A stretch of 64,000 bases of DNA from Candidatus Flexifilum affinis (GTDB lineage: Bacteria; Chloroflexota; Anaerolineae; Aggregatilineales; Phototrophicaceae). The stretch covers positions 321,077 to 385,076 of the forward strand of contig JADJPJ010000089.1 of the NCBI GenBank assembly GCA_016713325.1, read 5' to 3'. The position numbers and the translations under genes are program-made. A model generated the notes under the pieces. The model saw only the letters and a list, made by a program, of their open reading frames with translations, had not been told where the DNA came from and did not search any database. Position 1 is the first letter of the stretch. The number at the start of each line of letters is the position of its first letter. Positions 1 to 64,000 of the stretch are shown here, piece after piece.

Positions 1-1106
1 CCACCGGTGTAGCTGGCCAGACCGCCGCCGATCATGTGCGCGAAGTAGATCCAGCCGTATATGGCCCCAAGCGATTTGCGTCCGAAGCGCTGCGCCGTGA
101 GGTTGACCGTTGGCGGCACGGTCGCCACCCAGTCCAGACCATAGACCAGTGAGAAGACCAGCATGTTCTGCATATCGTAGATGAAGGGCAGGGCGACGAG
201 CGAGATGGCGCGCATCCCGTAGTACATCGCCAGCAGCTTGCGGTTGTCGACGCGGTCAGTCAGCCAGCCGCTCGCCGTCGTGCCGATGATGTTCATCGCG
301 CCCATGAAAGCGATCGCCCAGGAGATCTCGACTTTTTCAAACCCGTGTTCCAGTGAATGGGGTAGAACGTGGGTCGTGATCAGCCCAACGGTCGTGTAGC
401 CGCAGACGAAGAAGCTGCCGGCCAGCAGCCAGAAGTCGCGCGTGCGGAGGGCTTCGCGCATGGGCGTCGAACGGCTGTCGATGCTGAGGGTCGCGGCGCT
501 CGCCTTGCCGATCGCTGTCGTACCCGCTTCTTCCGGGGTGTTACGCATCAGAAACAGGGTTGGCACCAGGATTCCGGCAATCAGGATGCCCAGCGTGGCG
601 AAGATGCCCTGCCAGCCCGCGTAGAATTCCAGCCCGATCAGCGCGGGGAGGAAGAGGAGCTGCCCGGCGGCGGAGGCGCTGCTGAAGACCCCGAGCGCCA
701 GACCTCGTTGCTGGTTGAACCAGCGAAGGGCGACCGTGCCGCCCAGTGTCCCAGCGACCGCCCCGGTGCCGATGCCGATGATCAGCCCCCAGTAGAGGTG
801 GAACTGCCAGAGCTGGGTCATGGTCAGGAGAAGCGTCAACCCGATGGCGATCAGGACCAGACCGCCGAGCAGCAAACGACGCGGGCCATAGCGGTCGATC
901 AGCGTTCCGCCGATAGGTGCTCCCAACCCGAAGAAGACCAGGCTGATGGCGAATGCGAACGAAATGCTGGCACGGTCCCAACCGAACTGGGCTTCGAGCG
1001 GCTCGAAGAGGATGCTAGTGGCGTTGCGCACGCCCGCGGAGAGCAGCAGTCCCAGAAACGTGACGAAGACGATTACCCAGGCATAATGGAAGCGACGGTT
1101 GGTCAT
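1..1106 (-). CDS. MFS transporter, partial (C-terminus beyond window)
   Basis: The frame starts at the ATG at 1104-1106 and runs off the left edge, so about 368 residues are visible and the C-terminus is missing. The product is almost entirely hydrophobic helices. The loop after the second helix reads GGTLIDRYGPRR, the classic MFS motif A (G-x-L-x-D-R-x-G-x-R-R). A second pseudo-repeat appears in the second half (ASGWLTDRVDNRK), as expected for two six-helix bundles. This is a secondary transporter of the inner membrane. The overall look resembles the oxalate/formate or monocarboxylate branch, but the substrate cannot be read from sequence. The gene points away from the sigma factor's 3' end, with about 125 bases between them holding a palindrome at 1144-1155. 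Family assignment is firm and specificity is unknown. Confidence 0.85.
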   Translation of the reverse strand, partial: MTNRRFHYAWVIVFVTFLGLLLSAGVRNATSILFEPLEAQFGWDRASISFAFAISLVFFGLGAPIGGTLIDRYGPRRLLLGGLVLIAIGLTLLLTMTQLWQFHLYWGLIIGIGTGAVAGTLGGTVALRWFNQQRGLALGVFSSASAAGQLLFLPALIGLEFYAGWQGIFATLGILIAGILVPTLFLMRNTPEEAGTTAIGKASAATLSIDSRSTPMREALRTRDFWLLAGSFFVCGYTTVGLITTHVLPHSLEHGFEKVEISWAIAFMGAMNIIGTTASGWLTDRVDNRKLLAMYYGMRAISLVALPFIYDMQNMLVFSLVYGLDWVATVPPTVNLTAQRFGRKSLGAIYGWIYFAHMIGGGLASYTG

Positions 1107-1143
1107 TTGAGGCGTCCAGACAGATTGTGAAACGTGAAACGTT

Positions 1144-1155
1144 TGATGCGCATCA
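1144..1155. promoter_or_regulatory. 12-bp perfect palindrome upstream of the MFS gene
   Basis: TGATGCGCATCA is a perfect 12-bp palindrome 38 bases upstream of the MFS start codon. A smaller dyad (AACGT-GAA-ACGTT) lies beside it. The position suits an operator for the transporter, but no regulator is identified and the call is inference. Confidence 0.25.
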
Positions 1156-1231
1156 TCATAGCGAACGGAGACCACGGCTGGATAGCTCCAATTGAGTAGC
1201 TGGCACTAACGAGCAGTCTATCGACGCGCCG

Positions 1232-2215
1232 TCAAACCGTGGTGGGCAGCGAAAAACATGCGACCAGGGCAGGGTCGCGAAAGGTGATTATGTCGGCGAT
1301 CTGGCCCCCATATAAGGTCAAGACCTGGATCCCATACGCCCGGTGGGTGCCGTCTTCCGCGATTCGGTAGAGTCCGTAAGCGATCTGCCCATTGGCGCGG
1401 GTGGGCATCAGTCGCCATCGACCGTTGGCCGGTCCGGCGAAGATCGTCTTCGAAATCAACTGGCGAATGTTGTCCCGACCGCGATACCAGGAGGGAATAG
1501 GCGGCATGCTGAAGGTGGCATCGTCGCGCAAAAGCCCGATCAGGCCCTCGACGTCGGCTGTCTCCCAGGCTCGAACGTACTGCTCGAGTTGGGTGCTGAG
1601 GGCCGCATCCAGCACCTGAGGAGTCTCGTAGAGACGGTGAGTACGGCTCACTTCGAGGGCAGTCCGCGCGCGATGCAGAGCGCTTTTGACCGCCGAGACC
1701 GTGGTGTCGAGCAAGTCGGCGATTTCGGCCGCGCGCCAGTCCAGCACATCGCTGAGCAGCAGGACGGCGCGCTGGCGGGGCGGAAGCTGCTGCAGCGCGG
1801 CCATGAAAGCGATCGTGATGGTTTCGCGCTTGAGCATATCCTGTTCCGGGTGACGGTCTGATCGCTCCAGAAGGTCGTCCGGATAGGGTTCCATCCATAT
1901 CGGTTCGGGAATGGCGGGCGGGATCGGGTCTGCTGAGCTGGATTCGTCCTCGAAGGTAAGCGGGATGACCCGCCGTCGCCGCTTTTTGAGGGCGTCCAGG
2001 CAGGCATTCGTGGCGATGCGATAGAGCCAGGCGCGCAGCGAAACATTCTCGGCAAAGGTCTCGCGGCGCTTCCAGGCGCGCAGAAAAGTCTCCTGCACCA
2101 TATCTTCCGCGTCGTGAATCGAGCCGAGCATGCGGTAGCAGTGCGCCTGAAGCTCAGGGCGAAACGGCTCGACACGGGCGCCGAAGTCCTGCTGACTCAG
2201 ATGGTCGAGCCTCAC
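1232..2215 (-). CDS. ECF-type RNA polymerase sigma factor with SnoaL-like C-terminal domain
   Basis: Region 2 is visible as CYRMLGSIHDAEDMVQETF followed by LRAWLYRIATNACLDALKK. Region 4 is visible as LPPRQRAVLLLSDVLDW with the recognition helix TVSAVKSALHRAR. The last ~120 residues (YVRAWETADVEGLIGLLRDD, then the SWYRGRDNI region) look like a SnoaL/NTF2 fold. That architecture belongs to ECF sigma factors lacking an obvious anti-sigma partner, where the C-terminal domain is thought to modulate activity. I chose the GTG at 2215 because GGGAG lies nine bases upstream and it leaves the usual short N-terminus. An in-frame ATG at 2266 would add 17 residues but has no Shine-Dalgarno. It is divergent from the SRPBCC gene at 2360, a possible target. 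Confidence 0.85.
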   Translation of the reverse strand: MRLDHLSQQDFGARVEPFRPELQAHCYRMLGSIHDAEDMVQETFLRAWKRRETFAENVSLRAWLYRIATNACLDALKKRRRRVIPLTFEDESSSADPIPPAIPEPIWMEPYPDDLLERSDRHPEQDMLKRETITIAFMAALQQLPPRQRAVLLLSDVLDWRAAEIADLLDTTVSAVKSALHRARTALEVSRTHRLYETPQVLDAALSTQLEQYVRAWETADVEGLIGLLRDDATFSMPPIPSWYRGRDNIRQLISKTIFAGPANGRWRLMPTRANGQIAYGLYRIAEDGTHRAYGIQVLTLYGGQIADIITFRDPALVACFSLPTTV

Positions 2216-2359
2216 GAGTTTGCACTCCCTGTTCGTGTCAGACAGCATCCATGCGGGTTCGGACATTCAAACACCAGTATATGAGGTTTTCCGATCAGCG
2301 CATCCTTTGGAGCCCGTGCGTCGTTCTATGAACGTTCTCCATCATTGAAAGGAGCAGGT

Positions 2360-2824
2360 ATGCAGTCTGACGGAAAAGCGTTCAAGACTCGGTCGCTGTT
2401 TCGCATGGAAGTGGGCGTGAGCATTCGCATCAAGGCAGCGCCGGAGCGATTGTGGGCTGCCCTCACGAACGCCAGGGAGTTTCCCCGCTGGAATTCAACT
2501 GTGAACAGCATTGAAGGGACGATCGACCAGGGGAACACCATCGAGCTCAGGACCACCGCCGTGCCAGACCGAACCTTCAAGCTTCGGATCACGACGTTCA
2601 GGCCGAATGCCGAACTGGTCTGGCAGGATGGACGCGCGCCCATGTTCACCGGCGTACGACGCTATACCCTGACGCCTGAAAAGGATGGGTTCACCACCTT
2701 CACGATGGTGGAGACGTTCGCCGGCTTCATGCTTCCGATGATTGCCGGTTCGCTTCCTGACTTCCAGCCCACCTTTGAACGCTATGCCGCTGATTTGAAA
2801 GCAGAGGCAGAACGAGCCCGGTAG
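2360..2824 (+). CDS. SRPBCC (START/polyketide-cyclase-like) family protein
   Basis: A protein of 154 residues with the helix-grip signature. Its N-terminal strand reads VSIRIKAAPERLWAALTN and is followed by FPRWNSTV, then a series of beta strands and a long C-terminal helix (LPDFQPTFERYAADLKAEAE). Such proteins bind hydrophobic ligands; the cargo here is unknown. The start at ATG 2360 is preferred over TTG 2345 because AAAGGAG (2348-2354) sits five bases before the ATG. It is transcribed divergently from the ECF sigma factor, with about 145 bases between them. Sigma/SRPBCC pairs of this kind are common, so regulation by that sigma factor is a reasonable guess but is not shown by sequence. Confidence 0.8.
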   Translation: MQSDGKAFKTRSLFRMEVGVSIRIKAAPERLWAALTNAREFPRWNSTVNSIEGTIDQGNTIELRTTAVPDRTFKLRITTFRPNAELVWQDGRAPMFTGVRRYTLTPEKDGFTTFTMVETFAGFMLPMIAGSLPDFQPTFERYAADLKAEAERAR

Positions 2825-2915
2825 CACCAACAGGCAAATCCCTGTAAAGTGACACATGCATCAGCAACATTTCACCTGAGGTTCCTGAACTTTGAATTGT
2901 GAGGATGACGACGCA

Positions 2916-3335
2916 ATGGCCACCCCCAACTACAAAGGAAGCGGCACCAAGGAAGATCCCTGGGTTCTCCAGACCCCTCCGCTGACATCCGAATATACGC
3001 TGCACAAGGATGAAAGCCAGAACCCGCCGGTGCTGGTCTGCACAGTGGGAAAGACGGTTCTCCTGTACGACCTGCGCTGCATCGAGGACTTGCACAGGAT
3101 GCTCAAGGACAAAGGCGACTGGATCGACCTCGGCAGCGCCGACGAGCAGAAAGAGGCCAAGCCGGGCACGGTCGAGGCCTGGGGTCGCTCGCCGGAGAAC
3201 CCGCTTGGCGGCTGGTATGGGCTGAAGAAGGGGCTGCGCGGGCGCTTCGGCATGTACATCCCACCGCTGCTGGAGCTGCTCGGCCTGGCTGAGGTGGAGC
3301 ATAACGCACGCGGCAACCGGATGCGGGCGAAGTAA
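2916..3335 (+). CDS. Conserved small protein of unknown function (DUF6855-like)
   Basis: A soluble protein of 139 residues without signal peptide or membrane segment. It begins MATPNYKGSGTKEDPW and ends in a basic tail (ARGNRMRAK). The middle contains LGSADEQ and WGRSPENPLGGWYGLKKGLR, an aromatic- and glycine-rich block that I recall from a conserved family catalogued as DUF6855; that link is from memory. Function is unknown. The ATG at 2916 is preferred to the upstream TTG at 2892 because the conserved family begins at this methionine. It lies 91 bases downstream of the SRPBCC gene in the same direction and faces the dioxygenase gene across a strong hairpin. Confidence 0.65.
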   Translation: MATPNYKGSGTKEDPWVLQTPPLTSEYTLHKDESQNPPVLVCTVGKTVLLYDLRCIEDLHRMLKDKGDWIDLGSADEQKEAKPGTVEAWGRSPENPLGGWYGLKKGLRGRFGMYIPPLLELLGLAEVEHNARGNRMRAK

Positions 3336-3350
3336 CTGCACCCTATGAGC

Positions 3351-3388
3351 GGCTGCACCCCATCATTGCGCACAGATGGGGTGCAGCC
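3351..3388. terminator. Bidirectional hairpin between convergent genes
   Basis: A perfect 14-bp stem (GGCTGCACCCCATC at 3351-3364, its complement at 3375-3388) with a 10-base loop lies between the 3' ends of the genes at 3335 and 3434. There is no T-tract, so rho-independent termination is likely but not classical. Confidence 0.6.
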
Positions 3389-3433
3389 AAACGCGGGCAG
3401 TGACCGGCACCACGGGCTGGCAATTGTCCGAAC

Positions 3434-4282
3434 CTAAGGTCGGCCCGGCCCTCGATTGCCGGCGCCGTCATCCGCGCCAACGCTCTCGTCGGCCAGATCC
3501 ATGCCGATGTCGAACGTGGCGCTCATCCCCTCTAACACACCGAGTTCCTCGAGTTCAGTTTCCGTCAGCGGCGCCAGAGTCACCGTGAGCTGCCCATCGC
3601 TTTGCTGGAAGATCCCATCGCGGCTGTTCGGCGTATCAGGCGAGCCTTTGTCGGCATAGGGCTCCTGTATGTAGATCCCGGCGATCTGGTCGGGGTCGAA
3701 GAAGAGCTGGGAGGTGAACTCATAGCCCTGTTCACTTTCGGGATCGGTGCGGATCTTGAAGTGGATGTGCACCGCGCGGCCGGAATACCAGCCTGGCACG
3801 ATCGTGAGAAACTCCGCCACGCCACTTTCGTCGGTGATCTGGTAGCCGCGAAGCCACATCTGCCCGGAGGTGTCGAAGCTGCGATCCTGAACGCCGGAGT
3901 AGACCCCATCGGCATCGCAGTGCCAGACGTCGACCTGAGCGCCGGCCAGCGGCGAGCATGCCCCTCCGGTGACGTCGGATACGCGATAAACGAGACGCAG
4001 CGGCAGGCCTTCCTTAATCGAATCATCGCTGGGATCGACCCGGAGATCACGGCGATTCAATTGGCCATCGACGAAGTATGGGCCCTCCGTCAATTCCGGC
4101 CGCACGACGCAGGCAGGAATTGCTGTCGCGGATGGGGTGGTGGTCGCTGTCTGCGCCAGGACGAATTGGGGCAGGCTGAGACCCGCCACAAGCGCTGCAC
4201 TGCCGCCGCCAAGCAGCTTCAGGATTTCTCGACGACTGAGGATGCGACCGACGGGCTGATCGTCATCGTGTATTTCAAACAT
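3434..4282 (-). CDS. Exported intradiol ring-cleavage dioxygenase-like protein
   Basis: The N-terminus carries SRREILKLLGGGSAALVAG followed by a hydrophobic stretch and VLAQ, a twin-arginine-type export signal. The mature part matches the intradiol (protocatechuate/catechol) dioxygenase fold. LTEGPYFVDGQ opens the domain, DVWHCDADGVYSG and WLRGYQ supply candidate tyrosine iron ligands, and RAVHIHFKI supplies the paired His ligands. Family members cleave catechols using non-haem Fe(III). Secreted versions with this signal occur in soil bacteria and their substrates are mostly undefined. I use ATG 4282 (282 aa) rather than TTG 4303. The gene is a single unit between a hairpin at its 3' end and the terminator of the next gene. 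Confidence 0.85.
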   Translation of the reverse strand: MFEIHDDDQPVGRILSRREILKLLGGGSAALVAGLSLPQFVLAQTATTTPSATAIPACVVRPELTEGPYFVDGQLNRRDLRVDPSDDSIKEGLPLRLVYRVSDVTGGACSPLAGAQVDVWHCDADGVYSGVQDRSFDTSGQMWLRGYQITDESGVAEFLTIVPGWYSGRAVHIHFKIRTDPESEQGYEFTSQLFFDPDQIAGIYIQEPYADKGSPDTPNSRDGIFQQSDGQLTVTLAPLTETELEELGVLEGMSATFDIGMDLADESVGADDGAGNRGPGRP

Positions 4283-4401
4283 CTTGTAGTCCCTGTTCTT
4301 CAATTGACCCCTTCAGACTACGAGGCATCTGTTAATTTTTGAAGTAGAGATTGCAAGAAGCTGCCTGCCGTTGCAGAACCGAATAAAGCGTGCCGGAAAC
4401 G

Positions 4402-4437
4402 AAAAGCAGGCAGTGCGGTCGAGTGCCGCACTGCCTG
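4402..4437 (-). terminator. Rho-independent terminator of the 4493-4948 gene
   Basis: A perfect 12-bp stem (CAGGCAGTGCGG at 4407-4418 with its complement at 4426-4437), a 7-base loop and, reading on the minus strand, a following TTTT tract. It lies 56 bases past the stop of the secreted-protein gene. Confidence 0.75.
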
Positions 4438-4492
4438 TGCCAAGGGGGGAATGGAGGGAAACTTTCGCTTTTCGCTGTAGACGTGGGTGCGT

Positions 4493-4948
4493 CTAGAAGT
4501 TCTTCTCCCACGTGAAGGTGTAGGCGCCGCCCGACAGGCTCGGAGCGCTGACCCAGAAGGAACCATCGTCCGAGTAGTTCAGCGAGTAGCCGCCCGTCTG
4601 CGCCAGGACGACATCGTCGGTGATGGCGTCGGCGATCATGGCCTCGATGTCGTCGACGGAGACCTGGAAGACCTCATACGCGGCCTCGGCATCCTGATTC
4701 CAGATCATGACCTGCACAGCGCTGATCACATCGACCTCGATGGGCCAGCCATTCTCGTCTTCATCCCAGATCGTCTCATGCAGTTCGTAGACGATGACCG
4801 GCGCGGCGGCATCATAGGCATTGAGGCGACCATCGGCGATCGGGGCGGGCGGCACATCTTCGCTGGTATCCGCTGCGGATACGCCGCCGAACGCGGCCGT
4901 GGCAAGCATGAGGATGGCGACGAAGGTGAGTCCGAGTTTCTTGAACAT
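4493..4948 (-). CDS. Small secreted protein of unknown function
   Basis: A product of 151 residues with a clear Sec signal peptide: MFKKLGLTFVAILMLATAAF, then GGVSAAD with a likely cleavage after VSA. The mature 125 residues are acidic, rich in D, E, V and aromatic residues, and contain no cysteine. Motifs such as YELHETIWDEDENGW and GYSLNYSDDGSFWVS suggest a small beta-rich extracellular domain. I do not recognise the family. GGAG lies eleven bases before the ATG. It is monocistronic, bounded by the terminator at 4402-4437 downstream. Confidence 0.7.
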   Translation of the reverse strand: MFKKLGLTFVAILMLATAAFGGVSAADTSEDVPPAPIADGRLNAYDAAAPVIVYELHETIWDEDENGWPIEVDVISAVQVMIWNQDAEAAYEVFQVSVDDIEAMIADAITDDVVLAQTGGYSLNYSDDGSFWVSAPSLSGGAYTFTWEKNF

Positions 4949-5109
4949 GATGGGAGTGTCTCCTTACTGTACATCTGCGTCAGGTTGCTGTTGATCAGCT
5001 TGTCTGTAGGATGCCAGTAAGGCATGGAGATCCGATGCAGGCGCCATGGGGTTTCTGTAATACTTTGTGGAGAATCTGTTGCCGCACAGGACGACCCTGG
5101 AAACGAGAA

Positions 5110-5137
5110 GCGCCGTCACCGGGAACCGGGACGGCGC
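5110..5137 (-). terminator. Possible terminator hairpin
   Basis: An 8-bp perfect stem (GCGCCGTC / GACGGCGC) is extended by a further CCGG/CCGG pairing, followed on the minus strand by TTCTCGTTTCC. That tail closely resembles the tail of the terminator at 4402. It would end transcripts coming from the PRC-barrel gene through the repeat element. Confidence 0.4.
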
Positions 5138-5162
5138 CATCGCCTGTGAAGGTGTGTCGAGC

Positions 5163-5311
5163 GCTAGAGGGTATCTGATAATTGCCCTTTTGCCTTCGTT
5201 GCGGCACAAAAACGCATCTTCGTAGGGACACGCTTCTACGTGTCCGCCGGTCCGGACGGCAAGAATGCCGTCCCTACGAGAGATCCGCCGAATATTCAGA
5301 TACGCTCTAGA
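5163..5311. repeat. Dispersed palindromic repeat, copy 1 (with terminal inverted repeats)
   Basis: The element is bounded by near-perfect 15-bp inverted ends (CTAGAGGGTATCTGA at its left, complement of CTAGAGCGTATCTGA at its right, one mismatch). Inside is TTCGTAGGGACACG facing CCGTCCCTACGAG. The core TGCGGCACAAAAACGC with flanking TTGCCC recurs at 26,530-26,620. The right end overlaps and supplies the TAG stop codon of the PRC-barrel gene. It looks like a non-autonomous MITE or REP-like element; it has no coding capacity. Confidence 0.7.
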
Positions 5312-5942
5312 ACTCGCCGAGCCTTCTCAGAGTCTCCATGCTGACGGCCAGGTGAATGCTACTCTCGCTGGCCGACTCCACCCATGACGCCGGGATGAGC
5401 TTCTCCTCCGGGAAAATCAGACCCTGCGCAATCGAGAAATGGGTGACTTCGTTGGTGTTCGAATCCGTGTACACTTCTTGCACACGGCCGATCTGCTCGC
5501 CGTCGCTGCTGATGACATCGGCTCCCTGCTTGACGGCAACCGTATTGTCAGGGATGTTCTGCTCCTTGACGACGGGCGCAGGCGCCGGGACGATTGGTCC
5601 GTAGGCGCCCATCGCGCTCAACGGCGGATAGTAGTACACCGGCGCGTAGAAGGCCTGATCGTAGCCATCCCGAAGCTCTCCGTTGTCCGGTGAGAGGTAA
5701 TACTCCTCTTCGTAAGGCGGGAAGTCATCAACTCCGCCGGTGCCTGGGGCGAGCTGCACGCGGTCCTCGTCCGCCACAGCGACGCTGTCGACCGGGATGA
5801 CCTTGTCTTCTGTGAAGAGCAGTCCCTTCCGTACAACCAAACCGATGACCCGCCGCGCTCGCGGATCCAGCACAAATCGTTCAATCGTACCGAGTCGTTC
5901 GCCGTCAGCCGTGTAGACCATGGTGCCCTCTTTGAATTGCAT
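5307..5942 (-). CDS. Double PRC-barrel domain protein
   Basis: A protein of 211 residues with two PRC-barrel-like halves. The first (FKEGTMVYTADGERLGTIER, then VVRKGLLFTEDKVIPVDSV) and the second (GADVISSDGEQIGRVQEVY, then IAQGLIFPEEKLIPASWV) share the same strand pattern. They are separated by a tyrosine/proline-rich linker (YAPVYYYPPLSAMGAYGP). PRC barrels are small beta domains found in RNA-processing, photosynthetic and stress proteins; no enzymatic residues are seen. Start ATG 5942 is chosen because GGAGG lies six bases upstream; GTG 5960 lacks one. The stop codon lies inside the terminal repeat of the dispersed element, so the current C-terminus may have been set by that insertion. Confidence 0.8.
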   Translation of the reverse strand: MQFKEGTMVYTADGERLGTIERFVLDPRARRVIGLVVRKGLLFTEDKVIPVDSVAVADEDRVQLAPGTGGVDDFPPYEEEYYLSPDNGELRDGYDQAFYAPVYYYPPLSAMGAYGPIVPAPAPVVKEQNIPDNTVAVKQGADVISSDGEQIGRVQEVYTDSNTNEVTHFSIAQGLIFPEEKLIPASWVESASESSIHLAVSMETLRRLGEF

Positions 5943-6093
5943 GGAATGCCTCCATTGCACTCGTCCGGCTTACTCACCTCTATCCTAAAATTAGTTCCGC
6001 GGCAGATCATCGGCTGTGGGGCGTAGATATGGATGGGTCGGTTGGCCCGAAGTCATTTGGGTCACCTGTCTTGGGCTGGGGGTCGGGACTTGT

Positions 6094-6849
6094 CTACCTT
6101 TGTGCGTCCGATCGAGACCAGGAAGTCGTCGTAGTCGGCGTCGTGCGCGATTGGAGCAGTCCGGCGATCTGCCCGATCAGAAGCGGCAGGATACTTCCGC
6201 CCATCACCAGCGCCCAGCCGTCCAATCCGGGGTCAACGGTGCCGAGGACCGCCTGCATCGCCGGAGCATACGTCGCGCCAAGGAGGATCAGGATTCCCAA
6301 GCCGAGCGCCGCCCATATCCACGGGTTGAGTGTCACATCGTTGACCACCAGCGACATGGCAGAATCGTGCATGTTGAAGACATTCCACAGGTGCGCGAAG
6401 GCCAGGGTCAGCAGTGCGCTGGTCAGCGCCCGCTCCAACGACATCGACAGACCGATCCAGGCTGCGCCAAAGGTTGCAATCACGGTCAAGGTGACGGCGC
6501 CACAATAGAGGCCGACACGGAAGCCGTGAGGAGGATCTGGAACGGAGACGCCCCGTGGGGAGGAAGAGCGCTCGCCGTCGGATGCGGCGCCGCAGCACGT
6601 GCTCAGGGCCAGGGCGGAGACCAATACGGTTACGAGAGTGACAAGCATGAAACGGAGAGGGGTGGTGGCCAGATTCGCGCCGGCTAACCCGGCGAGCATG
6701 ACGAGGAACAGCCCGCTGACCGTACACGAGAGGAAATACGGGGCGGACCGCTCGACGAAGCCCGAGGCTCGGCGTGGCGTCTTTGCGGACTCCAGCAGGT
6801 GGTTCTCCAGGTGGGCCGGGGGCTTTGGGAAGAGATGCTGCAATTTCAT
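6094..6849 (-). CDS. Stand-alone P-type cation ATPase C-terminal membrane domain
   Basis: About 251 residues with six hydrophobic segments. The last four match the C-terminal M7-M10 block of P2-type (Ca2+/Mg2+) ATPases. LAFAHLWNVFNMHD is the usual FxxxxLxxxFN block, followed by NPWIWAALGLGILILLGATY and ALFGTV-like AVLGTVDPGLDGWALV. The phosphorylation (DKTGT) and nucleotide-binding domains are absent, so it cannot be an ATPase on its own. GGAGGTGAG just before tandem ATGs (6852, 6849) shows a deliberate translation start; I use 6849 for better spacing. It lies 106 bases downstream of mgtC on the same strand. It could be a truncated ATPase relic or a separate accessory membrane subunit. Confidence 0.7.
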   Translation of the reverse strand: MKLQHLFPKPPAHLENHLLESAKTPRRASGFVERSAPYFLSCTVSGLFLVMLAGLAGANLATTPLRFMLVTLVTVLVSALALSTCCGAASDGERSSSPRGVSVPDPPHGFRVGLYCGAVTLTVIATFGAAWIGLSMSLERALTSALLTLAFAHLWNVFNMHDSAMSLVVNDVTLNPWIWAALGLGILILLGATYAPAMQAVLGTVDPGLDGWALVMGGSILPLLIGQIAGLLQSRTTPTTTTSWSRSDAQR

Positions 6850-6955
6850 CATCTCACCTCCGGTGAGCCACACTTTCTGCCGCAAAGGAGTGATAGCGCG
6901 TTGTCTTATTTGTTCCGGCAAGCCAGGCAATAAACGGAGCATCGCTGCTGCGACT

Positions 6956-7366
6956 CTAGATACGATTCCGAAATGCCAGCAGGATCCGCAGGATGGTCCA
7001 GACCAGCAGTGTGGCCATGGTTGCCAGTAACCATGCACCCGTGCCTACCGCCATTCCGATGGCCGCCGTGATCCAGATGCTGGCTGCAGTCGTGAGATCC
7101 TGCACGCCCTTGTCGGTGCGATGAATGACGCCAGCGCCGAGAAAGCCGATGCCGACGACAATGTTGGATGCGATGCGGGCCGTGTCGGCTTCCGGAAAGG
7201 CGAGCTCCGACAACGAGGTGAACAGACATGCGCCCGTGCCGACCAGCATATGGGTTCGCATGCCGGCGTCCTTCTCGGCACGCTCCCGGTCCAGGCCGAC
7301 GACCATACTCAAAAAGGCTGCGAAGAAGAGCTGAATTCCGACGACCAACTGCTGATCGAGTTCCAT
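6956..7366 (-). CDS. mgtC: MgtC/SapB family membrane protein
   Basis: A product of 136 residues with four hydrophobic helices and the family hallmarks FLSMVVGLDRER and KDAGMRTHMLVGTGACLF, then IVVGIGFLGAGVIHR and LTTAASIWITAAIGMAVG. MgtC proteins are inner-membrane factors tied to Mg2+ homeostasis and, in some pathogens, to regulation of F-type ATPase. This is a short version without the C-terminal ACT-like domain. GAGG precedes the ATG. In enterobacteria mgtC is co-transcribed with the Mg2+ P-type ATPase gene mgtB. Here it is followed by only the membrane C-terminus of such an ATPase. A palindrome at 7399-7431 lies just upstream. Confidence 0.9.
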   Translation of the reverse strand: MELDQQLVVGIQLFFAAFLSMVVGLDRERAEKDAGMRTHMLVGTGACLFTSLSELAFPEADTARIASNIVVGIGFLGAGVIHRTDKGVQDLTTAASIWITAAIGMAVGTGAWLLATMATLLVWTILRILLAFRNRI

Positions 7367-7398
7367 AGTCCTCTATGCCAGTTCGATGCGTTCGGATA

Positions 7399-7431
7399 AA
7401 TGTTAGAACCTGCTGTTATCACTCTAACATT
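7399..7431. promoter_or_regulatory. Inverted repeat upstream of mgtC
   Basis: AATGTTAG (7399-7406) and CTAACATT (7424-7431) form a perfect 8-bp dyad with a 17-base centre, ending 33 bases before the mgtC start. It may be an operator or a leader hairpin. It is too small for an M-box Mg2+ riboswitch. Confidence 0.35.
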
Positions 7432-7519
7432 ACTGCCTGCGAACGATATCAGTCAGGCGGTGGCTTGAGCCGTAGCCCATCTGGTTGATACGCCCCGGTC
7501 GCTACGGGTCGCTTCGAGC

Positions 7520-8917
7520 CTAATCCTGTATGGTGCTGAAGAGATTGTTAAGGGCTTCGGCGAACGTCGGGTGAGCGAGGATGGCATCGCGAAGGGTGGT
7601 GTAGGGCAGCTTGCCCATCATTGCCATCTGGATCACCGACATGATCTCCCCACCTTGCGCGCCGAGAATGGCGCAGCCGAGAATCTGATCGTCGGCGCCG
7701 ATCAAGGCTTTCAGAAAGCCATCGGTTTCGCCCACCTCGATGGCGCGGGCGACATGGGCCATCGGCAGCCGGGCAATGCGATAGGGGATATTGCGCTGCT
7801 GTGCCTGTCGCTCTGACAGTCCGACACGGCCCAGCTGCGGATCGGTAAAGACGGTGTAGGGAACCATACGCCCGCTGACCGATGTATCGTTACTAAGCAG
7901 CAGGTTGTCACAGAGCACCCGGTAGTCGTCGTAGGCGATGTGGGTAAATTCCGGCCCCCCCTTGACGTCACCCATCGCGAAAATACCCGGAATATTGGTG
8001 CGCAGATGATCGTCCACCTGGATGTAACCGCGCTCGTCGGTCTGCACGCCGACTTTGTCGAGACGGAGCGCCGACGTGTTAGGCGTGCGGCCAATGGCGG
8101 CCAGCAGGTGGTTGGCTTCGATCACTCGGTTGCCTTCCGGACAGTCAACGTAGATCCGAATGTGCTTGTCGACCTGCTCAACACGGGAGACAGAACTGCT
8201 GAGCAGAATTTTGACGTCACCCGCCCGCAGAATTTTCGTGATTTCCTCGGAAATGTCGGCATCTTCGTTCGACAGCACCTGTTCCTCGCGCTCGATCAAG
8301 GTGACATGACTGCCCATCCGCTGAAAGGCCTGCGCGAACTCCAGGCCGATGTAACCCGCGCCCAGGATCACCAGGTGCTCCGGCAGTTTCTCCAACTCCA
8401 TGACCGATTCTTCGTCCAGTACCTCGACCTGATCGATGCCTGCAATCGTAGGAACGGCGGCACGGCTGCCTGTGTCGATGATGATCCGCTCGCCTCGGAT
8501 GACTTCTTCACGACCGTTTTGATGGCGAAGCTGGACGCTGTGGCCGCTTCCGTTGGACACGGCAAAGGCGCCCTCGGCCATAATCAGGTCCAGGTTTGCC
8601 GTGTTCTCGTATTTCTGCCGGCTGCTCTCGCGGAAATCCTGAACGATACGGTTCTTCCGCTTGCGCACCTCATAGAAGTTCACGGAAACCAGGCCGGTAT
8701 GCACGCCGAAGGAGTGCGAGTTACGCGCCATATGGGCGATGCGCGCACTGGCCACCAGCGCTTTTGTTGGCGTGCATCCGGTGTTGACGCATGTGCCGCC
8801 GACGTGTTCCCGTTCCACAATCGCGGTGCGCCAACCGGCGTTCGCCATGGCGAGCGCCAATGGGCCGCCACCCTGACCGGCTCCCAGCACAATCGCATCA
8901 TACGTTTTGTTGTTCAT
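7520..8917 (-). CDS. FAD-dependent disulfide oxidoreductase, mercuric-reductase-like
   Basis: A protein of 465 residues with the class I pyridine nucleotide-disulfide oxidoreductase layout. It shows FAD-binding DAIVLGAGQGGGPLA, the redox-active pair GGTCVNTGCTPTK, NAD(P)-binding ILGAGYIGLEFAQAFQRMG, the second FAD motif GIFAMGDVKGGPEFTH, and a C-terminal dimerisation domain ending HPTFAEALNNL, where the H-P-T supplies the catalytic base. Sequence style is closest to MerA/MerA-like proteins. However, there is no N-terminal HMA domain and no C-terminal Cys pair (it ends FSTIQD), and no mer genes are nearby. True Hg(II) reduction is therefore doubtful. A general NAD(P)H:disulfide or quinone reductase role is equally likely. 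Cytosolic homodimer. Confidence 0.88.
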   Translation of the reverse strand: MNNKTYDAIVLGAGQGGGPLALAMANAGWRTAIVEREHVGGTCVNTGCTPTKALVASARIAHMARNSHSFGVHTGLVSVNFYEVRKRKNRIVQDFRESSRQKYENTANLDLIMAEGAFAVSNGSGHSVQLRHQNGREEVIRGERIIIDTGSRAAVPTIAGIDQVEVLDEESVMELEKLPEHLVILGAGYIGLEFAQAFQRMGSHVTLIEREEQVLSNEDADISEEITKILRAGDVKILLSSSVSRVEQVDKHIRIYVDCPEGNRVIEANHLLAAIGRTPNTSALRLDKVGVQTDERGYIQVDDHLRTNIPGIFAMGDVKGGPEFTHIAYDDYRVLCDNLLLSNDTSVSGRMVPYTVFTDPQLGRVGLSERQAQQRNIPYRIARLPMAHVARAIEVGETDGFLKALIGADDQILGCAILGAQGGEIMSVIQMAMMGKLPYTTLRDAILAHPTFAEALNNLFSTIQD

Positions 8918-9186
8918 GAGCTTGCTGGTTCCATTCTGAGAACTGCCGCAGGTCGTGAGGTTCAGCGGCGTGATCTAAGCATAAAGAAGGCACTGCGCCG
9001 CTTCATCCAGAGAAGCGCTAGTCTTTTCCTGGGTCACATGTCGTGGATTTGCATAGGCTAAATGGTGGAGTTCAATACTCCCCAGTTGAGCCAACGCAAA
9101 ACGATCCGAAGCGGGGACGCCGACGGCCGGACTTGAAAGTACGCTCAAGTTGTAGCGCGATGGTCTCAAACCATGGAGAAATCGTC

Positions 9187-9432
9187 ATGAGCGAACGCAT
9201 CTACTACAGCCAGGAAGGCAGAATGCGCGCCATGCGCCGCATTACCCTGCTGATCGTGCTGGCTGCATCGATTGGTATTGGCATTGGCTACGTCTTCGGG
9301 CTGCTGTTTGCGCCGGAGGAAGGTGAAGCGGCGCGTGAGAGCCTCACCCAGTCAGTGGAAAGGCGTATTGGCGCTACGGAGCGGCAGGTCAACGAGCTGC
9401 GTTCAAAGCTTGAGGACCGTATCGCGCGCTAA
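9187..9432 (+). CDS. YtxH-like small membrane-anchored protein
   Basis: A product of 81 residues. A polar start (MSERIYYSQEGRMRAMRR) leads into one membrane helix (ITLLIVLAASIGIGIGYVFG), then LLFAPEEGEAARESL, the typical YtxH-family junction, and a charged amphipathic helix. YtxH/gas-vesicle-like proteins of this size are stress-associated and of undefined function. The start at ATG 9187 has GGAG eight bases upstream; longer frame starts upstream have none. It stands alone and converges on the coiled-coil gene at 9528. Confidence 0.7.
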   Translation: MSERIYYSQEGRMRAMRRITLLIVLAASIGIGIGYVFGLLFAPEEGEAARESLTQSVERRIGATERQVNELRSKLEDRIAR

Positions 9433-9478
9433 TTCAGCCGAGGTGCGTCGGCCACCGGTACGTGAGAGCAGCAAACAT

Positions 9479-9509
9479 CAGGGCGTTCGGACTATTGCCA
9501 AACGCCCTG
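9479..9509. terminator. Hairpin between convergent genes
   Basis: A 9-bp perfect stem, CAGGGCGTT (9479-9487) with AACGCCCTG (9501-9509), lies between two converging genes. No T-tract follows on either strand, so it is only a probable bidirectional terminator. Confidence 0.4.
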
Positions 9510-9527
9510 TGTTGGCATGGCAACCCC

Positions 9528-9866
9528 TTATTGGGCCAACTTCCCCGACGTTGGCTGACGTGTTGAGGACTCTTCGTTTCTGTCCAACATCTCCATCGCG
9601 CTGACCAGCTCATCCCAGGTCGATTCCAGAAGCAGGCGGAAGTTCTCCCACTCTGCGCCGCGCGATTCGGTAACAAGTTCAAGCTGACCGTAGGCTTGCT
9701 CGATGAGCTTGCGCATTTTGCCGGCCGTCGTGATCGAAAGCTCGGCGCTGTTTCTTCCCCGATACCGGCTCAGACGGTCTTCTGCCTCATCGAGTTTCAC
9801 GCGCAGTTCGTCCAGATAGGCGCGCATCTTGTCGTGAAATTCGTCCTTCTGGTACTGATCGGCCAT
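9528..9866 (-). CDS. Small coiled-coil protein of unknown function
   Basis: A charged, all-helical protein of 112 residues (DKMRAYLDELRVKLDEAEDR, KMRKLIEQAYGQLELVTES, LLESTWDELVSAMEML) with heptad-like spacing. It has no signal peptide, cysteine or membrane helix. GAGGAGAAGCAGC precedes the ATG, which supports real translation. I do not recognise a named family. Position next to the YtxH-like gene and composition suggest a stress-related structural role, but that is only inference. Confidence 0.65.
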   Translation of the reverse strand: MADQYQKDEFHDKMRAYLDELRVKLDEAEDRLSRYRGRNSAELSITTAGKMRKLIEQAYGQLELVTESRGAEWENFRLLLESTWDELVSAMEMLDRNEESSTRQPTSGKLAQ

Positions 9867-10178
9867 GCTGCTTCTCCTCTGTTCTGTCGATCGTCAGGTC
9901 AGGTGAATAGTCCGAATGCGTGAAGCAGCGCGGTCTTCCCGCGGTCCCCGGTGTCTGGCCGGCGGGCCGCGACCAACCTTGCCGAGATATGCGTCACTCT
10001 TCCGTGAAGCATCCGGGATTTTCCGATCGGTCGTGAATCCTGGGCGGATCACACAGTTGCCTCTGGGACCATCTGTGCATGAAGTGATTTCAAGGCTGAC
10101 TGTAACCGAAAGCGTCATACTGCCCATCGCACGATCTGGGTATCTTGGGCTGGGTCAGGTGGTCCACACTGGCGTGGC
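9867..10178. other. Intergenic stretch without recognisable gene
   Basis: 312 bases between the start of the coiled-coil gene and the stop of the response-regulator gene. No convincing ORF, RNA or hairpin with a T-tract was seen; it presumably holds the promoter of the 9528-9866 gene. Confidence 0.5.
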
Positions 10179-10820
10179 TCAGTCGACCAGGTTGTGCTCC
10201 ACCGCGATCGCGACGGCCACCGCGCGATTGGTGGCATCGAGTTTGGCGAGCACACTGCTGACATGATGCTTGACGGTCGATGGGCTGATGACCAGTCGCT
10301 CGGCGATCTGCCGGTTGTTCAGGCCCTCGATGAGCAGCCTGAGCACGTCGCGCTGGCGGTCGGTGAGATCATGACCCGGCTGAGGCGGGCGCACCGCGGC
10401 AGCGATCAGTTCCTGAGTCGCTTCGGGCGAGAGGGTGGGCTTCCCGAAGTAAGCGGCGCGGATGGCGTCGGCCAATTCACCCATCCCGACATTTTTCTTG
10501 AGATAGCTGATGGCTCCGGCCTTCAGGGCGCGTTCGACCATGCCGGTGGTGTCGAAACTGGTCAGCGCGATGATACGTGTGCTGGGATGTCGTTTGACGA
10601 TTTCGGTGATGGCGAAAATGCCGTCCTTGCCCGGCATCACCAGGTCCATCAGCGTCACGTCCGGACGCTCCTGTTCGAACAGCAGAATGGCGGTGTCGGC
10701 ATTCTTGGCTTCGCCAGCGCATTCCAGATCGTCATAGGTATCCAGCATCAGCATCAGCCCATCACGGACCATGTCGTGATCGTCGACGATCAGGACGCGA
10801 ATCGGTTTCATCTCGCTCAT
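10179..10820 (-). CDS. NarL/FixJ-type response regulator
   Basis: A protein of 213 residues. The receiver domain (1-120) has acidic residues in VLIVDDHD, the phosphoacceptor Asp in VTLMDLVMPG, the conserved Thr/Ser position in IALTSFD and Lys in YLKKNVG. The C-terminal LuxR-type helix-turn-helix (about 145-205) reads LTDRQRDVLRLLIEGLNNRQ and VISPSTVKHHVSSVLAKL. Such proteins bind DNA after phosphorylation by a HisKA_3-type kinase. The kinase at 12,483-16,277 has exactly that catalytic type and is the probable partner, with transaldolase between them. AAGGAG lies nine bases before the ATG. Confidence 0.92.
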   Translation of the reverse strand: MSEMKPIRVLIVDDHDMVRDGLMLMLDTYDDLECAGEAKNADTAILLFEQERPDVTLMDLVMPGKDGIFAITEIVKRHPSTRIIALTSFDTTGMVERALKAGAISYLKKNVGMGELADAIRAAYFGKPTLSPEATQELIAAAVRPPQPGHDLTDRQRDVLRLLIEGLNNRQIAERLVISPSTVKHHVSSVLAKLDATNRAVAVAIAVEHNLVD

Positions 10821-11214
10821 TGTTTTCGGCTCCTTCGAGTCGACCTTGTTTTGGAGTCCTGCGTTCCCCGAGAGCGATGCATGAGAATCCGAAAGCTGTG
10901 AAGCGAATACCGAGGATCGATGTCGACTTGTTTAACCTGCGGATACACCATTTTCCCGCAGCAGTTCAAACCTTCCCGACCGTTCGGGGTTTGTATGTGC
11001 CGCGGAGGCAAGCCCGAGTCGATGAGGGCCCTGTCCTTCGCTAAGGCTCGTCTGAGAACGAATTCCTGATGTGTAGATGCCTGATTGATACCCTTCGTCC
11101 CTTCAGTTTACGTCACGTGGCCAATCGTGTATCCGGTAGATGGCCGGTATGAAAATAGGTCGAGTGACCTATACCTGTCGGCGTTCTTCATCACTTCAGT
11201 TCTCGTTCGCCGCG
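10821..11214. other. Intergenic stretch, probable promoter of the response regulator
   Basis: 394 bases between transaldolase's stop and the regulator's start. No ORF with a ribosome binding site, tRNA or strong hairpin was seen. A weak dyad AGGTC-GAGT-GACCT occurs near 11,157. Confidence 0.5.
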
Positions 11215-12303
11215 TTATTCGATCGGGTGTAAGTGCTCGTCGATCGCATGCAGCAGCGCCTCGAAGGGCTGAACGAACTTGACGACACCCTCGCTCTGAA
11301 GCTCCTCTCCGACGGCCTGTAAGTTGAAACCGTGCTGGACGAGCCGGACGATCGCATCGTCAGCTTCGGCAAGGTTCTGGTCGATCGTGCGTTCAGGATG
11401 GCCATGATCGAGGAAAGCATCCAGTGTGGCCAGCGGCATGGTGTTCACGGTATCCGGGCCGATCAGGCTGTCGACATACAGGGTGTCGGGCAGGGCAGGA
11501 TCCTTGGTGCTGGTACTGGCCCACAACGGCCGCTGAACGCGCGCCCCAGAGGCGGCCAGACTTTCCCAGCGCGGGCCGCTGAAGATCTCGCGGAAGCGCT
11601 TGTAGACCTGCTTGGCGTTGGCGATGCCGATCTTGCCGTTCAGGTGGTGTGATCCTGCACGTTCCAGCAGAGGGGCGAGCTTGTAATCCACTCGACTGAT
11701 GAAGAAGGAAGCCACCGACGCGACCTGCGAGACATCTCCGCCCTTGGCGCGATAGGCTTCCAGACCGTTCAGGTACGCCTGGGCGACAGCGTTGTAGTGA
11801 GAGAGGGAAAACATCAGGGTGATATTGATGTTGACACCAAGGCCGATCAGGCGTTCGGTCGCGACCACTCCGTGACTTGTGGCCGGGATCTTGTACATGA
11901 CATTGGGCAAGTCCACGCGTGCGCGCAGTCGCAGCACTTCCTCGACCGTCTTGCCGGTTTCGTGCGCCAGCCGCGGATCGACCTCCAGGCTGACAAAGCC
12001 GTCCACGCCCCCGGTCGAGTCGAAAACCGGCCGCAACCGGTCGGCGGCTGCCCGAATGTCGGCGACGGCGATCGCCTCATAAGCCTCCAGCGCCTGGACG
12101 CCCTGTGCCGCCAGCTCGTGGAGCTGCGCGTCGTAGGCGCGGCCCTGCGAGATCGCTTGCTCGAAAATCCGAGGGTTGGAGGTGATGCCCAGGAGGCCCT
12201 GGTCAATCAGTTGATCCAGGGCGCCGGAAGCGATCAGATCGCGGTCGATGAAGTCCAGCCAAACGGACTGTCCGAGGGCGCGAAGATTCTGTAAGGTGGG
12301 CAT
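11215..12303 (-). CDS. tal: Transaldolase
   Basis: A protein of 362 residues carrying transaldolase signatures. The N-terminal GITSNPRIFEQAI block is the family motif, the Schiff-base lysine is in NVMYKIPATSHG, and GVNINITLMFSL follows, then ASVASFFISRVD and the late phosphate-binding region. The length fits the longer transaldolase subfamily found in actinobacteria and Chloroflexota. It transfers a dihydroxyacetone unit between sedoheptulose-7-phosphate and glyceraldehyde-3-phosphate in the non-oxidative pentose phosphate pathway, in the cytosol. GGGAGAAAG lies upstream of the ATG. It sits between a histidine kinase gene and a response regulator, all on one strand, and may be co-transcribed with them. 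Confidence 0.93.
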   Translation of the reverse strand: MPTLQNLRALGQSVWLDFIDRDLIASGALDQLIDQGLLGITSNPRIFEQAISQGRAYDAQLHELAAQGVQALEAYEAIAVADIRAAADRLRPVFDSTGGVDGFVSLEVDPRLAHETGKTVEEVLRLRARVDLPNVMYKIPATSHGVVATERLIGLGVNINITLMFSLSHYNAVAQAYLNGLEAYRAKGGDVSQVASVASFFISRVDYKLAPLLERAGSHHLNGKIGIANAKQVYKRFREIFSGPRWESLAASGARVQRPLWASTSTKDPALPDTLYVDSLIGPDTVNTMPLATLDAFLDHGHPERTIDQNLAEADDAIVRLVQHGFNLQAVGEELQSEGVVKFVQPFEALLHAIDEHLHPIE

Positions 12304-12482
12304 GACGGGTTCACTTTCTCCCTGACGGAATGGTCATAGGATGCGCCAAGCGGGATGGTCTGCAGACTATCCCGTTCTGCGTTTCTCAGCGTAATCAGTG
12401 TTAGCGCGACCTGTCATGAGGCGAGCGGCCAGATGCTGATGGGCTGCATGACCCATTTGCAGCGCTCATGGCGGTGGATGGG

Positions 12483-15400
12483 TCAGGTCGCTTTGGCAGT
12501 GGGCGCCGGCTTCCATTCCACTTGCAGGCGCGTTCCTTTGCCGGCCTTGCTCACGACCTTGAAGACGGCCCCGATGGCTGCCGCGCGTTCACGCATGGCA
12601 CTCAGGCCGATGCCGGTCGACATCTGCTTGGGGTCGAACCCCTGGCCGTTATCCTCGATGACGAGGCGAAAACGCTTCCGTCGATACTGACAGGTGACTT
12701 TCAGCGTGGTGGCCTGACTATGCTTGGCCACGTTGTTCATGGCCTCTTGTGCGATGCGGTAAAGCGTAACGTGCGGGTCGGGCGGAAGCAGCCCGTCATT
12801 GTCCAGATCCAGCGACAGATCGACGACAATCTCCTGATGGGCCGGTATGGCGCGGGTGAGGTGATCGAGAAGCTGCCCAAAGGAGGTGCGCACGATGGCT
12901 TCAGGCCGAAGTTCCAGCAGCAGCTTACGCATCTCGGCCAGCGCTCCTCGGTTGAGTGTGATGATGTCCTGCAAGCAGGCTTTGGCCCGCTTCTGATCCC
13001 GCTCCCATATCTGTGGGACGCCTTCGGCCAGCAGGCTGGAGGCGAACAAGACCTGACTCACGGCATCATGGAGATCGCGCGCGAGGCGCTGGCGTTCTTC
13101 AACTGCCGCCAATTCGCGGGTCTGGTCCATGAGGCGAGCGCGGTCGAGCGCCTGTGCGCAGTGATCGGCCAGCGTCGACAGGAACGCGCGTTCCGACTCA
13201 TCAAAGGCCTTGCGCGTCGGAAACCCGAGGCCGATGACGCCGATGACCTCTTCGTTGACGATGAGCGGGAGAGCCGCCCACGCGGAATGCTCCTCGGCGG
13301 AGGACAGGCCCTGGGTGATGGGCGCCATTTCCCCACGCTCCTCCGGGGAGCCGATCCACTGCGGCGCTTTCTTTCGAACGGCGGCGGCAATGGGCGCAGT
13401 CGGATGATCGACGGGAATATTGCGCCACTTCTCGATCACGTGGCCTGAGTAGCCGGTTGCGCCGATGACCCCAATCGTGGTCTTGTCGGCCGAAAGCAGG
13501 GCAACCACTCCCCGCGTGGTGTCAAGCCGTTCGATGCCGCGCGAGATGAACGCGTGAACGACATCCTGGACGGTCAGCGCCGTGGACAGAGCGGCTGCAA
13601 AGGCATGCAGCAGGTTGGCGCGCTGTTCCGAGAGCTTGCGCTCGCGCATGTCGATGCCGATGCCGACATGCCGGCCGTCGGTCAGCAGGATATTGGCCCA
13701 TGAGGTTTCGATAAGGCTGCCGTCGCGGGCGGTGAGCCGAAAATCGCGCCAACCGGGTGCGAGTGACCCCATGTACTCCAGCGCGGCCTTGCGTACCAGT
13801 GGGTCCGGGTAGATGGCTTCAAGGAGATCGAGATTGCTGGTATCGTGCGTGCTCCAGCCGATAAGTCGTTCGAACTCGCGATTCAGGTAGATTACGTCGC
13901 TATTCGGCTCGTAAATGGTGATCATCACCGGCAGTGTGTTGATGATTTGCTCAAGGATGCTGCGCTGCTCCAGCAGCGCCTGTTCAGCCATTTTTCGCTC
14001 GGTGATATCCTGCACCGTGCCGACCAAACGCACGGGCCGCCCGCTGCGGAACGTCACCTTGCCTGTGGCCGCCACCCAGCGCATCTGTGCATTCAGCCGG
14101 TTGATGACCCGATATTCCTGGTAGTATTCGCCGGTGCCGTTTGGGTGGAGCACGCGGTCCACCGCTGCCTGGGTTGCCTCCCGGTCATCAGGATGCACCC
14201 CGCTGAGGAATGTCTCATAGGTGATGACGACATTGTGGCTGACTCCCCAGGTGTCGCGGGTGAACTCATCCCAGGTGATGATCCCCGTTTCCAGATTGTA
14301 GTCATGGATCCCAATGCCAGCAGCCAACTTCGCCAGGCGCAGGCGTTCTTCGCTTTCGCGCAGTGCCTCCTCCGCTTGCTTTCGTTTGGTGATGTCCATC
14401 AGAACGCCGATCAGACGGGACGGCCGACTGTTCTCCCCGTGGGGTTCGTACAGCACCCGTCCCTTGGTGGCGATCCAGTTGATGCTTCCATCCGGGCGGA
14501 CGATGCGCGTTTCCAAATCGTATTCACCGGTCGAGTTGGCCGCCAGCGCACGCTCGAAGGCCTCCTGTACATTCTGTCGATCGCTGGGGTGGACCAGGCT
14601 GAAGCTCGACCGTACCGTGCCGGCGTCTCCTGGAGGGACGCCGAGGATCGTGCAGGTCTGGGCATCCCAGGTGATGATTTCTCCATTGCAGTGGTTGGCC
14701 CAGGTTCCCATCTCGGCGGCTTCCAGGGCCAGCCGGCGGAATTCCTCGCTTTCCTTGAGCGCTTCCTCGGCGCGCTTGCGAGCGGTGATGTCGATGAAGA
14801 CGCCAAACACGCCAGTCACCCTGTTCTGGCCGTCGTGCATAGGTGCGTAGTTGACGATCTTTGAGCCTCCTCCCAACCGGTCAGGCAGGTCGATTTCCAG
14901 AGATTGGGTGCAACCGGTGGCAAGGACTTCGGTCAGTGCGGAGACCGACTGTGCGCTGACTTCCTGGGGAAAGACATCCTCGTCGCGCTGGCCGATCAAC
15001 TGGTGCTGCGACAGGCCAGTCAATGCTCCGGCGTGCGCATTCGCATATTCGAAGCGCCGTTCGGTGTCGTAGATCACGAGGACATCCGGGAAGCTGTCTA
15101 CCGCGCTGTGCAGGCGGGCTTCGCTATTGCGCAGCGCGACCACGATCTGCTCGTAATCGGTCACGTCCATGGCTGCGGTAGTGACTCCGATGATTTCGCC
15201 GTGTTCGTCAAGCAAAGGCTCTACCGTGATGTCCAGAACCCGAAGGCTGGCATTCAGCGGAAAACTGATCCGCTCCCGCTCACCGTCGCCGGTCTCGATG
15301 ACCCGGCGCTTGAGCGCCATGAGCCGATCGACTCCGGGGGATGGAGCGATCTCGTCATCGCGCTTGCCAATGTGTTCCTCCGCTCCGAATTGGGAGTGCG

Positions 15401-16277
15401 GATTGTAGATCCAGGTGTAGCGCAGATCGCGATCCACGTGGGAAACCACCACCTTGGAATTCTTGAGCGCAACCCGAAAGTTGGCTTCGCTGACACGCTG
15501 CGCATCGAGCAGTTGCTTCTGCTCGGTGCGATCGCGAAACACGACGGCAAAGCCTCTCAACCCGCCGTCATTTCGTCGCAGTGCGCTGATCACCGTACTC
15601 GCCCAGAACTGCGACCCGTCGCGGCGAATCTGCCAGCCTTCGCTGCTGACTTTGCCGTCCTTCAGCGCACTGCGAAGCTGGTCGTGGGCAGAATCGCGAT
15701 CGGTGTAGAAGCGCGCGAACTCCGATCCGACAATCTCCCGCGAGGTATAGCCGGTGATGCGTTCTGCGCTGGTATTCCAACTGGTGATCTGCCCGTCGGG
15801 GGACAGGGTGAACATGGCATGGTCGTGCACGGCTTCGACCAGGATTCGGAAAGACCGATCGTTTTCCTCTGAAATGCGTCGGAAGTGGGCGGCTTCGGCG
15901 CTCCCCAGCGCGGCCCGGAGGGTCTGTCGGTGAAGGCGCTCGCTCAACAGACTGATAAGCAAGCATTCCAGGATGAACAGCACCAGACGCACGTTGGAGC
16001 CGGGGTTTCCACCCAGGTAGCTCCCGATGGGTTCCAGAAAGAAGTAGTCGGAGAGCAGCGCCGAGACCACCAGCGCCAGTAGCCCAGCACGGAGACCACC
16101 GAGCCAGGCCGCGATGGTCACGCACCCGAAGAAGAGCAGAAAGGGAACTGCCTGCCCGATGACATGCGTGAACACGAGCTTGACGACAAAGGCGGCCAGC
16201 ACGATCAGGATGACGCCGCTGTAGATGATGAGAGGTCGGTGTACGCGGGACGAACGCAAATCAGCCAGGTTTCTCAT
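12483..16277 (-). CDS. Membrane multi-PAS sensor histidine kinase (NarL type)
   Basis: A protein of 1264 residues. Residues 1-115 form a DUF4118-like membrane module (LIIYSGVILIVLAAFVVKLV, then LLFFGCVTIAAWLGG and the SDYFFLEP block), as in KdpD-type sensors. By my reading six PAS/PAC units follow (about 130-890), most ending in D-I-T-x-R-K-like linkers. A GAF domain comes next (about 895-1040), then HisKA_3 with the phosphoacceptor His in ERQRLARDLHDAVSQ, and HATPase_c with the N box EAMNNVAKHSQ and G box DNGQGFDP / GIGLSAMRER. It senses cytoplasmic or membrane signals and most probably phosphorylates the NarL-type regulator at 10,179-10,820. The ligands of the PAS domains are not evident. 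Confidence 0.9.
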   Translation of the reverse strand: MRNLADLRSSRVHRPLIIYSGVILIVLAAFVVKLVFTHVIGQAVPFLLFFGCVTIAAWLGGLRAGLLALVVSALLSDYFFLEPIGSYLGGNPGSNVRLVLFILECLLISLLSERLHRQTLRAALGSAEAAHFRRISEENDRSFRILVEAVHDHAMFTLSPDGQITSWNTSAERITGYTSREIVGSEFARFYTDRDSAHDQLRSALKDGKVSSEGWQIRRDGSQFWASTVISALRRNDGGLRGFAVVFRDRTEQKQLLDAQRVSEANFRVALKNSKVVVSHVDRDLRYTWIYNPHSQFGAEEHIGKRDDEIAPSPGVDRLMALKRRVIETGDGERERISFPLNASLRVLDITVEPLLDEHGEIIGVTTAAMDVTDYEQIVVALRNSEARLHSAVDSFPDVLVIYDTERRFEYANAHAGALTGLSQHQLIGQRDEDVFPQEVSAQSVSALTEVLATGCTQSLEIDLPDRLGGGSKIVNYAPMHDGQNRVTGVFGVFIDITARKRAEEALKESEEFRRLALEAAEMGTWANHCNGEIITWDAQTCTILGVPPGDAGTVRSSFSLVHPSDRQNVQEAFERALAANSTGEYDLETRIVRPDGSINWIATKGRVLYEPHGENSRPSRLIGVLMDITKRKQAEEALRESEERLRLAKLAAGIGIHDYNLETGIITWDEFTRDTWGVSHNVVITYETFLSGVHPDDREATQAAVDRVLHPNGTGEYYQEYRVINRLNAQMRWVAATGKVTFRSGRPVRLVGTVQDITERKMAEQALLEQRSILEQIINTLPVMITIYEPNSDVIYLNREFERLIGWSTHDTSNLDLLEAIYPDPLVRKAALEYMGSLAPGWRDFRLTARDGSLIETSWANILLTDGRHVGIGIDMRERKLSEQRANLLHAFAAALSTALTVQDVVHAFISRGIERLDTTRGVVALLSADKTTIGVIGATGYSGHVIEKWRNIPVDHPTAPIAAAVRKKAPQWIGSPEERGEMAPITQGLSSAEEHSAWAALPLIVNEEVIGVIGLGFPTRKAFDESERAFLSTLADHCAQALDRARLMDQTRELAAVEERQRLARDLHDAVSQVLFASSLLAEGVPQIWERDQKRAKACLQDIITLNRGALAEMRKLLLELRPEAIVRTSFGQLLDHLTRAIPAHQEIVVDLSLDLDNDGLLPPDPHVTLYRIAQEAMNNVAKHSQATTLKVTCQYRRKRFRLVIEDNGQGFDPKQMSTGIGLSAMRERAAAIGAVFKVVSKAGKGTRLQVEWKPAPTAKAT

Positions 16278-16461
16278 AGGTTTTCACGAAATTCAAGCCG
16301 GTGGTCCGATGCAGCGATTGGGCCGGCGCGGACGGGCGTGAAAAGTCACTGATCCCGCAAAACGATCGAGCCATTGCCAAAAGAGATAGATTTCGGGCAG
16401 AACGAGACTCTGCCTCCCTCTCCAAACTGAAACGCTTGCGTGGTTGATGTGGCTGCGCCCC

Positions 16462-17346
16462 TCAGGACTCCGGGAGAGGGACCGGGTCAATGAAGATCTC
16501 CAGGGGAATTTTACCCACGGTGCTCTCCGGTCGTTCGAGATCCAGCGCGTACAGAATTGTATGGGCACTGTCGGCCACACTGACAGGTTCCTGGATCGTG
16601 TAGTTCGCCTTGATGCCCGGCCCTGCGGCAATCCACGGGATGAGCCGGTCTTCCGGAGTATCCTCCCCGTGCCCAAAGCCATGGCCGCCATGGTCCGCCG
16701 TCACGACGATCAGGGTTTCGTCCAACACATGGTTCGCCTCATACCAGTCCAGCAAGCGCCCAACCTGAAAATCGGTATTTTCCAACTCCCAGAGATAGGG
16801 CCTGGACATCCAGCCCAGCAGATGCCCGAAGTAATCGGGGTTAGGAAAGTGAACGAGCAGTACGCGATAGCCGTCATCGAGCAGCGTAGTGGCGGCGTCG
16901 ACCACGCTGGCATCGCCTGACCGAGCGAAGACAAACGGGATGTCGTCGTGCTGACGGAACTGCACGAGCTTTTCCTTGCCCGCGACGATCGCGGTGGGGT
17001 AGCCCGCCTCATGGGTGGTCAATAGAAACGTCTTGGCTCCGACTGGAATGTCGGAGTAGTCGTTGTGCACGACTCCGTGTTCGGAGACATCCAGGCCGGT
17101 CAACATTGAGGTATGCGCCGGGATGGTTACGGAAGGGGAGACTGTCAGCGCCGACAATGTCGACGACCCGCGAGCTGCGAGCGTGTCGAGGTTGGGCGTA
17201 TCCACCTGCTGGATGGCGTCCGGTCGTGCACCATCGAGGGAGATCAGCAGGATGTACTCGGGGGGGGGCGGAGGGTTCTCCTGGCCTTGCAAGCCCAAAG
17301 CGCCGATGAGCAGAATCAGGATCAGTCCTGCAAAAGAAAAACGCAT
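16462..17346 (-). CDS. Secreted alkaline-phosphatase-superfamily phosphodiesterase
   Basis: A protein of 294 residues with an N-terminal signal peptide (MRFSFAGLILILLIGALGLQ). The mature domain is of the type I phosphodiesterase/nucleotide pyrophosphatase kind. ILLISLDGARPDA holds the first metal-binding Asp, SPSVTIPAHTSMLTG provides the Thr/Ser nucleophile, and VVTADHGGHGFGHG supplies late metal ligands. Members hydrolyse phosphodiesters or pyrophosphates outside the cell with two divalent metals. It is somewhat shorter than many NPP enzymes but has all catalytic blocks. AGGAGAAG precedes the ATG. It lies upstream of the large kinase gene on the same strand, 184 bases away, and is divergent from the DUF2243 gene. 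Confidence 0.85.
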   Translation of the reverse strand: MRFSFAGLILILLIGALGLQGQENPPPPPEYILLISLDGARPDAIQQVDTPNLDTLAARGSSTLSALTVSPSVTIPAHTSMLTGLDVSEHGVVHNDYSDIPVGAKTFLLTTHEAGYPTAIVAGKEKLVQFRQHDDIPFVFARSGDASVVDAATTLLDDGYRVLLVHFPNPDYFGHLLGWMSRPYLWELENTDFQVGRLLDWYEANHVLDETLIVVTADHGGHGFGHGEDTPEDRLIPWIAAGPGIKANYTIQEPVSVADSAHTILYALDLERPESTVGKIPLEIFIDPVPLPES

Positions 17347-17617
17347 GATGCTTCTCCTACGGATCTGGATGAGGCCTCTCTGCTCTGAGGTTGATGACGC
17401 CCATCAGGCCTATGTCGAACACGCCATCTGGCCGATTGCAGGGCTAGGTCAACAGATACGATGGAGTGGGAGATATTTCGGCCCGGCAGACTCATTCGCA
17501 AGCCGGCAGACTGCCTGAGGCAGGAACGCTCATTGTCCGAGGCGGTGTCCGAGGACGCAAGAGCCAGAATTGCCTGGCCTGGGTCGACGAGTACGGGGGA
17601 GCGGGGATGAAGAAGGA

Positions 17618-18094
17618 ATGAACAGGCGTCCGCTGCTGGTGAGCGGCTTTGTTCTGGGCGTTGGCCTGGGCGGGCTTCTTGATGGCATCATCCTGCACCA
17701 GATTCTGCAATGGCACCACCTGGTGAGCAGTGTTTACCCGACCGACACACTTCAAGGGCTTGAACTGAATACCCTGTGGGATGGGCTGTTTCACATCGTG
17801 ATGTACGTCATCACGGCGGTGGGGCTGTTCTTGCTCTGGCGGGCCGTGACACGTCGCGGCGCTGTGCATTCCCCGCGGACGGTGATCGGTGCGCTTCTCC
17901 TCGGGGTGGGCAGTTTCCATGTACTGGACAGCGTCCTGAATCACTGGGTGCTGGGGATACACCACATCTGCTATGAACCGAACGCGGCGGCTTGCGATGC
18001 CGGCTTTTTCGCGCTGGGGATCGTCTTTCTGATCGCCGGCGGAGCGCTGGTCCGCGGGAATGACCGTAGAGCGAGGATCGAAATCGAAGACTAA
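17618..18094 (+). CDS. DUF2243 family membrane protein
   Basis: About 158 residues with four hydrophobic helices. The defining block is GLGGLLDGIILHQILQWHH, with a later HIVMYVITAVGLFLL helix and SFHVLDSVLNHWVLGIHH. The histidine-rich helices suggest metal or haem binding in the membrane, but no function is established for this family. I chose ATG 17,618 (MNRRPLL) as the start because the family begins here; the TTG at 17,570 would add a polar unrelated leader. It is the only plus-strand gene in this part and converges on the phosphoribosyltransferase gene 17 bases away. Confidence 0.8.
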   Translation: MNRRPLLVSGFVLGVGLGGLLDGIILHQILQWHHLVSSVYPTDTLQGLELNTLWDGLFHIVMYVITAVGLFLLWRAVTRRGAVHSPRTVIGALLLGVGSFHVLDSVLNHWVLGIHHICYEPNAAACDAGFFALGIVFLIAGGALVRGNDRRARIEIED

Positions 18095-18111
18095 CGCAAC
18101 CGGCGGAGCAA

Positions 18112-18768
18112 TCAGACCTGCGTGAACGGATCGCCGCGGGACCGCGCCAGCAGATCCTGCACCTCTTCATCGGACACCTGCTCGAAGTTGCGGTACCACA
18201 ACCCGACCGCGTGAAAGGGCTCTGGCGTCACCGCGCAGATCACCTGATCGACCTCATCGCGGAAAGCATCACACGACTCCGATGAGGCAATTGGCACACC
18301 AACCACGAGCCGTGCCGGCTCCTTCTGCTGGATCGCCAGCACTGCGGCGCGCATGGTCGCCCCTGTCGCCAGCCCATCGTCGATCAGAAGGATTGTGCGG
18401 CCACCAATCTCCGGCAGTGGACGGTCCCCTCGATAGAGGCGCTGCCGGCGCTCCAGTTCGGCGAGTTCGCGGTCAGTGATTGCTTCCAGCTCCGCGTCAG
18501 TCACCCCGAGCATCGAGATCAGCCAGTTGTTCAGGACACGCACGCCGCCGGTCGCGACCGCGCCAATGGCGAGTTCCCCGTGGCCGGGGGCGCCGAGTTT
18601 TCGCACCAGGAAGATGTCCAGCGGTGCGTGGAGGTGTTGGGTCACCTCCCAGGCGACCGGAACCCCTCCGCGGGGTAGAGCCAGGATCAGCACATCGCGC
18701 TGATTACGATAGCCGGCCAGATGTTCCGCCAGCAGTTTTCCGCCTTCCGTCCGGTCCTGGAGAATCAT
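18112..18768 (-). CDS. Phosphoribosyltransferase family protein
   Basis: A protein of 218 residues with the type I PRTase signature: the PRPP-binding loop ILLIDDGLATGATM and, upstream, ILALPRGGVPVAWEV and FLVRKLGAPGHGELAIG. The family of stand-alone proteins of this type usually sits beside dienelactone hydrolase or erythromycin-esterase genes in stress or dormancy clusters, and its true acceptor base is unknown. That context is repeated here: an erythromycin-esterase relic lies two genes upstream. Cytosolic. It leads or follows the group 18.1-19.9 kb, all on the minus strand with short gaps, probably one operon. Confidence 0.85.
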   Translation of the reverse strand: MILQDRTEGGKLLAEHLAGYRNQRDVLILALPRGGVPVAWEVTQHLHAPLDIFLVRKLGAPGHGELAIGAVATGGVRVLNNWLISMLGVTDAELEAITDRELAELERRQRLYRGDRPLPEIGGRTILLIDDGLATGATMRAAVLAIQQKEPARLVVGVPIASSESCDAFRDEVDQVICAVTPEPFHAVGLWYRNFEQVSDEEVQDLLARSRGDPFTQV

Positions 18769-18786
18769 CTGCGTCTCACCTATCGA

Positions 18787-19113
18787 CTATCGGCGCAGAG
18801 CCTTGATCAGCCAGGGGATCAGCGCGATCGTGCCGGGGCGGACGTTAGCCTTGCGAAAGGCGCCGATACTTCGAAAGGCGAGCGCGCTCATGACGCTCAG
18901 GACACTGGCGAAGCTCAGGAAGCTGGCAATACTGCCGATCGAGAACATGCTGCCGATACTGCCAATGCTGAGCACGCTCCCGACGCTGCCAATACTCAGG
19001 ATGCTGCCCACGCTGCCAATACAGAGGATACTGCCGCGGCTTCCGAGCGACAGAATGCTCCGCCGGCCAACGGGACGCGTGATGTTGTGTTTTTCTTCCG
19101 GGATCCAGCTCAT
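18787..19113 (-). CDS. Small SIGS-repeat protein
   Basis: A protein of 108 residues. Residues about 18-70 are near-perfect tandem decapeptides of the form SILSIGSVGS. At least five follow one another with G, S, I, L and V in fixed positions, then the pattern fades into SFASVLSVMSALAF and a basic tail. Nothing charged lies in the repeat block, so it should form a stacked beta solenoid or assemble into a polymer, possibly at a membrane. I recall similar uncharacterised small proteins in actinobacteria and Chloroflexota but no known function. The DNA repeat is visible as a 30-bp periodicity. It sits between phosphoribosyltransferase and esterase-relic genes. Confidence 0.65.
   Translation of the reverse strand: MSWIPEEKHNITRPVGRRSILSLGSRGSILCIGSVGSILSIGSVGSVLSIGSIGSMFSIGSIASFLSFASVLSVMSALAFRSIGAFRKANVRPGTIALIPWLIKALRR
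18925..19055. repeat. 30-bp coding tandem repeat in the SIGS gene
   Basis: On the plus strand, blocks of the form ACTGCCAATGCTGAGCACG recur about every 30 bases with small changes (ACTGCCGAT, GCTGCCAATACT, GCTGCCAATACA). They encode the decapeptide repeat. Such blocks can expand or contract by slippage. Confidence 0.6.
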
Positions 19114-19139
19114 GGTTTCGCCTTGATGTCGCTATCCTC

Positions 19140-19577
19140 TCATACGCCCCAGGGATAGAGTTCCGGCGGCTGGTGCACGTCCGCCTCGACCTGGAGAGGA
19201 TGCAGTGCGCGCGTCTCCTCCAGATTGATAGAGCTGTCGTAGCGGCGCGACAATGCCGTCGGCACATAGCTGCCGTCCCACTGTTCCAACGGGCGATAGA
19301 CGACACCGATTGCACGATGTCCTCGAACTTCATGGAACAGGGTATCCAGTGGGTGGGTCCGCGAAAAGACGAGCAGTCTGTCCGCAATCAACCGCTTGCT
19401 CAGGCGTGCCCGCAAAAGATGGTACTCGGACGTGACGTGGGTGGCTTCGCCAAGCAGTACGAAACGGGCATCGCCGATCTGGTCCATGAGCGGGTCCAGA
19501 TCGGCGCTCGTCTCCAAAGGATGGGCGGCCGTCCGGATCAGGGCGACCGCCGAGTAACCGGCATCTGCCTCAACCAT
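19140..19577 (-). pseudogene. Internally deleted erythromycin-esterase-family relic
   Basis: A frame of 145 residues that joins the two ends of an erythromycin esterase-like protein. The N-terminal part (LIRTAAHPLETS, GDARFVLLGEATHVTSEYH, RARLSKRLI) is followed at about residue 67 by C-terminal family sequence (RGHRAIGVVYRP, YVPTALSRRYDSSINLEET, ALHPLQVE, ELYPWGV). Full-length members have over 400 residues. The roughly 300 central residues, with most of the active-site histidines and acidic residues, are gone, although the frame is intact and GAGGTGAAGG precedes the ATG. In related genomes this domain accompanies or is fused to a phosphoribosyltransferase, which explains its place here. It is probably non-functional as an esterase. 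Confidence 0.7.
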
Positions 19578-19626
19578 CGTTACGCGCCTTCACCTCACGT
19601 CCGTAAGCAATCGGAAGCAGAAGATG

Positions 19627-19848
19627 TCAGGCTTCCCCTTCGCGCTCGATGCCGAACGCGATCTTGACGCTCACCCGCCGGCCGACGATCCGGTCGTTTT
19701 CGACTTCCGCGGTCTGGTTGGTGACCTCGATACCGCTGATGTTGCGGATGGTGCGGGAGGCTTCGCGCAGCGCCACCTCCACCGCATCCTGCCAACTGGT
19801 GGGGGATGTGCCTACCAGTTCAATGACCTTGGCGACCCGTGTGTTCAT
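19627..19848 (-). CDS. Dodecin family flavin-binding protein
   Basis: A protein of 73 residues matching dodecin throughout: VAKVIELVGTSPTSWQDAVE, ALREASRTIRNISGIEV and a final strand pair VSVKIAFGIE. Dodecins assemble into hollow dodecamers that store or buffer riboflavin or FMN in the cytosol. The usual tryptophan that stacks on flavin is replaced (ISGIEV), as in many non-halophile members. Start ATG 19,848 has GAGGAGG seven bases upstream. It is the first gene of the short minus-strand series down to the phosphoribosyltransferase gene. Confidence 0.88.
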   Translation of the reverse strand: MNTRVAKVIELVGTSPTSWQDAVEVALREASRTIRNISGIEVTNQTAEVENDRIVGRRVSVKIAFGIEREGEA

Positions 19849-19874
19849 GCAACCCTCCTCCTGAAATCTCCGTC

Positions 19875-19913
19875 CAATGCAACTGAGCAATGCAACTGAG
19901 CAATGCAACTGAG
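19875..19913. repeat. Three perfect 13-bp tandem repeats
   Basis: CAATGCAACTGAG is repeated three times head to tail without mismatch between the dodecin start and the TPP-enzyme stop. It lies in the dodecin promoter or leader region. It may be an iterated protein-binding site or a simple slippage product. Confidence 0.8.
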
Positions 19914-19938
19914 CCGCGATTCCTCCAGAACGTACAAC

Positions 19939-21726
19939 TTACAGGGAGGCTGTCGCGACGGCGTCGGCAATCTCCTGATAGAGCTGGCGGCTCACGCCGA
20001 CAGCTTCCGGGTCGCCCTTGCGCAAGGCGGCATAGTAGGCCTGTAGATGCTCCGCCGGAAGCTGTGGGGGGAGCGCGGCAGGAACATTCGGATCGGTATG
20101 GGCATCGATCACCACCGGGCGATTCGCCCGCAGCGCCTGATCCCAGGCCGACCCCACCGCATCCGGCGACTTCAGTTCAATCCCCATCAGGCCGAGACTC
20201 TCGGCATAGCGGGCGTAGGAAAAATCGGGCAGGGGCTGGGTCTCCTGGTTCTGCGGCATTTCCGCCTGCCGCTGCTCCCAGGTCACGAAGTTCAGATCGC
20301 CGTTGTTGAGAACCAGCACGATCAGGCGCGGATCCGACCATTGGCGCCAGTACTTGGCCACCGTCATCAGAACGTTGTTGCCGTTCATCTGCATCGCGCC
20401 GTCGCCGGCCATGGCGATCACGGCCCGATCGGGGTAGGCGAACTTGGCGGCCACCGCATAGGGAAGGGCGCTGCCCATCGACGCTAGGTTCCCCGACACT
20501 GAGGCCATCATACCTCGTCGAATTCGGAGATCGCGGGCGAACCAGGTGGCCGCGCTCCCGGAGTCGGTCGTCAGAATGCAGTTGTCGGGGAGTCGGGGCG
20601 AGAGCTCCCAGAAGACGCGCTGTGGGTTGAGCGGATCCGCCTCGTTGTGAGCACGTTCCTCCAGCACCTTCCACCAGTCCGCGACGCCCGCCTCAATCTC
20701 CTCGCGCCAGGCGCGGCCGGTCTTGTGATTGAGATAGCGAAGCAGGGCGCGCAGCGTCTGAGCGCTGTCGCCGATCAGGTTGATTTCCGTCGGGTAGCGT
20801 AGACTGACCATCCGTCCGTCGATGTCGATCTGGACGCCACGGGCCTGTCCTTCCGGCGGCAGAAATTCCGAATAGGGGAAGCTGGTGCCGATCATCAGCA
20901 GCGTGTCGCAGTTCATCATCAGGTCCCAGCTCGGCCTGGTGCCGATCACCCCGATCGAGCCGGTGACGAACGGCAGATCGTCGGGCAAGGCAGCCTTACC
21001 GAGCAGAGCCTTGGCCACCCCCGCACCCAGGCGCTCCGCGACTTCGATCATTTCGTCGGTGGCGCCCAGCGCTCCCGCGCCGACGAGCATGGCGACTCGC
21101 TGGCCCGCATTCAGGATGTCGGCCGCGCGTCGAATATCTTCTTCAAGCGGCACTGCGCAGGATGACAAAGCCCCATGTCCGGTAAAGACCGATCCATGCT
21201 CGCGGGGCATGGGCTGCATCTCTTCTTCCTGAATATCCTTCGGAAGAATCACGCAGGTCACGGTGCGCTCGGACTGGGCGATGCGCAGCGCGCGGTCAAT
21301 GACGGTGCGTGCCTGGGCGGGTTCGACGACCATCTGCACATAATCGCGGGCCATGTCCTTGAACAGCGACAGCAGATCGACCTCCTGCTGGTAGTCGCCG
21401 CCCATCGAAAAGCGTGCCGATTGGCCGACGATGGCCACCACCGGTTGATGGTCCATGCGTGCGTCATACAAACCGTTGAGCAGATGAATGGCGCCCGGTC
21501 CGGAGGTTGCCAGGCAGATGCCGACCTCCCCGGTGAACTTGGCATGGCCGCAGGCCATGAAGGCGGACATCTCTTCGTGCCGGACCTGCACGAATTCGAG
21601 CAGTTCTGTGTGTTTCTGCATCGCACCCAGGAGGCCATTGATGCCATCGCCGGGGTACCCAAAAATGCGCCTTACACCCCACTCGTGCAGCCGCTGAACG
21701 ATAAATTCGCCGACGGTGACAGGCAT
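19939..21726 (-). CDS. Thiamine-pyrophosphate enzyme (pyruvate oxidase/acetolactate synthase-like)
   Basis: A protein of 595 residues with the three-domain TPP-enzyme layout. The N-terminal PYR domain holds the activating Glu in VQVRHEEMSAFMA and the ATSGPGAIHLLNGLYDA motif. The central Rossmann-like domain contains RVAMLVGAGALG. The C-terminal PP domain carries the diphosphate/Mg motif AGDGAMQMNGNNVL. Overall it resembles PoxB-like pyruvate oxidases rather than biosynthetic acetolactate synthase, since no small regulatory subunit lies nearby. The product is likely cytosolic or peripheral to the membrane, acting on pyruvate or another 2-oxo acid. GGAGAGA precedes the ATG. It could be co-transcribed with the BON-domain gene upstream (140 bases). 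Confidence 0.87.
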   Translation of the reverse strand: MPVTVGEFIVQRLHEWGVRRIFGYPGDGINGLLGAMQKHTELLEFVQVRHEEMSAFMACGHAKFTGEVGICLATSGPGAIHLLNGLYDARMDHQPVVAIVGQSARFSMGGDYQQEVDLLSLFKDMARDYVQMVVEPAQARTVIDRALRIAQSERTVTCVILPKDIQEEEMQPMPREHGSVFTGHGALSSCAVPLEEDIRRAADILNAGQRVAMLVGAGALGATDEMIEVAERLGAGVAKALLGKAALPDDLPFVTGSIGVIGTRPSWDLMMNCDTLLMIGTSFPYSEFLPPEGQARGVQIDIDGRMVSLRYPTEINLIGDSAQTLRALLRYLNHKTGRAWREEIEAGVADWWKVLEERAHNEADPLNPQRVFWELSPRLPDNCILTTDSGSAATWFARDLRIRRGMMASVSGNLASMGSALPYAVAAKFAYPDRAVIAMAGDGAMQMNGNNVLMTVAKYWRQWSDPRLIVLVLNNGDLNFVTWEQRQAEMPQNQETQPLPDFSYARYAESLGLMGIELKSPDAVGSAWDQALRANRPVVIDAHTDPNVPAALPPQLPAEHLQAYYAALRKGDPEAVGVSRQLYQEIADAVATASL

Positions 21727-21866
21727 ATATCTCTCCGGAATTCAGAAACAAAGGAAGGGACGTGCCGACCCCATGGCCAGAGCGTCCCTTCGTTGTAAAT
21801 GCACAGTGAATGCACATATGCACAGGCGCTCCGGGTGCAGCAGATTCGGCTGTCGCCCTGAAGCGG

Positions 21867-22619
21867 TTACTTCTTGTTGCCGGTCAGGTTGTCGATACCC
21901 TCACGAATCTGCTCGCCCAGGCTCTGGTCGACCTTGATCCGATTGTGGACGTCCTTCACCCCCCACACTTCCGCGGCGACATCTTCGGCCATGCGCTTCT
22001 GATGGCGGTCCTCGACGCGGCCCTCCAGTGTGACCTCGCCATTCTGAACCGCGACCTGAATGTTGGTCGCGTCGATATCGCCATGCCAGGTCAGGCGGTC
22101 GTTGACATCCTCCTGGATACGGTCGTCGGAACGCGCGTAGCCCCGAGGGCCTCTTCCCCAAGAGCGGCCACGGCCTGTCTGACCCTGCACGCTGCCAGGG
22201 CTGTGCCGTCCATAGCTCCCCTGAGTATCCGACGTGCCGTATCCCTGATCGGAATTCCAACCCTGGCCGGAACGATAGCGCTCGCCGGCGCCGTACCCCT
22301 GGCCCGATCGATAACCCTGGCCTGAACCCGAAGACTGCGAACCGTAGTTGCGGTCGGAACCGTAATCCTGGCCCGATCCGAAGTTTCGGTAGTATTCTTC
22401 GTCTGGGGTTCTTCCGCGCTCATATGACCCGGAACCCGATCCCCAACCGCGGTTGGGCCAGTTCGAAGCGCGGCCAGATTCAGAGTCGCGACTCTGGCCG
22501 CGGCCCACCGGGCGCGTCCCGGATTCTCGCCGGTAATCGGCATCGCCCTCGGTATCAAAGTCTCGACGGCGCTCCCAGTCTTCATCACGATCGCGACGGC
22601 GATCATCGTAATCGGCCAT
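21867..22619 (-). CDS. BON-domain protein with low-complexity Gly/Ser/Tyr/Arg region
   Basis: A protein of 250 residues in two parts. Residues 1-165 are disordered and rich in G, S, R, Y and Q, with repeats such as GSGQGYRSGQGYGAGERY. Residues about 170-240 form a BON domain (RIQEDVNDRLTWHGDIDATN, QVAVQNGEVTLEGRVED, AEDVAAEVWGVKDVHNRI). BON domains bind phospholipid or other ligands in osmotic and cell-envelope proteins such as OsmY. No signal peptide or membrane helix is visible, so it appears cytosolic. The tyrosine/arginine-spaced composition resembles proteins that form condensates, which is inference. GGAGGATCAAC precedes the ATG. Confidence 0.8.
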   Translation of the reverse strand: MADYDDRRRDRDEDWERRRDFDTEGDADYRRESGTRPVGRGQSRDSESGRASNWPNRGWGSGSGSYERGRTPDEEYYRNFGSGQDYGSDRNYGSQSSGSGQGYRSGQGYGAGERYRSGQGWNSDQGYGTSDTQGSYGRHSPGSVQGQTGRGRSWGRGPRGYARSDDRIQEDVNDRLTWHGDIDATNIQVAVQNGEVTLEGRVEDRHQKRMAEDVAAEVWGVKDVHNRIKVDQSLGEQIREGIDNLTGNKK

Positions 22620-22812
22620 GTTGATCCTCCGTAATCCTTACGGTATCTCCAGTTCTACCCGCTCTGATGACGGAATGAATGACCCTAGGGGTTGAATTTG
22701 ACCTATCCAGGTGGCCCATACGAATGGTGTGGTCGCCAAATGTTATGGCCCATATGGATGAATGGCTTTGCGAAACTGTGGCAACGGCGAGACTTGAAAC
22801 CGTGTGCGGCTG

Positions 22813-24057
22813 CTACCCGGGTGAGGCGGCCGGTGCGACAGGACTCTTCTTCGGCGTTCGAAGGAAGAAGGCAAACATGGATACCGCAAACAGCCCCATG
22901 ACGCCCCAGAAGAGGAAGGGCGCGCTGAACCCGACGGTCGTCAGACTGTTGCCAATGGCGGGAGAGAAGGTTCCGCCCAGGTTGCGGATCATGTTGGCAA
23001 AGCCGATGGCCGTCCCGGTATAGAGCTGGCTCACACCGTCGACTTCGAGCACACTGGCGTTGAGGATGGCCATGAACGAGTCGAAGACAAAACCAGTCGC
23101 GCCAATCACCAGTACCACCATGGTGCCGTCGACGAACCCAAGCGACGTAATGCCCGCCGTGAGCATGAGTGCACCGGCGATCAGAAAGCCACGCCGCAGC
23201 CGCAGGCGGTCGGAGAGGATGGACAGCGGAATCACGGCGATCAGGCTGGTCAGGAAGAAGGCCGCCAGAGCACGGTCGGCATCCAGCGGTTCCCAACCGA
23301 TCGCCTTAAGATAAGTCGGAAGGTAACCGGTGAATCCCTGAATGCAGGCATGGATTCCCATCCCGCCGAGGCCAAGAATCCACACGTTGCGCAGTCGCAT
23401 GATCGCTGCCAGTCGACCCCCAAATGAGACATGGGGCAGGCTGCCCGAGCGCTGCTGCGCCTCCGGCGGGTGGACGATCACCCAGACCAGGCTGACCAGT
23501 ATCGCGATGACGCCGTAGAAGACCAGTACCTGCCTCCAACCGCCCAGCGCCGGGAGAATGACGCTGGTGCTGAGCAGAGGTCCGAGCGTCAGGCCGGCGG
23601 CGAACCCGGCGGAGATCACCCCGCTGGCCATGCCAAGCTGGTTGGCGGGGAACCACTGGCTGGCGACCTTGAACAGCATCACCGGGATGATCGCCTGGAA
23701 GATGCCGTAGGCCAGCGCCGTCAGCAGTAGCGTCGGCAGATCGACCGCGAAGCCGCGTATCAGCCCGAACAGCCCTGTGAGGAGGCAGGCCACCACCAGA
23801 GTTCGGCGCGTTCCGAAGCGATCGCCCAGGGTGCCGCCGACCAGCGCGAAGAAGATCCCGGTGAAGGAAACCATCCCCCAGACCATGCCGATCTCGACCA
23901 GCGTGAGGTCCAGGTCCGCGCCAATCGTGGCGAACAGTGGCGGAAGGGACATGTTGGGCAGTGTAAGGACGAGCAGCGGCGTCATGGCGCACAGAGCGAG
24001 CATGACCCACCGGTAGGCGGGGCTGGACTGCTTTGAAGCGAACCGGGTGAACGCCAT
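22813..24057 (-). CDS. MFS transporter
   Basis: A protein of 414 residues with about twelve hydrophobic segments. MFS motif A occurs between helices 2 and 3 (GGTLGDRFGTRRTLV) and a second copy after the central loop (SILSDRLRLRRGFLIAG). The N-terminus begins after a short polar stretch (MAFTRFASKQ). The ATG at 24,057 with AGAGG upstream is preferred to the upstream start at 24,117. This is a secondary transporter of the inner membrane; the substrate is not evident. It stands between the BON gene and the chimeric kinase gene, on the same strand as both. Confidence 0.88.
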   Translation of the reverse strand: MAFTRFASKQSSPAYRWVMLALCAMTPLLVLTLPNMSLPPLFATIGADLDLTLVEIGMVWGMVSFTGIFFALVGGTLGDRFGTRRTLVVACLLTGLFGLIRGFAVDLPTLLLTALAYGIFQAIIPVMLFKVASQWFPANQLGMASGVISAGFAAGLTLGPLLSTSVILPALGGWRQVLVFYGVIAILVSLVWVIVHPPEAQQRSGSLPHVSFGGRLAAIMRLRNVWILGLGGMGIHACIQGFTGYLPTYLKAIGWEPLDADRALAAFFLTSLIAVIPLSILSDRLRLRRGFLIAGALMLTAGITSLGFVDGTMVVLVIGATGFVFDSFMAILNASVLEVDGVSQLYTGTAIGFANMIRNLGGTFSPAIGNSLTTVGFSAPFLFWGVMGLFAVSMFAFFLRTPKKSPVAPAASPG

Positions 24058-24174
24058 CAATGAACCTCTGGAGCGCGTGATGCGAGGAATTCTACCGCAG
24101 TCCAGAGGGTGGACCACTACACCATTTACGACCAGGACTGAAATGGTATCACCAGGTGGAATCCCGCACTCCGG

Positions 24175-26352
24175 TTATTCCGGACTGGTCACCGCCGAGG
24201 GAGGGGCTTTCAGGTAGGGGAGGCGAACCGAAAATGTCGAACCGGCGCCGACGAGGCTATCCACGTGGATCGATCCGCCATGTAGAGCCAGAGCGTCGCG
24301 CACCATGGCCAATCCAAGGCCCGCGCCGCCAATGCTGCCGACGTTTGAGGCCCGGTAGAAGTTCTCGAAGATTAACTCCAGCTCATGTGCCGGGATGCCG
24401 ATGCCAAAATCCTGAACCACGATGGTGGCCGCGTCGTCACCGCCATTCACCTGAACGCCGATGGTGCCGCCGTTGGGCGAAAACTTCACGGCGTTGCTCA
24501 GCAGATTGACGATCACCTGAAGGAGGAGATTGCGATCCAGAATGACCTGCCGACTCACGCCATGATAGGTGCACTCGATTCTGTGATTCGGCGCAGAGAT
24601 CTGTATCTCGTCGGCCAGGCTTCGACAAACCGCCTGAAGGTCGATTGACTCGGCGATCATGGTGACTTTGCCGCTCTCGACGGCGCGAATGCTCAGCATT
24701 TTGTCCAGCAGGCGGACCATGTGATTGACCTGGTCGACGATCTGATCCAGCTTTCGGTCGCGACTCTCGTCGGTCATGCGCGATCCGTAGCGGCGGATTG
24801 CTTCGACCGAGAGGTTGATGATCGAGAGCGGCGTGCGAATCTCGTGGGACATGTTGGTCACGAACAGCTCGCGCATGCGATTGAGTTGAAGTTCCTTATC
24901 CAGCGCCCGGGTCAAGTAGGCTTCTGCGCGCTTGCGCTGGGTTGCATCTCGAAAAGAGGCGATCAATCCGCGGAAGCGGCTCGCCTGGTCGTAAATCGGG
25001 TACGTGATGGAATCGGCGTGAATAGTCGTCCCATCGACGGTGTTGAGACGGTTTTCTCCGCGCCAGCTCCCTGGAATCCCTTCGATGATCGCGACTCGCC
25101 CCGCAACGGTGGACTGATCGGGTTCGATCTCCCGGTACACGTTTTGCCACCAGTGGATGTCCAGGCATTCGCTGGCTTCGGTCGCGGCTTCTTCATTGCG
25201 GAGAATGCCAGGCCCGCCCAGCCAGTTGGCGACCGCATAACCGGACACTTTGCCTGCGACGAGATTTTCGAAGCCGATATAGGATGTGACGTCGACCCCC
25301 TCTATAGGTTCGAGCTGGTTGACGACAATCACCGCAATTCCGGCGTTCAGCGCCTTGCGCAGCGCCAGCTTGACGTCATCAATGGCGATCGTCGACAGAG
25401 CAATGGCGTCGACTCCCTCGGCAATATAGTCTTCGATGATGGCGATCTGACCTGAGAGATCTTCGGGCGTGAATGGGGAGCGGGTCACGATGTTAACATT
25501 CAGCCCGTGCTGCATCGCATCCTGTGCGGCCTTCTGGAAATACTCGGTCGCGGTACGATAGACGCCGGTATCCCCCATCTGAATCCAGCCGATGACGATG
25601 CGCTCTGGTAGTTTTCTCTCGGCCTTGAGCATGTCCCAATCAATCGGCTCCAGCGAAAGAGTGGGGTAGAACGAATCGACATTCTGCCTGTAGACTGTGC
25701 GCGGCCGAATGTCAAAGGATGCTGGCACGGGATGACCCAGCGCGTGCATGATCGCGAATTTCGCCCCGTACCATCCCCACTCGGCAAATCCGTGATGGGT
25801 CTCCGCCACAAGTTCGCCGGCGCGAATACGCTCGACGGATTCTGGCGTGACATCGTTGGAGAAGATCCGTACTTCGTTCTGGCGCCGCGCCTGTTTCACG
25901 GCTGCGAGTGCGCCCAGCGCCATTTCACTGGAGGCAGCCCAGATCACGTCGAGCGCGCCTGGAGGGTTGATGCGCAGAAGGTCCCTGGTGATGTTGTAAG
26001 CAACCTCGCGGTCCCAGTTCGCGGCCTCCACGCTGATGATCTTCACGGCGGGGAAGCGATCGAGCACCTCTCGAAAACCGCCCAGGCGCGCGGCGGAGAA
26101 AAAGCTGCTGGCGCCGGCCCATTCGGTGATCTGGTTCAGCAGGGGAAGGTCTTCGCCAAACCAGATGGCGGACAGCGGCTGGCCGACGATATCCTGCCCC
26201 ACGAGTTTCTTGCAGGCCTCGTTGGCATAGACAATTTGAAACGTGGCGTCCGTGGTCAGAATTGCATCAATGGAGTTATCGACGATGTAGCTGAAAATGC
26301 GAGGCTCATCGTCGTCCTGGGCATGCGATGCGGGAAGGTAATACGGCGGCAC
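24175..26352 (-). CDS. Chimeric PAS histidine kinase with embedded, lobe-swapped sugar-binding domain
   Basis: A protein of 725 residues without membrane segment or signal peptide, so cytosolic. Residues 20-80 are the first half of a PAS domain (SIDAILTTDATFQIVYANEA). Residues 84-242 resemble the C-terminal lobe of a type 1 periplasmic sugar-binding protein (ARLGGFREVLDRFP, NWDREVAYNITRDLL, AASSEMALGALAAV, EWGWYGAKFA). Residues 249-427 resemble the N-terminal lobe plus hinge (IIEDYIAEGVDAIALST, IAVIVVNQLEPI, then GRVAIIEGIPG). Residues 429-475 are the second half of the PAS domain (TVDGTTIHADSITYPIYD). HisKA follows with His503 (MSHEIRTPL), then HATPase (LLSNAVKFSPNGG, DFGIGIP). In the family the N-lobe precedes the C-lobe, so the insert is circularly permuted. 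The start is a GTG. No receiver gene is adjacent. Confidence 0.85.
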   Translation of the reverse strand: MPPYYLPASHAQDDDEPRIFSYIVDNSIDAILTTDATFQIVYANEACKKLVGQDIVGQPLSAIWFGEDLPLLNQITEWAGASSFFSAARLGGFREVLDRFPAVKIISVEAANWDREVAYNITRDLLRINPPGALDVIWAASSEMALGALAAVKQARRQNEVRIFSNDVTPESVERIRAGELVAETHHGFAEWGWYGAKFAIMHALGHPVPASFDIRPRTVYRQNVDSFYPTLSLEPIDWDMLKAERKLPERIVIGWIQMGDTGVYRTATEYFQKAAQDAMQHGLNVNIVTRSPFTPEDLSGQIAIIEDYIAEGVDAIALSTIAIDDVKLALRKALNAGIAVIVVNQLEPIEGVDVTSYIGFENLVAGKVSGYAVANWLGGPGILRNEEAATEASECLDIHWWQNVYREIEPDQSTVAGRVAIIEGIPGSWRGENRLNTVDGTTIHADSITYPIYDQASRFRGLIASFRDATQRKRAEAYLTRALDKELQLNRMRELFVTNMSHEIRTPLSIINLSVEAIRRYGSRMTDESRDRKLDQIVDQVNHMVRLLDKMLSIRAVESGKVTMIAESIDLQAVCRSLADEIQISAPNHRIECTYHGVSRQVILDRNLLLQVIVNLLSNAVKFSPNGGTIGVQVNGGDDAATIVVQDFGIGIPAHELELIFENFYRASNVGSIGGAGLGLAMVRDALALHGGSIHVDSLVGAGSTFSVRLPYLKAPPSAVTSPE

Positions 26353-26519
26353 GATTGCTTTCTCACTTCGTCAGGCAACTCCTGACACCTCTATCATACC
26401 CCAATGTGGTTCAACTGAGAGTTTACGTATACGGGCAGGGACATTGGGCGAATTGCGTTTGTTCGCAATGGGTTTGGTCGGCTGCGCGCAGAGGTCAGGG
26501 ACGGGGATAACGCGTCGTA

Positions 26520-26640
26520 GAGCGGTTCTTTTTTGCCCTTTGCATTGCTGCGGCACAAAAACGCCCCTTCGTAGGGACATGCTCTCTCGGCCGGTCTGCG
26601 GCAAAAATGCCGTCCCTCGCCGAATATCTTCGCCTAGCGA
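26520..26640. repeat. Dispersed palindromic repeat, copy 2
   Basis: Shares with the copy at 5163-5311, in the same orientation, TTGCCCTTTGC, TGCGGCACAAAAACGC, TTCGTAGGGACA, ATGCCGTCCCT and CGCCGAATAT, in the same order with small indels. As in copy 1, its right end supplies the stop codon (TAG) of a minus-strand gene, here aldehyde dehydrogenase. The terminal inverted repeats seen in copy 1 are not preserved. Confidence 0.7.
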
Positions 26641-28031
26641 GTGACGGTGCGCAGGTGGAACGATTTGGGCCGGGTGAAGCTCTCGTAGCCCAGCACCGAC
26701 AGTGTACAGCCGCGTCCGCTGTCCTTGACGCCCGTCCAGGCGAGTTCGGGATCGAGGTAGTCGCAGCGGTTCATGAACCACGTTCCGGTGTCGACCTGAT
26801 CGCCGATCTGCATGGCCGCCTCGACATCCTGCGTCCAGATCGACGCCGTCAGTCCGTAGCGGCTGTCGTTCATCAGAGCGATGGCTTCGGCATCGTCCTT
26901 CACCTTCATGATGCCGAACACCGGGCCGAAGCTTTCCTCGGCCATCACTTCCATGTCATGATCGACGTCGACCAGGATCTGGGGCGCGAGATAGGGCGTG
27001 CCTTCGCGATCGGCCGGGAACAGCGCCGGGTCGATCAAAGCTCTGGCTCCCTGGCTGACCGCCGCGCGAATTTGCCGGCGGACGTTCTCGGCCGATCGGG
27101 TGCGCACAACAGGACCGAGTGTCGTCGCCGGGTCCATCGGGTTTCCGAGGACGTACTGCCTGGTCACTTCGACTGCGCCCTCGAGGAAGGTATCGTAGAC
27201 ATCCTGATGCACGTATACGCGCTGGATGCCGCAGCACGACTGCCCGCTGTTGAAGAGCGCGCCGTCCACCACGTTCTCGATGGCATGGGCCATGTCCACA
27301 TCGGGGCGGATATAGGTCGGGTCGTTGCCGCCCAGTTCCATGCCCGTGCCGATGAAGCGCTGACTCGCCGCCGCCTGAATGGCGTGGCCGCCGTCAACTG
27401 AGCCGGTGAAGGCCACAAAGTCGATGCGGGGGTCGCCGATCAGGCGCGCTACGTCGTCGTGGGTCATGTGCAGGTGCTGCATCACCCCTTCAGGCAGCCC
27501 GGCTGCTCGCAGCGCCTCGGTGTAGCGCTCGGCGACGAGCGGCGTCTGGTCGGAGTGCTTGAGGATGACGCTGTTGCCGGCCATCAGCGCCGGCACAATC
27601 GCGTTGACCGAGGTCAGATAGGGATAGTTCCAGGGCGCGAGCACCAGGATGACGCCCAGCGGCTCACGCCGGATGAAGCGTTGGAAGCCGTCTTTGGGCT
27701 GCGCTGGGAGATCTGCCAGCGCCTGAGGGGCGATTGACGCCATATGACGCGCGCGCTCCTGAAAGCCCCTCTTGATCTCGAAGGGGCTATAGCGGATCGG
27801 GCGGCCCATTTGCATGGTGATCTCGGTCGCGATGTCGTCGACGTGGTCGAGCATGTACTGCACCATGCGTTCGCAGACGGCGGCGCGCTCGGCGAGAGCG
27901 GTCTGCTTCCAGGCGCGCTGGCCCTCGACCGCACGGCTCAGGGCAGCGTCGATCTGCCGGGCGTCAGCCAGCGGCCGTTCAACATAGATCGATCCGTCGA
28001 CAGGCGAAATTGTGGTTTGCAGGGATACCAT
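26634..28031 (-). CDS. Aldehyde dehydrogenase family protein
   Basis: A protein of 465 residues. The NAD(P)-binding region includes VLAPWNYPY and FTGSVDGGHAI, the general-base Glu lies in MELGGNDPTYI, the catalytic cysteine in NSGQSCCGIQRV, and the late conserved block is EESFGPVFGIM. It oxidises an aldehyde to the acid in the cytosol; the substrate is not determined. It is the last gene of the SDR-ALDH-glutamine-synthetase-like set, six bases after the SDR stop, and so likely in one operon. That combination suggests amine or alcohol oxidation through an aldehyde. The stop codon lies in the end of the dispersed repeat, which may have altered the last residues. Confidence 0.9.
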   Translation of the reverse strand: MVSLQTTISPVDGSIYVERPLADARQIDAALSRAVEGQRAWKQTALAERAAVCERMVQYMLDHVDDIATEITMQMGRPIRYSPFEIKRGFQERARHMASIAPQALADLPAQPKDGFQRFIRREPLGVILVLAPWNYPYLTSVNAIVPALMAGNSVILKHSDQTPLVAERYTEALRAAGLPEGVMQHLHMTHDDVARLIGDPRIDFVAFTGSVDGGHAIQAAASQRFIGTGMELGGNDPTYIRPDVDMAHAIENVVDGALFNSGQSCCGIQRVYVHQDVYDTFLEGAVEVTRQYVLGNPMDPATTLGPVVRTRSAENVRRQIRAAVSQGARALIDPALFPADREGTPYLAPQILVDVDHDMEVMAEESFGPVFGIMKVKDDAEAIALMNDSRYGLTASIWTQDVEAAMQIGDQVDTGTWFMNRCDYLDPELAWTGVKDSGRGCTLSVLGYESFTRPKSFHLRTVTR

Positions 28032-28037
28032 CGCGCG

Positions 28038-28811
28038 TCACTCTGGCGTGGTATAGGCGGACGTAATGCCGCCGTCGACCAGGAAGTTCGTGCCTGTCAC
28101 GAACGAAGCTTCGTCCGATGCCAGAAATAACGCTGCGTTGGCGATTTCCGACGCCTCGCCAAAGCGTCCCATCGGGATATGAACCAGCCGCCGCTGCTTC
28201 TTGGCGTCGGTGTTCAGATACTTCATCAGCAGTTCGGTGCGGAGTGGGCCGGGGCACAGGGCGTTGACGCGGATGTTCTCACGTGCGTGGATGGCGGCCA
28301 GCTCGCGGGTCATCGACAGGACCGCGCCCTTGCTGGCGGTGTAGGCCAACTGCGGCGTGGCCGCGCCCAGGGTGGCGACGAACGAGGCGGTGTTGATGAC
28401 GCTGCCGCCGCCGGCCCGACGAATCGCCGGGATCCCGTACTTGCAGCCCAGGAACACACCTTTGACGTTGATCTGCATGGTCAGATCCCAGACTTCTTCG
28501 CTGGTCTTGACGGCGTCATCATCGTCGGCATGGCTGATGCCTGCGTTGTTGAAGAGCACGTTGAGCAGGCCGTAGGTTGACTCGGCCGCCTGAACCATGC
28601 GCTCGCAGTCGGCCGCTTTGGAGACGTCGGCGCGAACGAAGACCGCTTTGCCTCCCTGCGCTTCAATCTCCTGGACGGTCTTCTGGCCGGCTGCCTCATT
28701 GATATCCACGGCGACGACGGCCGCGCCTTCTTTGGAGAAGAGCAGGGCGGTGTGATATCCAATTCCGCTGCCTGCCCCGGTGATCAGTGCAACTTTGTTT
28801 TGCAGACGCAT
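28038..28811 (-). CDS. SDR family oxidoreductase
   Basis: A classical short-chain dehydrogenase of 257 residues. The cofactor motif is LITGAGSGIGYHTALLF, the acidic residue after beta2 (VAVDINEAA) suggests NAD(H) preference, and LFNNAGISHADD is followed by the catalytic serine region (SVINTASFVATLG) and YTASKGAVLSM with the Y-x3-K pair. The C-terminal FVTGTNFLVDGGITSAY is typical. It interconverts an alcohol and a carbonyl; with the adjoining aldehyde dehydrogenase it could form a two-step oxidation. GAGAGG precedes the ATG. It lies 43 bases after the glutamine-synthetase-like gene. Confidence 0.9.
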   Translation of the reverse strand: MRLQNKVALITGAGSGIGYHTALLFSKEGAAVVAVDINEAAGQKTVQEIEAQGGKAVFVRADVSKAADCERMVQAAESTYGLLNVLFNNAGISHADDDDAVKTSEEVWDLTMQINVKGVFLGCKYGIPAIRRAGGGSVINTASFVATLGAATPQLAYTASKGAVLSMTRELAAIHARENIRVNALCPGPLRTELLMKYLNTDAKKQRRLVHIPMGRFGEASEIANAALFLASDEASFVTGTNFLVDGGITSAYTTPE

Positions 28812-28854
28812 TCTCTATATCCTCTCGGTGATGGCGCTCATGGGTTACGTTGAA

Positions 28855-30249
28855 TCAAATCTGCTCAAAATAGCGTTTGCGTTCCCAGTCGGTGACCCAG
28901 CGATGGAAGGCGCTCACTTCGTCCCGGTAGAAGTGCGTATAGTGCTCGACGACTTCCGGCCCGAATGCGGATTTGGCGAAGGCGCTGTTGGCGAACAAAT
29001 CCACCGCGTGCTCCAGGGTATAAGGCACGCGCGGCAGGGTCTGCGCGGAATAAATGTCGCCTTCAAAGATGTCTGGCGGCTCGATCTTGTTGGCAATTCC
29101 ATCAAGTCCCGAGGCCAGCGCGGCGGCATACGCCAGGTAGGGGTTGCAATCAGCGCCGGGGATGCGGCACTCTATGCGCAGGCTGGGTCCCTTGCCGACG
29201 ACGCGGAAACCGGCGGTACGGTTGTCGTAGCTCCAGGCGATGCGCGTCGGCGCCCAGGAGAAATCGACATAGCGTTTGTAGGAGTTGATGGTCGGCGCAT
29301 AGAAGACCATCACGTCGGGGACATGGGCCATCCAGCCGCCCAGGAACCAGCGGAAAATATCCGAGCCTTTGGTGGGGCCCAGCGGCTTCTCGCCGACAAA
29401 GGCGTTGGCCGGGCCTTTCTTCTCGTCCACCCACAGGCTCAGGTGAATGTGCGAGCTGGACCCGGCAGTGGCGTCGGGGGTGGGTTTGGCCATGAAACTG
29501 ACGCTGAGCCCCAGCGACTCGGCCAGTTCCTTCAGGCACTGCTTGAAGACGACGTGTCGGTCGGCCATGGCCAGCGCTTCGGCATAGCGCACGTTGACCT
29601 CATGCTGGCCGTGACCCCACTCGCCTTTGGAGTTCTCGACCGGGACGCCGGAGTACTTGAGATGGCGGCGCGCTTCCGCGGTGAATTTCTCTTCACGCAT
29701 CCCCTGGAGCATGTGGTAGTCTTCGATGTACCAGCCCATCGGCTGAAGGTGGGTGTAATCTTTCTCCGCCGCCTGACGATAAGAATCTTCGTAAACGTAG
29801 TATTCAAGTTCCGAAGCGGCCATCACCTGATAGCTCTGGCTCGTGGCAAGGTCGATCTGCTTGCGCAGGATTGAACGGGGCGCTACGCCGATGTGGTCAT
29901 GGGTGTACTCGTCATTGACGTCGCAGATCACCATGGCCGACTTGTTCAGCCAGGTGGCAACGCGCAGGGTGTTTAGGTCCGGCACAAGGTGAAAGTCGCC
30001 GTAGCCGCGCTCCCAGTTGGAGAAGGCATAGCCGCGGATGGGCTCCATTTCCATGTTGGTGGTCATCAGATAGTCGCAGGCGTGAGTGCCGCTGGCGGCG
30101 ATCTCCTGAACGAAGAACTCGGCATCGACGCGCTTGCCCATGAGACGCCCATAGTGGTCGGTGAAGCCCAGGACGACCGTTTCAATCTCACGCTGATCGA
30201 CCAGTTCGGTGAGCATATCGAGCGTCAGCATGCCATGAATCTTCGTCAT
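28855..30249 (-). CDS. Glutamine synthetase family ligase (gamma-glutamyl-amine type)
   Basis: A protein of 464 residues. N-terminal beta-grasp segment (LGFTDHYGRLMGKRVDAEFF), then the catalytic domain with ASELEYYVYEDSY holding glutamate metal ligands, ENSKGEWGHGQHEVNVRYA, the SSSHIHLSLW ATP/metal block and FRVVGKGPSLRIECRIPGAD with the catalytic arginine. The adenylylation tyrosine region of true GlnA is not evident. The best fit is the PuuA/GlnA-like branch that couples glutamate to an amine. With ALDH and SDR downstream this suggests use of an amine or polyamine, though no gamma-glutamyl hydrolase or amine oxidase gene is present. AGAGGG precedes the ATG. Confidence 0.85.
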   Translation of the reverse strand: MTKIHGMLTLDMLTELVDQREIETVVLGFTDHYGRLMGKRVDAEFFVQEIAASGTHACDYLMTTNMEMEPIRGYAFSNWERGYGDFHLVPDLNTLRVATWLNKSAMVICDVNDEYTHDHIGVAPRSILRKQIDLATSQSYQVMAASELEYYVYEDSYRQAAEKDYTHLQPMGWYIEDYHMLQGMREEKFTAEARRHLKYSGVPVENSKGEWGHGQHEVNVRYAEALAMADRHVVFKQCLKELAESLGLSVSFMAKPTPDATAGSSSHIHLSLWVDEKKGPANAFVGEKPLGPTKGSDIFRWFLGGWMAHVPDVMVFYAPTINSYKRYVDFSWAPTRIAWSYDNRTAGFRVVGKGPSLRIECRIPGADCNPYLAYAAALASGLDGIANKIEPPDIFEGDIYSAQTLPRVPYTLEHAVDLFANSAFAKSAFGPEVVEHYTHFYRDEVSAFHRWVTDWERKRYFEQI

Positions 30250-30358
30250 GTGCCCTCTGCTTGTGTGCTGAGTAGATCAGGTTATAGGTCACGGCCGCCT
30301 GGCAGACCGCATGTAGTGAGTTGGTCGAGGATTTTACAGCAAGCGGGAAGAATTTCGA

Positions 30359-30373
30359 ATCGGAAACCGATTG
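30359..30373. promoter_or_regulatory. Operator-like dyad upstream of the ligase gene
   Basis: AATCGG-AAA-CCGATT (30,359-30,373) is a perfect 6-bp dyad with partly paired extensions (ATTTCG / GAAAT), 110 bases before the ligase start. It resembles a LacI-type operator. The regulator is unknown. Confidence 0.35.
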
Positions 30374-30450
30374 AAATGAATCAATCGCAGAGAGGCGACC
30401 CGCCTGAGATCGTGGTAAACGGCGCTCAGGACAGGCCTCTTCGCAATCGT

Positions 30451-32460
30451 CTATTCCCAAAGCAGTTGGAAGTCGAAGACCGAGTCGCCTTCATTCCACT
30501 GCGGGAAGTTGGTGCCCCAGACATTGTTGAATAGATTGATGTGAACGCCGTCGTTCATATTCGGGAGTTCGTTCGTGAAGCGCAGCAGGGAGGGCGTGCC
30601 AGGGGCGATCAGCGGCGCATCGCGCGTCACGAAGGTGAGTCGCTTCTGCTGGTGCAGACACTGAACGCGATCGAAGACGGCATGCAGGCCGCGGCTGCCG
30701 CCGGAGACTACGCGCGCCGGGTCGATCCACTGGCCGAGCTTCTCGAAGCGCCACTCCGCACCCGGGGCAATCGGCATGAACGACAGCCAGAGCGCCTCCG
30801 GAATCCGGCAGGCGGGCTTGTTCTGCCAGGCCAGCCGAATGTCGATCTGCGGCCGATTCTCGGACACGTTGTAATTCAGCGTGACGCGGGGCGGTGCGCC
30901 ATATGCAGCCGACCATTCTTGCGGAATGGCGAGTGCCGCGGTGATCGAAAGACCATCGCCGACCGGTTCGACGCTCAAGCTCTCGATCGGCGCCGGCGTC
31001 CTGGGGATACGGACACCCTTTCCAGCCAGGCCGGGTTTCCTATAGTCATACTGCGCCCAGGCGGAAACGGCGGGCCGGTCCTTGCTCTGAATGTACTCCG
31101 CCCAGAAGCGATCGTAGTCAGCGTCGTCGAACGTCTCGTAGCGGAACAGCACCAGCGGCTGTTGAGCGGATGCCCACATCCGCCGGTCGCTGCGGGTCTG
31201 CAGGTGCTGGATCGCCCCCGTCTCCGGATCAAGCTCGATCTCGAAGTGGCGGGTGCTGAACTGACGGGTGTCGCTGCGCCAACCGGTCGAGCGGCGCGGC
31301 ATCATCGGTGGCAGCAGGGCATCCGTGGCGGCTTCGTGCCAATGTGTGCCTTCCAGTGCCGAGACCGCCCGGTCGACGTAAGCCCGCTGTTCGTCCCACG
31401 AGGCCTGCATGGTCTGGAAAGGCGGGGTAGACCGCGCCGCCGCCAATGCCTCGGCGGTGTACGAGTCGTACTGCGCCAGATGCATCTTGGTATCCATGCC
31501 CCAGGTGTGCTCGGCCACGCACAGGAGCGCATCCTGAAAGGCGTCCAGCGCTCTTGGAGGAGCCGACTCCGGGGTCTGGACGATGTCGCGGCGCAGCCGG
31601 ACCAACTCGCGCCAGGCGCGAACCTTCTGCGGATCGGTACCGACGCCGTGAATCCACGAATCGCCGATCTCGTCGGTCAGGACCGGCAGTTGGTCGCGCA
31701 CGGCCTCGAGCGCGGCGGCGAAGGTGTCCAGCGTCGTGGGCAGGATCTGCGCCGACGGAAACTGCTGGCGCAGGTCTCCGTAGACCTTCTTCAGCGCGTC
31801 CAGGCTGGGCGGTCCGATATTGTCGCCGGTCATCTGAACTGCCAGGGCATCGCTCAGCCCGTCGGCCTGGACAATGCCGCCGTAGTGATGTTCGTAGATC
31901 ATCAGCAGTTCGTGGCCGCTCGCCTCATCGCGCCAGACAAAAACGGGCGGTACATGGGGCATGGTCGAGGCCTCGTTGACCCCGATGTGCAGCAGCTTGA
32001 TGCCGGCGCGGGCCATGAGCGGGATGACCCCGCGAGTATGGCCCGGCACGTCGGTCATCTTGGCGGCGATGGTCCGGCGGCCAAAACGCGCGTCGAGACG
32101 CTGCGAGAGGCTCAGACCGTAGCGGAACAAGTCGGGGTCCATCAGTTCGGTATGGGTGGTGAAGGGCAGCGCGTGCCAGGCAATATCGCCGGCCGCGATC
32201 GCCGCTTCCATCTGGCGACGGCCGGCGCTGGAGGCCTGTTCCAGAAAGTGGTAGATCAGCCACGAACCGGTCGTCCAGACGAACCGGTCGGTCGCGCCAC
32301 CCTCGCGCGAGGCCCGGGCCAGGCGGAGCGCCGCCGGGATGAAGTCGTCCACATAGTGACGAAACACCGCGTTCGCCATGTCGGTGAAACCGAGGTCGAG
32401 ATGAGTCTTGAAGACCAGATGTATCTTTTCAACCGACTCGTGGTGATCCGCTTGTGCCAT
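30451..32460 (-). CDS. DUF5054 protein (GH38-like glycosidase superfamily)
   Basis: A protein of 669 residues starting with IHLVFKTHLDLGFTDMA, a His-x-Asp motif like the metal site of GH38/GH57-type alpha-mannosidases. Later blocks include FVWTTGSWLIYHFLEQA, the ITWHALPFTTHTELMD-like region, KMTDVPGHTRGVIPLMARAG and HTWGMDTKMHLA. The C-terminal half is beta-rich (HFEIELDPETGAIQHLQT), like the mannosidase C-terminal sandwich. I recall this as DUF5054, whose substrate is not established. No signal peptide, so cytosolic. It lies 15 bases after the PHP gene and at the end of the ABC-transporter operon. This suggests cleavage of the imported glycoside. Confidence 0.8.
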   Translation of the reverse strand: MAQADHHESVEKIHLVFKTHLDLGFTDMANAVFRHYVDDFIPAALRLARASREGGATDRFVWTTGSWLIYHFLEQASSAGRRQMEAAIAAGDIAWHALPFTTHTELMDPDLFRYGLSLSQRLDARFGRRTIAAKMTDVPGHTRGVIPLMARAGIKLLHIGVNEASTMPHVPPVFVWRDEASGHELLMIYEHHYGGIVQADGLSDALAVQMTGDNIGPPSLDALKKVYGDLRQQFPSAQILPTTLDTFAAALEAVRDQLPVLTDEIGDSWIHGVGTDPQKVRAWRELVRLRRDIVQTPESAPPRALDAFQDALLCVAEHTWGMDTKMHLAQYDSYTAEALAAARSTPPFQTMQASWDEQRAYVDRAVSALEGTHWHEAATDALLPPMMPRRSTGWRSDTRQFSTRHFEIELDPETGAIQHLQTRSDRRMWASAQQPLVLFRYETFDDADYDRFWAEYIQSKDRPAVSAWAQYDYRKPGLAGKGVRIPRTPAPIESLSVEPVGDGLSITAALAIPQEWSAAYGAPPRVTLNYNVSENRPQIDIRLAWQNKPACRIPEALWLSFMPIAPGAEWRFEKLGQWIDPARVVSGGSRGLHAVFDRVQCLHQQKRLTFVTRDAPLIAPGTPSLLRFTNELPNMNDGVHINLFNNVWGTNFPQWNEGDSVFDFQLLWE

Positions 32461-32475
32461 CCTGGAATGCCTGCC

Positions 32476-33861
32476 TCATCGTGTCAGGTACAGTGGGTTG
32501 GTCAGCGCCCGCACCTGCCCATTCCCACGATCCACGATCTGGGCACGAACGTAGCGACTGCCGCCGAGCGTCAAGCTCAGGGACAATTGTACGTCGTTCT
32601 GCGCAATCTCGGATTCATTCAGGATGCCACTTTCGCCAACGATCTCGACGCGGCTGCCAGCGCCGCCTGAAACGCCGACCTCTACGGTTAGCCGATCGTC
32701 ATCCGAGGCGGTCAGAGAGTCGCCCATCATTGCATCGCCCGAACTCAGCGTCAGGCGCGGACCGGCAGGCGACTCGGTCACGAAACAGTGCCCCAGGCGC
32801 ATGGCATCGAGCAGGCGTCGCGCCGTGGCGGGCTGGCCCGGCGTTACGTACACGGCCAGCGTAGGATGTCCCAGCTTCGCCTCGTGTGGTCGGTGACTGA
32901 AATGGTGATCGCTGCCGCCGACCGCGGTCAGCCGCTCGCCGCGGCGCAGGCGTGTCTCCCAGAATTCCAGACAGGCTGTGTTCAGGAGTGCCCACGGCCC
33001 ATTCCAGACCTCGACGCAGGCAAAGCCGCCGACTTCGGCAAAGGCCCAGTCAGGACCGAATGGGCGGGGGTGGTTACACGACACAAGATAGCCGTCTTCC
33101 CGCGCGTAGGCGATGGCGCGCTCCAGATCAGACGGCGCCTGAACGCGAAAGTCCACCCAATCGCCGTCGCCCCAGATGTTCCAGTGGCCATAGTAGGTAG
33201 TCACTTCGTAGCCGGGAATGAGCACCAGCGGCGACTCGATGCGGGCGAGATCGACCTGGTGGGTGAGGTTGTTGTGATCCATGATGGCCAGGAAATCCAG
33301 GCCCAGCGATTCCGCCAGCGCTACTATCTCCGCTACGGTGGAATCGCCATCACTGTTGATGGTGTGGCAGTGGATTTCGCCGAAATACCAGCCATCATCA
33401 TGAGGCGGCGCCGACTTCGAGTCGTCCAGCGTCAGTCGCTTCGGAAACTCCACGCTGCGCTGGTCCGCCGCCGGGTACAGGCGAATATCCGCCTGATAGC
33501 GGCAGCCGTTCGGCGCGACCTTGTACGCTCCAAGGCAGATGTGCCAGGCGCCGGCGAAAATCGGCCCTGGCAGGTAGCCAGGGGTGGCTGTCTCGCGGCC
33601 GACGGTGAATTCGCTGCGGGCGCTGCCGCTCCAGCCACGGTACCCGGCATTCAAGAACTCCACGCCGCGCGGGTCGAAGATGCCGATATCAATGGTATTG
33701 CCCCCGGACAGCAGTGGATCGGAGCCAATGGCCGCATCATAGCTGTACGCAACTTCAATGCGGTCGATGCCTTCCGGCACCTCGAACGGCAGATGGATGT
33801 ACGTCAGGGTCTGATCCGGAGTCAGTGCCCCGCTCAGCACCAGGTGAATTGGGTCGGTCAC
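32476..33861 (-). CDS. PHP-domain metallo-phosphoesterase (CehA/McbA-like)
   Basis: A protein of 461 residues. The PHP metal site is visible: GEIHCHTINSDGDST, then FLAIMDHNNLTH, ESPLVLIPGYEVT, VSCNHPRPFG and VGGSDHHFSH, which together give the histidine/aspartate clusters. About 150 residues of beta-sandwich precede it and about 100 follow it. CehA/McbA-type members hydrolyse esters or carbamates; the natural role here is probably sugar-phosphoester or glycan related. The start is GTG at 33,861, which forms a 4-base GTGA overlap with the stop of the ATPase gene, so translation is coupled. The longer open frame to 34,143 is only read-through of the ATPase gene in another frame. Confidence 0.8.
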   Translation of the reverse strand: MTDPIHLVLSGALTPDQTLTYIHLPFEVPEGIDRIEVAYSYDAAIGSDPLLSGGNTIDIGIFDPRGVEFLNAGYRGWSGSARSEFTVGRETATPGYLPGPIFAGAWHICLGAYKVAPNGCRYQADIRLYPAADQRSVEFPKRLTLDDSKSAPPHDDGWYFGEIHCHTINSDGDSTVAEIVALAESLGLDFLAIMDHNNLTHQVDLARIESPLVLIPGYEVTTYYGHWNIWGDGDWVDFRVQAPSDLERAIAYAREDGYLVSCNHPRPFGPDWAFAEVGGFACVEVWNGPWALLNTACLEFWETRLRRGERLTAVGGSDHHFSHRPHEAKLGHPTLAVYVTPGQPATARRLLDAMRLGHCFVTESPAGPRLTLSSGDAMMGDSLTASDDDRLTVEVGVSGGAGSRVEIVGESGILNESEIAQNDVQLSLSLTLGGSRYVRAQIVDRGNGQVRALTNPLYLTR

Positions 33862-34929
33862 GTCAATCGGTTCCCGTCTGCACCATAGAAGAAGACCCGG
33901 TCGACGTCCAGGGCCAGCCAGAGGCGATCCGGCAGGTCGGGGATCTCGTCGCTGAACAATCGGACTGAAACCAGGTGCTCTCCGACGTGAGTCACGACCA
34001 GCGACTCGCCGCCGAGCATCTGCGTGACGTACAGCCGCGCGGGCAGCGTTCCCGGCTCCTCGACCGTGCGTATGCTGACATACTCCGGTCGAATGCCGAG
34101 TGTCACGTTGCCGCGCGCCCCAGCAGGCAGCGGTCCTGACCAACGCAGTGCTGTGCCGTCGTCGAGCGTCAGGGATTGCGAGGCGGGATCAACCGTACAT
34201 TCGAGCAAATTCATCGGTGGGCTGCCGATGAATCCAGCCACAAAGGTGTTCAGCGGTGTCTGGTAGATGGCCTTCGGACTGCCCACCTGCATGATCTTGC
34301 CCTCGTTCATCACCACGATCACGTCGGCCAGCGCCATCGCTTCGGCCTGATCGTGGGTGACATAGATCGATGTTACGCCGACTTCCTTCTGCAAGTGTTT
34401 GAGGAAAGCGCGGGCTTCCAGTCGAAGTTTGGTGTCCAGATTGCTCAACGGCTCATCATAGAGGGTGACCTGTGCCTTATGGATCACGGCGCGGGCAAGG
34501 GCGACGCGCTGCTGCTGTCCGCCGGAGAGCTGCGAGGGCCGCCGGTCGAGCAGGATGGCCGATCTGGAGCTGTTTGGCGACCTCCTGCACCCGCCGCGCG
34601 ATCTCGTCATGCGGAGTGCTGCGCACTTTCAGCGGATAGCCGACGTTCTCGGCGACGGTCATATGCGGGTAGAGGGCATAATCCTGAAAGACCATGGCGA
34701 CGTCGCGGTCGCGAGGCGGAAGCTGGGTCACGGCCTTCGAACCGATCTCGATCGACCCGGAGTCGGGCAATTCCAGCCCGGCGATCATGCGCAGGGTGGT
34801 CGTCTTGCCGCAGCCGCTCGGTCCCAGGAGGGCGACGAACTGCCCGTCCTCCACATGCAGATCGATGTCATCGACGGCCTTGACGGGGCCGAAATGCCGC
34901 CGCAGCCGGGTCACCTGGATAGAGGCCAT
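33858..34929 (-). pseudogene. Sugar ABC transporter ATP-binding protein, interrupted by a frameshift
   Basis: Two overlapping frames make one MalK-type ATPase. The upstream frame has Walker A (LLGPSGCGKTTTLRM) and the Q-loop (MVFQDYALYPHMTV). The downstream frame has the signature LSGGQQQRVALARA, Walker B (VTLYDEPLSNLD), the H-loop (YVTHDQAEAM) and the C-terminal regulatory OB domains to DGNRLT. Removing one base of the GG at 34,553-34,554 restores QIGHLLDRRPSQLSGG. As written, the protein ends before the signature motif and cannot hydrolyse ATP. It could be a sequencing error, since all surrounding operon genes are intact. The gene starts with a TAATG overlap on the permease gene and ends with a GTGA overlap on the PHP gene. 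Confidence 0.85.
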
Positions 34930-35753
34930 TACTGCTTGATCCCTCCAAAGAAGCGGAAGCCGTAGCGTGCGTTGATGAGCAGGTACAAGAACAGTACCGG
35001 CACGGTGTACAGGACGGCGTAGGTTGAGACGAGTGGAATGTTGGGCGTACCCTCATCGCTGTAGAACTGATAGAAAGCGATCGATGCGGGGCGCATATCG
35101 GCGTTCCGGATGAGAATGAGCGGCGTCAGAAAAGACCCCCAACCGTTGACGAAGGCCAGCACTGCCACGACCAGGACGCCCGGTCGCAGAGTCGGGAAGA
35201 CAATGTCGCGGAAGATTTGCAGTGAACTTGCGCCGCTGACCATGGCGGCTTCCTCGTAGGAGCGGGGGAGGCCGTCGATGAAGTCGCGCATGATGAATAT
35301 CGAGGTGGGCAGCATGCCACCAACGATGGTCAGGATGACGCCCTGATACGTATTAAACATGCCCAGGTTGAAGATGAGCACGAAAATGGGCACCAGACTG
35401 GCGGTCCCGGTCACGACCGACGAGAACAACAGGAGGATGTAGGTGATGATGTTTCGCCCCGGCACGTTGCCGCGCGAAAAGCCATAGGCGGCCAGGGTCG
35501 CGATTATCGCCGTGAGAATCATCACGCCACCACTGATCAGGACGCTGTTCTGCGCAAGCGACCGGATGGCTGTCTCGTTGCTGAAGACTGCCTGAAAGTT
35601 GTTGAAGGAAAAGGTCTCGGGAACTCGAACGGCCAGCGTGGCCCGTTCATTAAACGGTGCAAAGACAAACCAGAGCAGGGGCAGCAGGAAAAACAGGGCC
35701 AGTACCACCCCGATCAGCGTCGTGAGGAGACGCATCAGCCATCCGCTTCTCAT
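34929..35753 (-). CDS. Carbohydrate ABC transporter permease (MalG type)
   Basis: A permease of 274 residues with six membrane helices and the EAA loop, visible as YEEAAMVSGASSLQIFRDIV followed by FPTLRPG, which contacts the ATPase. N-terminal helix LTTLIGVVLALFFLLPLLW. Belongs to the binding-protein-dependent CUT1 sugar importer class. The start overlaps the previous permease gene by four bases (ATGA) and its TAA overlaps the ATPase ATG by one base, so the set is translationally coupled. The product forms the membrane channel with the partner encoded at 35,750-36,652. Confidence 0.93.
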   Translation of the reverse strand: MRSGWLMRLLTTLIGVVLALFFLLPLLWFVFAPFNERATLAVRVPETFSFNNFQAVFSNETAIRSLAQNSVLISGGVMILTAIIATLAAYGFSRGNVPGRNIITYILLLFSSVVTGTASLVPIFVLIFNLGMFNTYQGVILTIVGGMLPTSIFIMRDFIDGLPRSYEEAAMVSGASSLQIFRDIVFPTLRPGVLVVAVLAFVNGWGSFLTPLILIRNADMRPASIAFYQFYSDEGTPNIPLVSTYAVLYTVPVLFLYLLINARYGFRFFGGIKQ

Positions 35754-36652
35754 TGTGTTCTCCTCGTGCGGCTGATGACGAGATAGATGCTGGCCAGCGC
35801 GAGGTTGATGAGCATGACCGTGACGGCGATGGCGCTGCCGCGGCCAAATTCAAAGCGCTGCAGGCCGACGCGGTAGGTGAAGATAGACATCAGCTCGGTC
35901 TGATAGCTGGGCCCGCCCCCGGTCAGCAGGTATGGTGTGAAGGTGTTGAACGTCCACAGCGTAATCAGGATGAGATCGGTTGCGATCGTGGTCTGGAGCA
36001 TGGGCAGCAGAATGTCGCGGAACTGCTGCCAGCGTGATGCGCCGATCACCTGCGAGGTTTCCAGGTACGAGGGCGATATCGCGTTCAGCGCCGAGGTGAA
36101 CAGCAGCATGGAAAAGGCTGTTCCGCGCCAGGTGTTGAAGAAGATGATGCTGAGCAGGGGGTATTCGAGCAGCCAGTCCTGGCCGGTTAACCCAAACAGG
36201 CCGAGGATGTTGTTCAGCGTGCCCTGGGTCGGGTCCAGGAAGGCGAACCAGGCAAAGCCGATCACCACATCGGGCGTGATCCAGGCGATGATGGCCAGGG
36301 TGTAGACGATGTGACGGAGCAGATCGCTGCGCCGGTAGAAGACGAGCGCGATCAGCATGCCCAGTCCGGCCTGACCGATCAGCGCGGACCCCAGCACGAA
36401 CTGGAGGGTGATCCACAGACTGGAGCCGAACTCGCCCCGGTTCATCCAGGTGTCGGGGTTGAACAGCGCCGCATAGTTGTCGAGCCCAACGAACTGAGGG
36501 TTACGGGCGGCGGCCCCTGTCAGTGCCTGGTTGGTGAAGCTCATGGAGAAGATCGAAAAGAACGGATAGATCAAAAACAGCGCGATCAACAGGAAGGCGG
36601 GACTGATGAACGCCAGGCTCATCGGACGTGAAAGGGTATTTCGCCGCAGCAT
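35750..36652 (-). CDS. Carbohydrate ABC transporter permease (MalF type)
   Basis: A permease of 300 residues. The N-terminal helix ISPAFLLIALFLIYPFFSIF, the typical SFTNQALTG-like periplasmic segment and five further helices are visible. The EAA loop is PSYLETSQVIGASRWQQFRD followed by ILLPML. It pairs with the MalG-type subunit to import a sugar. It begins 78 bases after the binding-protein gene, separated from it by a strong hairpin at 36,686-36,717. That arrangement commonly lowers permease expression relative to the binding protein. Confidence 0.93.
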   Translation of the reverse strand: MLRRNTLSRPMSLAFISPAFLLIALFLIYPFFSIFSMSFTNQALTGAAARNPQFVGLDNYAALFNPDTWMNRGEFGSSLWITLQFVLGSALIGQAGLGMLIALVFYRRSDLLRHIVYTLAIIAWITPDVVIGFAWFAFLDPTQGTLNNILGLFGLTGQDWLLEYPLLSIIFFNTWRGTAFSMLLFTSALNAISPSYLETSQVIGASRWQQFRDILLPMLQTTIATDLILITLWTFNTFTPYLLTGGGPSYQTELMSIFTYRVGLQRFEFGRGSAIAVTVMLINLALASIYLVISRTRRTQ

Positions 36653-36685
36653 ACGCAGACATCCGTCTCAGGAAGACGAGGACGA

Positions 36686-36717
36686 GATGGAGGACGAGGT
36701 TTGGCCCGTCCTCCATC
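36686..36717 (-). terminator. Intercistronic hairpin between binding protein and permease genes
   Basis: A perfect 11-bp stem, GATGGAGGACG (36,686-36,696) with CGTCCTCCATC (36,707-36,717), and a 10-base loop. No T-tract follows, so it more likely stabilises the upstream mRNA or attenuates the downstream genes than fully terminates transcription. Confidence 0.5.
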
Positions 36718-36729
36718 CGCCTCTATCGG

Positions 36730-38103
36730 TTATTGGGTGAACGGTAGGTCGATGACGTTTTCCGCGCCGACGATTTCGGTGACTGCGACGGCGTACGCTT
36801 CCATTGCCTCCGCCGGGGTCATTTCGCCGGAGACCACGCGCTCGGTCATCAGGCGTGCCTGCTCGGACACGGCATTGTAATCGGCCACCTGCGGGCGGAT
36901 CTGCGTGAGCGGCAGAACCTCGTCGACCATCGCGGTCATCACGGCATCGCCGGTCACTGGCACATCCAGGCGGGCGCGGATGCGCGGCTGGAGGGCCTGC
37001 AGGGCTTCAAGCGTTTCAGCGCTGTACATGTAGCTCAGCAGCGCCCAGGCTTCTTCCGGATGCTCAGTGTTGCCATTGATGACGAAGCCGGTGCCGCCCG
37101 AAGCGGTCACGAAATCCTGACCGCGCCAGCCCATGCCTGGTTCCTGAGCCGGCATCTTGACGAAGCCGACGCGCGCATCACGGTTTTCCATCGGGAAGTC
37201 GCCGGTTGCGTTCAGAATCGACCGCCAGAAGAAGTCGCCCTCGATCAGCATGCCGACGGTGCCCTGCGAGAAGGCCTCGAAGGACAGATTGCGGCCGTTC
37301 TGGGCCAACTGCCAGCGGGTCTCGCCCAGTCCTTCTTCGTTGTAGATGGTGTTGTAGAGTTCGAGCGTGTCGAGGATGCCCTGACTGCGAACCGGCCACT
37401 TCTGCTCTTCATAGTCGTAGATGTAGGTGCCGGTGCCGAGCAGCGCCATCAGATAACCCTGGAGAGTTGTCGCCTCACCCATGGCCACGCCCGCGTTCAA
37501 CTGGAAGGGTACAACGCCTTCGACGTTATCGCGGATGGCGCGCGCGCCATCGAGAAGCTCCGTCCAGCTCGTCGGCTGCCAGTCCTCGGGAAGGCCCGCC
37601 TGAGCGAGGATTTCCTTGTTGACCCAGATCACACGGGCATCCGTGCCGCGTGGCACGCCGTAAACCTGGCCCTGATAGCTCATGATGTCCTGAATGCCGG
37701 CCGGAATCTGCGCCCAGCCTTCCCATTCGGTATAGGATGGAACCAGTTCGCTCAGCGGTGTCAGCAGGCCGGCGTCGATAAATTCCGGCAGCCAGAAGCC
37801 GTCGAAGCCCATCACGTCCGCGCCTTCGCCGACGCTCATGTCCAGCACGTACTGCTGCTTGAGATCCTCGCCGCTGATGTTGCTGCTGTCGATGACCTCA
37901 ACCGTGACCGGGGTACCTGCTTCCGCCATCGCGGCTTCAAAACCTGGCTTGACCGTCTCGGTCACCCACTGAAGCTCTGGGCCGCCGACGCCGGTGATCG
38001 AGACGGTCACCCCGTCCTGCGCCAGCACAAGCTGCGAGCCGAGAACGGTAACCAGGACGACCAGTAATGCCAACTTTGCAAAGACCGATAGGTGCTTGAA
38101 CAT
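36730..38103 (-). CDS. Extracellular sugar-binding protein of an ABC transporter
   Basis: A protein of 457 residues with a Sec signal peptide (LSVFAKLALLVVLVTVLGSQ, then LVLAQDG) and no lipobox cysteine. It has the solute-binding protein family 1 look: GFDGFWLPEFIDAGLLTPLS, MSYQGQVYGVPRGTDARVIW, VNKEILAQAGLPEDWQPTSW, GTVGMLIEGDFFW, EEAWALLSYMY. It delivers a sugar or glycoside to the two permeases encoded downstream. The start at ATG 38,103 has GGAGAA immediately upstream; the longer start at 38,139 has no better signal. The cluster's PHP and DUF5054 enzymes suggest an uncommon glycoside. A GTAC-containing palindrome at 38,182-38,191 lies upstream. Confidence 0.92.
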   Translation of the reverse strand: MFKHLSVFAKLALLVVLVTVLGSQLVLAQDGVTVSITGVGGPELQWVTETVKPGFEAAMAEAGTPVTVEVIDSSNISGEDLKQQYVLDMSVGEGADVMGFDGFWLPEFIDAGLLTPLSELVPSYTEWEGWAQIPAGIQDIMSYQGQVYGVPRGTDARVIWVNKEILAQAGLPEDWQPTSWTELLDGARAIRDNVEGVVPFQLNAGVAMGEATTLQGYLMALLGTGTYIYDYEEQKWPVRSQGILDTLELYNTIYNEEGLGETRWQLAQNGRNLSFEAFSQGTVGMLIEGDFFWRSILNATGDFPMENRDARVGFVKMPAQEPGMGWRGQDFVTASGGTGFVINGNTEHPEEAWALLSYMYSAETLEALQALQPRIRARLDVPVTGDAVMTAMVDEVLPLTQIRPQVADYNAVSEQARLMTERVVSGEMTPAEAMEAYAVAVTEIVGAENVIDLPFTQ

Positions 38104-38181
38104 TTCTCCGCTCCTCATATGAGAAAAGCATCTGGCCAAAGGGCAGCGAGTGTGAGCGCGCGATCTGCTCGCCGCTAAAAA

Positions 38182-38191
38182 GCTGTACAGC
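38182..38191. promoter_or_regulatory. GTAC palindrome upstream of the transporter operon
   Basis: GCTGTACAGC is a perfect 10-bp palindrome 79 bases before the binding-protein start. It shares the TGTAC half-site with the palindrome before the regulator gene, so it is a candidate site for that GntR/LacI-type repressor. Confidence 0.4.
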
Positions 38192-38204
38192 CCTCAAACA
38201 AGAA

Positions 38205-39341
38205 TTAAGTCGTATTTCTGAGCCGGGCGGTGGACCTGCGGACCACCAGTTTTGTCGGCAACAGGGTCAGGGTGTCGTCAATCTCTTCTCCTTCGATCAT
38301 GGTGAGCAAACGACGGGCCGCTTCACTGCCCATCAACTCGGTGTTCTGGGCGATCGTGGTCAGCGGTGGCATCAGATACTCGCTGACATCCAGGTTGTCG
38401 AAGCCAACGAGCGAGATGTCTTCCGGTACGCGGACCCCGGCCATGTGCGCGGCTCGCAGTGCCCGCATGGCCATCCAGTCATTGACGGCGAAGATGGCCG
38501 TCGGACGGTCCGTCTGCCGGAGCAGGTCGACCAGTGGGGCCAGCGCTGCTTCGTCGGCCGCGATGTACGCGTCATAGGAACTCAACTCGTTTTCATCGCC
38601 AAGCAGGATGGCCGGGCGTGACGGCAGCCCTGCATCACGCAGCGCATCCTGATAGGCGCGATAGCGCTCGCCCACCGACCACAGATCGAGGTGCGGGCGT
38701 GCCAGAAACGCGACATCGCGATGGCCCAGGTCGATCAGGTGCTGCATCGCCTGTCGGCCCCCCTGGTAGTTGTTGCTGGTCACACAGGGCAGCGCCACGC
38801 CGGGAACAGGACGATCGATCAGTACCACCGGCATTTCCTCGCCAATCGTTGCCAGCAGCCTGTCGTTGGTCGAGGGGCGCATGGCCCAGACGATGCAGCC
38901 GCTCATCCGATCCAACTGCATCTGTCGCAGCAGCCGGTCTTCCTCGTCAATCCGGTATTCTGTCGCCGCGAGATGCACCGAATAGCCCTGTTTGCGTAGG
39001 ACACGCTCCACTCCGCTGAGCAGATGTACGGCGAAGGTGCCGCGGAAGTCCGGAACGAGCATGCCGACGGTGCTGCGTGCGCTGGCCGCCGAGCGCGGTT
39101 CTGCGACAAAGGTCCCTTTGCCGGGGACTCGATAGAGCAGGCCTTCTTCCTCCGCGGAATGCCAGGCTTTCTGGACGGTGGCCCGACTGATATCCAGTTC
39201 ATTGGCGAGTTCCCACTCCCCAGGCAGACGCTCGTGAGGTTTCAGGACTCCGGTCATCACCTTGTGGCGCAGTTCGTCCAGGAGCTGCATGTGAAGTGGA
39301 AGTGAACTGTCCCGTTGGATCGCGAAGATGACCATGTCCAT
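38205..39341 (-). CDS. GntR-LacI hybrid transcriptional regulator (AraR-like)
   Basis: A protein of 378 residues. Residues 1-75 are a GntR winged helix (LPLHMQLLDELRHKVMTGVL, GEWELANELDISRATVQKAW, LLYRVPGKGTFVAEP). Residues 85-370 are a LacI-type sugar-binding core (VGMLVPDFRGTFAVHLLSGV, IDRPVPGVALPCVTSNNYQG, GHRDVAFLARP, DISLVGFDNLDVSEYLMPPL, EAARRLLTMI). This is the AraR arrangement, in which a sugar ligand releases the repressor from DNA. It stands directly upstream of, and co-directional with, the sugar ABC operon. A perfect palindrome CGTACATGTACG lies eight bases before its start, suggesting autoregulation. Confidence 0.92.
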   Translation of the reverse strand: MDMVIFAIQRDSSLPLHMQLLDELRHKVMTGVLKPHERLPGEWELANELDISRATVQKAWHSAEEEGLLYRVPGKGTFVAEPRSAASARSTVGMLVPDFRGTFAVHLLSGVERVLRKQGYSVHLAATEYRIDEEDRLLRQMQLDRMSGCIVWAMRPSTNDRLLATIGEEMPVVLIDRPVPGVALPCVTSNNYQGGRQAMQHLIDLGHRDVAFLARPHLDLWSVGERYRAYQDALRDAGLPSRPAILLGDENELSSYDAYIAADEAALAPLVDLLRQTDRPTAIFAVNDWMAMRALRAAHMAGVRVPEDISLVGFDNLDVSEYLMPPLTTIAQNTELMGSEAARRLLTMIEGEEIDDTLTLLPTKLVVRRSTARLRNTT

Positions 39342-39348
39342 ACCTGTC

Positions 39349-39360
39349 CGTACATGTACG
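39349..39360. promoter_or_regulatory. 12-bp palindromic operator candidate
   Basis: CGTACATGTACG is a perfect palindrome just before the regulator gene. AraR-type regulators of Bacillus bind GTAC-centred palindromes, so this fits the adjacent hybrid regulator. It also lies in the divergent region shared with the creatininase gene. Confidence 0.5.
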
Positions 39361-39603
39361 TATTATAGAACCAAAAGGTTAAATGGCAACGACCTGAAGT
39401 TTAAACCAGGTGGGCAGTCGGGTTAAGGACGCGAGTGCGAACAGGGAATACGAGAATAAACGGCATCCGGGCCGTTTACATGAGCATTCTCCTGGTGGAG
39501 CAGGCCTTCTTCCAGCCAGGATTTGCGCCTCTGCCGTCCCTCCGGTGGTAAACTCGTGGCGTTCGGAATTGACGGACGCAGGAACGCGACCGAAGGAAAC
39601 ACC

Positions 39604-40308
39604 ATGCGCATACAAGACCTAAACTGGATGCAGCTTGAGGAGTACCTCAGGCACGACGATCGCTGTGTACTGCCCATCGGCAGCACCGAGCAGCATGCTT
39701 ATCTGAGCCTGTGTACGGACAATCTCCTGGCCGAGCGCGTCGCCCTCGATGCCGCCGAGCCGCTGAATATTCCGGTGTTTCCGGTGCTGAATTACGGCAT
39801 CACGCCCTACTTCCGCGCCTTCCCCGGAAGCATCAGCCTGCGCGTGGATACCTACCTCCGCGTGATCGGTGATGTGCTCGATGGGTTGGCCGAGCACGAG
39901 TTTCGGCGCATCCTGATTGTGAACGGCCATGGCGGTAACAGCCCGGCGCAGGCCTTCGCAGCGGAGTGGATGGCCGACCATGAGGGCGTCACGGTCCGAT
40001 TTCACAACTGGTGGAATGCGCCAAGGACATGGGCGAAGGTGATGGCCATCGATCCGGTTGCCTCGCATGCTTCATGGATGGAGAACTTTCCGTGGACACG
40101 CCTGCCTGGCGTGATCCAGCCGCTCGAACAGAAGGCGCCGGTGGATCTCGACTCTTTGCGCATGCTGCCGCCGCGCGCCGCTCGTGAAGCGCTCGATGAT
40201 GGAAACTACGCCGGCCTCTACCAGCGACCTGACAGCGACATGCTGGCGATCTGGGAGGTCGCGGTGTCCGAGACTCGCGCGCTTATTGCCGAAGGATGGC
40301 CGGCATGA
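39604..40308 (+). CDS. Creatininase family amidohydrolase
   Basis: A protein of 234 residues. Metal-binding blocks are VLPIGSTEQHAYLSLCTDN (Glu/His/Asp), YGITPYFRAFPGSISL and ILIVNGHGGNSPAQAF, all characteristic of creatininase/MftE-like hydrolases. The active site normally holds two divalent metals and opens a cyclic amide or cleaves a peptide-like bond; the natural substrate is unknown. GAAGGAAACACC precedes ATG 39,604; the longer frame upstream lacks such a signal. The gene overlaps the SDR gene by four bases (ATGA), so the two are coupled. It is divergent from the sugar regulator. Confidence 0.88.
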   Translation: MRIQDLNWMQLEEYLRHDDRCVLPIGSTEQHAYLSLCTDNLLAERVALDAAEPLNIPVFPVLNYGITPYFRAFPGSISLRVDTYLRVIGDVLDGLAEHEFRRILIVNGHGGNSPAQAFAAEWMADHEGVTVRFHNWWNAPRTWAKVMAIDPVASHASWMENFPWTRLPGVIQPLEQKAPVDLDSLRMLPPRAAREALDDGNYAGLYQRPDSDMLAIWEVAVSETRALIAEGWPA

Positions 40309-41060
40309 ACATCACCTTTGTGGGCAAAAGCGTGCTGATCACCGGGGCAGCGCACGGATTCGGGCGGGCGATGTGCATCGCCTTCGGCCAGCGCGGCGCT
40401 CAGGTGTGGGCCTGCGACCTGCTCGCGAACGAGCTCGTGGAAACGCAGCGACTGGTCGCCGAGACGGGAGGCGTGTGCCATGTGCGTCCTGTCGACGTTC
40501 GCGATCAGACGGCGATTAGTTCGTTTGTTGACGAGGCGGGCGCAGTGGATGTCCTCATCAATAACGCTGGCGGCGTGCTTGGCTACGTCGGCAAGCCGAT
40601 CGAGCAGGTTCCGCCGGCCGAATGGAATGACATCCTGGCCGTCAACCTGAGCGCCGCTTTCTGGTTCGCGCAAGGCACGGTGCCGGCCATGAAGGCAAGC
40701 GGGTTTGGGCGGATCATCAACATTTCAAGCGGGGCAGGGCTGAACATCAGCCTGACTGGAATTCAAGCGTATGCCAGCGCCAAGGCCGGCCTGATTCACC
40801 TGACGCGCCAGCTTGCTCACGAGCTGGGCCCTTACGGGATCACGGTCAACAGCATCGCGCCGGGCTTTGTCCGTTCGAATCCCAATACCGAGCGGCAGTG
40901 GCAGTCCTATGGCGAGGATGGGCAGCAGAAGCTGGTGAACAGCATCGCTATGCGGCGCCTGGGTACCGTGGACGACATCGCGCACGGCGCCTTGTTCCTG
41001 GCGTCGGACTACGCCGGTTGGATCACCGGGCAGGTCCTGTCCATCGACGGCGGGAAATAG
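40305..41060 (+). CDS. SDR family oxidoreductase
   Basis: A classical SDR of 251 residues: VLITGAAHGFGRAMCIAFG, the acidic residue in VWACDLLANE, INNAGGVLGYVG, a serine in IINISSGAGLN and the Y-x3-K pair in IQAYASAKAGLIHLTRQLAH. SIAPGFVRSNPNTERQ and a C-terminal VLSIDGGK complete the fold. ATG 40,305 is chosen because it forms the ATGA overlap with the creatininase stop; ATG 40,296 is nine bases upstream in frame. Likely an NAD(P)-dependent alcohol/ketone interconversion working on the product of the coupled hydrolase. It ends two bases before the convergent giant kinase gene, with no room for a terminator. Confidence 0.9.
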   Translation: MNITFVGKSVLITGAAHGFGRAMCIAFGQRGAQVWACDLLANELVETQRLVAETGGVCHVRPVDVRDQTAISSFVDEAGAVDVLINNAGGVLGYVGKPIEQVPPAEWNDILAVNLSAAFWFAQGTVPAMKASGFGRIINISSGAGLNISLTGIQAYASAKAGLIHLTRQLAHELGPYGITVNSIAPGFVRSNPNTERQWQSYGEDGQQKLVNSIAMRRLGTVDDIAHGALFLASDYAGWITGQVLSIDGGK

Positions 41061-41062
41061 CG

Positions 41063-44000
41063 TTATCCTGGCGTGGGCGGTTCTCCCTCTGGCGTTTGTG
41101 CCCAATCCTTTGCCGGCGCGGGGGGACCGTCCAGTGGAATGCTGAGGGTGAAGACCGTTTGACCCGGCTGTGAGTCCACACTGATGACTCCGCCATGCAG
41201 GTCGACTGCCTGCTTGGTGATACTGAGGCCGAGTCCAGTGCCAGAAATGGCCCCCACATTGCTCGCGCGGTGGAAAGGCTCAAACATATGGGGCAGATCC
41301 GCGGCTGGAATGCCGATGCCCTCGTCCCTCACCATCAGCACGAAGCGCGTTGTTTCACGGCGCAGTTCGACATAGACCGGTTTATCGACGGGTGAGTACT
41401 TGAGGGCGTTGTGAATCAGGTTACTGAACACCTGGCGCATCAGACGCTGGTCGAAGCTTGCCGGGATAGTTGTGGCCTCGCCGTGATACACGATCCGACC
41501 CTGGTACGCGGTTTGGCTCACAAATTCCTCAATGATCCTCTCGCAGAGTTGACGGGCATCACCTGCTGTTGGTCGGAATTCCATGCGTCCGGACTGGATG
41601 CGCGAGAGCTGCAGCACATCCTCGATAATCTCCCGCATGTGGCTCACTTGCAGCTGAATCCGCTCCAGACGTTCCTGGATCTGCGCCTCATTCATCCTGT
41701 CGCGATAGTAGGTCAGGGACTCGGCGGCTGCGAGGATCGAGGCCAGGGGGGTCCGGAATTCGTGCGAGGCCATGGATACAAAGCGCGACTTGAGTTGACC
41801 CAACTCCTGTTCGGTGGTCAGAGACTTTTGCAAACTCTCCTCGGCCTGTTTTCGCTGGGTGATGTCGGCGAACGTGGCAACGACGGCGTAGATCCGGTCT
41901 TCACCTGGCAGCAGAAGGGGCTGTGCATTGATCAGAAGCCAGGTCAGGCTGCTATCGGGCTTGTGCACGCCCATGACGACGTCAGACTGTGGTTCGCCAC
42001 TGCGCAGACTCACCATCGCCGGGTGCAGATTCCCTGGAAACGGCGAGCCATCCTCATGGATGGACCGCCAGCGCGGATCGAGGGAGCTTCGACCCATCAT
42101 CTGCTCGGCCGTTAGCCCGAGTAATCGTTCGGCCGCAGCGTTGCAGAGCTGGATCATGCCATCCTGATCCATGACGACAATGCCTTCATGCATGGCGGCA
42201 ATTGTGGTTCGGTAGCGCTCTTCACTCTCGCGCAGGGCATCTTCGGATTGCTTCTGTTCGGTGATGTCATGGATCAGTCCGACTATTTCGACTGGCGCGC
42301 CTGTATTTTCGTCCCAGACGATGGTGTTGGTGGAGTCGACCCATACATAGCGGCCATCCTTATGCTGCACGCGCTGCCTGACCGTGAAGTAAGTGGCGTG
42401 ATCGGAGAGCGCGCCCGTCATAGCACCCAACATCAGCGGACGGTCGTCGGGATGGAGCAGTTCCATGGAGTTGCGCCCGACCAACTCCTCGGGCGCATGG
42501 CCCGTAAGCCGAGGCGATGAGGCAGTGACGAACGTGAACGAACCGTCTGGCCCGAGTTTGACGATCACGTCCTTGATGTTTTCTGCCAGAAGCCGGTAGC
42601 GAAGTTCGCTTTCGCGCAGGGCGGTTTCGGCTTGCTTTCGATCCGTGATGTCGACATACGATCCCAATACGCCGATGATATCCCCGCCAGAACCTCGGAG
42701 CGGCAGCTTACTTGTTTGAATGACCAGCCGTTTGCCGTCGCTCGTAAGCAGGGATTCCTCGTATTCGTTCATAGGTTTGCTGCCCACGATGACAGATTGG
42801 TCATCGGCGCGGAATGCCTGTGCGTCGGCTGTGCCCCAGGGCATTTCGCCATCCTGCTTGCCGAGGATTTCCGCGGTGTCTGTCAGACCTGCATCTTCAG
42901 CAAACAGGCGGTTGCACCCCAGATAGATCGAGTCCCGGTCCTTCCAGAAGACGCGTACCGGCATGGTGTCCAATACCAGTTGCAGCATATTCTGCGATTC
43001 GCGAAGTTCGGCCTCGCTTCGACGAAGCGCCTCTTCTTTTTCCTTGATCTCGGTGATATCCCGGGTAATGCCTACTAAGCCGATGATTTCTCCCCGCAAG
43101 TTGCGCAGTGGGACCTTGTTGGTCAGCATCCACGTCTCGTGGCTGTTGCCCATGTTGACGTGTTCTTCAAGGTTAAGGAGGGATTCGCCCGTTTCAATGA
43201 CGCGTGTGTTGTCAGCGAGGATCTTTTCCAGCCGAGAGGAGGGCATCATTTCCTGGACCGGCTTGCGAGCGGCTTCTTCCGGTGAACCGAATCCCATCAG
43301 TCGAGCATGGGCGATGTTGTCCAGCATCATGTGCTGCTGGCGATCGTCAACATAGATGAAATCAGGCACCGCGTCGATGACGGTTCGAAGCAGATTGCGT
43401 TCCTCGGCAACGGCAAGCTCCGCCTGCTTGCGGATTGTGATGTCCTCGATGGTCACCAGCACGCCCACGATCTCCCCATTTGCATTGCTCAAAGGGATCC
43501 GATTGGTGAGCTGCCAGAGAGTGCTTCCATCCGCGGCGACTAACTGCTCCTCGATACCGAGTTCGGGCTGCCCGGTTTCGGCGACGAACCGGTCTCTCGC
43601 CTCCCAGCCAGCGGCCTGTTCGGGGAGGAAGTCACGGGCTGCTTTACCGATGATTTCGGCTGGAGATGTGCAACCCAGCGACCGCGCCTGCTTGCTGTTG
43701 GCTCCACGGAAAACGGAGTCCCGATCCTTCCAGAAAACGCGCAGTGGGATGCTCTCGATGACGTTGTTCAGCATCATCTCCGACTCGCGCAGAGTTTGCT
43801 CGGCCTTCCTGCGCTCTGTGATATTGCGCATGATGCAGACGATGCTGTTGACGGCGTCATTCGCGTGCTCCACGGGCGCGATGCTCATCTCGACGTCTAT
43901 CTCCGATCCATTCGCCCGTCTGGCACGCACCTCCACATGCTGCGTCTGACGTGTCTCCGCGACGGTCCGCAAAATGCTCTCAATGCTCGTGGCAGTGAGA

Positions 44001-47000
44001 GGATACAGGAACTTCGCGAGTTCTGTCCCATAGTAGCTGCCCGGCGCGAGGCCGAACATCACATCGAACGCTCGGTTGGCCTGTTGCAGGCCGCGATCGG
44101 GATCGACAAGCACGATACCGTCCGCGCTGTTATCAAAGATGGCCTCAAGTCGGTTCTTTGTACGTTCGAGCTCCGCTGTGCGCTCAATCACGCGCTGTTC
44201 GAGGAGGTCGTGAGCTTCCTGAAGCGCCTCTTTGGCCCTGTGGTGCTCCGTCATATCGATGTATGTGCAGTACAGTCGTTCCTGTCCATCGACCACGATC
44301 CCTACCGCAAAACCTTCAACAGCTCTCGTGCTGCCATCGGCAAGCCTCTGTTCATACTGACAGGAGGTGGCCTCGCCGTGTACAACCTGCGCCATTTTTG
44401 CCAGAATGACGTCCGCGGGCGCTATGTCGATCTCCAACATGGTCATCGTTCGGAGTGTTTCGAGCGGGTAGCCGTAGAACTCAATGGCCGCGGGATTGGC
44501 ATCGAGGATGCGAGCACTGACGGGATCGACGATCAGCTTCGGCAGGCGCACCCGTTCGAACATCTGGCGGTAGCGCTTTTCGCTGGCGATGAGACCCTGT
44601 TTTGCCTTCTGTTCGTCCGTGATATCCAGGACGAATGTACCGATGAGTGTCGAACCGGCCGCATGAGGGATAGGGAACTTGATCTCCAGCCAATGCGTAT
44701 CTCCGGTGATCTCGGGAAGAGTGTGACGAAATTCGAGAGCCCGATTCTCCGCCGTCACCTGAGCGTTTTCCTGAGCGATGAGGTCGATGAGCGGCGTGTA
44801 CTGACGATATTCAGATGTCCGTTTGCCGATCAGTTCTTCGGGCGATTTGTCGGTTGTTCTGGCGAAGTGCTCGTTGCAGTATAGCAACCGGTCTTCAGGA
44901 TCAGTGATGAGCACAGCCCCGGGGAAATTGTGCATAATCTCCTGGAATCGTGATTCACTGAGGCGAAGAGAAGTCACATCCATGTTATGGCGAATGGCAA
45001 TCCCAGCGATATGGGCAGCCAGACGAATGAGGCCCAGTTCGGTCTTGTTGGGATGTCGTACCTCCCCATAGTAAATGGCAAAAGTGCCAAGAACCGTGTC
45101 GTTGTCGCCCATGATCGGTTGCGACCAGCAGGCGCGCAGTCCGTGGGTGGCAGCCAGCCCTCGGAAATTCTCCCAGAGCGGGCTTGTCATAACATCTTCG
45201 ACGACGACCAGGCGTTTTTCGAAGGCGGCTGTCCCGCAAGAGCCCACGCCAGCGCCGATCTGAAGACCGTCGATCGCAGCGTTATACAAGTCTGGTAGAC
45301 TCGGAGCTGCGCCGTGGCGGAGTTGGCCGGTCGATGAGTCCAGCAGGAGAATCGCCGCTCTGATTTCAGGTTCGAATTCCTCGACAGCCCGGATCAGCGA
45401 CTCGAGAATGGCCGGTAGCGAGACAGACTCCGTCACTTTCTCCAGGATTTCGCTGATACGTCGACTGAGCGTATCCTGACGTTTTTGCTCGGTGATGTCG
45501 CGGTTGAGCGTGACTCCGCCTGTCACTACGCCATGCCGGTTGCGGACCGGGCTGACAGAGGCGAGGATGTCACGCTTCCTGCCCTCTTTTGTCCATTGGC
45601 GGACTTCGCCGCGCCAGTCACCAGACGCACCCAGCGCGCTCTGCGCTTCTTCTTGCGGAATGGCTGGCCACTCGGTTATGAGGAGTTCGTCGATTGGCTG
45701 GCCCATCGCTTCGTCTTTCGTCCAGCCGTAGATTTCGGACGCAGCCCGGTTCCACGTTGTGACGCGCAGCTCGTTATCTGTCGAGATGATGGCGTCAGAG
45801 ACCTGATTCAGGAGATCGGCCTGCGCTTCCACCACCGCCTGCATGTCCTTCAGTTCGGTGATTTCGATACCCATGCACTGAAAGGACTCGGGCTTTCCCA
45901 GGTCATCGGTCAGGCAGATGAACTCCCACAAGGTGTTTCGGATTCCGCCGTCGCGCGAAGGTTTGTCGAGTTCAACCTTGAACGACGTATCCAGCTGGGC
46001 AAGGCATTTCTCGACCGTAATCGGAATACGGGGATGGTGATATTCCAGGATGGAGTTGAGAGGGCTGCCTCCTGCGAGTCCATCCGGTTCATAAAGCCAG
46101 CCGAATTCCTCCTGGTATTTCTTGTTCCAGTAGGTCAGGCTTCCGTTTAGGTCGATGCGAATCACATAGTTCGTCTGCGACTCGATCAGGCTGCGGAGCT
46201 GCTTTTCGCTGGCCTGGAGCGACTGGTTGGCCGCGGTTCGTTCCGTGGTATCCCGCAAAACGGTCACATACTGGACGATCTCACCCGATGCATTTCGGAT
46301 AGGAGCCGACGACCACTCCAGGTGCATCACGCCACCTTGTTTCCGTATTGTCGTCAGATCTGCCGTGAACGGCAGGCCCGACGCGACCTTGTCGACCAGC
46401 TCCTGGAGGGTACTCATGTCGGCCTGGGGATCCAGCATCAGCAACGGATTTGTTCCAATGATGTCCTCGACCCGGTAGCCTGTGATCGCCGCGAAGGCAG
46501 GGTTGGCGAAGACCACCTGAGGTGTCAGATCCGTAATCATCAGTGCTTCGGTGCTGTGCTCGACCGCGGCCTGGAGCAGTTCCAGCTCATCCTCCGCCTC
46601 TACCTTATCGGTGATGTCGTGAACGGAGTAGAGCGTTGTTCCGCGCCCAATGGCGATCCGCTTTACGGTCACCAGTACATGGTGCGCATGATCTCCTTTG
46701 GCATAGACAGTCCGTTCGATGTTAGCGATCTCTCCGTGCTGTTCCAACAGCTCCGGATCAAATAGATTATCGCCCATTAGCCTGCCGACGCTGCCCATCG
46801 CCGCAATTTCTGACTCGCTATAGCCAAACAGGGGCGACACGCTCGGGCTGAGGAAGGTGAACGACCCGGACGAGTCGGTCATGAAGACGGCGTCAGAAAT
46901 GTTGCTCAGGGTGAGCCGGTGCAGTTCTTCCGACTGTCGCAGTGAAGCTTCGGCCAGCTTCTGATCGGTGATGTCTCGTGCGCTGTCGTTGACCACCGCC

Positions 47001-47791
47001 GGGATGCCCGCGCTGTCGTAGCTGATCCAGGCCCGGCGGTGCAGCCAGCGCACCTGGCCATCCTGCCTGACGATCCGATGGTCCAGCTCGGCATAGCCTT
47101 CACGAAGGCATTGCTGCATGGCGGCGTTTGCCAGTTCCAGATCGTCCGGGTGAACCACTTCTCTGAAGAAATCGCCATCCTTAAGAAATCGCTCTAGGGG
47201 ATAGCCAAAGACGGCGTCGTGGGCGGCACTGGCAAAGAGGAGCTTTCGGTCGGGCAGGGAGAGGGACAGGATGGCATCCTGCGTCGTGTTCAGGATGGCG
47301 CTCAGATGTTCTCGCTCAGCCGTCAGTTCATCCTGCATCCTGGCAACCTCGTCCCTTGACGGAATGGTCGCAGGTGCAGCCCTTTCGGTGGAAAACTCCT
47401 CCTGGATTATGGTGATAAGTTCATGGCCGTCCTGGCCGTCGACATACCCCTTTGCCCCCAGGCGCATCAATCGCACCGCATCCTGGACCGACGCCTGATC
47501 CGCGATGACCACCAGAGGGGCTTGTGGCTGAATGTGCTGGGCCAGACGAATCGCATCGGCCGTGCTGAATTCCGATACCGCATCTGGCGCCTCATCCGTG
47601 CACAGGATCAGATCCCACGCATGACTTCTGAGCGCCGTCGCGAATTCCTCTCGCGTTGTGCTCGGAAGAAAGTCGAAGTTGAACGTGGCTTCTTTTCGCA
47701 ACAGGTTAACGATGGATTCCGCTCGGGAGACAGAAGATGACAAGGTGAGAATCTGTCTTGGCGAAGGGAGATCGAGCAAAGATGGATTCAT
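41063..47791 (-). CDS. Giant soluble sensor histidine kinase with about 13 PAS domains
   Basis: About 2242 residues. The N-terminus (about 10-125) resembles a receiver domain (ILTLSSSVSRAESIVNLLRK, WDLILCTDEAPDA, APLVVIADQASVQDAVRLM). It lacks a clear phospho-Asp, so it may be a pseudo-receiver. By my reading 13 PAS/PAC units follow, five before and eight after one GAF domain. HisKA is FVSMASHEFRTPLASILAA with the phospho-His; HATPase shows NLIHNALKYSPVDKP, RDEGIGIP and GTGLGLSITKQAVDLHGG. No membrane helix is seen, so it is cytosolic. I chose ATG 47,791 (GGGAG upstream) rather than 47,839. No response regulator gene adjoins it. Confidence 0.9.
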   Translation of the reverse strand: MNPSLLDLPSPRQILTLSSSVSRAESIVNLLRKEATFNFDFLPSTTREEFATALRSHAWDLILCTDEAPDAVSEFSTADAIRLAQHIQPQAPLVVIADQASVQDAVRLMRLGAKGYVDGQDGHELITIIQEEFSTERAAPATIPSRDEVARMQDELTAEREHLSAILNTTQDAILSLSLPDRKLLFASAAHDAVFGYPLERFLKDGDFFREVVHPDDLELANAAMQQCLREGYAELDHRIVRQDGQVRWLHRRAWISYDSAGIPAVVNDSARDITDQKLAEASLRQSEELHRLTLSNISDAVFMTDSSGSFTFLSPSVSPLFGYSESEIAAMGSVGRLMGDNLFDPELLEQHGEIANIERTVYAKGDHAHHVLVTVKRIAIGRGTTLYSVHDITDKVEAEDELELLQAAVEHSTEALMITDLTPQVVFANPAFAAITGYRVEDIIGTNPLLMLDPQADMSTLQELVDKVASGLPFTADLTTIRKQGGVMHLEWSSAPIRNASGEIVQYVTVLRDTTERTAANQSLQASEKQLRSLIESQTNYVIRIDLNGSLTYWNKKYQEEFGWLYEPDGLAGGSPLNSILEYHHPRIPITVEKCLAQLDTSFKVELDKPSRDGGIRNTLWEFICLTDDLGKPESFQCMGIEITELKDMQAVVEAQADLLNQVSDAIISTDNELRVTTWNRAASEIYGWTKDEAMGQPIDELLITEWPAIPQEEAQSALGASGDWRGEVRQWTKEGRKRDILASVSPVRNRHGVVTGGVTLNRDITEQKRQDTLSRRISEILEKVTESVSLPAILESLIRAVEEFEPEIRAAILLLDSSTGQLRHGAAPSLPDLYNAAIDGLQIGAGVGSCGTAAFEKRLVVVEDVMTSPLWENFRGLAATHGLRACWSQPIMGDNDTVLGTFAIYYGEVRHPNKTELGLIRLAAHIAGIAIRHNMDVTSLRLSESRFQEIMHNFPGAVLITDPEDRLLYCNEHFARTTDKSPEELIGKRTSEYRQYTPLIDLIAQENAQVTAENRALEFRHTLPEITGDTHWLEIKFPIPHAAGSTLIGTFVLDITDEQKAKQGLIASEKRYRQMFERVRLPKLIVDPVSARILDANPAAIEFYGYPLETLRTMTMLEIDIAPADVILAKMAQVVHGEATSCQYEQRLADGSTRAVEGFAVGIVVDGQERLYCTYIDMTEHHRAKEALQEAHDLLEQRVIERTAELERTKNRLEAIFDNSADGIVLVDPDRGLQQANRAFDVMFGLAPGSYYGTELAKFLYPLTATSIESILRTVAETRQTQHVEVRARRANGSEIDVEMSIAPVEHANDAVNSIVCIMRNITERRKAEQTLRESEMMLNNVIESIPLRVFWKDRDSVFRGANSKQARSLGCTSPAEIIGKAARDFLPEQAAGWEARDRFVAETGQPELGIEEQLVAADGSTLWQLTNRIPLSNANGEIVGVLVTIEDITIRKQAELAVAEERNLLRTVIDAVPDFIYVDDRQQHMMLDNIAHARLMGFGSPEEAARKPVQEMMPSSRLEKILADNTRVIETGESLLNLEEHVNMGNSHETWMLTNKVPLRNLRGEIIGLVGITRDITEIKEKEEALRRSEAELRESQNMLQLVLDTMPVRVFWKDRDSIYLGCNRLFAEDAGLTDTAEILGKQDGEMPWGTADAQAFRADDQSVIVGSKPMNEYEESLLTSDGKRLVIQTSKLPLRGSGGDIIGVLGSYVDITDRKQAETALRESELRYRLLAENIKDVIVKLGPDGSFTFVTASSPRLTGHAPEELVGRNSMELLHPDDRPLMLGAMTGALSDHATYFTVRQRVQHKDGRYVWVDSTNTIVWDENTGAPVEIVGLIHDITEQKQSEDALRESEERYRTTIAAMHEGIVVMDQDGMIQLCNAAAERLLGLTAEQMMGRSSLDPRWRSIHEDGSPFPGNLHPAMVSLRSGEPQSDVVMGVHKPDSSLTWLLINAQPLLLPGEDRIYAVVATFADITQRKQAEESLQKSLTTEQELGQLKSRFVSMASHEFRTPLASILAAAESLTYYRDRMNEAQIQERLERIQLQVSHMREIIEDVLQLSRIQSGRMEFRPTAGDARQLCERIIEEFVSQTAYQGRIVYHGEATTIPASFDQRLMRQVFSNLIHNALKYSPVDKPVYVELRRETTRFVLMVRDEGIGIPAADLPHMFEPFHRASNVGAISGTGLGLSITKQAVDLHGGVISVDSQPGQTVFTLSIPLDGPPAPAKDWAQTPEGEPPTPG

Positions 47792-48016
47792 TGACTGTGC
47801 TCTCCCGAGGGCGCACTCACGGCCCTGTGTCTGCAACATTGTGCAGAGTTAATCTCTTAACTGAATCTAACACGCAATTCAGTCAAGGAGAATAAACACT
47901 CGACGGTCAGTTCACATGATCTTTGGCCTATGTAGCAGACAGAAATAGCCCACATCGCGCTGTAGTCGGGAACAAATCTGGGCTACAAGAAGAGCAGTTG
48001 AGCCTGAGGATCTGTT

Positions 48017-48733
48017 ATGCCTGGCGAAAAAACGGCCCTCCAGCAAAGAGCGATGGAGATGTACCCGATTCTTCTTGCGACCTATGGCGAGCGTCCGCTC
48101 AAGCCACCGCGCCGCGAGCCCATGGTCGAACTCATCATGACCATTCTCTCGCAGCGGACGACCGCGGCCAACGAGAAGCTGGCCTTTACCCGGATGTGGG
48201 AGCGTTACGGCTCGTGGGAGGCGATTCGCGATGCCGATCTCGTCGAGCTGACTGAACGGATTACTCCGTCGAACTTTGCCGAAGCCAAGGCGCCCAACAT
48301 CAAAGCCACCCTGGCGAAGATCATCGCCGAGCGCGGGGAAGCCAACATCGACTTTCTGGACGATCTGCCGGTCGAAGATGGGCTGAGCTGGCTGCTCTCA
48401 CTGCCGGGCGTGGGCATCAAGACGGCCTCGCTCGTGTTGCTCTTCAATTTCAGCAAGCCGATCATGCCGGTTGACACCCATGTCCACCGGGTGAGTCTGC
48501 GGACGGGTTTGCTGGCGCCGAAGACAAGCGCCGAAAAGGCGCACATCCTCCTTCTGGAAATCCTGCCTTCCGATCCGCACATTCTCTTCAATTTTCACGT
48601 CACCTGTCTGCGCCACGGGCAGAAAATCTGCACCTGGAATGCGCCCAAATGCCCGCAGTGCCCGATCAAGCATCTGTGCGACTACTACCGCGAGATCTAT
48701 ATGCCAGGACATTCGTCTGCGGCGCCCATCTGA
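48017..48733 (+). CDS. Endonuclease III-like DNA glycosylase
   Basis: A protein of 238 residues. The N-terminal helical domain has VELIMTILSQRTTAANEKL (LSQ-T motif). The helix-hairpin-helix is WLLSLPGVGIKTASLVLLF with the catalytic lysine position, followed by MPVDTHVHRVSLR with the catalytic Asp. The C-terminal four-cysteine 4Fe-4S cluster has the correct C-x6-C-x2-C-x5-C spacing (CTWNAPKCPQCPIKHLC). It removes oxidised pyrimidines or mismatched bases and nicks abasic DNA in base excision repair. It is divergent from the giant kinase gene and lies just upstream of the RecQ helicase gene, on the same strand. Confidence 0.92.
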   Translation: MPGEKTALQQRAMEMYPILLATYGERPLKPPRREPMVELIMTILSQRTTAANEKLAFTRMWERYGSWEAIRDADLVELTERITPSNFAEAKAPNIKATLAKIIAERGEANIDFLDDLPVEDGLSWLLSLPGVGIKTASLVLLFNFSKPIMPVDTHVHRVSLRTGLLAPKTSAEKAHILLLEILPSDPHILFNFHVTCLRHGQKICTWNAPKCPQCPIKHLCDYYREIYMPGHSSAAPI

Positions 48734-48808
48734 AGGCAGCAGGAAATGACACAACCCAACCTTGTGTGGACGGTGTATGATTTCTGAACACGGGTAGGCT
48801 GTATCACA

Positions 48809-50905
48809 GTGAGTATGCACTTGACGACATCGCTTCGCACACAGGCGGAAAACTGGCTCCGGCAGTCGCTTGGACCGCGCGCTGCATTTCGTGATGGCCA
48901 GTGGGAAGCCATTGAGGCCCTTGTCTCTCACCACCAGCGCGTCCTGGTCGTCCAGCGGACAGGGTGGGGCAAGAGCCTTGTCTATTTCATCGCGACTCGG
49001 CTGCTCCGCGCTGAGGGTGCTGGCGTGACAATTCTGATCAGCCCCTTGCTGTCGCTGATGCGCAATCAGATCGATTCGGCAGGGCAGTGGGGACTGCGGG
49101 CGGCGACCATCAACAGCGACAACGCCGACGACCACTCGGAGATCGAACGTGCACTGCTGACCGGCGAGATCGATCTGCTGCTGATTTCGCCGGAGCGTCT
49201 GGCGAACGATCGCTTCCAGGCCCAGGTCTGGGACACGCTGCGTCGGAAGGTGGGTCTGCTGGTCGTCGATGAGGCGCACTGCATTTCGGATTGGGGACAT
49301 GATTTCCGACCCAATTACCGGCGTATCATGGGGCTGCTGGACGAGATTCCGGCAGGGACGCCGGTCCTGGGCACCACCGCCACGGCCAACGATCGAGTGG
49401 TGGCGGACGTGGCCGAAATTCTCGGCGCGGGCATCCACATTCAGCGCGGCCCCCTGACGCGCGAGAGCCTGGCGCTCTACGTCTATCCCAATCCGCTCGA
49501 CGCGGCGACCCGCCTGACGCTGCTCTCTCACCTGCTGAGAAGCATTCCCGGCAGCGGAATCATCTACTGCACGACGACGCGTGACTGCCGCCTGGTCGCC
49601 GACTGGCTGAAATCGGATGGCTTGAACGTCAAACCCTACTATGCCGATGTGGAAGCGCAGGAGTCCGAGAATCGTGCCGAGCTGGAACAGCAGTTGATGC
49701 AAAACCAGGTCAAGGCGCTGGTGTCGAGCGTGGCTCTGGGAATGGGATTCGACAAGAGCGATCTCCACTTCGTCATCCACTATCAACTGCCCGGCAACAT
49801 CATCAGCTACTATCAGCAGATCGGCCGTGCCGGACGCGGAATCGACAAAGCCTACATCGTCCTCATGCACGGCCCAGGCGACGAGGATATTCAGCGCTAC
49901 TTCATCGACACCGCTTTTCCGACCCGTCAGCAGGTGGGTGATGTGATCGCCGCGCTGCGCGGACAGCCGAAGTCTCGCCATGACTTGCAGCGGGACGTCA
50001 ACGCCCGCCTGTCGGTTCTGGAGAAGATTCTGACCCATCTGGAGGTCGAGGAGATTGTCGAGAAGCGCGACTCCGCCTACGTACTGCTGAAGACGGATAC
50101 GCAGCCGGACTATGCGCGGTGGGGTACCGTCACCGAGATGCGCTATGCAGAACTCCGCCACATGCAGGCCTACACGCGCGAAGAGGGCTGCCTGATGCGC
50201 TTCATCGCCCTGGCGCTCGACGATCAGCATCCGCCGGAACGCTGCGGTCGCTGCAAGAACTGCACCAGCGCTTCGAGCAAGTTTCAGCCGGATCCCAACG
50301 CCATCGCTCGCGCACAGCAGTTTCTGCGCCAGGGCAAGCCACTATCCTTCGAGCCTCGCCGGCGCTGGCCGGCCAATCTGCAGGGTTTCGCCAAGACCAC
50401 GGACATCCACGTCAATCAGCCGGGGCTGGCCATGTGCGTGCTCTATGACGAAGGATACGGCGCGCTCGTCCGCGCCGACCGCAAGCGCGCCGTGCGCTAC
50501 GACGACGTGCTGGTGGAGGCGTCGGCGAAGGCGCTGCTCGAATACCTGCGGAAACTGCCAGCGCCGCCGGTTGGGATGGTGCCTGTGCCGTCGCTGCGCC
50601 ATCCCTCGCTCGTGCCGGAGTTTGCCCAACGACTGGCTCAGAAAGTTGGCCTGTCGGTTCTGGACATTCTGCAGCACGTCGAGCAGCACCCGCCGCAGGC
50701 GGAGGAGCGGAACAGCTATCAGCAGGCGGCCAATGTGCTGGACCGGTTCGCGGTCACGGGCAAACTCAATAAGCAGCCCATACTGCTGGTCGATGACATC
50801 GCCGATTCACGCTGGACGCTCACCGTCCTCGGCGATCTGCTTCAGCGCCACGGCGCGGGAGCTGTGTATCCGTTCGCCATCGCGGTGACCAACACGTCGG
50901 ACTAG
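48809..50905 (+). CDS. recQ: RecQ family DNA helicase with C-terminal phosphoribosyltransferase-like domain
   Basis: A protein of 698 residues (GTG start; ATG at 48,815 is possible). The superfamily 2 helicase motifs are AFRDGQWEAIEAL, Walker A QRTGWGKSLVYF, ISPLLSLMRNQI, the DEAH box VVDEAHCISDWGHDFRP, TATANDRV, and QIGRAGRGIDKAYI. A zinc-binding segment follows (PPERCGRCKNCTS). Instead of an HRDC domain, the last ~150 residues (VPVPSLRHPSLVPEFAQRLA and ILLVDDIADSRWTLTVLG) look like a ComF-type phosphoribosyltransferase, with a modified PRPP loop (DDIADSRWT). RecQ unwinds DNA 3' to 5' in recombination repair. The added domain may sense nucleotides or bind a partner. Confidence 0.9.
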   Translation: MSMHLTTSLRTQAENWLRQSLGPRAAFRDGQWEAIEALVSHHQRVLVVQRTGWGKSLVYFIATRLLRAEGAGVTILISPLLSLMRNQIDSAGQWGLRAATINSDNADDHSEIERALLTGEIDLLLISPERLANDRFQAQVWDTLRRKVGLLVVDEAHCISDWGHDFRPNYRRIMGLLDEIPAGTPVLGTTATANDRVVADVAEILGAGIHIQRGPLTRESLALYVYPNPLDAATRLTLLSHLLRSIPGSGIIYCTTTRDCRLVADWLKSDGLNVKPYYADVEAQESENRAELEQQLMQNQVKALVSSVALGMGFDKSDLHFVIHYQLPGNIISYYQQIGRAGRGIDKAYIVLMHGPGDEDIQRYFIDTAFPTRQQVGDVIAALRGQPKSRHDLQRDVNARLSVLEKILTHLEVEEIVEKRDSAYVLLKTDTQPDYARWGTVTEMRYAELRHMQAYTREEGCLMRFIALALDDQHPPERCGRCKNCTSASSKFQPDPNAIARAQQFLRQGKPLSFEPRRRWPANLQGFAKTTDIHVNQPGLAMCVLYDEGYGALVRADRKRAVRYDDVLVEASAKALLEYLRKLPAPPVGMVPVPSLRHPSLVPEFAQRLAQKVGLSVLDILQHVEQHPPQAEERNSYQQAANVLDRFAVTGKLNKQPILLVDDIADSRWTLTVLGDLLQRHGAGAVYPFAIAVTNTSD

Positions 50906-50938
50906 GCTCTGTCCGGACCGGACCCAGGGGGAGACGAG

Positions 50939-53176
50939 ATGAATCGATCGCGGCGTTTTGCCATTCTGGCCGAGCGGAACATCAACAAAGAGACGTTTGT
51001 CGAGCCGTGGCCGGAAGCCGGCCTGATGGTCACCGACAGCCCTTACGATCCGGTCGCCAACCTGCGTCTGGAAGCCGGTCAGGTCGTGGAAATGGATGGA
51101 CGGGAGCGGTCCGAGTTTGACGCGCTTGACCTGTTCATCGCCACCTACGCCCTCAACCTGGAGGTTGCTGAAGAAGCGATGGCTACTCCGGCGCAACAGA
51201 TCGCCCGGATGCTGGCCGACATCAATGTGCCGCGTGAACAGGTGGCGAGGTTGGTCAGCGGCTGTACACCGGCCCGGCTCGTCGAGATCATCCGGCACAT
51301 GAACGTGCTGGAGATGATGATGGGCATGGCCAAGATGCGCGTCCGGCGCACGCCCGCCAATCAGGCGCACGTCACCAACTTCCGTGAGCATCCAGCCCTG
51401 CTGGCTGCGGAAGCAGCGGAAGCGGCATTGCGCGGCTTTGCCGAGATCGAGACGACGGTGCGCGTGGCGCGCTTTGCGCCGTTCAACGCGCTGGCTGTGC
51501 TCGTCGGTTCGCAGACTGGGCGGGGTGGGGTGCTGACGCAGTGCGCCGTAGAAGAGTCGCTCGGGCTGAAGCTGGCCATGAAGGGCCTGACGTCCTACGC
51601 GGAGACGCTTTCGGTCTATGGCACGGAGAGGACATTTGTCGATGGCGACGACACGCCCTGGTCGAAGGCCTTTCTTGCCTCGGCCTATGCCTCGCGCGGG
51701 GTGAAGATCCGCTTCACGTCGGGGACCGGTTCCGAGGCGCTGATGGGGCACGCCGAGCAGAAATCCATGCTCTACCTCGAAGCGCGCTGTCTGCTGGTGG
51801 TACGCGGGGCGGGCAGCCAGGGCGTGCAGAACGGCTCGATCTCGTGCATTGCGCTGCCGGAATCGCTGCCCGGAGGTGTGCGCGCGGTGCTGGCGGAAAA
51901 TCTGCTGGCGGCCATGCTCGGTCTGGAAGTCGCTTCCGGGAATGATGCACTGGCTTCGCATAGTGATATTCGCAAGACCGCCAAGCTGATGCTGCAATTC
52001 ATCCCCGGTACAGACTTCATCTTTTCCGGCTACAGCGCCATTCCCAAACGCGACAATCTGTTCGGCGGCGGCAATTTCGATGCCGAAGACTTCGATGACT
52101 ACAACGTGCTCCAGCGCGATATGCAGATCGACGGCGGACTGCGGCCGATTCGCGAAGAAGAGGCGCTGTCCATCCGGCGGCGGGCCGCGCTGGCAATCCA
52201 GTCGGTTTATCGCGAACTCGGTTTACCGCCGATCACCGATGAAGAGGTCGAGGCGGCGGCGATCGCCCACAGCAGCGATGACATGCCGGCGCGCGATATC
52301 GTTCCTGACCTGGCCGCGGCCGATGCCTTTCTGGCGGGGGATACCGACTTCCTGACCGTGGTCGCGGCGCTGCAGAAGAACGGCTTCGAGGACGTGGCTC
52401 GCAATATCCTCCAGATGGGGCGCGAGCGTCTGGCGGGAGACTATTTGCAGCCGGCGGCGATCTTCGATCGCGACTTCAAGGTGCAGAGCGCCATCAACGA
52501 TCGCAACGATTACGTTGGACCGGGCACCGGCTACCGTCCGGAAGGGGAGCGCTGGCAGGAGATGCAGGCACTGCCGCAGGTCAAAGCGCCCCAGGCCTTC
52601 ATCGACGACCACACCGGATCGCCGGTCACCCGCCTGCACGAACTGGCGCCGGCAGGCGTGGGCACAGGGCCGGAGGTGGTGGTCGCGGTTGGCCCGGCCT
52701 TTGGCACGGCACTGACGCAGACCATCAACGGGCTGTCGCACGAGGCGGTCCTGGAGGCTATTCTGACCGGAATTGCCGCTGAGGGCATGATTGCCCGCAT
52801 CATCAAGGTCTATCACACCTCCGACTGCGGGGCGATTGGCTATGTTGGCTCACGGCTGAGCGGGAGCGGCATCGCCATCGGCCTGCAGTCGCGCGGGACG
52901 ACCATCATCCACAAGCGGGGCCAGGCGCCGCTGCACAACCTGGAACTGTTTCCGCAGTCGCCCAGCCTGACGCTGGAAACCTTCGAGCAGATTGGCCGCA
53001 ACGCTGCCCGCTACGCTCAGGGCGTGGCGACCACGCCGGTCGCGGTCAAGATCGACAACGGCGCGCGGCTGCGGCTGATCGTCAAGACGACACTTCTGCA
53101 TCGCCGGGAAACTGACGAGGTGCGCGAGCATCAACTGCCGGTAGAACTGCGCTTTGACTGGGAGCCTAACCAATGA
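50939..53176 (+). CDS. B12-dependent diol/glycerol dehydratase, fused large and medium subunits
   Basis: A protein of 745 residues. Residues 1-550 match the large (alpha) subunit: MNRSRRFAILAERNINKETF, the YDPVANLRLEAG start, NVLEMMMGMAKMRVRRTP, FTSGTGSEALMGHAEQKSM, YLEARCLLVVRGAGSQG. Residues about 555-745 match the medium subunit (EVVVAVGPAFGTALTQTING, RIIKVYHTSDCGAIGYVG, LSGSGIAIGLQSRGTTIIH). In Klebsiella these are separate genes. The enzyme uses adenosylcobalamin radicals to convert glycerol or 1,2-diols to aldehydes. GGGGGAGACGAG precedes the ATG. The small subunit follows with an ATGA overlap. The usual reactivating factor genes (ddrAB/pduGH) and aldehyde-using genes are not adjacent. 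Confidence 0.92.
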   Translation: MNRSRRFAILAERNINKETFVEPWPEAGLMVTDSPYDPVANLRLEAGQVVEMDGRERSEFDALDLFIATYALNLEVAEEAMATPAQQIARMLADINVPREQVARLVSGCTPARLVEIIRHMNVLEMMMGMAKMRVRRTPANQAHVTNFREHPALLAAEAAEAALRGFAEIETTVRVARFAPFNALAVLVGSQTGRGGVLTQCAVEESLGLKLAMKGLTSYAETLSVYGTERTFVDGDDTPWSKAFLASAYASRGVKIRFTSGTGSEALMGHAEQKSMLYLEARCLLVVRGAGSQGVQNGSISCIALPESLPGGVRAVLAENLLAAMLGLEVASGNDALASHSDIRKTAKLMLQFIPGTDFIFSGYSAIPKRDNLFGGGNFDAEDFDDYNVLQRDMQIDGGLRPIREEEALSIRRRAALAIQSVYRELGLPPITDEEVEAAAIAHSSDDMPARDIVPDLAAADAFLAGDTDFLTVVAALQKNGFEDVARNILQMGRERLAGDYLQPAAIFDRDFKVQSAINDRNDYVGPGTGYRPEGERWQEMQALPQVKAPQAFIDDHTGSPVTRLHELAPAGVGTGPEVVVAVGPAFGTALTQTINGLSHEAVLEAILTGIAAEGMIARIIKVYHTSDCGAIGYVGSRLSGSGIAIGLQSRGTTIIHKRGQAPLHNLELFPQSPSLTLETFEQIGRNAARYAQGVATTPVAVKIDNGARLRLIVKTTLLHRRETDEVREHQLPVELRFDWEPNQ

Positions 53177-53577
53177 GCGACGCCCAATATCCGCTGATGC
53201 AGCACGCCGCGGACGAACTGAAAGCGCTGAGCGGCCGGCCGCTGTCGGAAATTACGCTTGATGCCGTTACAGAGGGCGGGCTGTCGCCGGAAGATTTCCG
53301 GATCCATGCCGATACCCTGCGAACCCAGGCGCAGGTCGCAGCCCAGGCGGGCTATGCGCAGCTTGCCGCCAATCTACGCCGCGCAGCAGAGCTCACCGCC
53401 GTGCCGAACGCCGAGGTCCTGCAAATTTACGACCTGCTTCGACCCGGCCGCGCATCACACGCCCAGTTGATCCAGCTTGCCGAGTATCTGGAAAAGACCT
53501 ATCAGGCTGCGGAAACGGGCCGGTTCGTGCGCGAAGCCGCGGAAGTCTACCAGCAGCGCGGGCTGCTGCGCCGCTGA
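53173..53577 (+). CDS. Diol/glycerol dehydratase small subunit
   Basis: A protein of 134 residues. The N-terminal tail leads into LSGRPLSEITLDAVTEGGLS, the hallmark of the gamma subunit, followed by helical segments (DTLRTQAQVAAQAGYAQLAA, LPRPGRASHAQLIQLAEYL-like) ending in QQRGLLRR. It completes the dehydratase holoenzyme with the fused alpha-beta protein. Its ATG overlaps the TGA of that gene (ATGA), so translation is coupled. The last ~40 residues hold the conserved RPGRASH segment that closes over the active site in the family. Confidence 0.9.
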   Translation: MSDAQYPLMQHAADELKALSGRPLSEITLDAVTEGGLSPEDFRIHADTLRTQAQVAAQAGYAQLAANLRRAAELTAVPNAEVLQIYDLLRPGRASHAQLIQLAEYLEKTYQAAETGRFVREAAEVYQQRGLLRR

Positions 53578-53613
53578 GTTCTCGGCCATTCTGCTAAAAC
53601 TTGGCGCGACCAC

Positions 53614-53646
53614 TTGACGTATTTGAACATAAGTTCTATTATGTTC
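53614..53646 (+). promoter_or_regulatory. Sigma-70-type promoter overlapping a dyad with a GAAC-N4-GTTC site
   Basis: TTGACG (53,614-53,619), a 17-bp spacer and TATTAT (53,637-53,642) form a good promoter for the BNR-repeat gene. The spacer contains GAACATAAGTTC, the GAAC-N4-GTTC form of Gram-positive LexA boxes. The larger dyad GAACATAA-GTTCTA-TTATGTTC covers the -10 box. Repression by LexA or a similar dimer is plausible. Confidence 0.55.
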
Positions 53647-53676
53647 GAATACACTCGGATCGCAAAGGAGAATAGT

Positions 53677-54791
53677 ATGGGTGACGTACGTGTTTTGGTC
53701 GGAACACGCAAGGGCGCTTTCATACTCAGTTCGGACGAACGGCGCAAGGATTGGAAGGTGGATGGTCCGCATTTCCCTGGTTGGGAGATCTACCACATCA
53801 CCGGCACGCCGACGGACCCTAACCGGCTCTACGTGTCACAGTCGACCGGGTGGCATGGACAGGTGATCCAGCGCTCCGACGATGCCGGCAAGACCTGGGA
53901 GACGGTAGGCAACGACTTCACGTACGAAGGCGACCCCGGTACACACCAGTGGTACGATAACTCACCGCACCCCTGGGAGTTCACGCGCGTCTGGCATCTT
54001 GAACCATCCCTGAACGATCCGGATTCAATTTACGCCGGCGTGGAAGACGCGGCCCTGTTCCACTCGAAGGACGGCGGCAAGACGTGGCAGGAGCTATCCG
54101 GGCTGCGCGATGTCAAAGGGCATCTGTGGGCACCCGGGGCAGGCGGTATGTGCCTACACACGATCGTGATCGACCCCGCCAACCCCGATCGCATATTTGT
54201 TGCCATCTCGGCGGCCGGCGCCTTCCGCACTGAGGATGGCGGCAAGACCTGGAGCCCGGTGAATCAGGGACTCAAGTCCGAATGGGAACTCCCGGATGCC
54301 GACGCAGATGTCGGCCACTGCGTCCACAGCATTGCCATGCATCCGTCGCGCCCGCAGACCCTGTTCATGCAGAAGCACTGGGATGTCATGCGCACGGACA
54401 ACGGCGGCAACTCCTGGTACGAAGTCAGCGGCAACCTGCCGACCGATTTTGGCTTCCCGATCGCCGTACACGCCCACGAGCCGGAGACCATCTACGTCGT
54501 CCCGATCACTAGCGACTCCCATCATTTTCCGCCTGACGGCAAGCTGCGCGTCTATCGCAGCCGGACCGGTGGCAATGACTGGGAGGCGCTGACGAACGGG
54601 CTGCCGCAGGAAAACTGCTACGTCAACATCCTGCGCAACGCCTTCGCCGTCGACACCCTGGAGTCGTGCGGTCTGTATGTGGGCACGACCGGGGGTCAGG
54701 TGTATGCGTCCGCCGATTCCGGCGATACGTGGACGCCGATAGTGCACGATCTTCCCCTGTTCTGTCCGTTGAGGTGCAGGTTCTGCCATGA
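53677..54791 (+). pseudogene. BNR/sialidase-like beta-propeller protein, frameshifted at its end
   Basis: About 370 residues. ATG 53,677 has AAAGGAG six bases upstream. The product is a repeat propeller: Asp-box motifs S/D-x-D-x-G-x-T-W recur ([45 protein letters not shown]). No signal peptide is seen, so it is cytosolic. The C-run at 54,754-54,757 reads CCCC. With one more C the frame would run [14 protein letters not shown] and stop at 54,789-54,791, overlapping the ATG of the MoaD-like gene (ATGA). As given, the frame reads on through unrelated sequence to 55,314. Error in sequencing or a recent lesion cannot be separated. Related genes often pair with a MoaD-like partner; function unknown. 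Confidence 0.8.
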
Positions 54792-55084
54792 TCCGGGTTG
54801 TGCTTCCCCTTCACCTGCGCACGCTGGCGCAGGTGACCGGCCCAGTCGAGCTGGAGGTGCCGGAACCAATCACGCAGCGGTCGGTCCTCGATGCGCTGGA
54901 GTCGGCTTATCCGATGCTGCGCGGCACGATCCGCGATGCGTCCACCAAGAAACGGCGGGCCTTCATCCGGTTCTACGCCATTGGCGAGGATTTGTCCGAC
55001 GAGGCGCTGGACGCCCCGCTTCCGGAGGCGATCACATCCGGCGCGCAGCCGTACCGGATCGTGGGGGCGATGGCGGGCGGTTAG
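54788..55084 (+). CDS. MoaD/ThiS-like ubiquitin-fold small protein
   Basis: A protein of 98 residues with the beta-grasp pattern ([44 protein letters not shown]) ending in the Gly-Gly typical of sulfur-carrier and small-modifier proteins. The C-terminal GG would be adenylated by an E1-like enzyme and used for sulfur transfer or conjugation. No MoeB/ThiF-type gene or molybdopterin/thiamine genes are adjacent. It is coupled to the propeller gene through the ATGA overlap. A perfect 24-bp palindrome after the gene is likely its terminator. Function with the propeller is unknown. Confidence 0.8.
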
Positions 55085-55112
55085 GCCGGGACATCAGAGG
55101 ATTACGACAATC

Positions 55113-55136
55113 GGGCGGCCCATCGATGGGCCGCCC
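55113..55136. terminator. 24-bp perfect palindrome between convergent genes
   Basis: A perfect palindrome (GGGCGGCCCATC followed by its complement) lies between the stops at 55,084 and 55,144. It is a likely bidirectional transcription barrier, without a T-tract. Confidence 0.5.
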
Positions 55137-55143
55137 AGTGGCG

Positions 55144-55693
55144 TTATTTGCGCAGCTGGTACGTCGTGATCACAGTACCCGTTCGGGTACTGATGTTTCG
55201 CTTCAGGTCCATGCGCTTCAGCGGTCCATCGGCGGCAAACAGGCGCCTGCCCTTGCCGGCGACAACCGGATGAATCAGCAGGGTGAGTTCATCCAGTACA
55301 TCGTGGTCGAGTAGAAACCGGACGAGGCTGGGGCTGCCTTCGACGGCAATCGCTTTACCTGGCTGTTGCTTCAGCTCGTTGATGGCCTTGACAATATCCC
55401 CCTGAAGCAGCGCGATGTTTGACCGGTCGCCCCAGGCAACCTGATTGAGGGAACGAGACGCGACGTACTTCTGCGACTCGTTGATGTGGGACGCAAACGG
55501 CTCAAATGTCGCTGTTGGCCAGTAGGGCGCCCAGTAGTCGTAGGTCACACGCCCCAGGATGATGGTATCCGTCCGCGCGATGTGAGCCTGCAATTCCTCC
55601 ATCATGTCGTCGTCGAAATGCTCCTGCCAGTCACTCCGGCTCTTCCGTCACCCCGTCGAGTGTGATGAACAATCCTGCTGTCACCGGCCTCAT
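55144..55693 (-). pseudogene. Dihydrofolate-reductase-like (RibD C-terminal) protein with N-terminal frameshift
   Basis: The intact frame (to 55,605, 153 residues) has the core of the RibD-C/DHFR-like family: [58 protein letters not shown], ending VITTYQLRK. The N-terminal strand lies in another frame: ATG 55,693 with AGGAG upstream gives RPVTAGLFITLDGVTEEP, then a stop. Dropping one base near 55,634-55,639 joins it as EEPSDWQEHFDDDMMEEL. The family reduces small substrates with NADPH. It follows the AraC gene by 20 bases, a very common pair, so the two form an operon. The indel may be sequencing error. Confidence 0.75.
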
Positions 55694-55713
55694 GGCTTTC
55701 TCCTGTCCACAGT

Positions 55714-56451
55714 TCAAGTCGTCATAACCATTGTAGGGTCGGCAATGCAGTCCGTCTTGTAAAGTAACGACAGTTGCTCGCGGCGACGCACATCGGTCAA
55801 CTGCGTCGGCGTCTGCCCGATGAAGGTATGCAGAGATTTGGTGAGGTGCGCCTGATCGGTGTAGCCCAGGTCAAAAACTGTATCGAGGATCGAGACCCCA
55901 TCTCGCAAGAGGAGAGCAGCGCGGCGCGCGCGTTCGATCTGCCGGATCGTCCTGTGGCTCTGGCCCGTGATATATAGAAAGCGTCGCTGCACCGAGCGCA
56001 GGGAAATTTCCGGGACATGGCCCCCGAGTGCCGATGCGACGATCGGATCGCGGTCGATGATGCCATTCTGTGCCAGTCGCTTGACAAACCATTCCGCATT
56101 GTCGAAGGTCGGAAGCTGCCAGGAATGACCCTGAAACCCGAATGATTGATTTGCTGCGCTGGGGAGTTCTACGCTGCGGTTGACCAATCTGTGGCCGGGT
56201 AGATGAGGCATGAAGACCTCGGGACGGAAGACGACGCCCAGGAACTCGGAATGTTGGGGGACGGGGGCGCGTGACGCATGCGCGGCCGGACCCTGAATCG
56301 CAGCGCGAGTCTGTCCGTCGTGGGTCCACACCACCAACTCCCACTGAACCACGGCGGCAGACACAAACGTGCTGATGTCGTCACTGCGCGAGCGCCAGAT
56401 GCGTTCGACATACGGCGACTCCGACAGTCGCTGCTCCATGACAATCTGCAT
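55714..56451 (-). CDS. AraC family transcriptional regulator
   Basis: A protein of 245 residues. The N-terminal sensor part is a small cupin-like beta domain (ISTFVSAAVVQWELVVWTHD). The C-terminal double helix-turn-helix reads ISLRSVQRRFLYITGQSHRT and ARRAALLLRDGVSILDTVF, then DLGYTDQAHLTKSLHTFIGQ and TPTQL. AraC proteins of this sub-type are commonly encoded directly upstream of a dihydrofolate-reductase-like gene, as here, probably controlling it. AAGGAA lies upstream of the ATG. It is divergent from the MerR-type gene at 56,584 with a 130-base shared promoter region. Confidence 0.9.
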   Translation of the reverse strand: MQIVMEQRLSESPYVERIWRSRSDDISTFVSAAVVQWELVVWTHDGQTRAAIQGPAAHASRAPVPQHSEFLGVVFRPEVFMPHLPGHRLVNRSVELPSAANQSFGFQGHSWQLPTFDNAEWFVKRLAQNGIIDRDPIVASALGGHVPEISLRSVQRRFLYITGQSHRTIRQIERARRAALLLRDGVSILDTVFDLGYTDQAHLTKSLHTFIGQTPTQLTDVRRREQLSLLYKTDCIADPTMVMTT

Positions 56452-56526
56452 GTTGCTGTTCCTTCAGAACGGATGTGCCAATTCTAGCAGATTGTCGTGA
56501 AAAAAGCGGGTGGTGAAACCTCTCAT

Positions 56527-56556
56527 TTGACTCTCCCCCAGGGCAGAGTTGATAAT
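56527..56556 (+). promoter_or_regulatory. MerR-type promoter with central dyad
   Basis: TTGACT (56,527-56,532) and GATAAT (56,551-56,556) are separated by 18 bp. The dyad ACTCT ... AGAGT (56,530-56,549) is centred in the spacer. Long spacers with a central dyad are the mark of MerR-family activation; the sequence resembles BmrR-type promoters (from memory). The adjoining MerR gene is likely autoregulated. Confidence 0.5.
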
Positions 56557-56583
56557 GCCTGCAGACCAAGGGAAGCAAGTCTC

Positions 56584-57408
56584 ATGCTCAAAATCGGTGA
56601 CTTCTCCAAAATCTGTCAGACGTCGATCAAAGCGCTCAGGCATTGGGATGCCATTGGACTGCTCAAGCCAGCCCTGACCGACCCGGAGACGAACTACCGC
56701 TACTACAGCGTCGATCAGATTGACGCGGTAAACCGGATTCTTGCCTTTCGCGCGCTCGGCCTATCCCTCACGGAGACGGCGCATCTGCTGCAAGACCGGC
56801 TCTCGCCGGACGAACTCCGCGCGATGCTGATGACCAAGCGCGATGAGCTCGCCGCACAGATCCAGCAGGCGGAGGCGACGCTGAAGGTCATCGAAAGTCG
56901 CCTGCGCGTGATCGAGGGCAGGACCCACCGTTCACCTTATGAAGTCGCGTTGAAGTCGGTCGGCGCTCTCAACACGGTGGCCGTTCGCACGGTTGTACCC
57001 GATATGCAGGCGCTCGTGGAACTTCTGGAGGCGACGCATCCGTACGCGCTGGCGAAGGACAACACCAATCTCCTGGCAATCTTCCACGATGAGGGCTATG
57101 ACGTGGAATCAGTTGACGTGGAGATCGGCTTTCCAGTCGACGGAGCTCCTCCCAAGCCGATTGCGCTGAAGCAGGGGCTGCACATGGTGCCGACGGTATT
57201 GCCCGCGGTTCCGCTGCTGGCCAGCACTGTGCACTGCGGTGAATGGCTGACGCTGCCAGAAGCCTACTTCCATCTGGGTCGATGGATTGACCACAACGGC
57301 TACACCATCGTGGGTGCAGGGCGCGAGATATTCCACTACATCGACTGGGAAGATAACCAGCGCACGACGGTCACGGAACTTCAGTTTCCCATCTCCAGAC
57401 CCGCGTGA
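56584..57408 (+). CDS. MerR family regulator with GyrI-like effector domain
   Basis: A protein of 274 residues. The winged helix (MLKIGDFSKICQTSIKALRH, then WDAIGLLKPALTDPETNYRY) is followed by a long dimerisation helix (DELAAQIQQAEATLKVIESR) and a C-terminal GyrI/effector-binding domain about 125-270 (ALNTVAVRTVVP, VEIGFPVDG, YFHLGRWIDHNGYTIVGAGR). This is the BmrR/TipA-like layout, which binds aromatic or cationic drugs and activates by DNA untwisting. ATG 56,584 is the family start; the longer frame from 56,497 is not. It ends at a rho-independent terminator. Confidence 0.92.
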   Translation: MLKIGDFSKICQTSIKALRHWDAIGLLKPALTDPETNYRYYSVDQIDAVNRILAFRALGLSLTETAHLLQDRLSPDELRAMLMTKRDELAAQIQQAEATLKVIESRLRVIEGRTHRSPYEVALKSVGALNTVAVRTVVPDMQALVELLEATHPYALAKDNTNLLAIFHDEGYDVESVDVEIGFPVDGAPPKPIALKQGLHMVPTVLPAVPLLASTVHCGEWLTLPEAYFHLGRWIDHNGYTIVGAGREIFHYIDWEDNQRTTVTELQFPISRPA

Positions 57409-57425
57409 GGCGCGCTCTGACTTCG

Positions 57426-57454
57426 GAACCGTAGGGACGGTTCGTTCCCTTTTT
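57426..57454 (+). terminator. Rho-independent terminator
   Basis: A 7-bp perfect stem GAACCGT / ACGGTTC with an AGGG loop, followed by GTTCCC and TTTTT at 57,450-57,454. It ends the MerR gene 18 bases after its stop. Confidence 0.65.
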
Positions 57455-57471
57455 GCATAGGAGACAATTGA

Positions 57472-58071
57472 ATGAAGACCTTGTATCGCTTCGGGGCGAT
57501 GCTGATCATCGCGCTCGTATTCGCGGCTGCATCCGTATCGGCACAGGATGACTCGGACTTCGCAGGCGGCGATCTCCCTGAACCTGACCCGCACATGCAG
57601 GACCTTTCCTGGTTCATCGGCGAATGGGATGTGCATTCGCGTATGCTGATGAACGCGGATACGGGGGAATGGCTCGAAGAGGATCTTCGCACCGAGCACA
57701 CCCATGAACTGGGCGGCAATCTGATCTTCGAACACTTCGGCGGGCCGCTCGGCGGCGAGCCGTTCGAGGCGTGGAGCCTGCGCAAGTACAACGTCAACAG
57801 CGGCAACTGGGAGCAGCGCTGGGTCGATGTTGCGCCGGGCGGCTTCGCCAACTGGCTCGGACGCTGGGACATGGAAACAAGCACGTTCACGGGTTATGCC
57901 ATGCGCTTCATCGACACTGATTTCAACCTGACCGGGCAGGATGGGGCGCGCGAAGTCTTTGACAACATTACCGAGGAAGGGTTCGACTGGCGCTACGAGC
58001 AGACGAGCGACGGCGGCCAGACCTGGAATGTGACCTGGACACTGGAGTACCGGCGCGCTCAGGGCGAGTAG
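57472..58071 (+). CDS. Secreted lipocalin-like (DUF1579-type) protein
   Basis: A protein of 199 residues with a Sec signal peptide (YRFGAMLIIALVFAAASVSA, cleavage after VSA or VSAQ). The mature protein has LSWFIGEWDVHSRMLM and a run of beta strands with tryptophans (WEQRWVDVAPGGFANWLGRW), ending in GGQTWNVTWTLEYRRA. The F-I-G-x-W start and barrel-like strand pattern fit DUF1579-type proteins, which resemble lipocalins. The ligand is not known. GGAGACAATTGA precedes the ATG. It is monocistronic, between two rho-independent terminators. Confidence 0.75.
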   Translation: MKTLYRFGAMLIIALVFAAASVSAQDDSDFAGGDLPEPDPHMQDLSWFIGEWDVHSRMLMNADTGEWLEEDLRTEHTHELGGNLIFEHFGGPLGGEPFEAWSLRKYNVNSGNWEQRWVDVAPGGFANWLGRWDMETSTFTGYAMRFIDTDFNLTGQDGAREVFDNITEEGFDWRYEQTSDGGQTWNVTWTLEYRRAQGE

Positions 58072-58098
58072 AACCGCTGCTCCGAGACTTTTCGAGAG

Positions 58099-58132
58099 GC
58101 CGCTGGGATTTCCAGCGGCTTGCTTTGTTTTT
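58099..58132 (+). terminator. Rho-independent terminator
   Basis: An 8-bp perfect stem GCCGCTGG / CCAGCGGC with a short loop, followed by a T-rich tail (TTGCTTTGTTTTT). It lies 27 bases after the DUF1579-like gene. Confidence 0.7.
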
Positions 58133-58239
58133 GGTATCTCCTCCGCATCTTGCTTCTTCACGATGAAGGCGACGTACCGGTCCGCATCAGGGTGTAGAAT
58201 CAGGAGCACACGATTCCGTTCAAAAGCCCAGGGTTGACG

Positions 58240-59179
58240 ATGCCAGAGCAACTCATTCAAGAGGCCAGACAGGCGGCTCTCTCAGTCCTCCTTCACAACG
58301 CCCGTGGCGACTTTGCGTCGCTTCCTCGTGTTGCCGGATGGGGGTACCCGAACCCTACACCCGCGACCTGATGATCGCCAGCGTGGGAATGCTCATCACG
58401 CGAAATGACGAAATGATGGCTTCCATGCGGCGTGTTCTCGAAGCGCTGGCGGTGAACCAGTCTCCTCTCGGCCTGATTCCAGGGTTGGCGCACGATCCCA
58501 ATGATCGAGGTTCCAGTGATACCACGCCGCTTTTCCTGATCGGTCTGGCGTTGTACCGCGAGGTGACAGGGGAGGGGGATTTTCTTTCAAACGCCGCGGC
58601 AAAAGCCCTGACCTGGATGCAGTATCAGAGCCCTGACAACAGCGGTCTCGTGGCCCAGCAGCCGACGAGCGACTGGCGCGATGAACAATGGGTCCTGGGC
58701 TTCGGGCTGTTCGTCAACACGCTGGTGTACATGGCTTTGAGGCTGTGGGGGAGGGACGGCGACGCTGCGGTTGTGAACTGGCGATCAGCCTGCCGCCGGT
58801 TCTGATTCCTTACATTCAGCCGGGCGACAGTGATTGGCTCCCACGCTATGAGCGCTTCAACCTGCCGGGTGAATATCATAATGGTGGGCTATGGCCGTTC
58901 TGCATCGGGTTCTACATCGCGGCGCTGGTGGCGGCCGGGCGACGCGAACTGGCCAGAGAAAAGCTTGATCTCCTGACCGAATTGGTCCGGCCCGCGCGCA
59001 CAGCCGAGGTCACTTTCGGCTTTAACGAGTGGTTGCGAGCGCAGGACGGCATCCCGCGCGGCGAGGATTGGCAGACCTGGTCGGCGTCCATGTATCTGTA
59101 TGCGGCTGCGGCCGTCGAGGAAAACCGGACTCCGTTTTTTGATCGGATACGCGGCTGGAAGAGTCACGAGAGCTCATGA
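58240..59179 (+). pseudogene. Degraded (alpha/alpha)6-barrel glycosidase-like gene (GH100/amyloglucosidase-like)
   Basis: Three segments of one gene lie in different frames. From ATG 58,240 the frame reads ARQAALSVLLHNARGDFASL and VAGWGYP, then breaks near 58,348 (one base missing). The next frame continues PYTRDLMIASVGMLI, SDTTPLFLIGLALYREVTG, TSDWRDEQWVLGFGLFVNTL and ends after LRLWGR. A third frame resumes SLPPVLIPYIQPGDSDWLPR, EYHNGGLWPFCIGFYIAALV, FGFNEWLRAQDG, DWQTWSASMYLYAAA. From memory of the family, some 70-85 central residues are missing at the second break. It would have been a carbohydrate-active enzyme; it should now be non-functional. Confidence 0.75.
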
Positions 59180-59240
59180 AGTACGGGCCGTGCCTGGGCG
59201 AACGGGTCGGGTCGAACGTTGCGTCGCCGACACTATCGAC

Positions 59241-60599
59241 CTAGGATTCAGCCAGACCGCAGGCTCTTCGAAACTCGCCGGCAAATTGCGCCACATCCGT
59301 GTAGCGCCACTCCCACGCTTTCGCCGTCGCCGTCTGAAGAACTCTGTCAATGTCGGGAGGGATCGCCGGCATCTGAACGTGAATAGAGGGGATACTTTCG
59401 TTCAGTTGCTTCGTCACGATGTCGACCATCGATCCTTCGAAGGGTGGCTTGCCCACAATGATTTCGTAGAGAGTGATGCCCAGACTGTATATGTCACTTT
59501 GAGGCGAAAGGGGTTCGCCGCGAATCTGCTCGGGCGACAGGTATGCGGGTGTTCCTGTCAGCCCGTCGGCGTCCGTCATGTACAGCGTGGTGGACGGATC
59601 TCTTTCAAAGAGTTCAAGCTGGGCTTTGAGCAGTTCCTGGGTATCGCGCTTGGACTCGGCCTGGCCTGTCTCGCCCGACAGAAGGTTCTTTGCCAGACCA
59701 AAGTCCGTCAAATACACGTTTTCCCATTCGTCGAGCAGGATGTTGCCGGGTTTCAGGTCGCGATGGATGATGCCCACTCCATGCGTCACCGCCAGCGCAT
59801 CGGCGATCTGGTGGAGCAGACGGGCGGCGAACTGAAGTCGACGGGGGCCATGCTGGTTAAGCACCGATCGCAAACTGCCGGCGCGCAGCAAACGCATGAC
59901 AATATAGACATCGTGTTCCGCTTCAAAGTAATCGTAAAGAGGGATGATATGCGGGTGCTCCAGCCGCGCGATGAGCTCCGCCTCAGTGGCAAAACGGTGC
60001 AGGAATTCTGTGTTGTGGGCATATTGTCGACGCAAAATCTTGATCGCCACTTCACGTCCAATAGCCGCCTGATAAGCGCGGAAGACCGTTCCGACACCGC
60101 CTTCGCCGATCTTCTCCACGATATGGTACCCGTGAACGGTCTTTCCGATGAAGTATTGTGGATCATCGGGCTCTGTAGGACTACCTGTTCTCGTGCCCGG
60201 CTCGGGCGCGCCGACAAGTATCTGCATGTGCCGCTGCTTTTTAGCAAGGCGAGCCTGAATCGCGCCAAACAGCTCTTCCTGGGTAAAGGGCTTCGTCAGA
60301 TAGTCGTCGGCCCCGAGGTCCATGCCGTAGCGCATCGAGCGTTTGTCCGCTTTCGCGCTCAGGAAGATGAAGGGCACTGAAGCCAACTGCGGTTCCAACT
60401 GAAGCCGGCGCAGTACTCCGTAGCCGTCCAATTCGGGCATTGTGATGTCGCTGATGATCATGTCGGGGTGTGTCACGAGCGCGAGTTCCACCCCTTCACG
60501 TCCATTCTTCGCGCTGGCGACGTCATATCCCTCGAATACCAGCAGTTCACCCAATTGCTCGCGGATAATCGGATCGTCTTCGATGATAAGTATCCGCAT
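59241..60599 (-). CDS. Response-regulator / Ser-Thr protein kinase fusion
   Basis: A protein of 452 residues. Residues 1-120 are a receiver domain (ILIIEDDPIIREQLGE, phospho-Asp in MIISDITMPELDGYG, FLSAKAD, DDYLTKPFTQEEL). Residues about 155-445 are a Hanks-type kinase with the glycine loop IGEGGVGTVFRAYQA, VAIKIL lysine, HRDLKPGNILL catalytic loop, LTDFGLAKNL (DFG) and GTPAYLSPEQIRG activation segment. A two-component phosphorylation could thus control a Ser/Thr kinase in the cytosol. The kinase has no membrane helix or PASTA repeats. A palindrome AGCACTAGTGCT lies 25 bases upstream. No histidine kinase gene adjoins it. Confidence 0.93.
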   Translation of the reverse strand: MRILIIEDDPIIREQLGELLVFEGYDVASAKNGREGVELALVTHPDMIISDITMPELDGYGVLRRLQLEPQLASVPFIFLSAKADKRSMRYGMDLGADDYLTKPFTQEELFGAIQARLAKKQRHMQILVGAPEPGTRTGSPTEPDDPQYFIGKTVHGYHIVEKIGEGGVGTVFRAYQAAIGREVAIKILRRQYAHNTEFLHRFATEAELIARLEHPHIIPLYDYFEAEHDVYIVMRLLRAGSLRSVLNQHGPRRLQFAARLLHQIADALAVTHGVGIIHRDLKPGNILLDEWENVYLTDFGLAKNLLSGETGQAESKRDTQELLKAQLELFERDPSTTLYMTDADGLTGTPAYLSPEQIRGEPLSPQSDIYSLGITLYEIIVGKPPFEGSMVDIVTKQLNESIPSIHVQMPAIPPDIDRVLQTATAKAWEWRYTDVAQFAGEFRRACGLAES

Positions 60600-60623
60600 G
60601 ACACGGGCTCCGAACGATATTTA

Positions 60624-60635
60624 AGCACTAGTGCT
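60624..60635. promoter_or_regulatory. 12-bp perfect palindrome upstream of the receiver-kinase gene
   Basis: AGCACTAGTGCT, 25 bases before the start codon. Operator candidate; the cognate protein is unknown. Confidence 0.3.
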
Positions 60636-61199
60636 GGGGCATTTCCGAGACAGTACACCGCACATCGAGAACCCTGGATGGTGCGGCGACCTGTGACCCA
60701 ACTTTAGCACCATATAAGCGGTTGATCGAACTCTCCTGTTGGCTAGTCTCGTAGAGCCTGGTACGAGGCGTCGCCACGCTCTCTTGTGTGTTGCACCGAT
60801 GTGGCTCAGCGACAGGCGCAGGAGAATCAAAAACCCCTGCCATGTGACAGGGGGTCGATTTCTATAGTCAGGTCGAGGAGTGATGAACACTCCCCGCTCT
60901 CGTTCTCTAGCTCATCCCTGTGAGCTTCCTGCTCCTCAGACGTAGGCTGTTGCTCACGAACCGGCATTTAGAGATACGTTCCTCATCTCTGCCGCTTCAA
61001 TCTCGCTCTACTTCAGTTCGTCGAGATCTCCTTTTCTGCCGCGACCTGTAGCATCAGGCGGCTCATCCCGTAAACGAAGATAGAGACGATCCGGCCAGCC
61101 GCGTCTGCCAACGCGGCTTCTTGGCGTCCAACGAGTATTGATCGGGCCAGATCATATGACGAAGCGAAGAGTGGTTCAGCCAACTTGTCCAGCGTGCTC
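60636..61199. other. Boundary stretch without recognisable gene
   Basis: About 560 bases between the receiver-kinase promoter and the first actin-like fragment. Apart from the hairpin at 60,829-60,853 no ORF with a start signal, tRNA or repeat was identified. It separates ordinary chromosomal genes from the decayed element. Confidence 0.45.
60829..60853 (-). terminator. Terminator-like hairpin on the minus strand
   Basis: CCCCTG (60,834-60,839) and CAGGGG (60,848-60,853) form a stem, followed on the minus strand by TTTTT. No intact minus-strand gene lies upstream; it may block transcription coming out of the decayed element or end an undetected small RNA. Confidence 0.5.
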
Positions 61200-62160
61200 A
61201 CGGTGGGGTTGGATATCGGATATGGCGTCACCAAAGCGGTGACTCTGATCGTGTTGTGATGTTTCCGTCCGTGCTGGGACATGCCAGGGAGATCAAGTTT
61301 CAGCAGGAAGATATCGCCGAGCGCCATCCCGGTGACCATCTGAAGGATGACGACGGTGTCTGGTTCGTTGGCGACCTGGCTCTGGCGCAGCTTCCGCAGG
61401 GCGAGGTTCTTCGCCTGCGCGGTCGCACCGCCAACGAAGCGACGATGGGCAACGCCTTCCGCCTGCGTCTGGCGAAGGTTGCCATCGGCAAGCTGGTCGC
61501 CGGTATGTGGAACCGGGATGTTCTGCACATCCGCATCGCGACTGGTCTGCCGGTCGACCATATGCACGACGCCGCCGGCTTGAAGGAAACGCTGCTTGGT
61601 CAGCATGTCATCCGGACGGATACCGCCGAACTGGTCGCCAATGTCTGCGAGGTGATGGTGATGCCACAGGGCTATGGTTCCATTTTATTCCATGAGCCTG
61701 ACGAAAGCGGCGAAATCAACCGACAGCATGTCTACCGACGAACAGGGGTCTGCGACATCAGCACCTACACCGTCGATCTGGCGCTGGACGACGAGGGTGG
61801 ATATGGACGCAGAGGCAGGAGCGTTGAGCGATGTCTACACGGCGCGAGGAACGCATCGCTGCCGTACTGGAGCGCGATTACCGTCAGAAAGATGCCGCCA
61901 AGATCGTCCGGGTGCTCACACCGGGATCTTTCGCGCCAGCGAAATCCTGTCGATTATCACGATGTAGTCGAAGAAGGCGCTGGCGCCGCTTTGCGCAGTC
62001 CGACGGTCAATCTGATGGGAGAGAAATGGCGCGGCGGCAGTCAGGCATGATCTCTGCGTAATCGGTGGCGGGGCGCAACTCGTGATTGATGACGTGCTCA
62101 CTGCCTATCCCCAGGCGCAGCTCGTGTCTCAGGCGCAACTCGCCAATGCCAGCTATCCTG
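61200..62160 (+). pseudogene. ParM/StbA-like actin ATPase, multiply frameshifted
   Basis: Consecutive pieces of one actin-like protein appear in changing frames. VGLDIGYGVTKAV (phosphate-1 motif) is near 61,203. Then VVMFPSVLGHAREIKFQQED, FVGDLALAQLP, LRGRTANEATMGNAFRLRLA, LHIRIATGLPVDHM and EVMVMPQGYGS run to about 61,790. DAEAGALSDVYTAR is next, then ERIAAVLERDYRQKDAAKIV, PVDYHDVVEEG with NLMGEKW, and lastly VIGGGAQLVIDDVLTAYPQA near 62,058. I count five frame changes. Such actins (ParM, Alp) form filaments that segregate plasmids. The order is conserved while the frame is lost, so the gene is dead. A plasmid-derived origin is implied. Confidence 0.8.
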
Positions 62161-63271
62161 AACTGGGCTGCTTTTCGCTGCGCGGCAAAGGTGGAGTGAG
62201 CTTGTGCCGGAATGTCGTACCTGCCTTGGGAGACGGCTGCCGTACAGGAGGCTGTGCGATCAACGAGGAGGATGTGGTGATGGAGACGGTAAACGGGACC
62301 GCCACGGTGAAGATGACCTACACGGATGACACAGAACACCGATCGCCTGGTGGAACAGTATTCCGCGTGGCAGCCACCAATGCGGTGATGAAGGACGTCA
62401 TTCGCGACTGCATTGGTCGAAATCGAGGCGGCTTTCGCCCGGTCATGCCGCGCAATGTGCCGCAGCCCTTCGACCCCGTGCGGTTCATCCAGGTGAGCGA
62501 AGACGCCGCCTGGATCGCGCTACGCTCAACGACCTGCCGCGCTACCTGGGACGGGTGATGCACTGTCGCCGTCCACGGCGCCAGCCCGGCGGGCAGTGGG
62601 GTAACTCAAAACAACCGGGGGCCAACAGGCGCAGTGGATGACGCCGAAAGCCAGTCGGAGGGCGGAGAAGGTCACCAAAGCGAAATCGCTGGTGAATATG
62701 GGGGTGCATTGGCGCACTTCGGATGCGGGGGGCTGTTTGCTCACGGCGATCGCGTCTGCGGGCGACGCTATAGTTGGGGCAAGAGGATGTACTGGAACAC
62801 AGAACGTCACCCATCAGTGGCACTCGTTCGCAGGTCCGCTCGAATGCCACCACTATAGCAAGCCCAGCTAAATCGCTGGCTCCTCCTCATCGCCGGAGTG
62901 GCTGCGTTGCTTCCAGCTTGACTGCACCGGTTCGGCGGTGCGCTGCTGCCGAACCGCGGGTCGCGACAGGAGCGAGGCCCTGTCGCGACCGAAGACGCCC
63001 GTGCGTCTTTGTCGGCAGGAGTGAACCGTGCAGATTGAAGCACCGGAATGGAGGTGGATGAACTACAGGCAGATGATCACGCGCGGTGGCGCACCTGGAG
63101 CGGACCTGACTTTCAGCGGCAGGTCGGAGGGTGCTGGCGGTGTGCGTAAAGGCGGCGTGAGGCGCACAGCTTGTGGCGGCGAGGTCGTGCTGCGCGACTT
63201 TCGCCGGCTGACGGTCGAGGTGCAGCAGATACGCAGCAGGGCATCGTCCGCGCCAGGATGGGCACTGATGC
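62161..63271 (+). other. Decayed inter-gene part of the mobile relic; no intact gene recognised
   Basis: About 1.1 kb after the actin fragment. One open frame (62,082-62,558) begins inside the actin relic and continues with unrecognised sequence (METVNGTATVKMTYTDDTEH, VFRVAATNAVM). Another at 62,638-62,871 (AGGCLLTAIASAGDAIVGAR) is also unrecognised. Neither has a good ribosome binding site. A strong hairpin lies at 62,959-62,990. I see only fragments and assign no function. Confidence 0.45.
62959..62990. repeat. 12-bp perfect inverted repeat in the mobile relic
   Basis: GGTCGCGACAGG (62,959-62,970) faces CCTGTCGCGACC (62,979-62,990) across 8 bases. In a plasmid-like setting upstream of mobilisation genes it could be part of an origin of transfer or replication, or a terminator; there is no T-tract. 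Confidence 0.45.
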
Positions 63272-63364
63272 GCCCCGGAGCACCTGACGCGACTGTACTT
63301 CCGCTTTCATCCGACCAGAGAGACGCGCCGTCAGGTAGAGGACCGTCTGAGAGAGGAGGCATAG
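63272..63364 (+). pseudogene. C-terminal fragment of a small plasmid-type protein
   Basis: A frame without start codon reads PEHLTRLYFRFHPTRETRRQ, VEDRLREEA and a stop at 63,362-63,364, immediately before the ribbon-helix-helix fragment. Its family is not recognised. Earlier parts of the protein cannot be joined in frame, so it is a fragment. Confidence 0.4.
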
Positions 63365-63374
63365 AAGGCAGAGA

Positions 63375-63565
63375 CCGGAACGAATCCACTTCACCGCGTT
63401 CGGCTTCACGCCGAACAGGCGAGCCCGCCTGGATGAGCTCCACCGCACCCGCAGCCGGCACGGCGACCCCACCAGCCGCGCCGACCTGGTCCGCGAGGCG
63501 GTCGGCTTCGCTTCCAGCACCAGCCCGACCTGGTCGGCTCGCTGCGGCCTTCGTCGAGAGTGTGA
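63375..63565 (+). pseudogene. Ribbon-helix-helix mobilisation accessory protein fragment
   Basis: From about 63,384 one frame reads IHFTAFGFTPNRRARLDELH and GDPTSRADLVREAVGF, a strand-helix-helix pattern like MobC/relaxosome DNA-binding proteins. After a one-base shift the frame ends QHQPDLVGSLRPSSRV and a stop at 63,563-63,565. No start codon with a ribosome binding site is left. It lies just before the relaxase fragment, the usual gene order in mobilisable plasmids. Confidence 0.55.
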
Positions 63566-63591
63566 CACGCCGGCGGACGGGAGGCTAGCGG

Positions 63592-64000
63592 ATGGACCGC
63601 AGGCAGATGTGCATCGCCAACGTGCAGTACAGGAAACCCGGCGCGACAGAGTCGAAGCGCGCCAACGGACTGCTGCGCTACCTGACCTACCGCGAAGTCA
63701 CGATGAGCGGGCGCCCTCTGTCCCAGGGCGGGAGCGCTGGGAGGACCACAGCATGGGACGATCGGTCGCCGAGATTGCCACTTGCGCTGGGGCGCTGCGC
63801 AGTGAGCACGTGCTGCTCTTCAGCCTGGTCTTCAACGTCAATCCCGACCTCCATCGCCCTGGTCGCGCCAGGCGCCAGCCGAGGCAATTCGTCCGCGAAC
63901 TGACAGTACAGACAGGCGGAGGCCTTCTTCGCCGCCCGCAGCATCGACACCGGCGTCGAGTACTCCTTCGTGCTCCATCACCGGCAGACGACTGATGAGC
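63592..64000 (+). pseudogene. Relaxase-like mobilisation protein, frameshifted and cut by window end
   Basis: Starting at ATG 63,592: ANVQYRKPGATESKRANGLL and RYLTYRE are in one frame. SMGRSVAEIATCAGALRSEH, VLLFSLVFNVNPDL continue in a second. IALVAP is back in the first, FVRELT in the second, and EAFFAARSIDTGVEYSFVLH with HRQTTDE in the first again up to the edge. This reconstructs the N-terminal part of a relaxase-type protein that I recall from plasmids and integrative elements. At least four frame changes in 400 bases show it is dead. It continues beyond the window. Confidence 0.55.

Follow-up and report, generated by a model that had tools for sequence, protein, structure and literature searches.

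Gene and domain organization

The gene under study lies on the reverse strand (-) of the window, that is, the whole stretch of 64,000 nucleotides analyzed, and encodes a histidine kinase in which a PAS domain is interrupted by a solute-binding protein (SBP) with its two lobes in swapped order. Its features are as follows:

24175..26352 (-): whole gene, PAS / permuted SBP / PAS / histidine kinase; single ORF of 725 codons with a GTG start
26113..26310 (-): first part of the PAS, residues 15-80, ending at helix F; PAS_9/PAS matches and structure match with 3lyx
26062..26157 (-): predicted fused helix, residues 66-97, in which PAS helix F is continued by the initial C-lobe helix of the SBP, the C-lobe part carrying R89; AlphaFold2 model and W64-F93 spacing
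25627..26103 (-): SBP C-lobe, residues 84-242; Peripla_BP_4 profile 137-256, C-lobe ahead of N-lobe in 48 other proteins
25609..25626 (-): linker (residues 243-248) bridging the former C- and N-terminus of the SBP, variable in length among homologs; W239-W256 spacing
25072..25608 (-): SBP N-lobe and strand GRVAIIEG, residues 249-427; second Peripla_BP_4 stretch and BLAST order
24928..25068 (-): second part of the PAS, residues 429-475, from strand G onward; full PAS_9 match of the joined PAS, G425-L436 spacing
24886..24942 (-): predicted helix from the PAS to the kinase, residues 471-489; AlphaFold2 model
24685..24873 (-): HisKA, residues 494-556, with H503 in SHEIRTPL; Pfam (E 1.3e-12) and motif search
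24214..24537 (-): HATPase_c, residues 606-713, with N, G1 and G2 box motifs; Pfam (E 3.3e-27) and motif search

Helix F and strand G are named according to the usual designation of PAS elements. Both a phospho-acceptor histidine, which we take to be H503 of the SHEIRTPL motif, and an ATP-binding domain, of which N, G1 and G2 are presumably the ATP-binding boxes, are present.

Pfam recognized Peripla_BP_4 in two swapped stretches, the best of which (residues 87-206) corresponds to profile positions 137-256 (E 9.3e-39). When the SBP was re-sorted into the N-C order, a single unbroken match was obtained, extending from position 12 to 256 of the 258 in the profile (E 6.2e-44) and scoring 150.9 bits versus 134 for the two pieces. 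The split PAS taken alone gave a marginal match (PAS_9, 27.7 bits versus a cut-off of 27), and the two halves joined gave one complete PAS_9 match (2-103 of 103, 38.2 bits). When joined, the two halves can moreover be aligned over their full length with an uninterrupted PAS (residues 417-537) of another kinase in the window (26% identity, E 5e-9). The latter is a protein of 2258 aa (41063-47839, -) carrying many PAS domains along with GAF, HisKA, and HATPase_c.

Homologs and their distribution

A search with residues 1-480 yielded 168 proteins, 120 of which were among the matches listed, and a search with a 39-sequence profile (the query and 38 permuted homologs) yielded 463, again with 120 among the matches listed. 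The 183 distinct proteins listed were classified by BLAST of four pieces of the query (E 0.01). The arrangement PAS1-C-N-PAS2 occurs in 47 of them, the query's own record included (46 besides), and two truncated permuted forms were also present, one PAS1-C-N and one C-N-PAS2. Ordinary N-C SBPs account for 133 of the 183 and a tandem N-C-N-C protein for one. Nine apparent N-C-PAS1 arrangements, recorded when the PAS pieces were counted up to E 1, were put down to chance, as they were gone at E 0.01.

The same lobe order was thus sought and found in 48 other proteins (two truncated), located on other contigs and 50-60% identical, which speaks against a misassembly at this locus. An assembly chimera, or a recent microhomology-mediated rearrangement confined to one locus, might have been suspected from the AGC shared near both junctions, to which the preliminary description had drawn attention; given these homologs and the even GC3 of the five segments of the gene (0.70-0.75), the probability of this explanation is practically negligible. 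Since 48 other proteins show an identical order, an assembly artefact is ruled out, and it is as good as certain that the PAS1-C-N-PAS2 architecture of the kinase is real. The degree of identity between the permuted homologs indicates that the fusion is old, so that the original junction sequence is no longer visible and the three shared bases are uninformative.

An organism name is attached to six of the 48 further permuted proteins, and all six belong to the Chloroflexota (Caldilineaceae, three; Anaerolineae, two; "Chloroflexota bacterium," one). For the RecQ encoded in the window, nine of the 120 matches listed bear an organism name, and Chloroflexota, Anaerolineae, Aggregatilineales, and Phototrophicaceae are likewise represented among them. 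A scan of 84,980 species genomes, covering contigs of at least 3,000 bases and using patterns built from the permuted alignment, which fit all 49 of the 49 permuted proteins, detected 42 loci, none of them in the permuted form: 41 are in the normal order, and the last (L042) is a C-lobe piece only, at the end of a contig. The module is therefore rare in representative genomes and has so far been met with in MAG and metagenome contigs. Short-query searches gave no matches in 396 and 400 genomes, but having been run without a positive control they say little; a look-up in six genomes gave a match in one, covering residues 2-39 of 91 (E 5.5e-6).

Structure models and PAS junctions

The AlphaFold2 model of residues 1-490 (pLDDT 87.8, pTM 0.81) is that of a static monomer and hence shows no motion. 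The PAS fold is complete in this model despite the split: the domain is rebuilt across the insertion, 115 of the 118 residues of 3lyx being matched with an rmsd of 1.6 over model residues 15..473. Residues 84-427 appear to form an SBP-like clamp on this predicted intact PAS, as the model can be matched in order with PDB 5er3 over both lobes (286 residues, rmsd 4.8), giving no indication that the lobes fail to pair. The order PAS / C-lobe / N-lobe / PAS / kinase, as first proposed from the sequence, was borne out by the Pfam matches, the homologs, and the model, and the junctions lie where they had been placed, residue 84 beginning at 26,103 and residue 429 at 25,068. Homologs, profile matches, and the structure model also agree on what had been described as a circular permutation inside the PAS of a kinase devoid of any membrane segment.

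At the first junction, a single modeled helix (66-97) joins PAS helix F and the C-lobe helix, and at the second, the PAS resumes with strand 430-437 after strand 418-424. Confidence is lower at the junctions than in their surroundings (block pLDDT 84 for 71-80, 79 for 81-90, and 82 for 421-430). In the model of an ordinary SBP, VAIIEG belongs to strand 175-181, which is followed by helix 187-200. The suggestion in the preliminary description that the hinge leads into the PAS therefore needs to be amended: the position of the junction stands, but the loop that was opened is not the hinge itself, since in both the ordinary and the permuted models it lies between strand VAIIEG and the next helix. 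In a study on RBP, strand F is counted with the C-lobe (PMC9815098); by analogy, the VAIIEG strand may be inferred to be RBP strand F and thus the first strand of the C-lobe.

The spacing at the two PAS junctions is almost invariant. Between W64 (PAS) and F93 (C-lobe) there are 30 residues in 38 of the 39 members and 29 in one, and G425 and L436 are 12 residues apart in 39 of 39. The W239-W256 spacing, which includes the linker between the old termini, varies (18 residues in 33 members, 19 in two, 22 in three, and 23 in one; n = 39). If the coupling is mechanical and passes through the PAS junctions, this is the expected pattern: two junctions with the PAS fixed in length and a third one free. 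PAS domains frequently bind ligands, and the model contains an entire PAS core, so that the PAS itself might be the sensor (of a cofactor or redox cue, for example), the SBP only modulating it; as the invariant length of both connections to the insertion points to the SBP as the driver of the PAS, we regard this possibility as very unlikely.

As histidine kinases like this one function in dimeric form, it might be asked whether the lobes are swapped between two protomers, the clamp being formed across the dimer. The linker joining the lobes is short (18-23 residues from W239 to W256), and the monomer model, with a pTM of 0.81, can be superposed in order on the two lobes of 5er3, even if at an rmsd of 4.8. 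These data make an exchange of lobes quite unlikely, although a precedent of a kind exists in a single isolated RBP lobe, which is reported to form a segment-swapped dimer (PMC9815098).

Origin of the permuted module

A maximum-likelihood tree was built from the SBP part in the normal order, with 48 permuted sequences, 133 normal ones, and two tandem halves; P0042 was too short to be included. A single branch (SH-aLRT 99, obtained with a quick method on an unrooted tree without bootstrap) separates all the permuted sequences from the others. Apparently, the permuted SBP was put into a PAS a single time. One permuted protein, P0007, has remained 78% identical to an ordinary SBP, P0132, over 336 reordered residues, and for the query the closest ordinary SBP shows 55% identity over 337 residues. 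The end branch of the query is the second longest in the tree (0.78), which makes its place in the tree unsure.

Tandem duplication is a usual route to circular permutation. The tandem protein P0003 (766 aa) starts with a hydrophobic stretch and carries the complete SBP twice (N-C-N-C). Since it nests among the normal SBPs rather than at the base of the permuted group, it was rejected as an evolutionary intermediate and provides only a precedent for tandem duplication in the SBP family.

Binding pocket and predicted ligand

Based on alignments to 2ioy, we take residues R89, W113, S141, D167, H187, N345, and Q346 of the kinase to be the equivalents of R141, F164, N190, D215, Q235, D89, and R90 of E. 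coli RbsB, respectively, which presumably contact ribose. Six of these residues are conserved in nearly all the proteins of both groups: W113, S141, H187, and N345 in 48/48 permuted and 133/133 normal proteins, R89 in 47/48 and 133/133, and D167 in 48/48 and 132/133. E348, beside the pocket residues, is also conserved (48/48 and 131/133). Position 346, by contrast, separates the two groups, with Q in 46 of the 48 permuted proteins and L in 128 of the 133 normal ones.

The conservation of the six residues suggests that the pocket is under selection. If the insert were a ligand-blind relic or a docking surface, serving as a spacer or as a dimerization or protein-contact domain, these residues would be expected to be lost, whereas the permuted proteins have retained them (47-48 of 48) just as the transporters have; P0007, moreover, still closely resembles P0132. 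The long branch of the query and the change at position 346 in 46 of 48 permuted proteins would fit a relic, which we nevertheless consider unlikely. Judging from the residues it contains, the permuted pocket seems to be like that of the transporters and unlike that of RbsB. The presence of N345, Q346, and H187 instead of D89, R90, and Q235 of RbsB suggests that the ligand is not simply ribose, and the systematic change at position 346 that it may differ from the ligand of the transporters.

One of the ordinary SBP genes, from a Bacillota MAG (L003), lies beside genes for an ABC ATPase and a permease, an SDR, a Zn-alcohol dehydrogenase, a MocA-type oxidoreductase, and an aldehyde dehydrogenase; its further neighbors encode a GPI-type protein, an FGGY kinase, a xylose-isomerase-like TIM barrel, and a GntR-UTRA regulator. 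Seven other ordinary-SBP loci were found by eye only to be partly similar to this neighborhood. Our best guess is that the ligand is a sugar or a polyol, and it is likely that the kinase senses a small carbohydrate.

Cellular location, output domains, and neighboring genes

A strongly hydrophobic N-terminus, assessed by hydropathy only and not with a signal-peptide predictor, was present in 127 of the 134 normal or tandem proteins versus 2 of the 49 permuted ones, and in these two exceptions (P0122 and P0123) the sensor begins at about residue 380. The query has no hydrophobic N-terminal segment; its highest 19-residue hydropathy (1.43) is located within the SBP. The output domains identified in the 39 members scanned were HATPase_c (11), STAS (7), GGDEF (2), and MCPsignal (1). 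The permuted SBP-PAS is most likely a cytosolic, portable module serving several signaling outputs, a point absent from the preliminary description.

Three kinases (P0126, P0128, and P0130, the last from a precomputed domain list) contain a LacI-like Peripla_BP_3 in addition to the permuted SBP-PAS, that is, two SBP-derived sensors per chain. A C-terminal tail resembling a zinc ribbon (CxxCK...CxxC) occurs in 13 of the 49 permuted proteins (P0017, P0020, P0022, P0024, P0028, P0029, P0031-P0036, and P0040).

Upstream of the kinase gene, on the same strand, are aldehyde dehydrogenase, SDR, and glutamine-synthetase-like genes, and downstream is an MFS transporter gene. The kinase gene, whose neighbors are the MFS and aldehyde dehydrogenase genes, is not directly adjoined by a response regulator gene, and no CUT2-type permease was found among the 16 neighboring or selected window proteins scanned. 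Elsewhere in the window, two BPD_transp_1 permeases and an SBP_bac_1 protein are encoded beside a GntR/LacI-like regulator (34929-39341, - and 30451-32460, -), with a DUF5054 protein nearby, and a response-regulator receiver is fused to a Pkinase domain at 59241-60599 (-).

Proposed mechanism and comparison with known systems

PAS domains are among the commonest sensor domains, and how they pass a signal on is still a matter of debate. The kinase probably belongs to a modular type of cytosolic sensor of the Chloroflexota, in which a permuted RbsB-like SBP is nested in a PAS and the closure of the clamp drives the output. An RbsB-like (CUT2-type) SBP would have been opened in the loop between strand VAIIEG and the next C-lobe helix, its old termini being joined, and inserted between helix F and strand G of the PAS; kinases, diguanylate cyclases, STAS proteins, and a chemoreceptor would then have acquired the composite SBP-PAS as their input. 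Two attachments would hold the C-lobe to the PAS, one a continuous helix and the other a short link from strand to strand, the N-lobe swinging on its normal hinge. A cytosolic sugar or polyol might be gripped between the lobes, partly through R89 of the fused helix, and closure would move this helix and the neighboring PAS strand, a shift which the PAS might relay to the kinase via its C-terminal helix (471-489). Transmission of the closure through the fused helix is plausible. What the data show directly is the domain order, its recurrence, the conservation of residues, and the predicted fold; the ligand, the closure, and the direction and sign of the signal are what we infer.

We also lean toward regarding the module as a natural equivalent of the engineered domain-insertion biosensors, in which the gripping helix would be continuous with a PAS helix, closure would drive the PAS, and the cassette would be mounted on kinase, cyclic-di-GMP, STAS, and chemotaxis outputs. 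Here an SBP, a domain whose motion is well understood, is coupled to a PAS at two fixed points, so that a known mechanical input could drive PAS signaling, and the module, as the natural counterpart of these biosensors, would constitute a ready scaffold for cytosolic sugar sensors. Such plug-in SBP-PAS sensors appear to resemble those built by hand by protein engineers. The engineered switches include cpGltI in a red fluorescent protein (R-ncp-iGluSnFR1) and cpBLA in MBP, where a permuted domain inside another one couples binding to output, as proposed here (PMC6335823). Those switches are man-made, whereas the natural module has a PAS as its host and a signaling domain as its output. No published account of a permuted SBP within a PAS was found in the titles and abstract beginnings of the open-access literature, and the main text of one paper on PAS diversity does not contain "insert," "periplasmic," "permut," or "substrate-binding."

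The RbsB-like CUT2 SBPs (Peripla_BP_4; 2ioy, 2dri) have both lobes and the pocket positions in common with the query, which when re-sorted covers nearly the whole profile, but in the query the lobes are swapped, the hydrophobic N-terminus is absent, and the SBP is embedded in a PAS. In hybrid two-component systems of the BT1754 type (2x7x, entitled "Fructose binding periplasmic domain of hybrid two component system BT1754") and in the XylFII-LytS pair (5xsj), a histidine kinase receives its input from a type I SBP, as in the present case. The SBP of these systems is presumably outside the membrane and in the normal order, whereas that of the query is cytosolic, permuted, and within a PAS, with no membrane segment leading to the kinase. 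The LacI/GalR and GntR-LacI regulators, one of which is encoded at 38205-39341 of the window, are likewise cytosolic SBP-derived sensors, differing in their normal lobe order and end-to-end fusion with a DNA-binding domain.

5er3 was not among the sequence-search matches listed (the best 60 of 158, the best 60 of 147, and 55 matches), and no paper naming it was found in the open-access literature. This solute-binding protein of Rhodopirellula baltica is free-standing, unlike the query, and judged by its in-order structure match, it may be a natural circular permutant.
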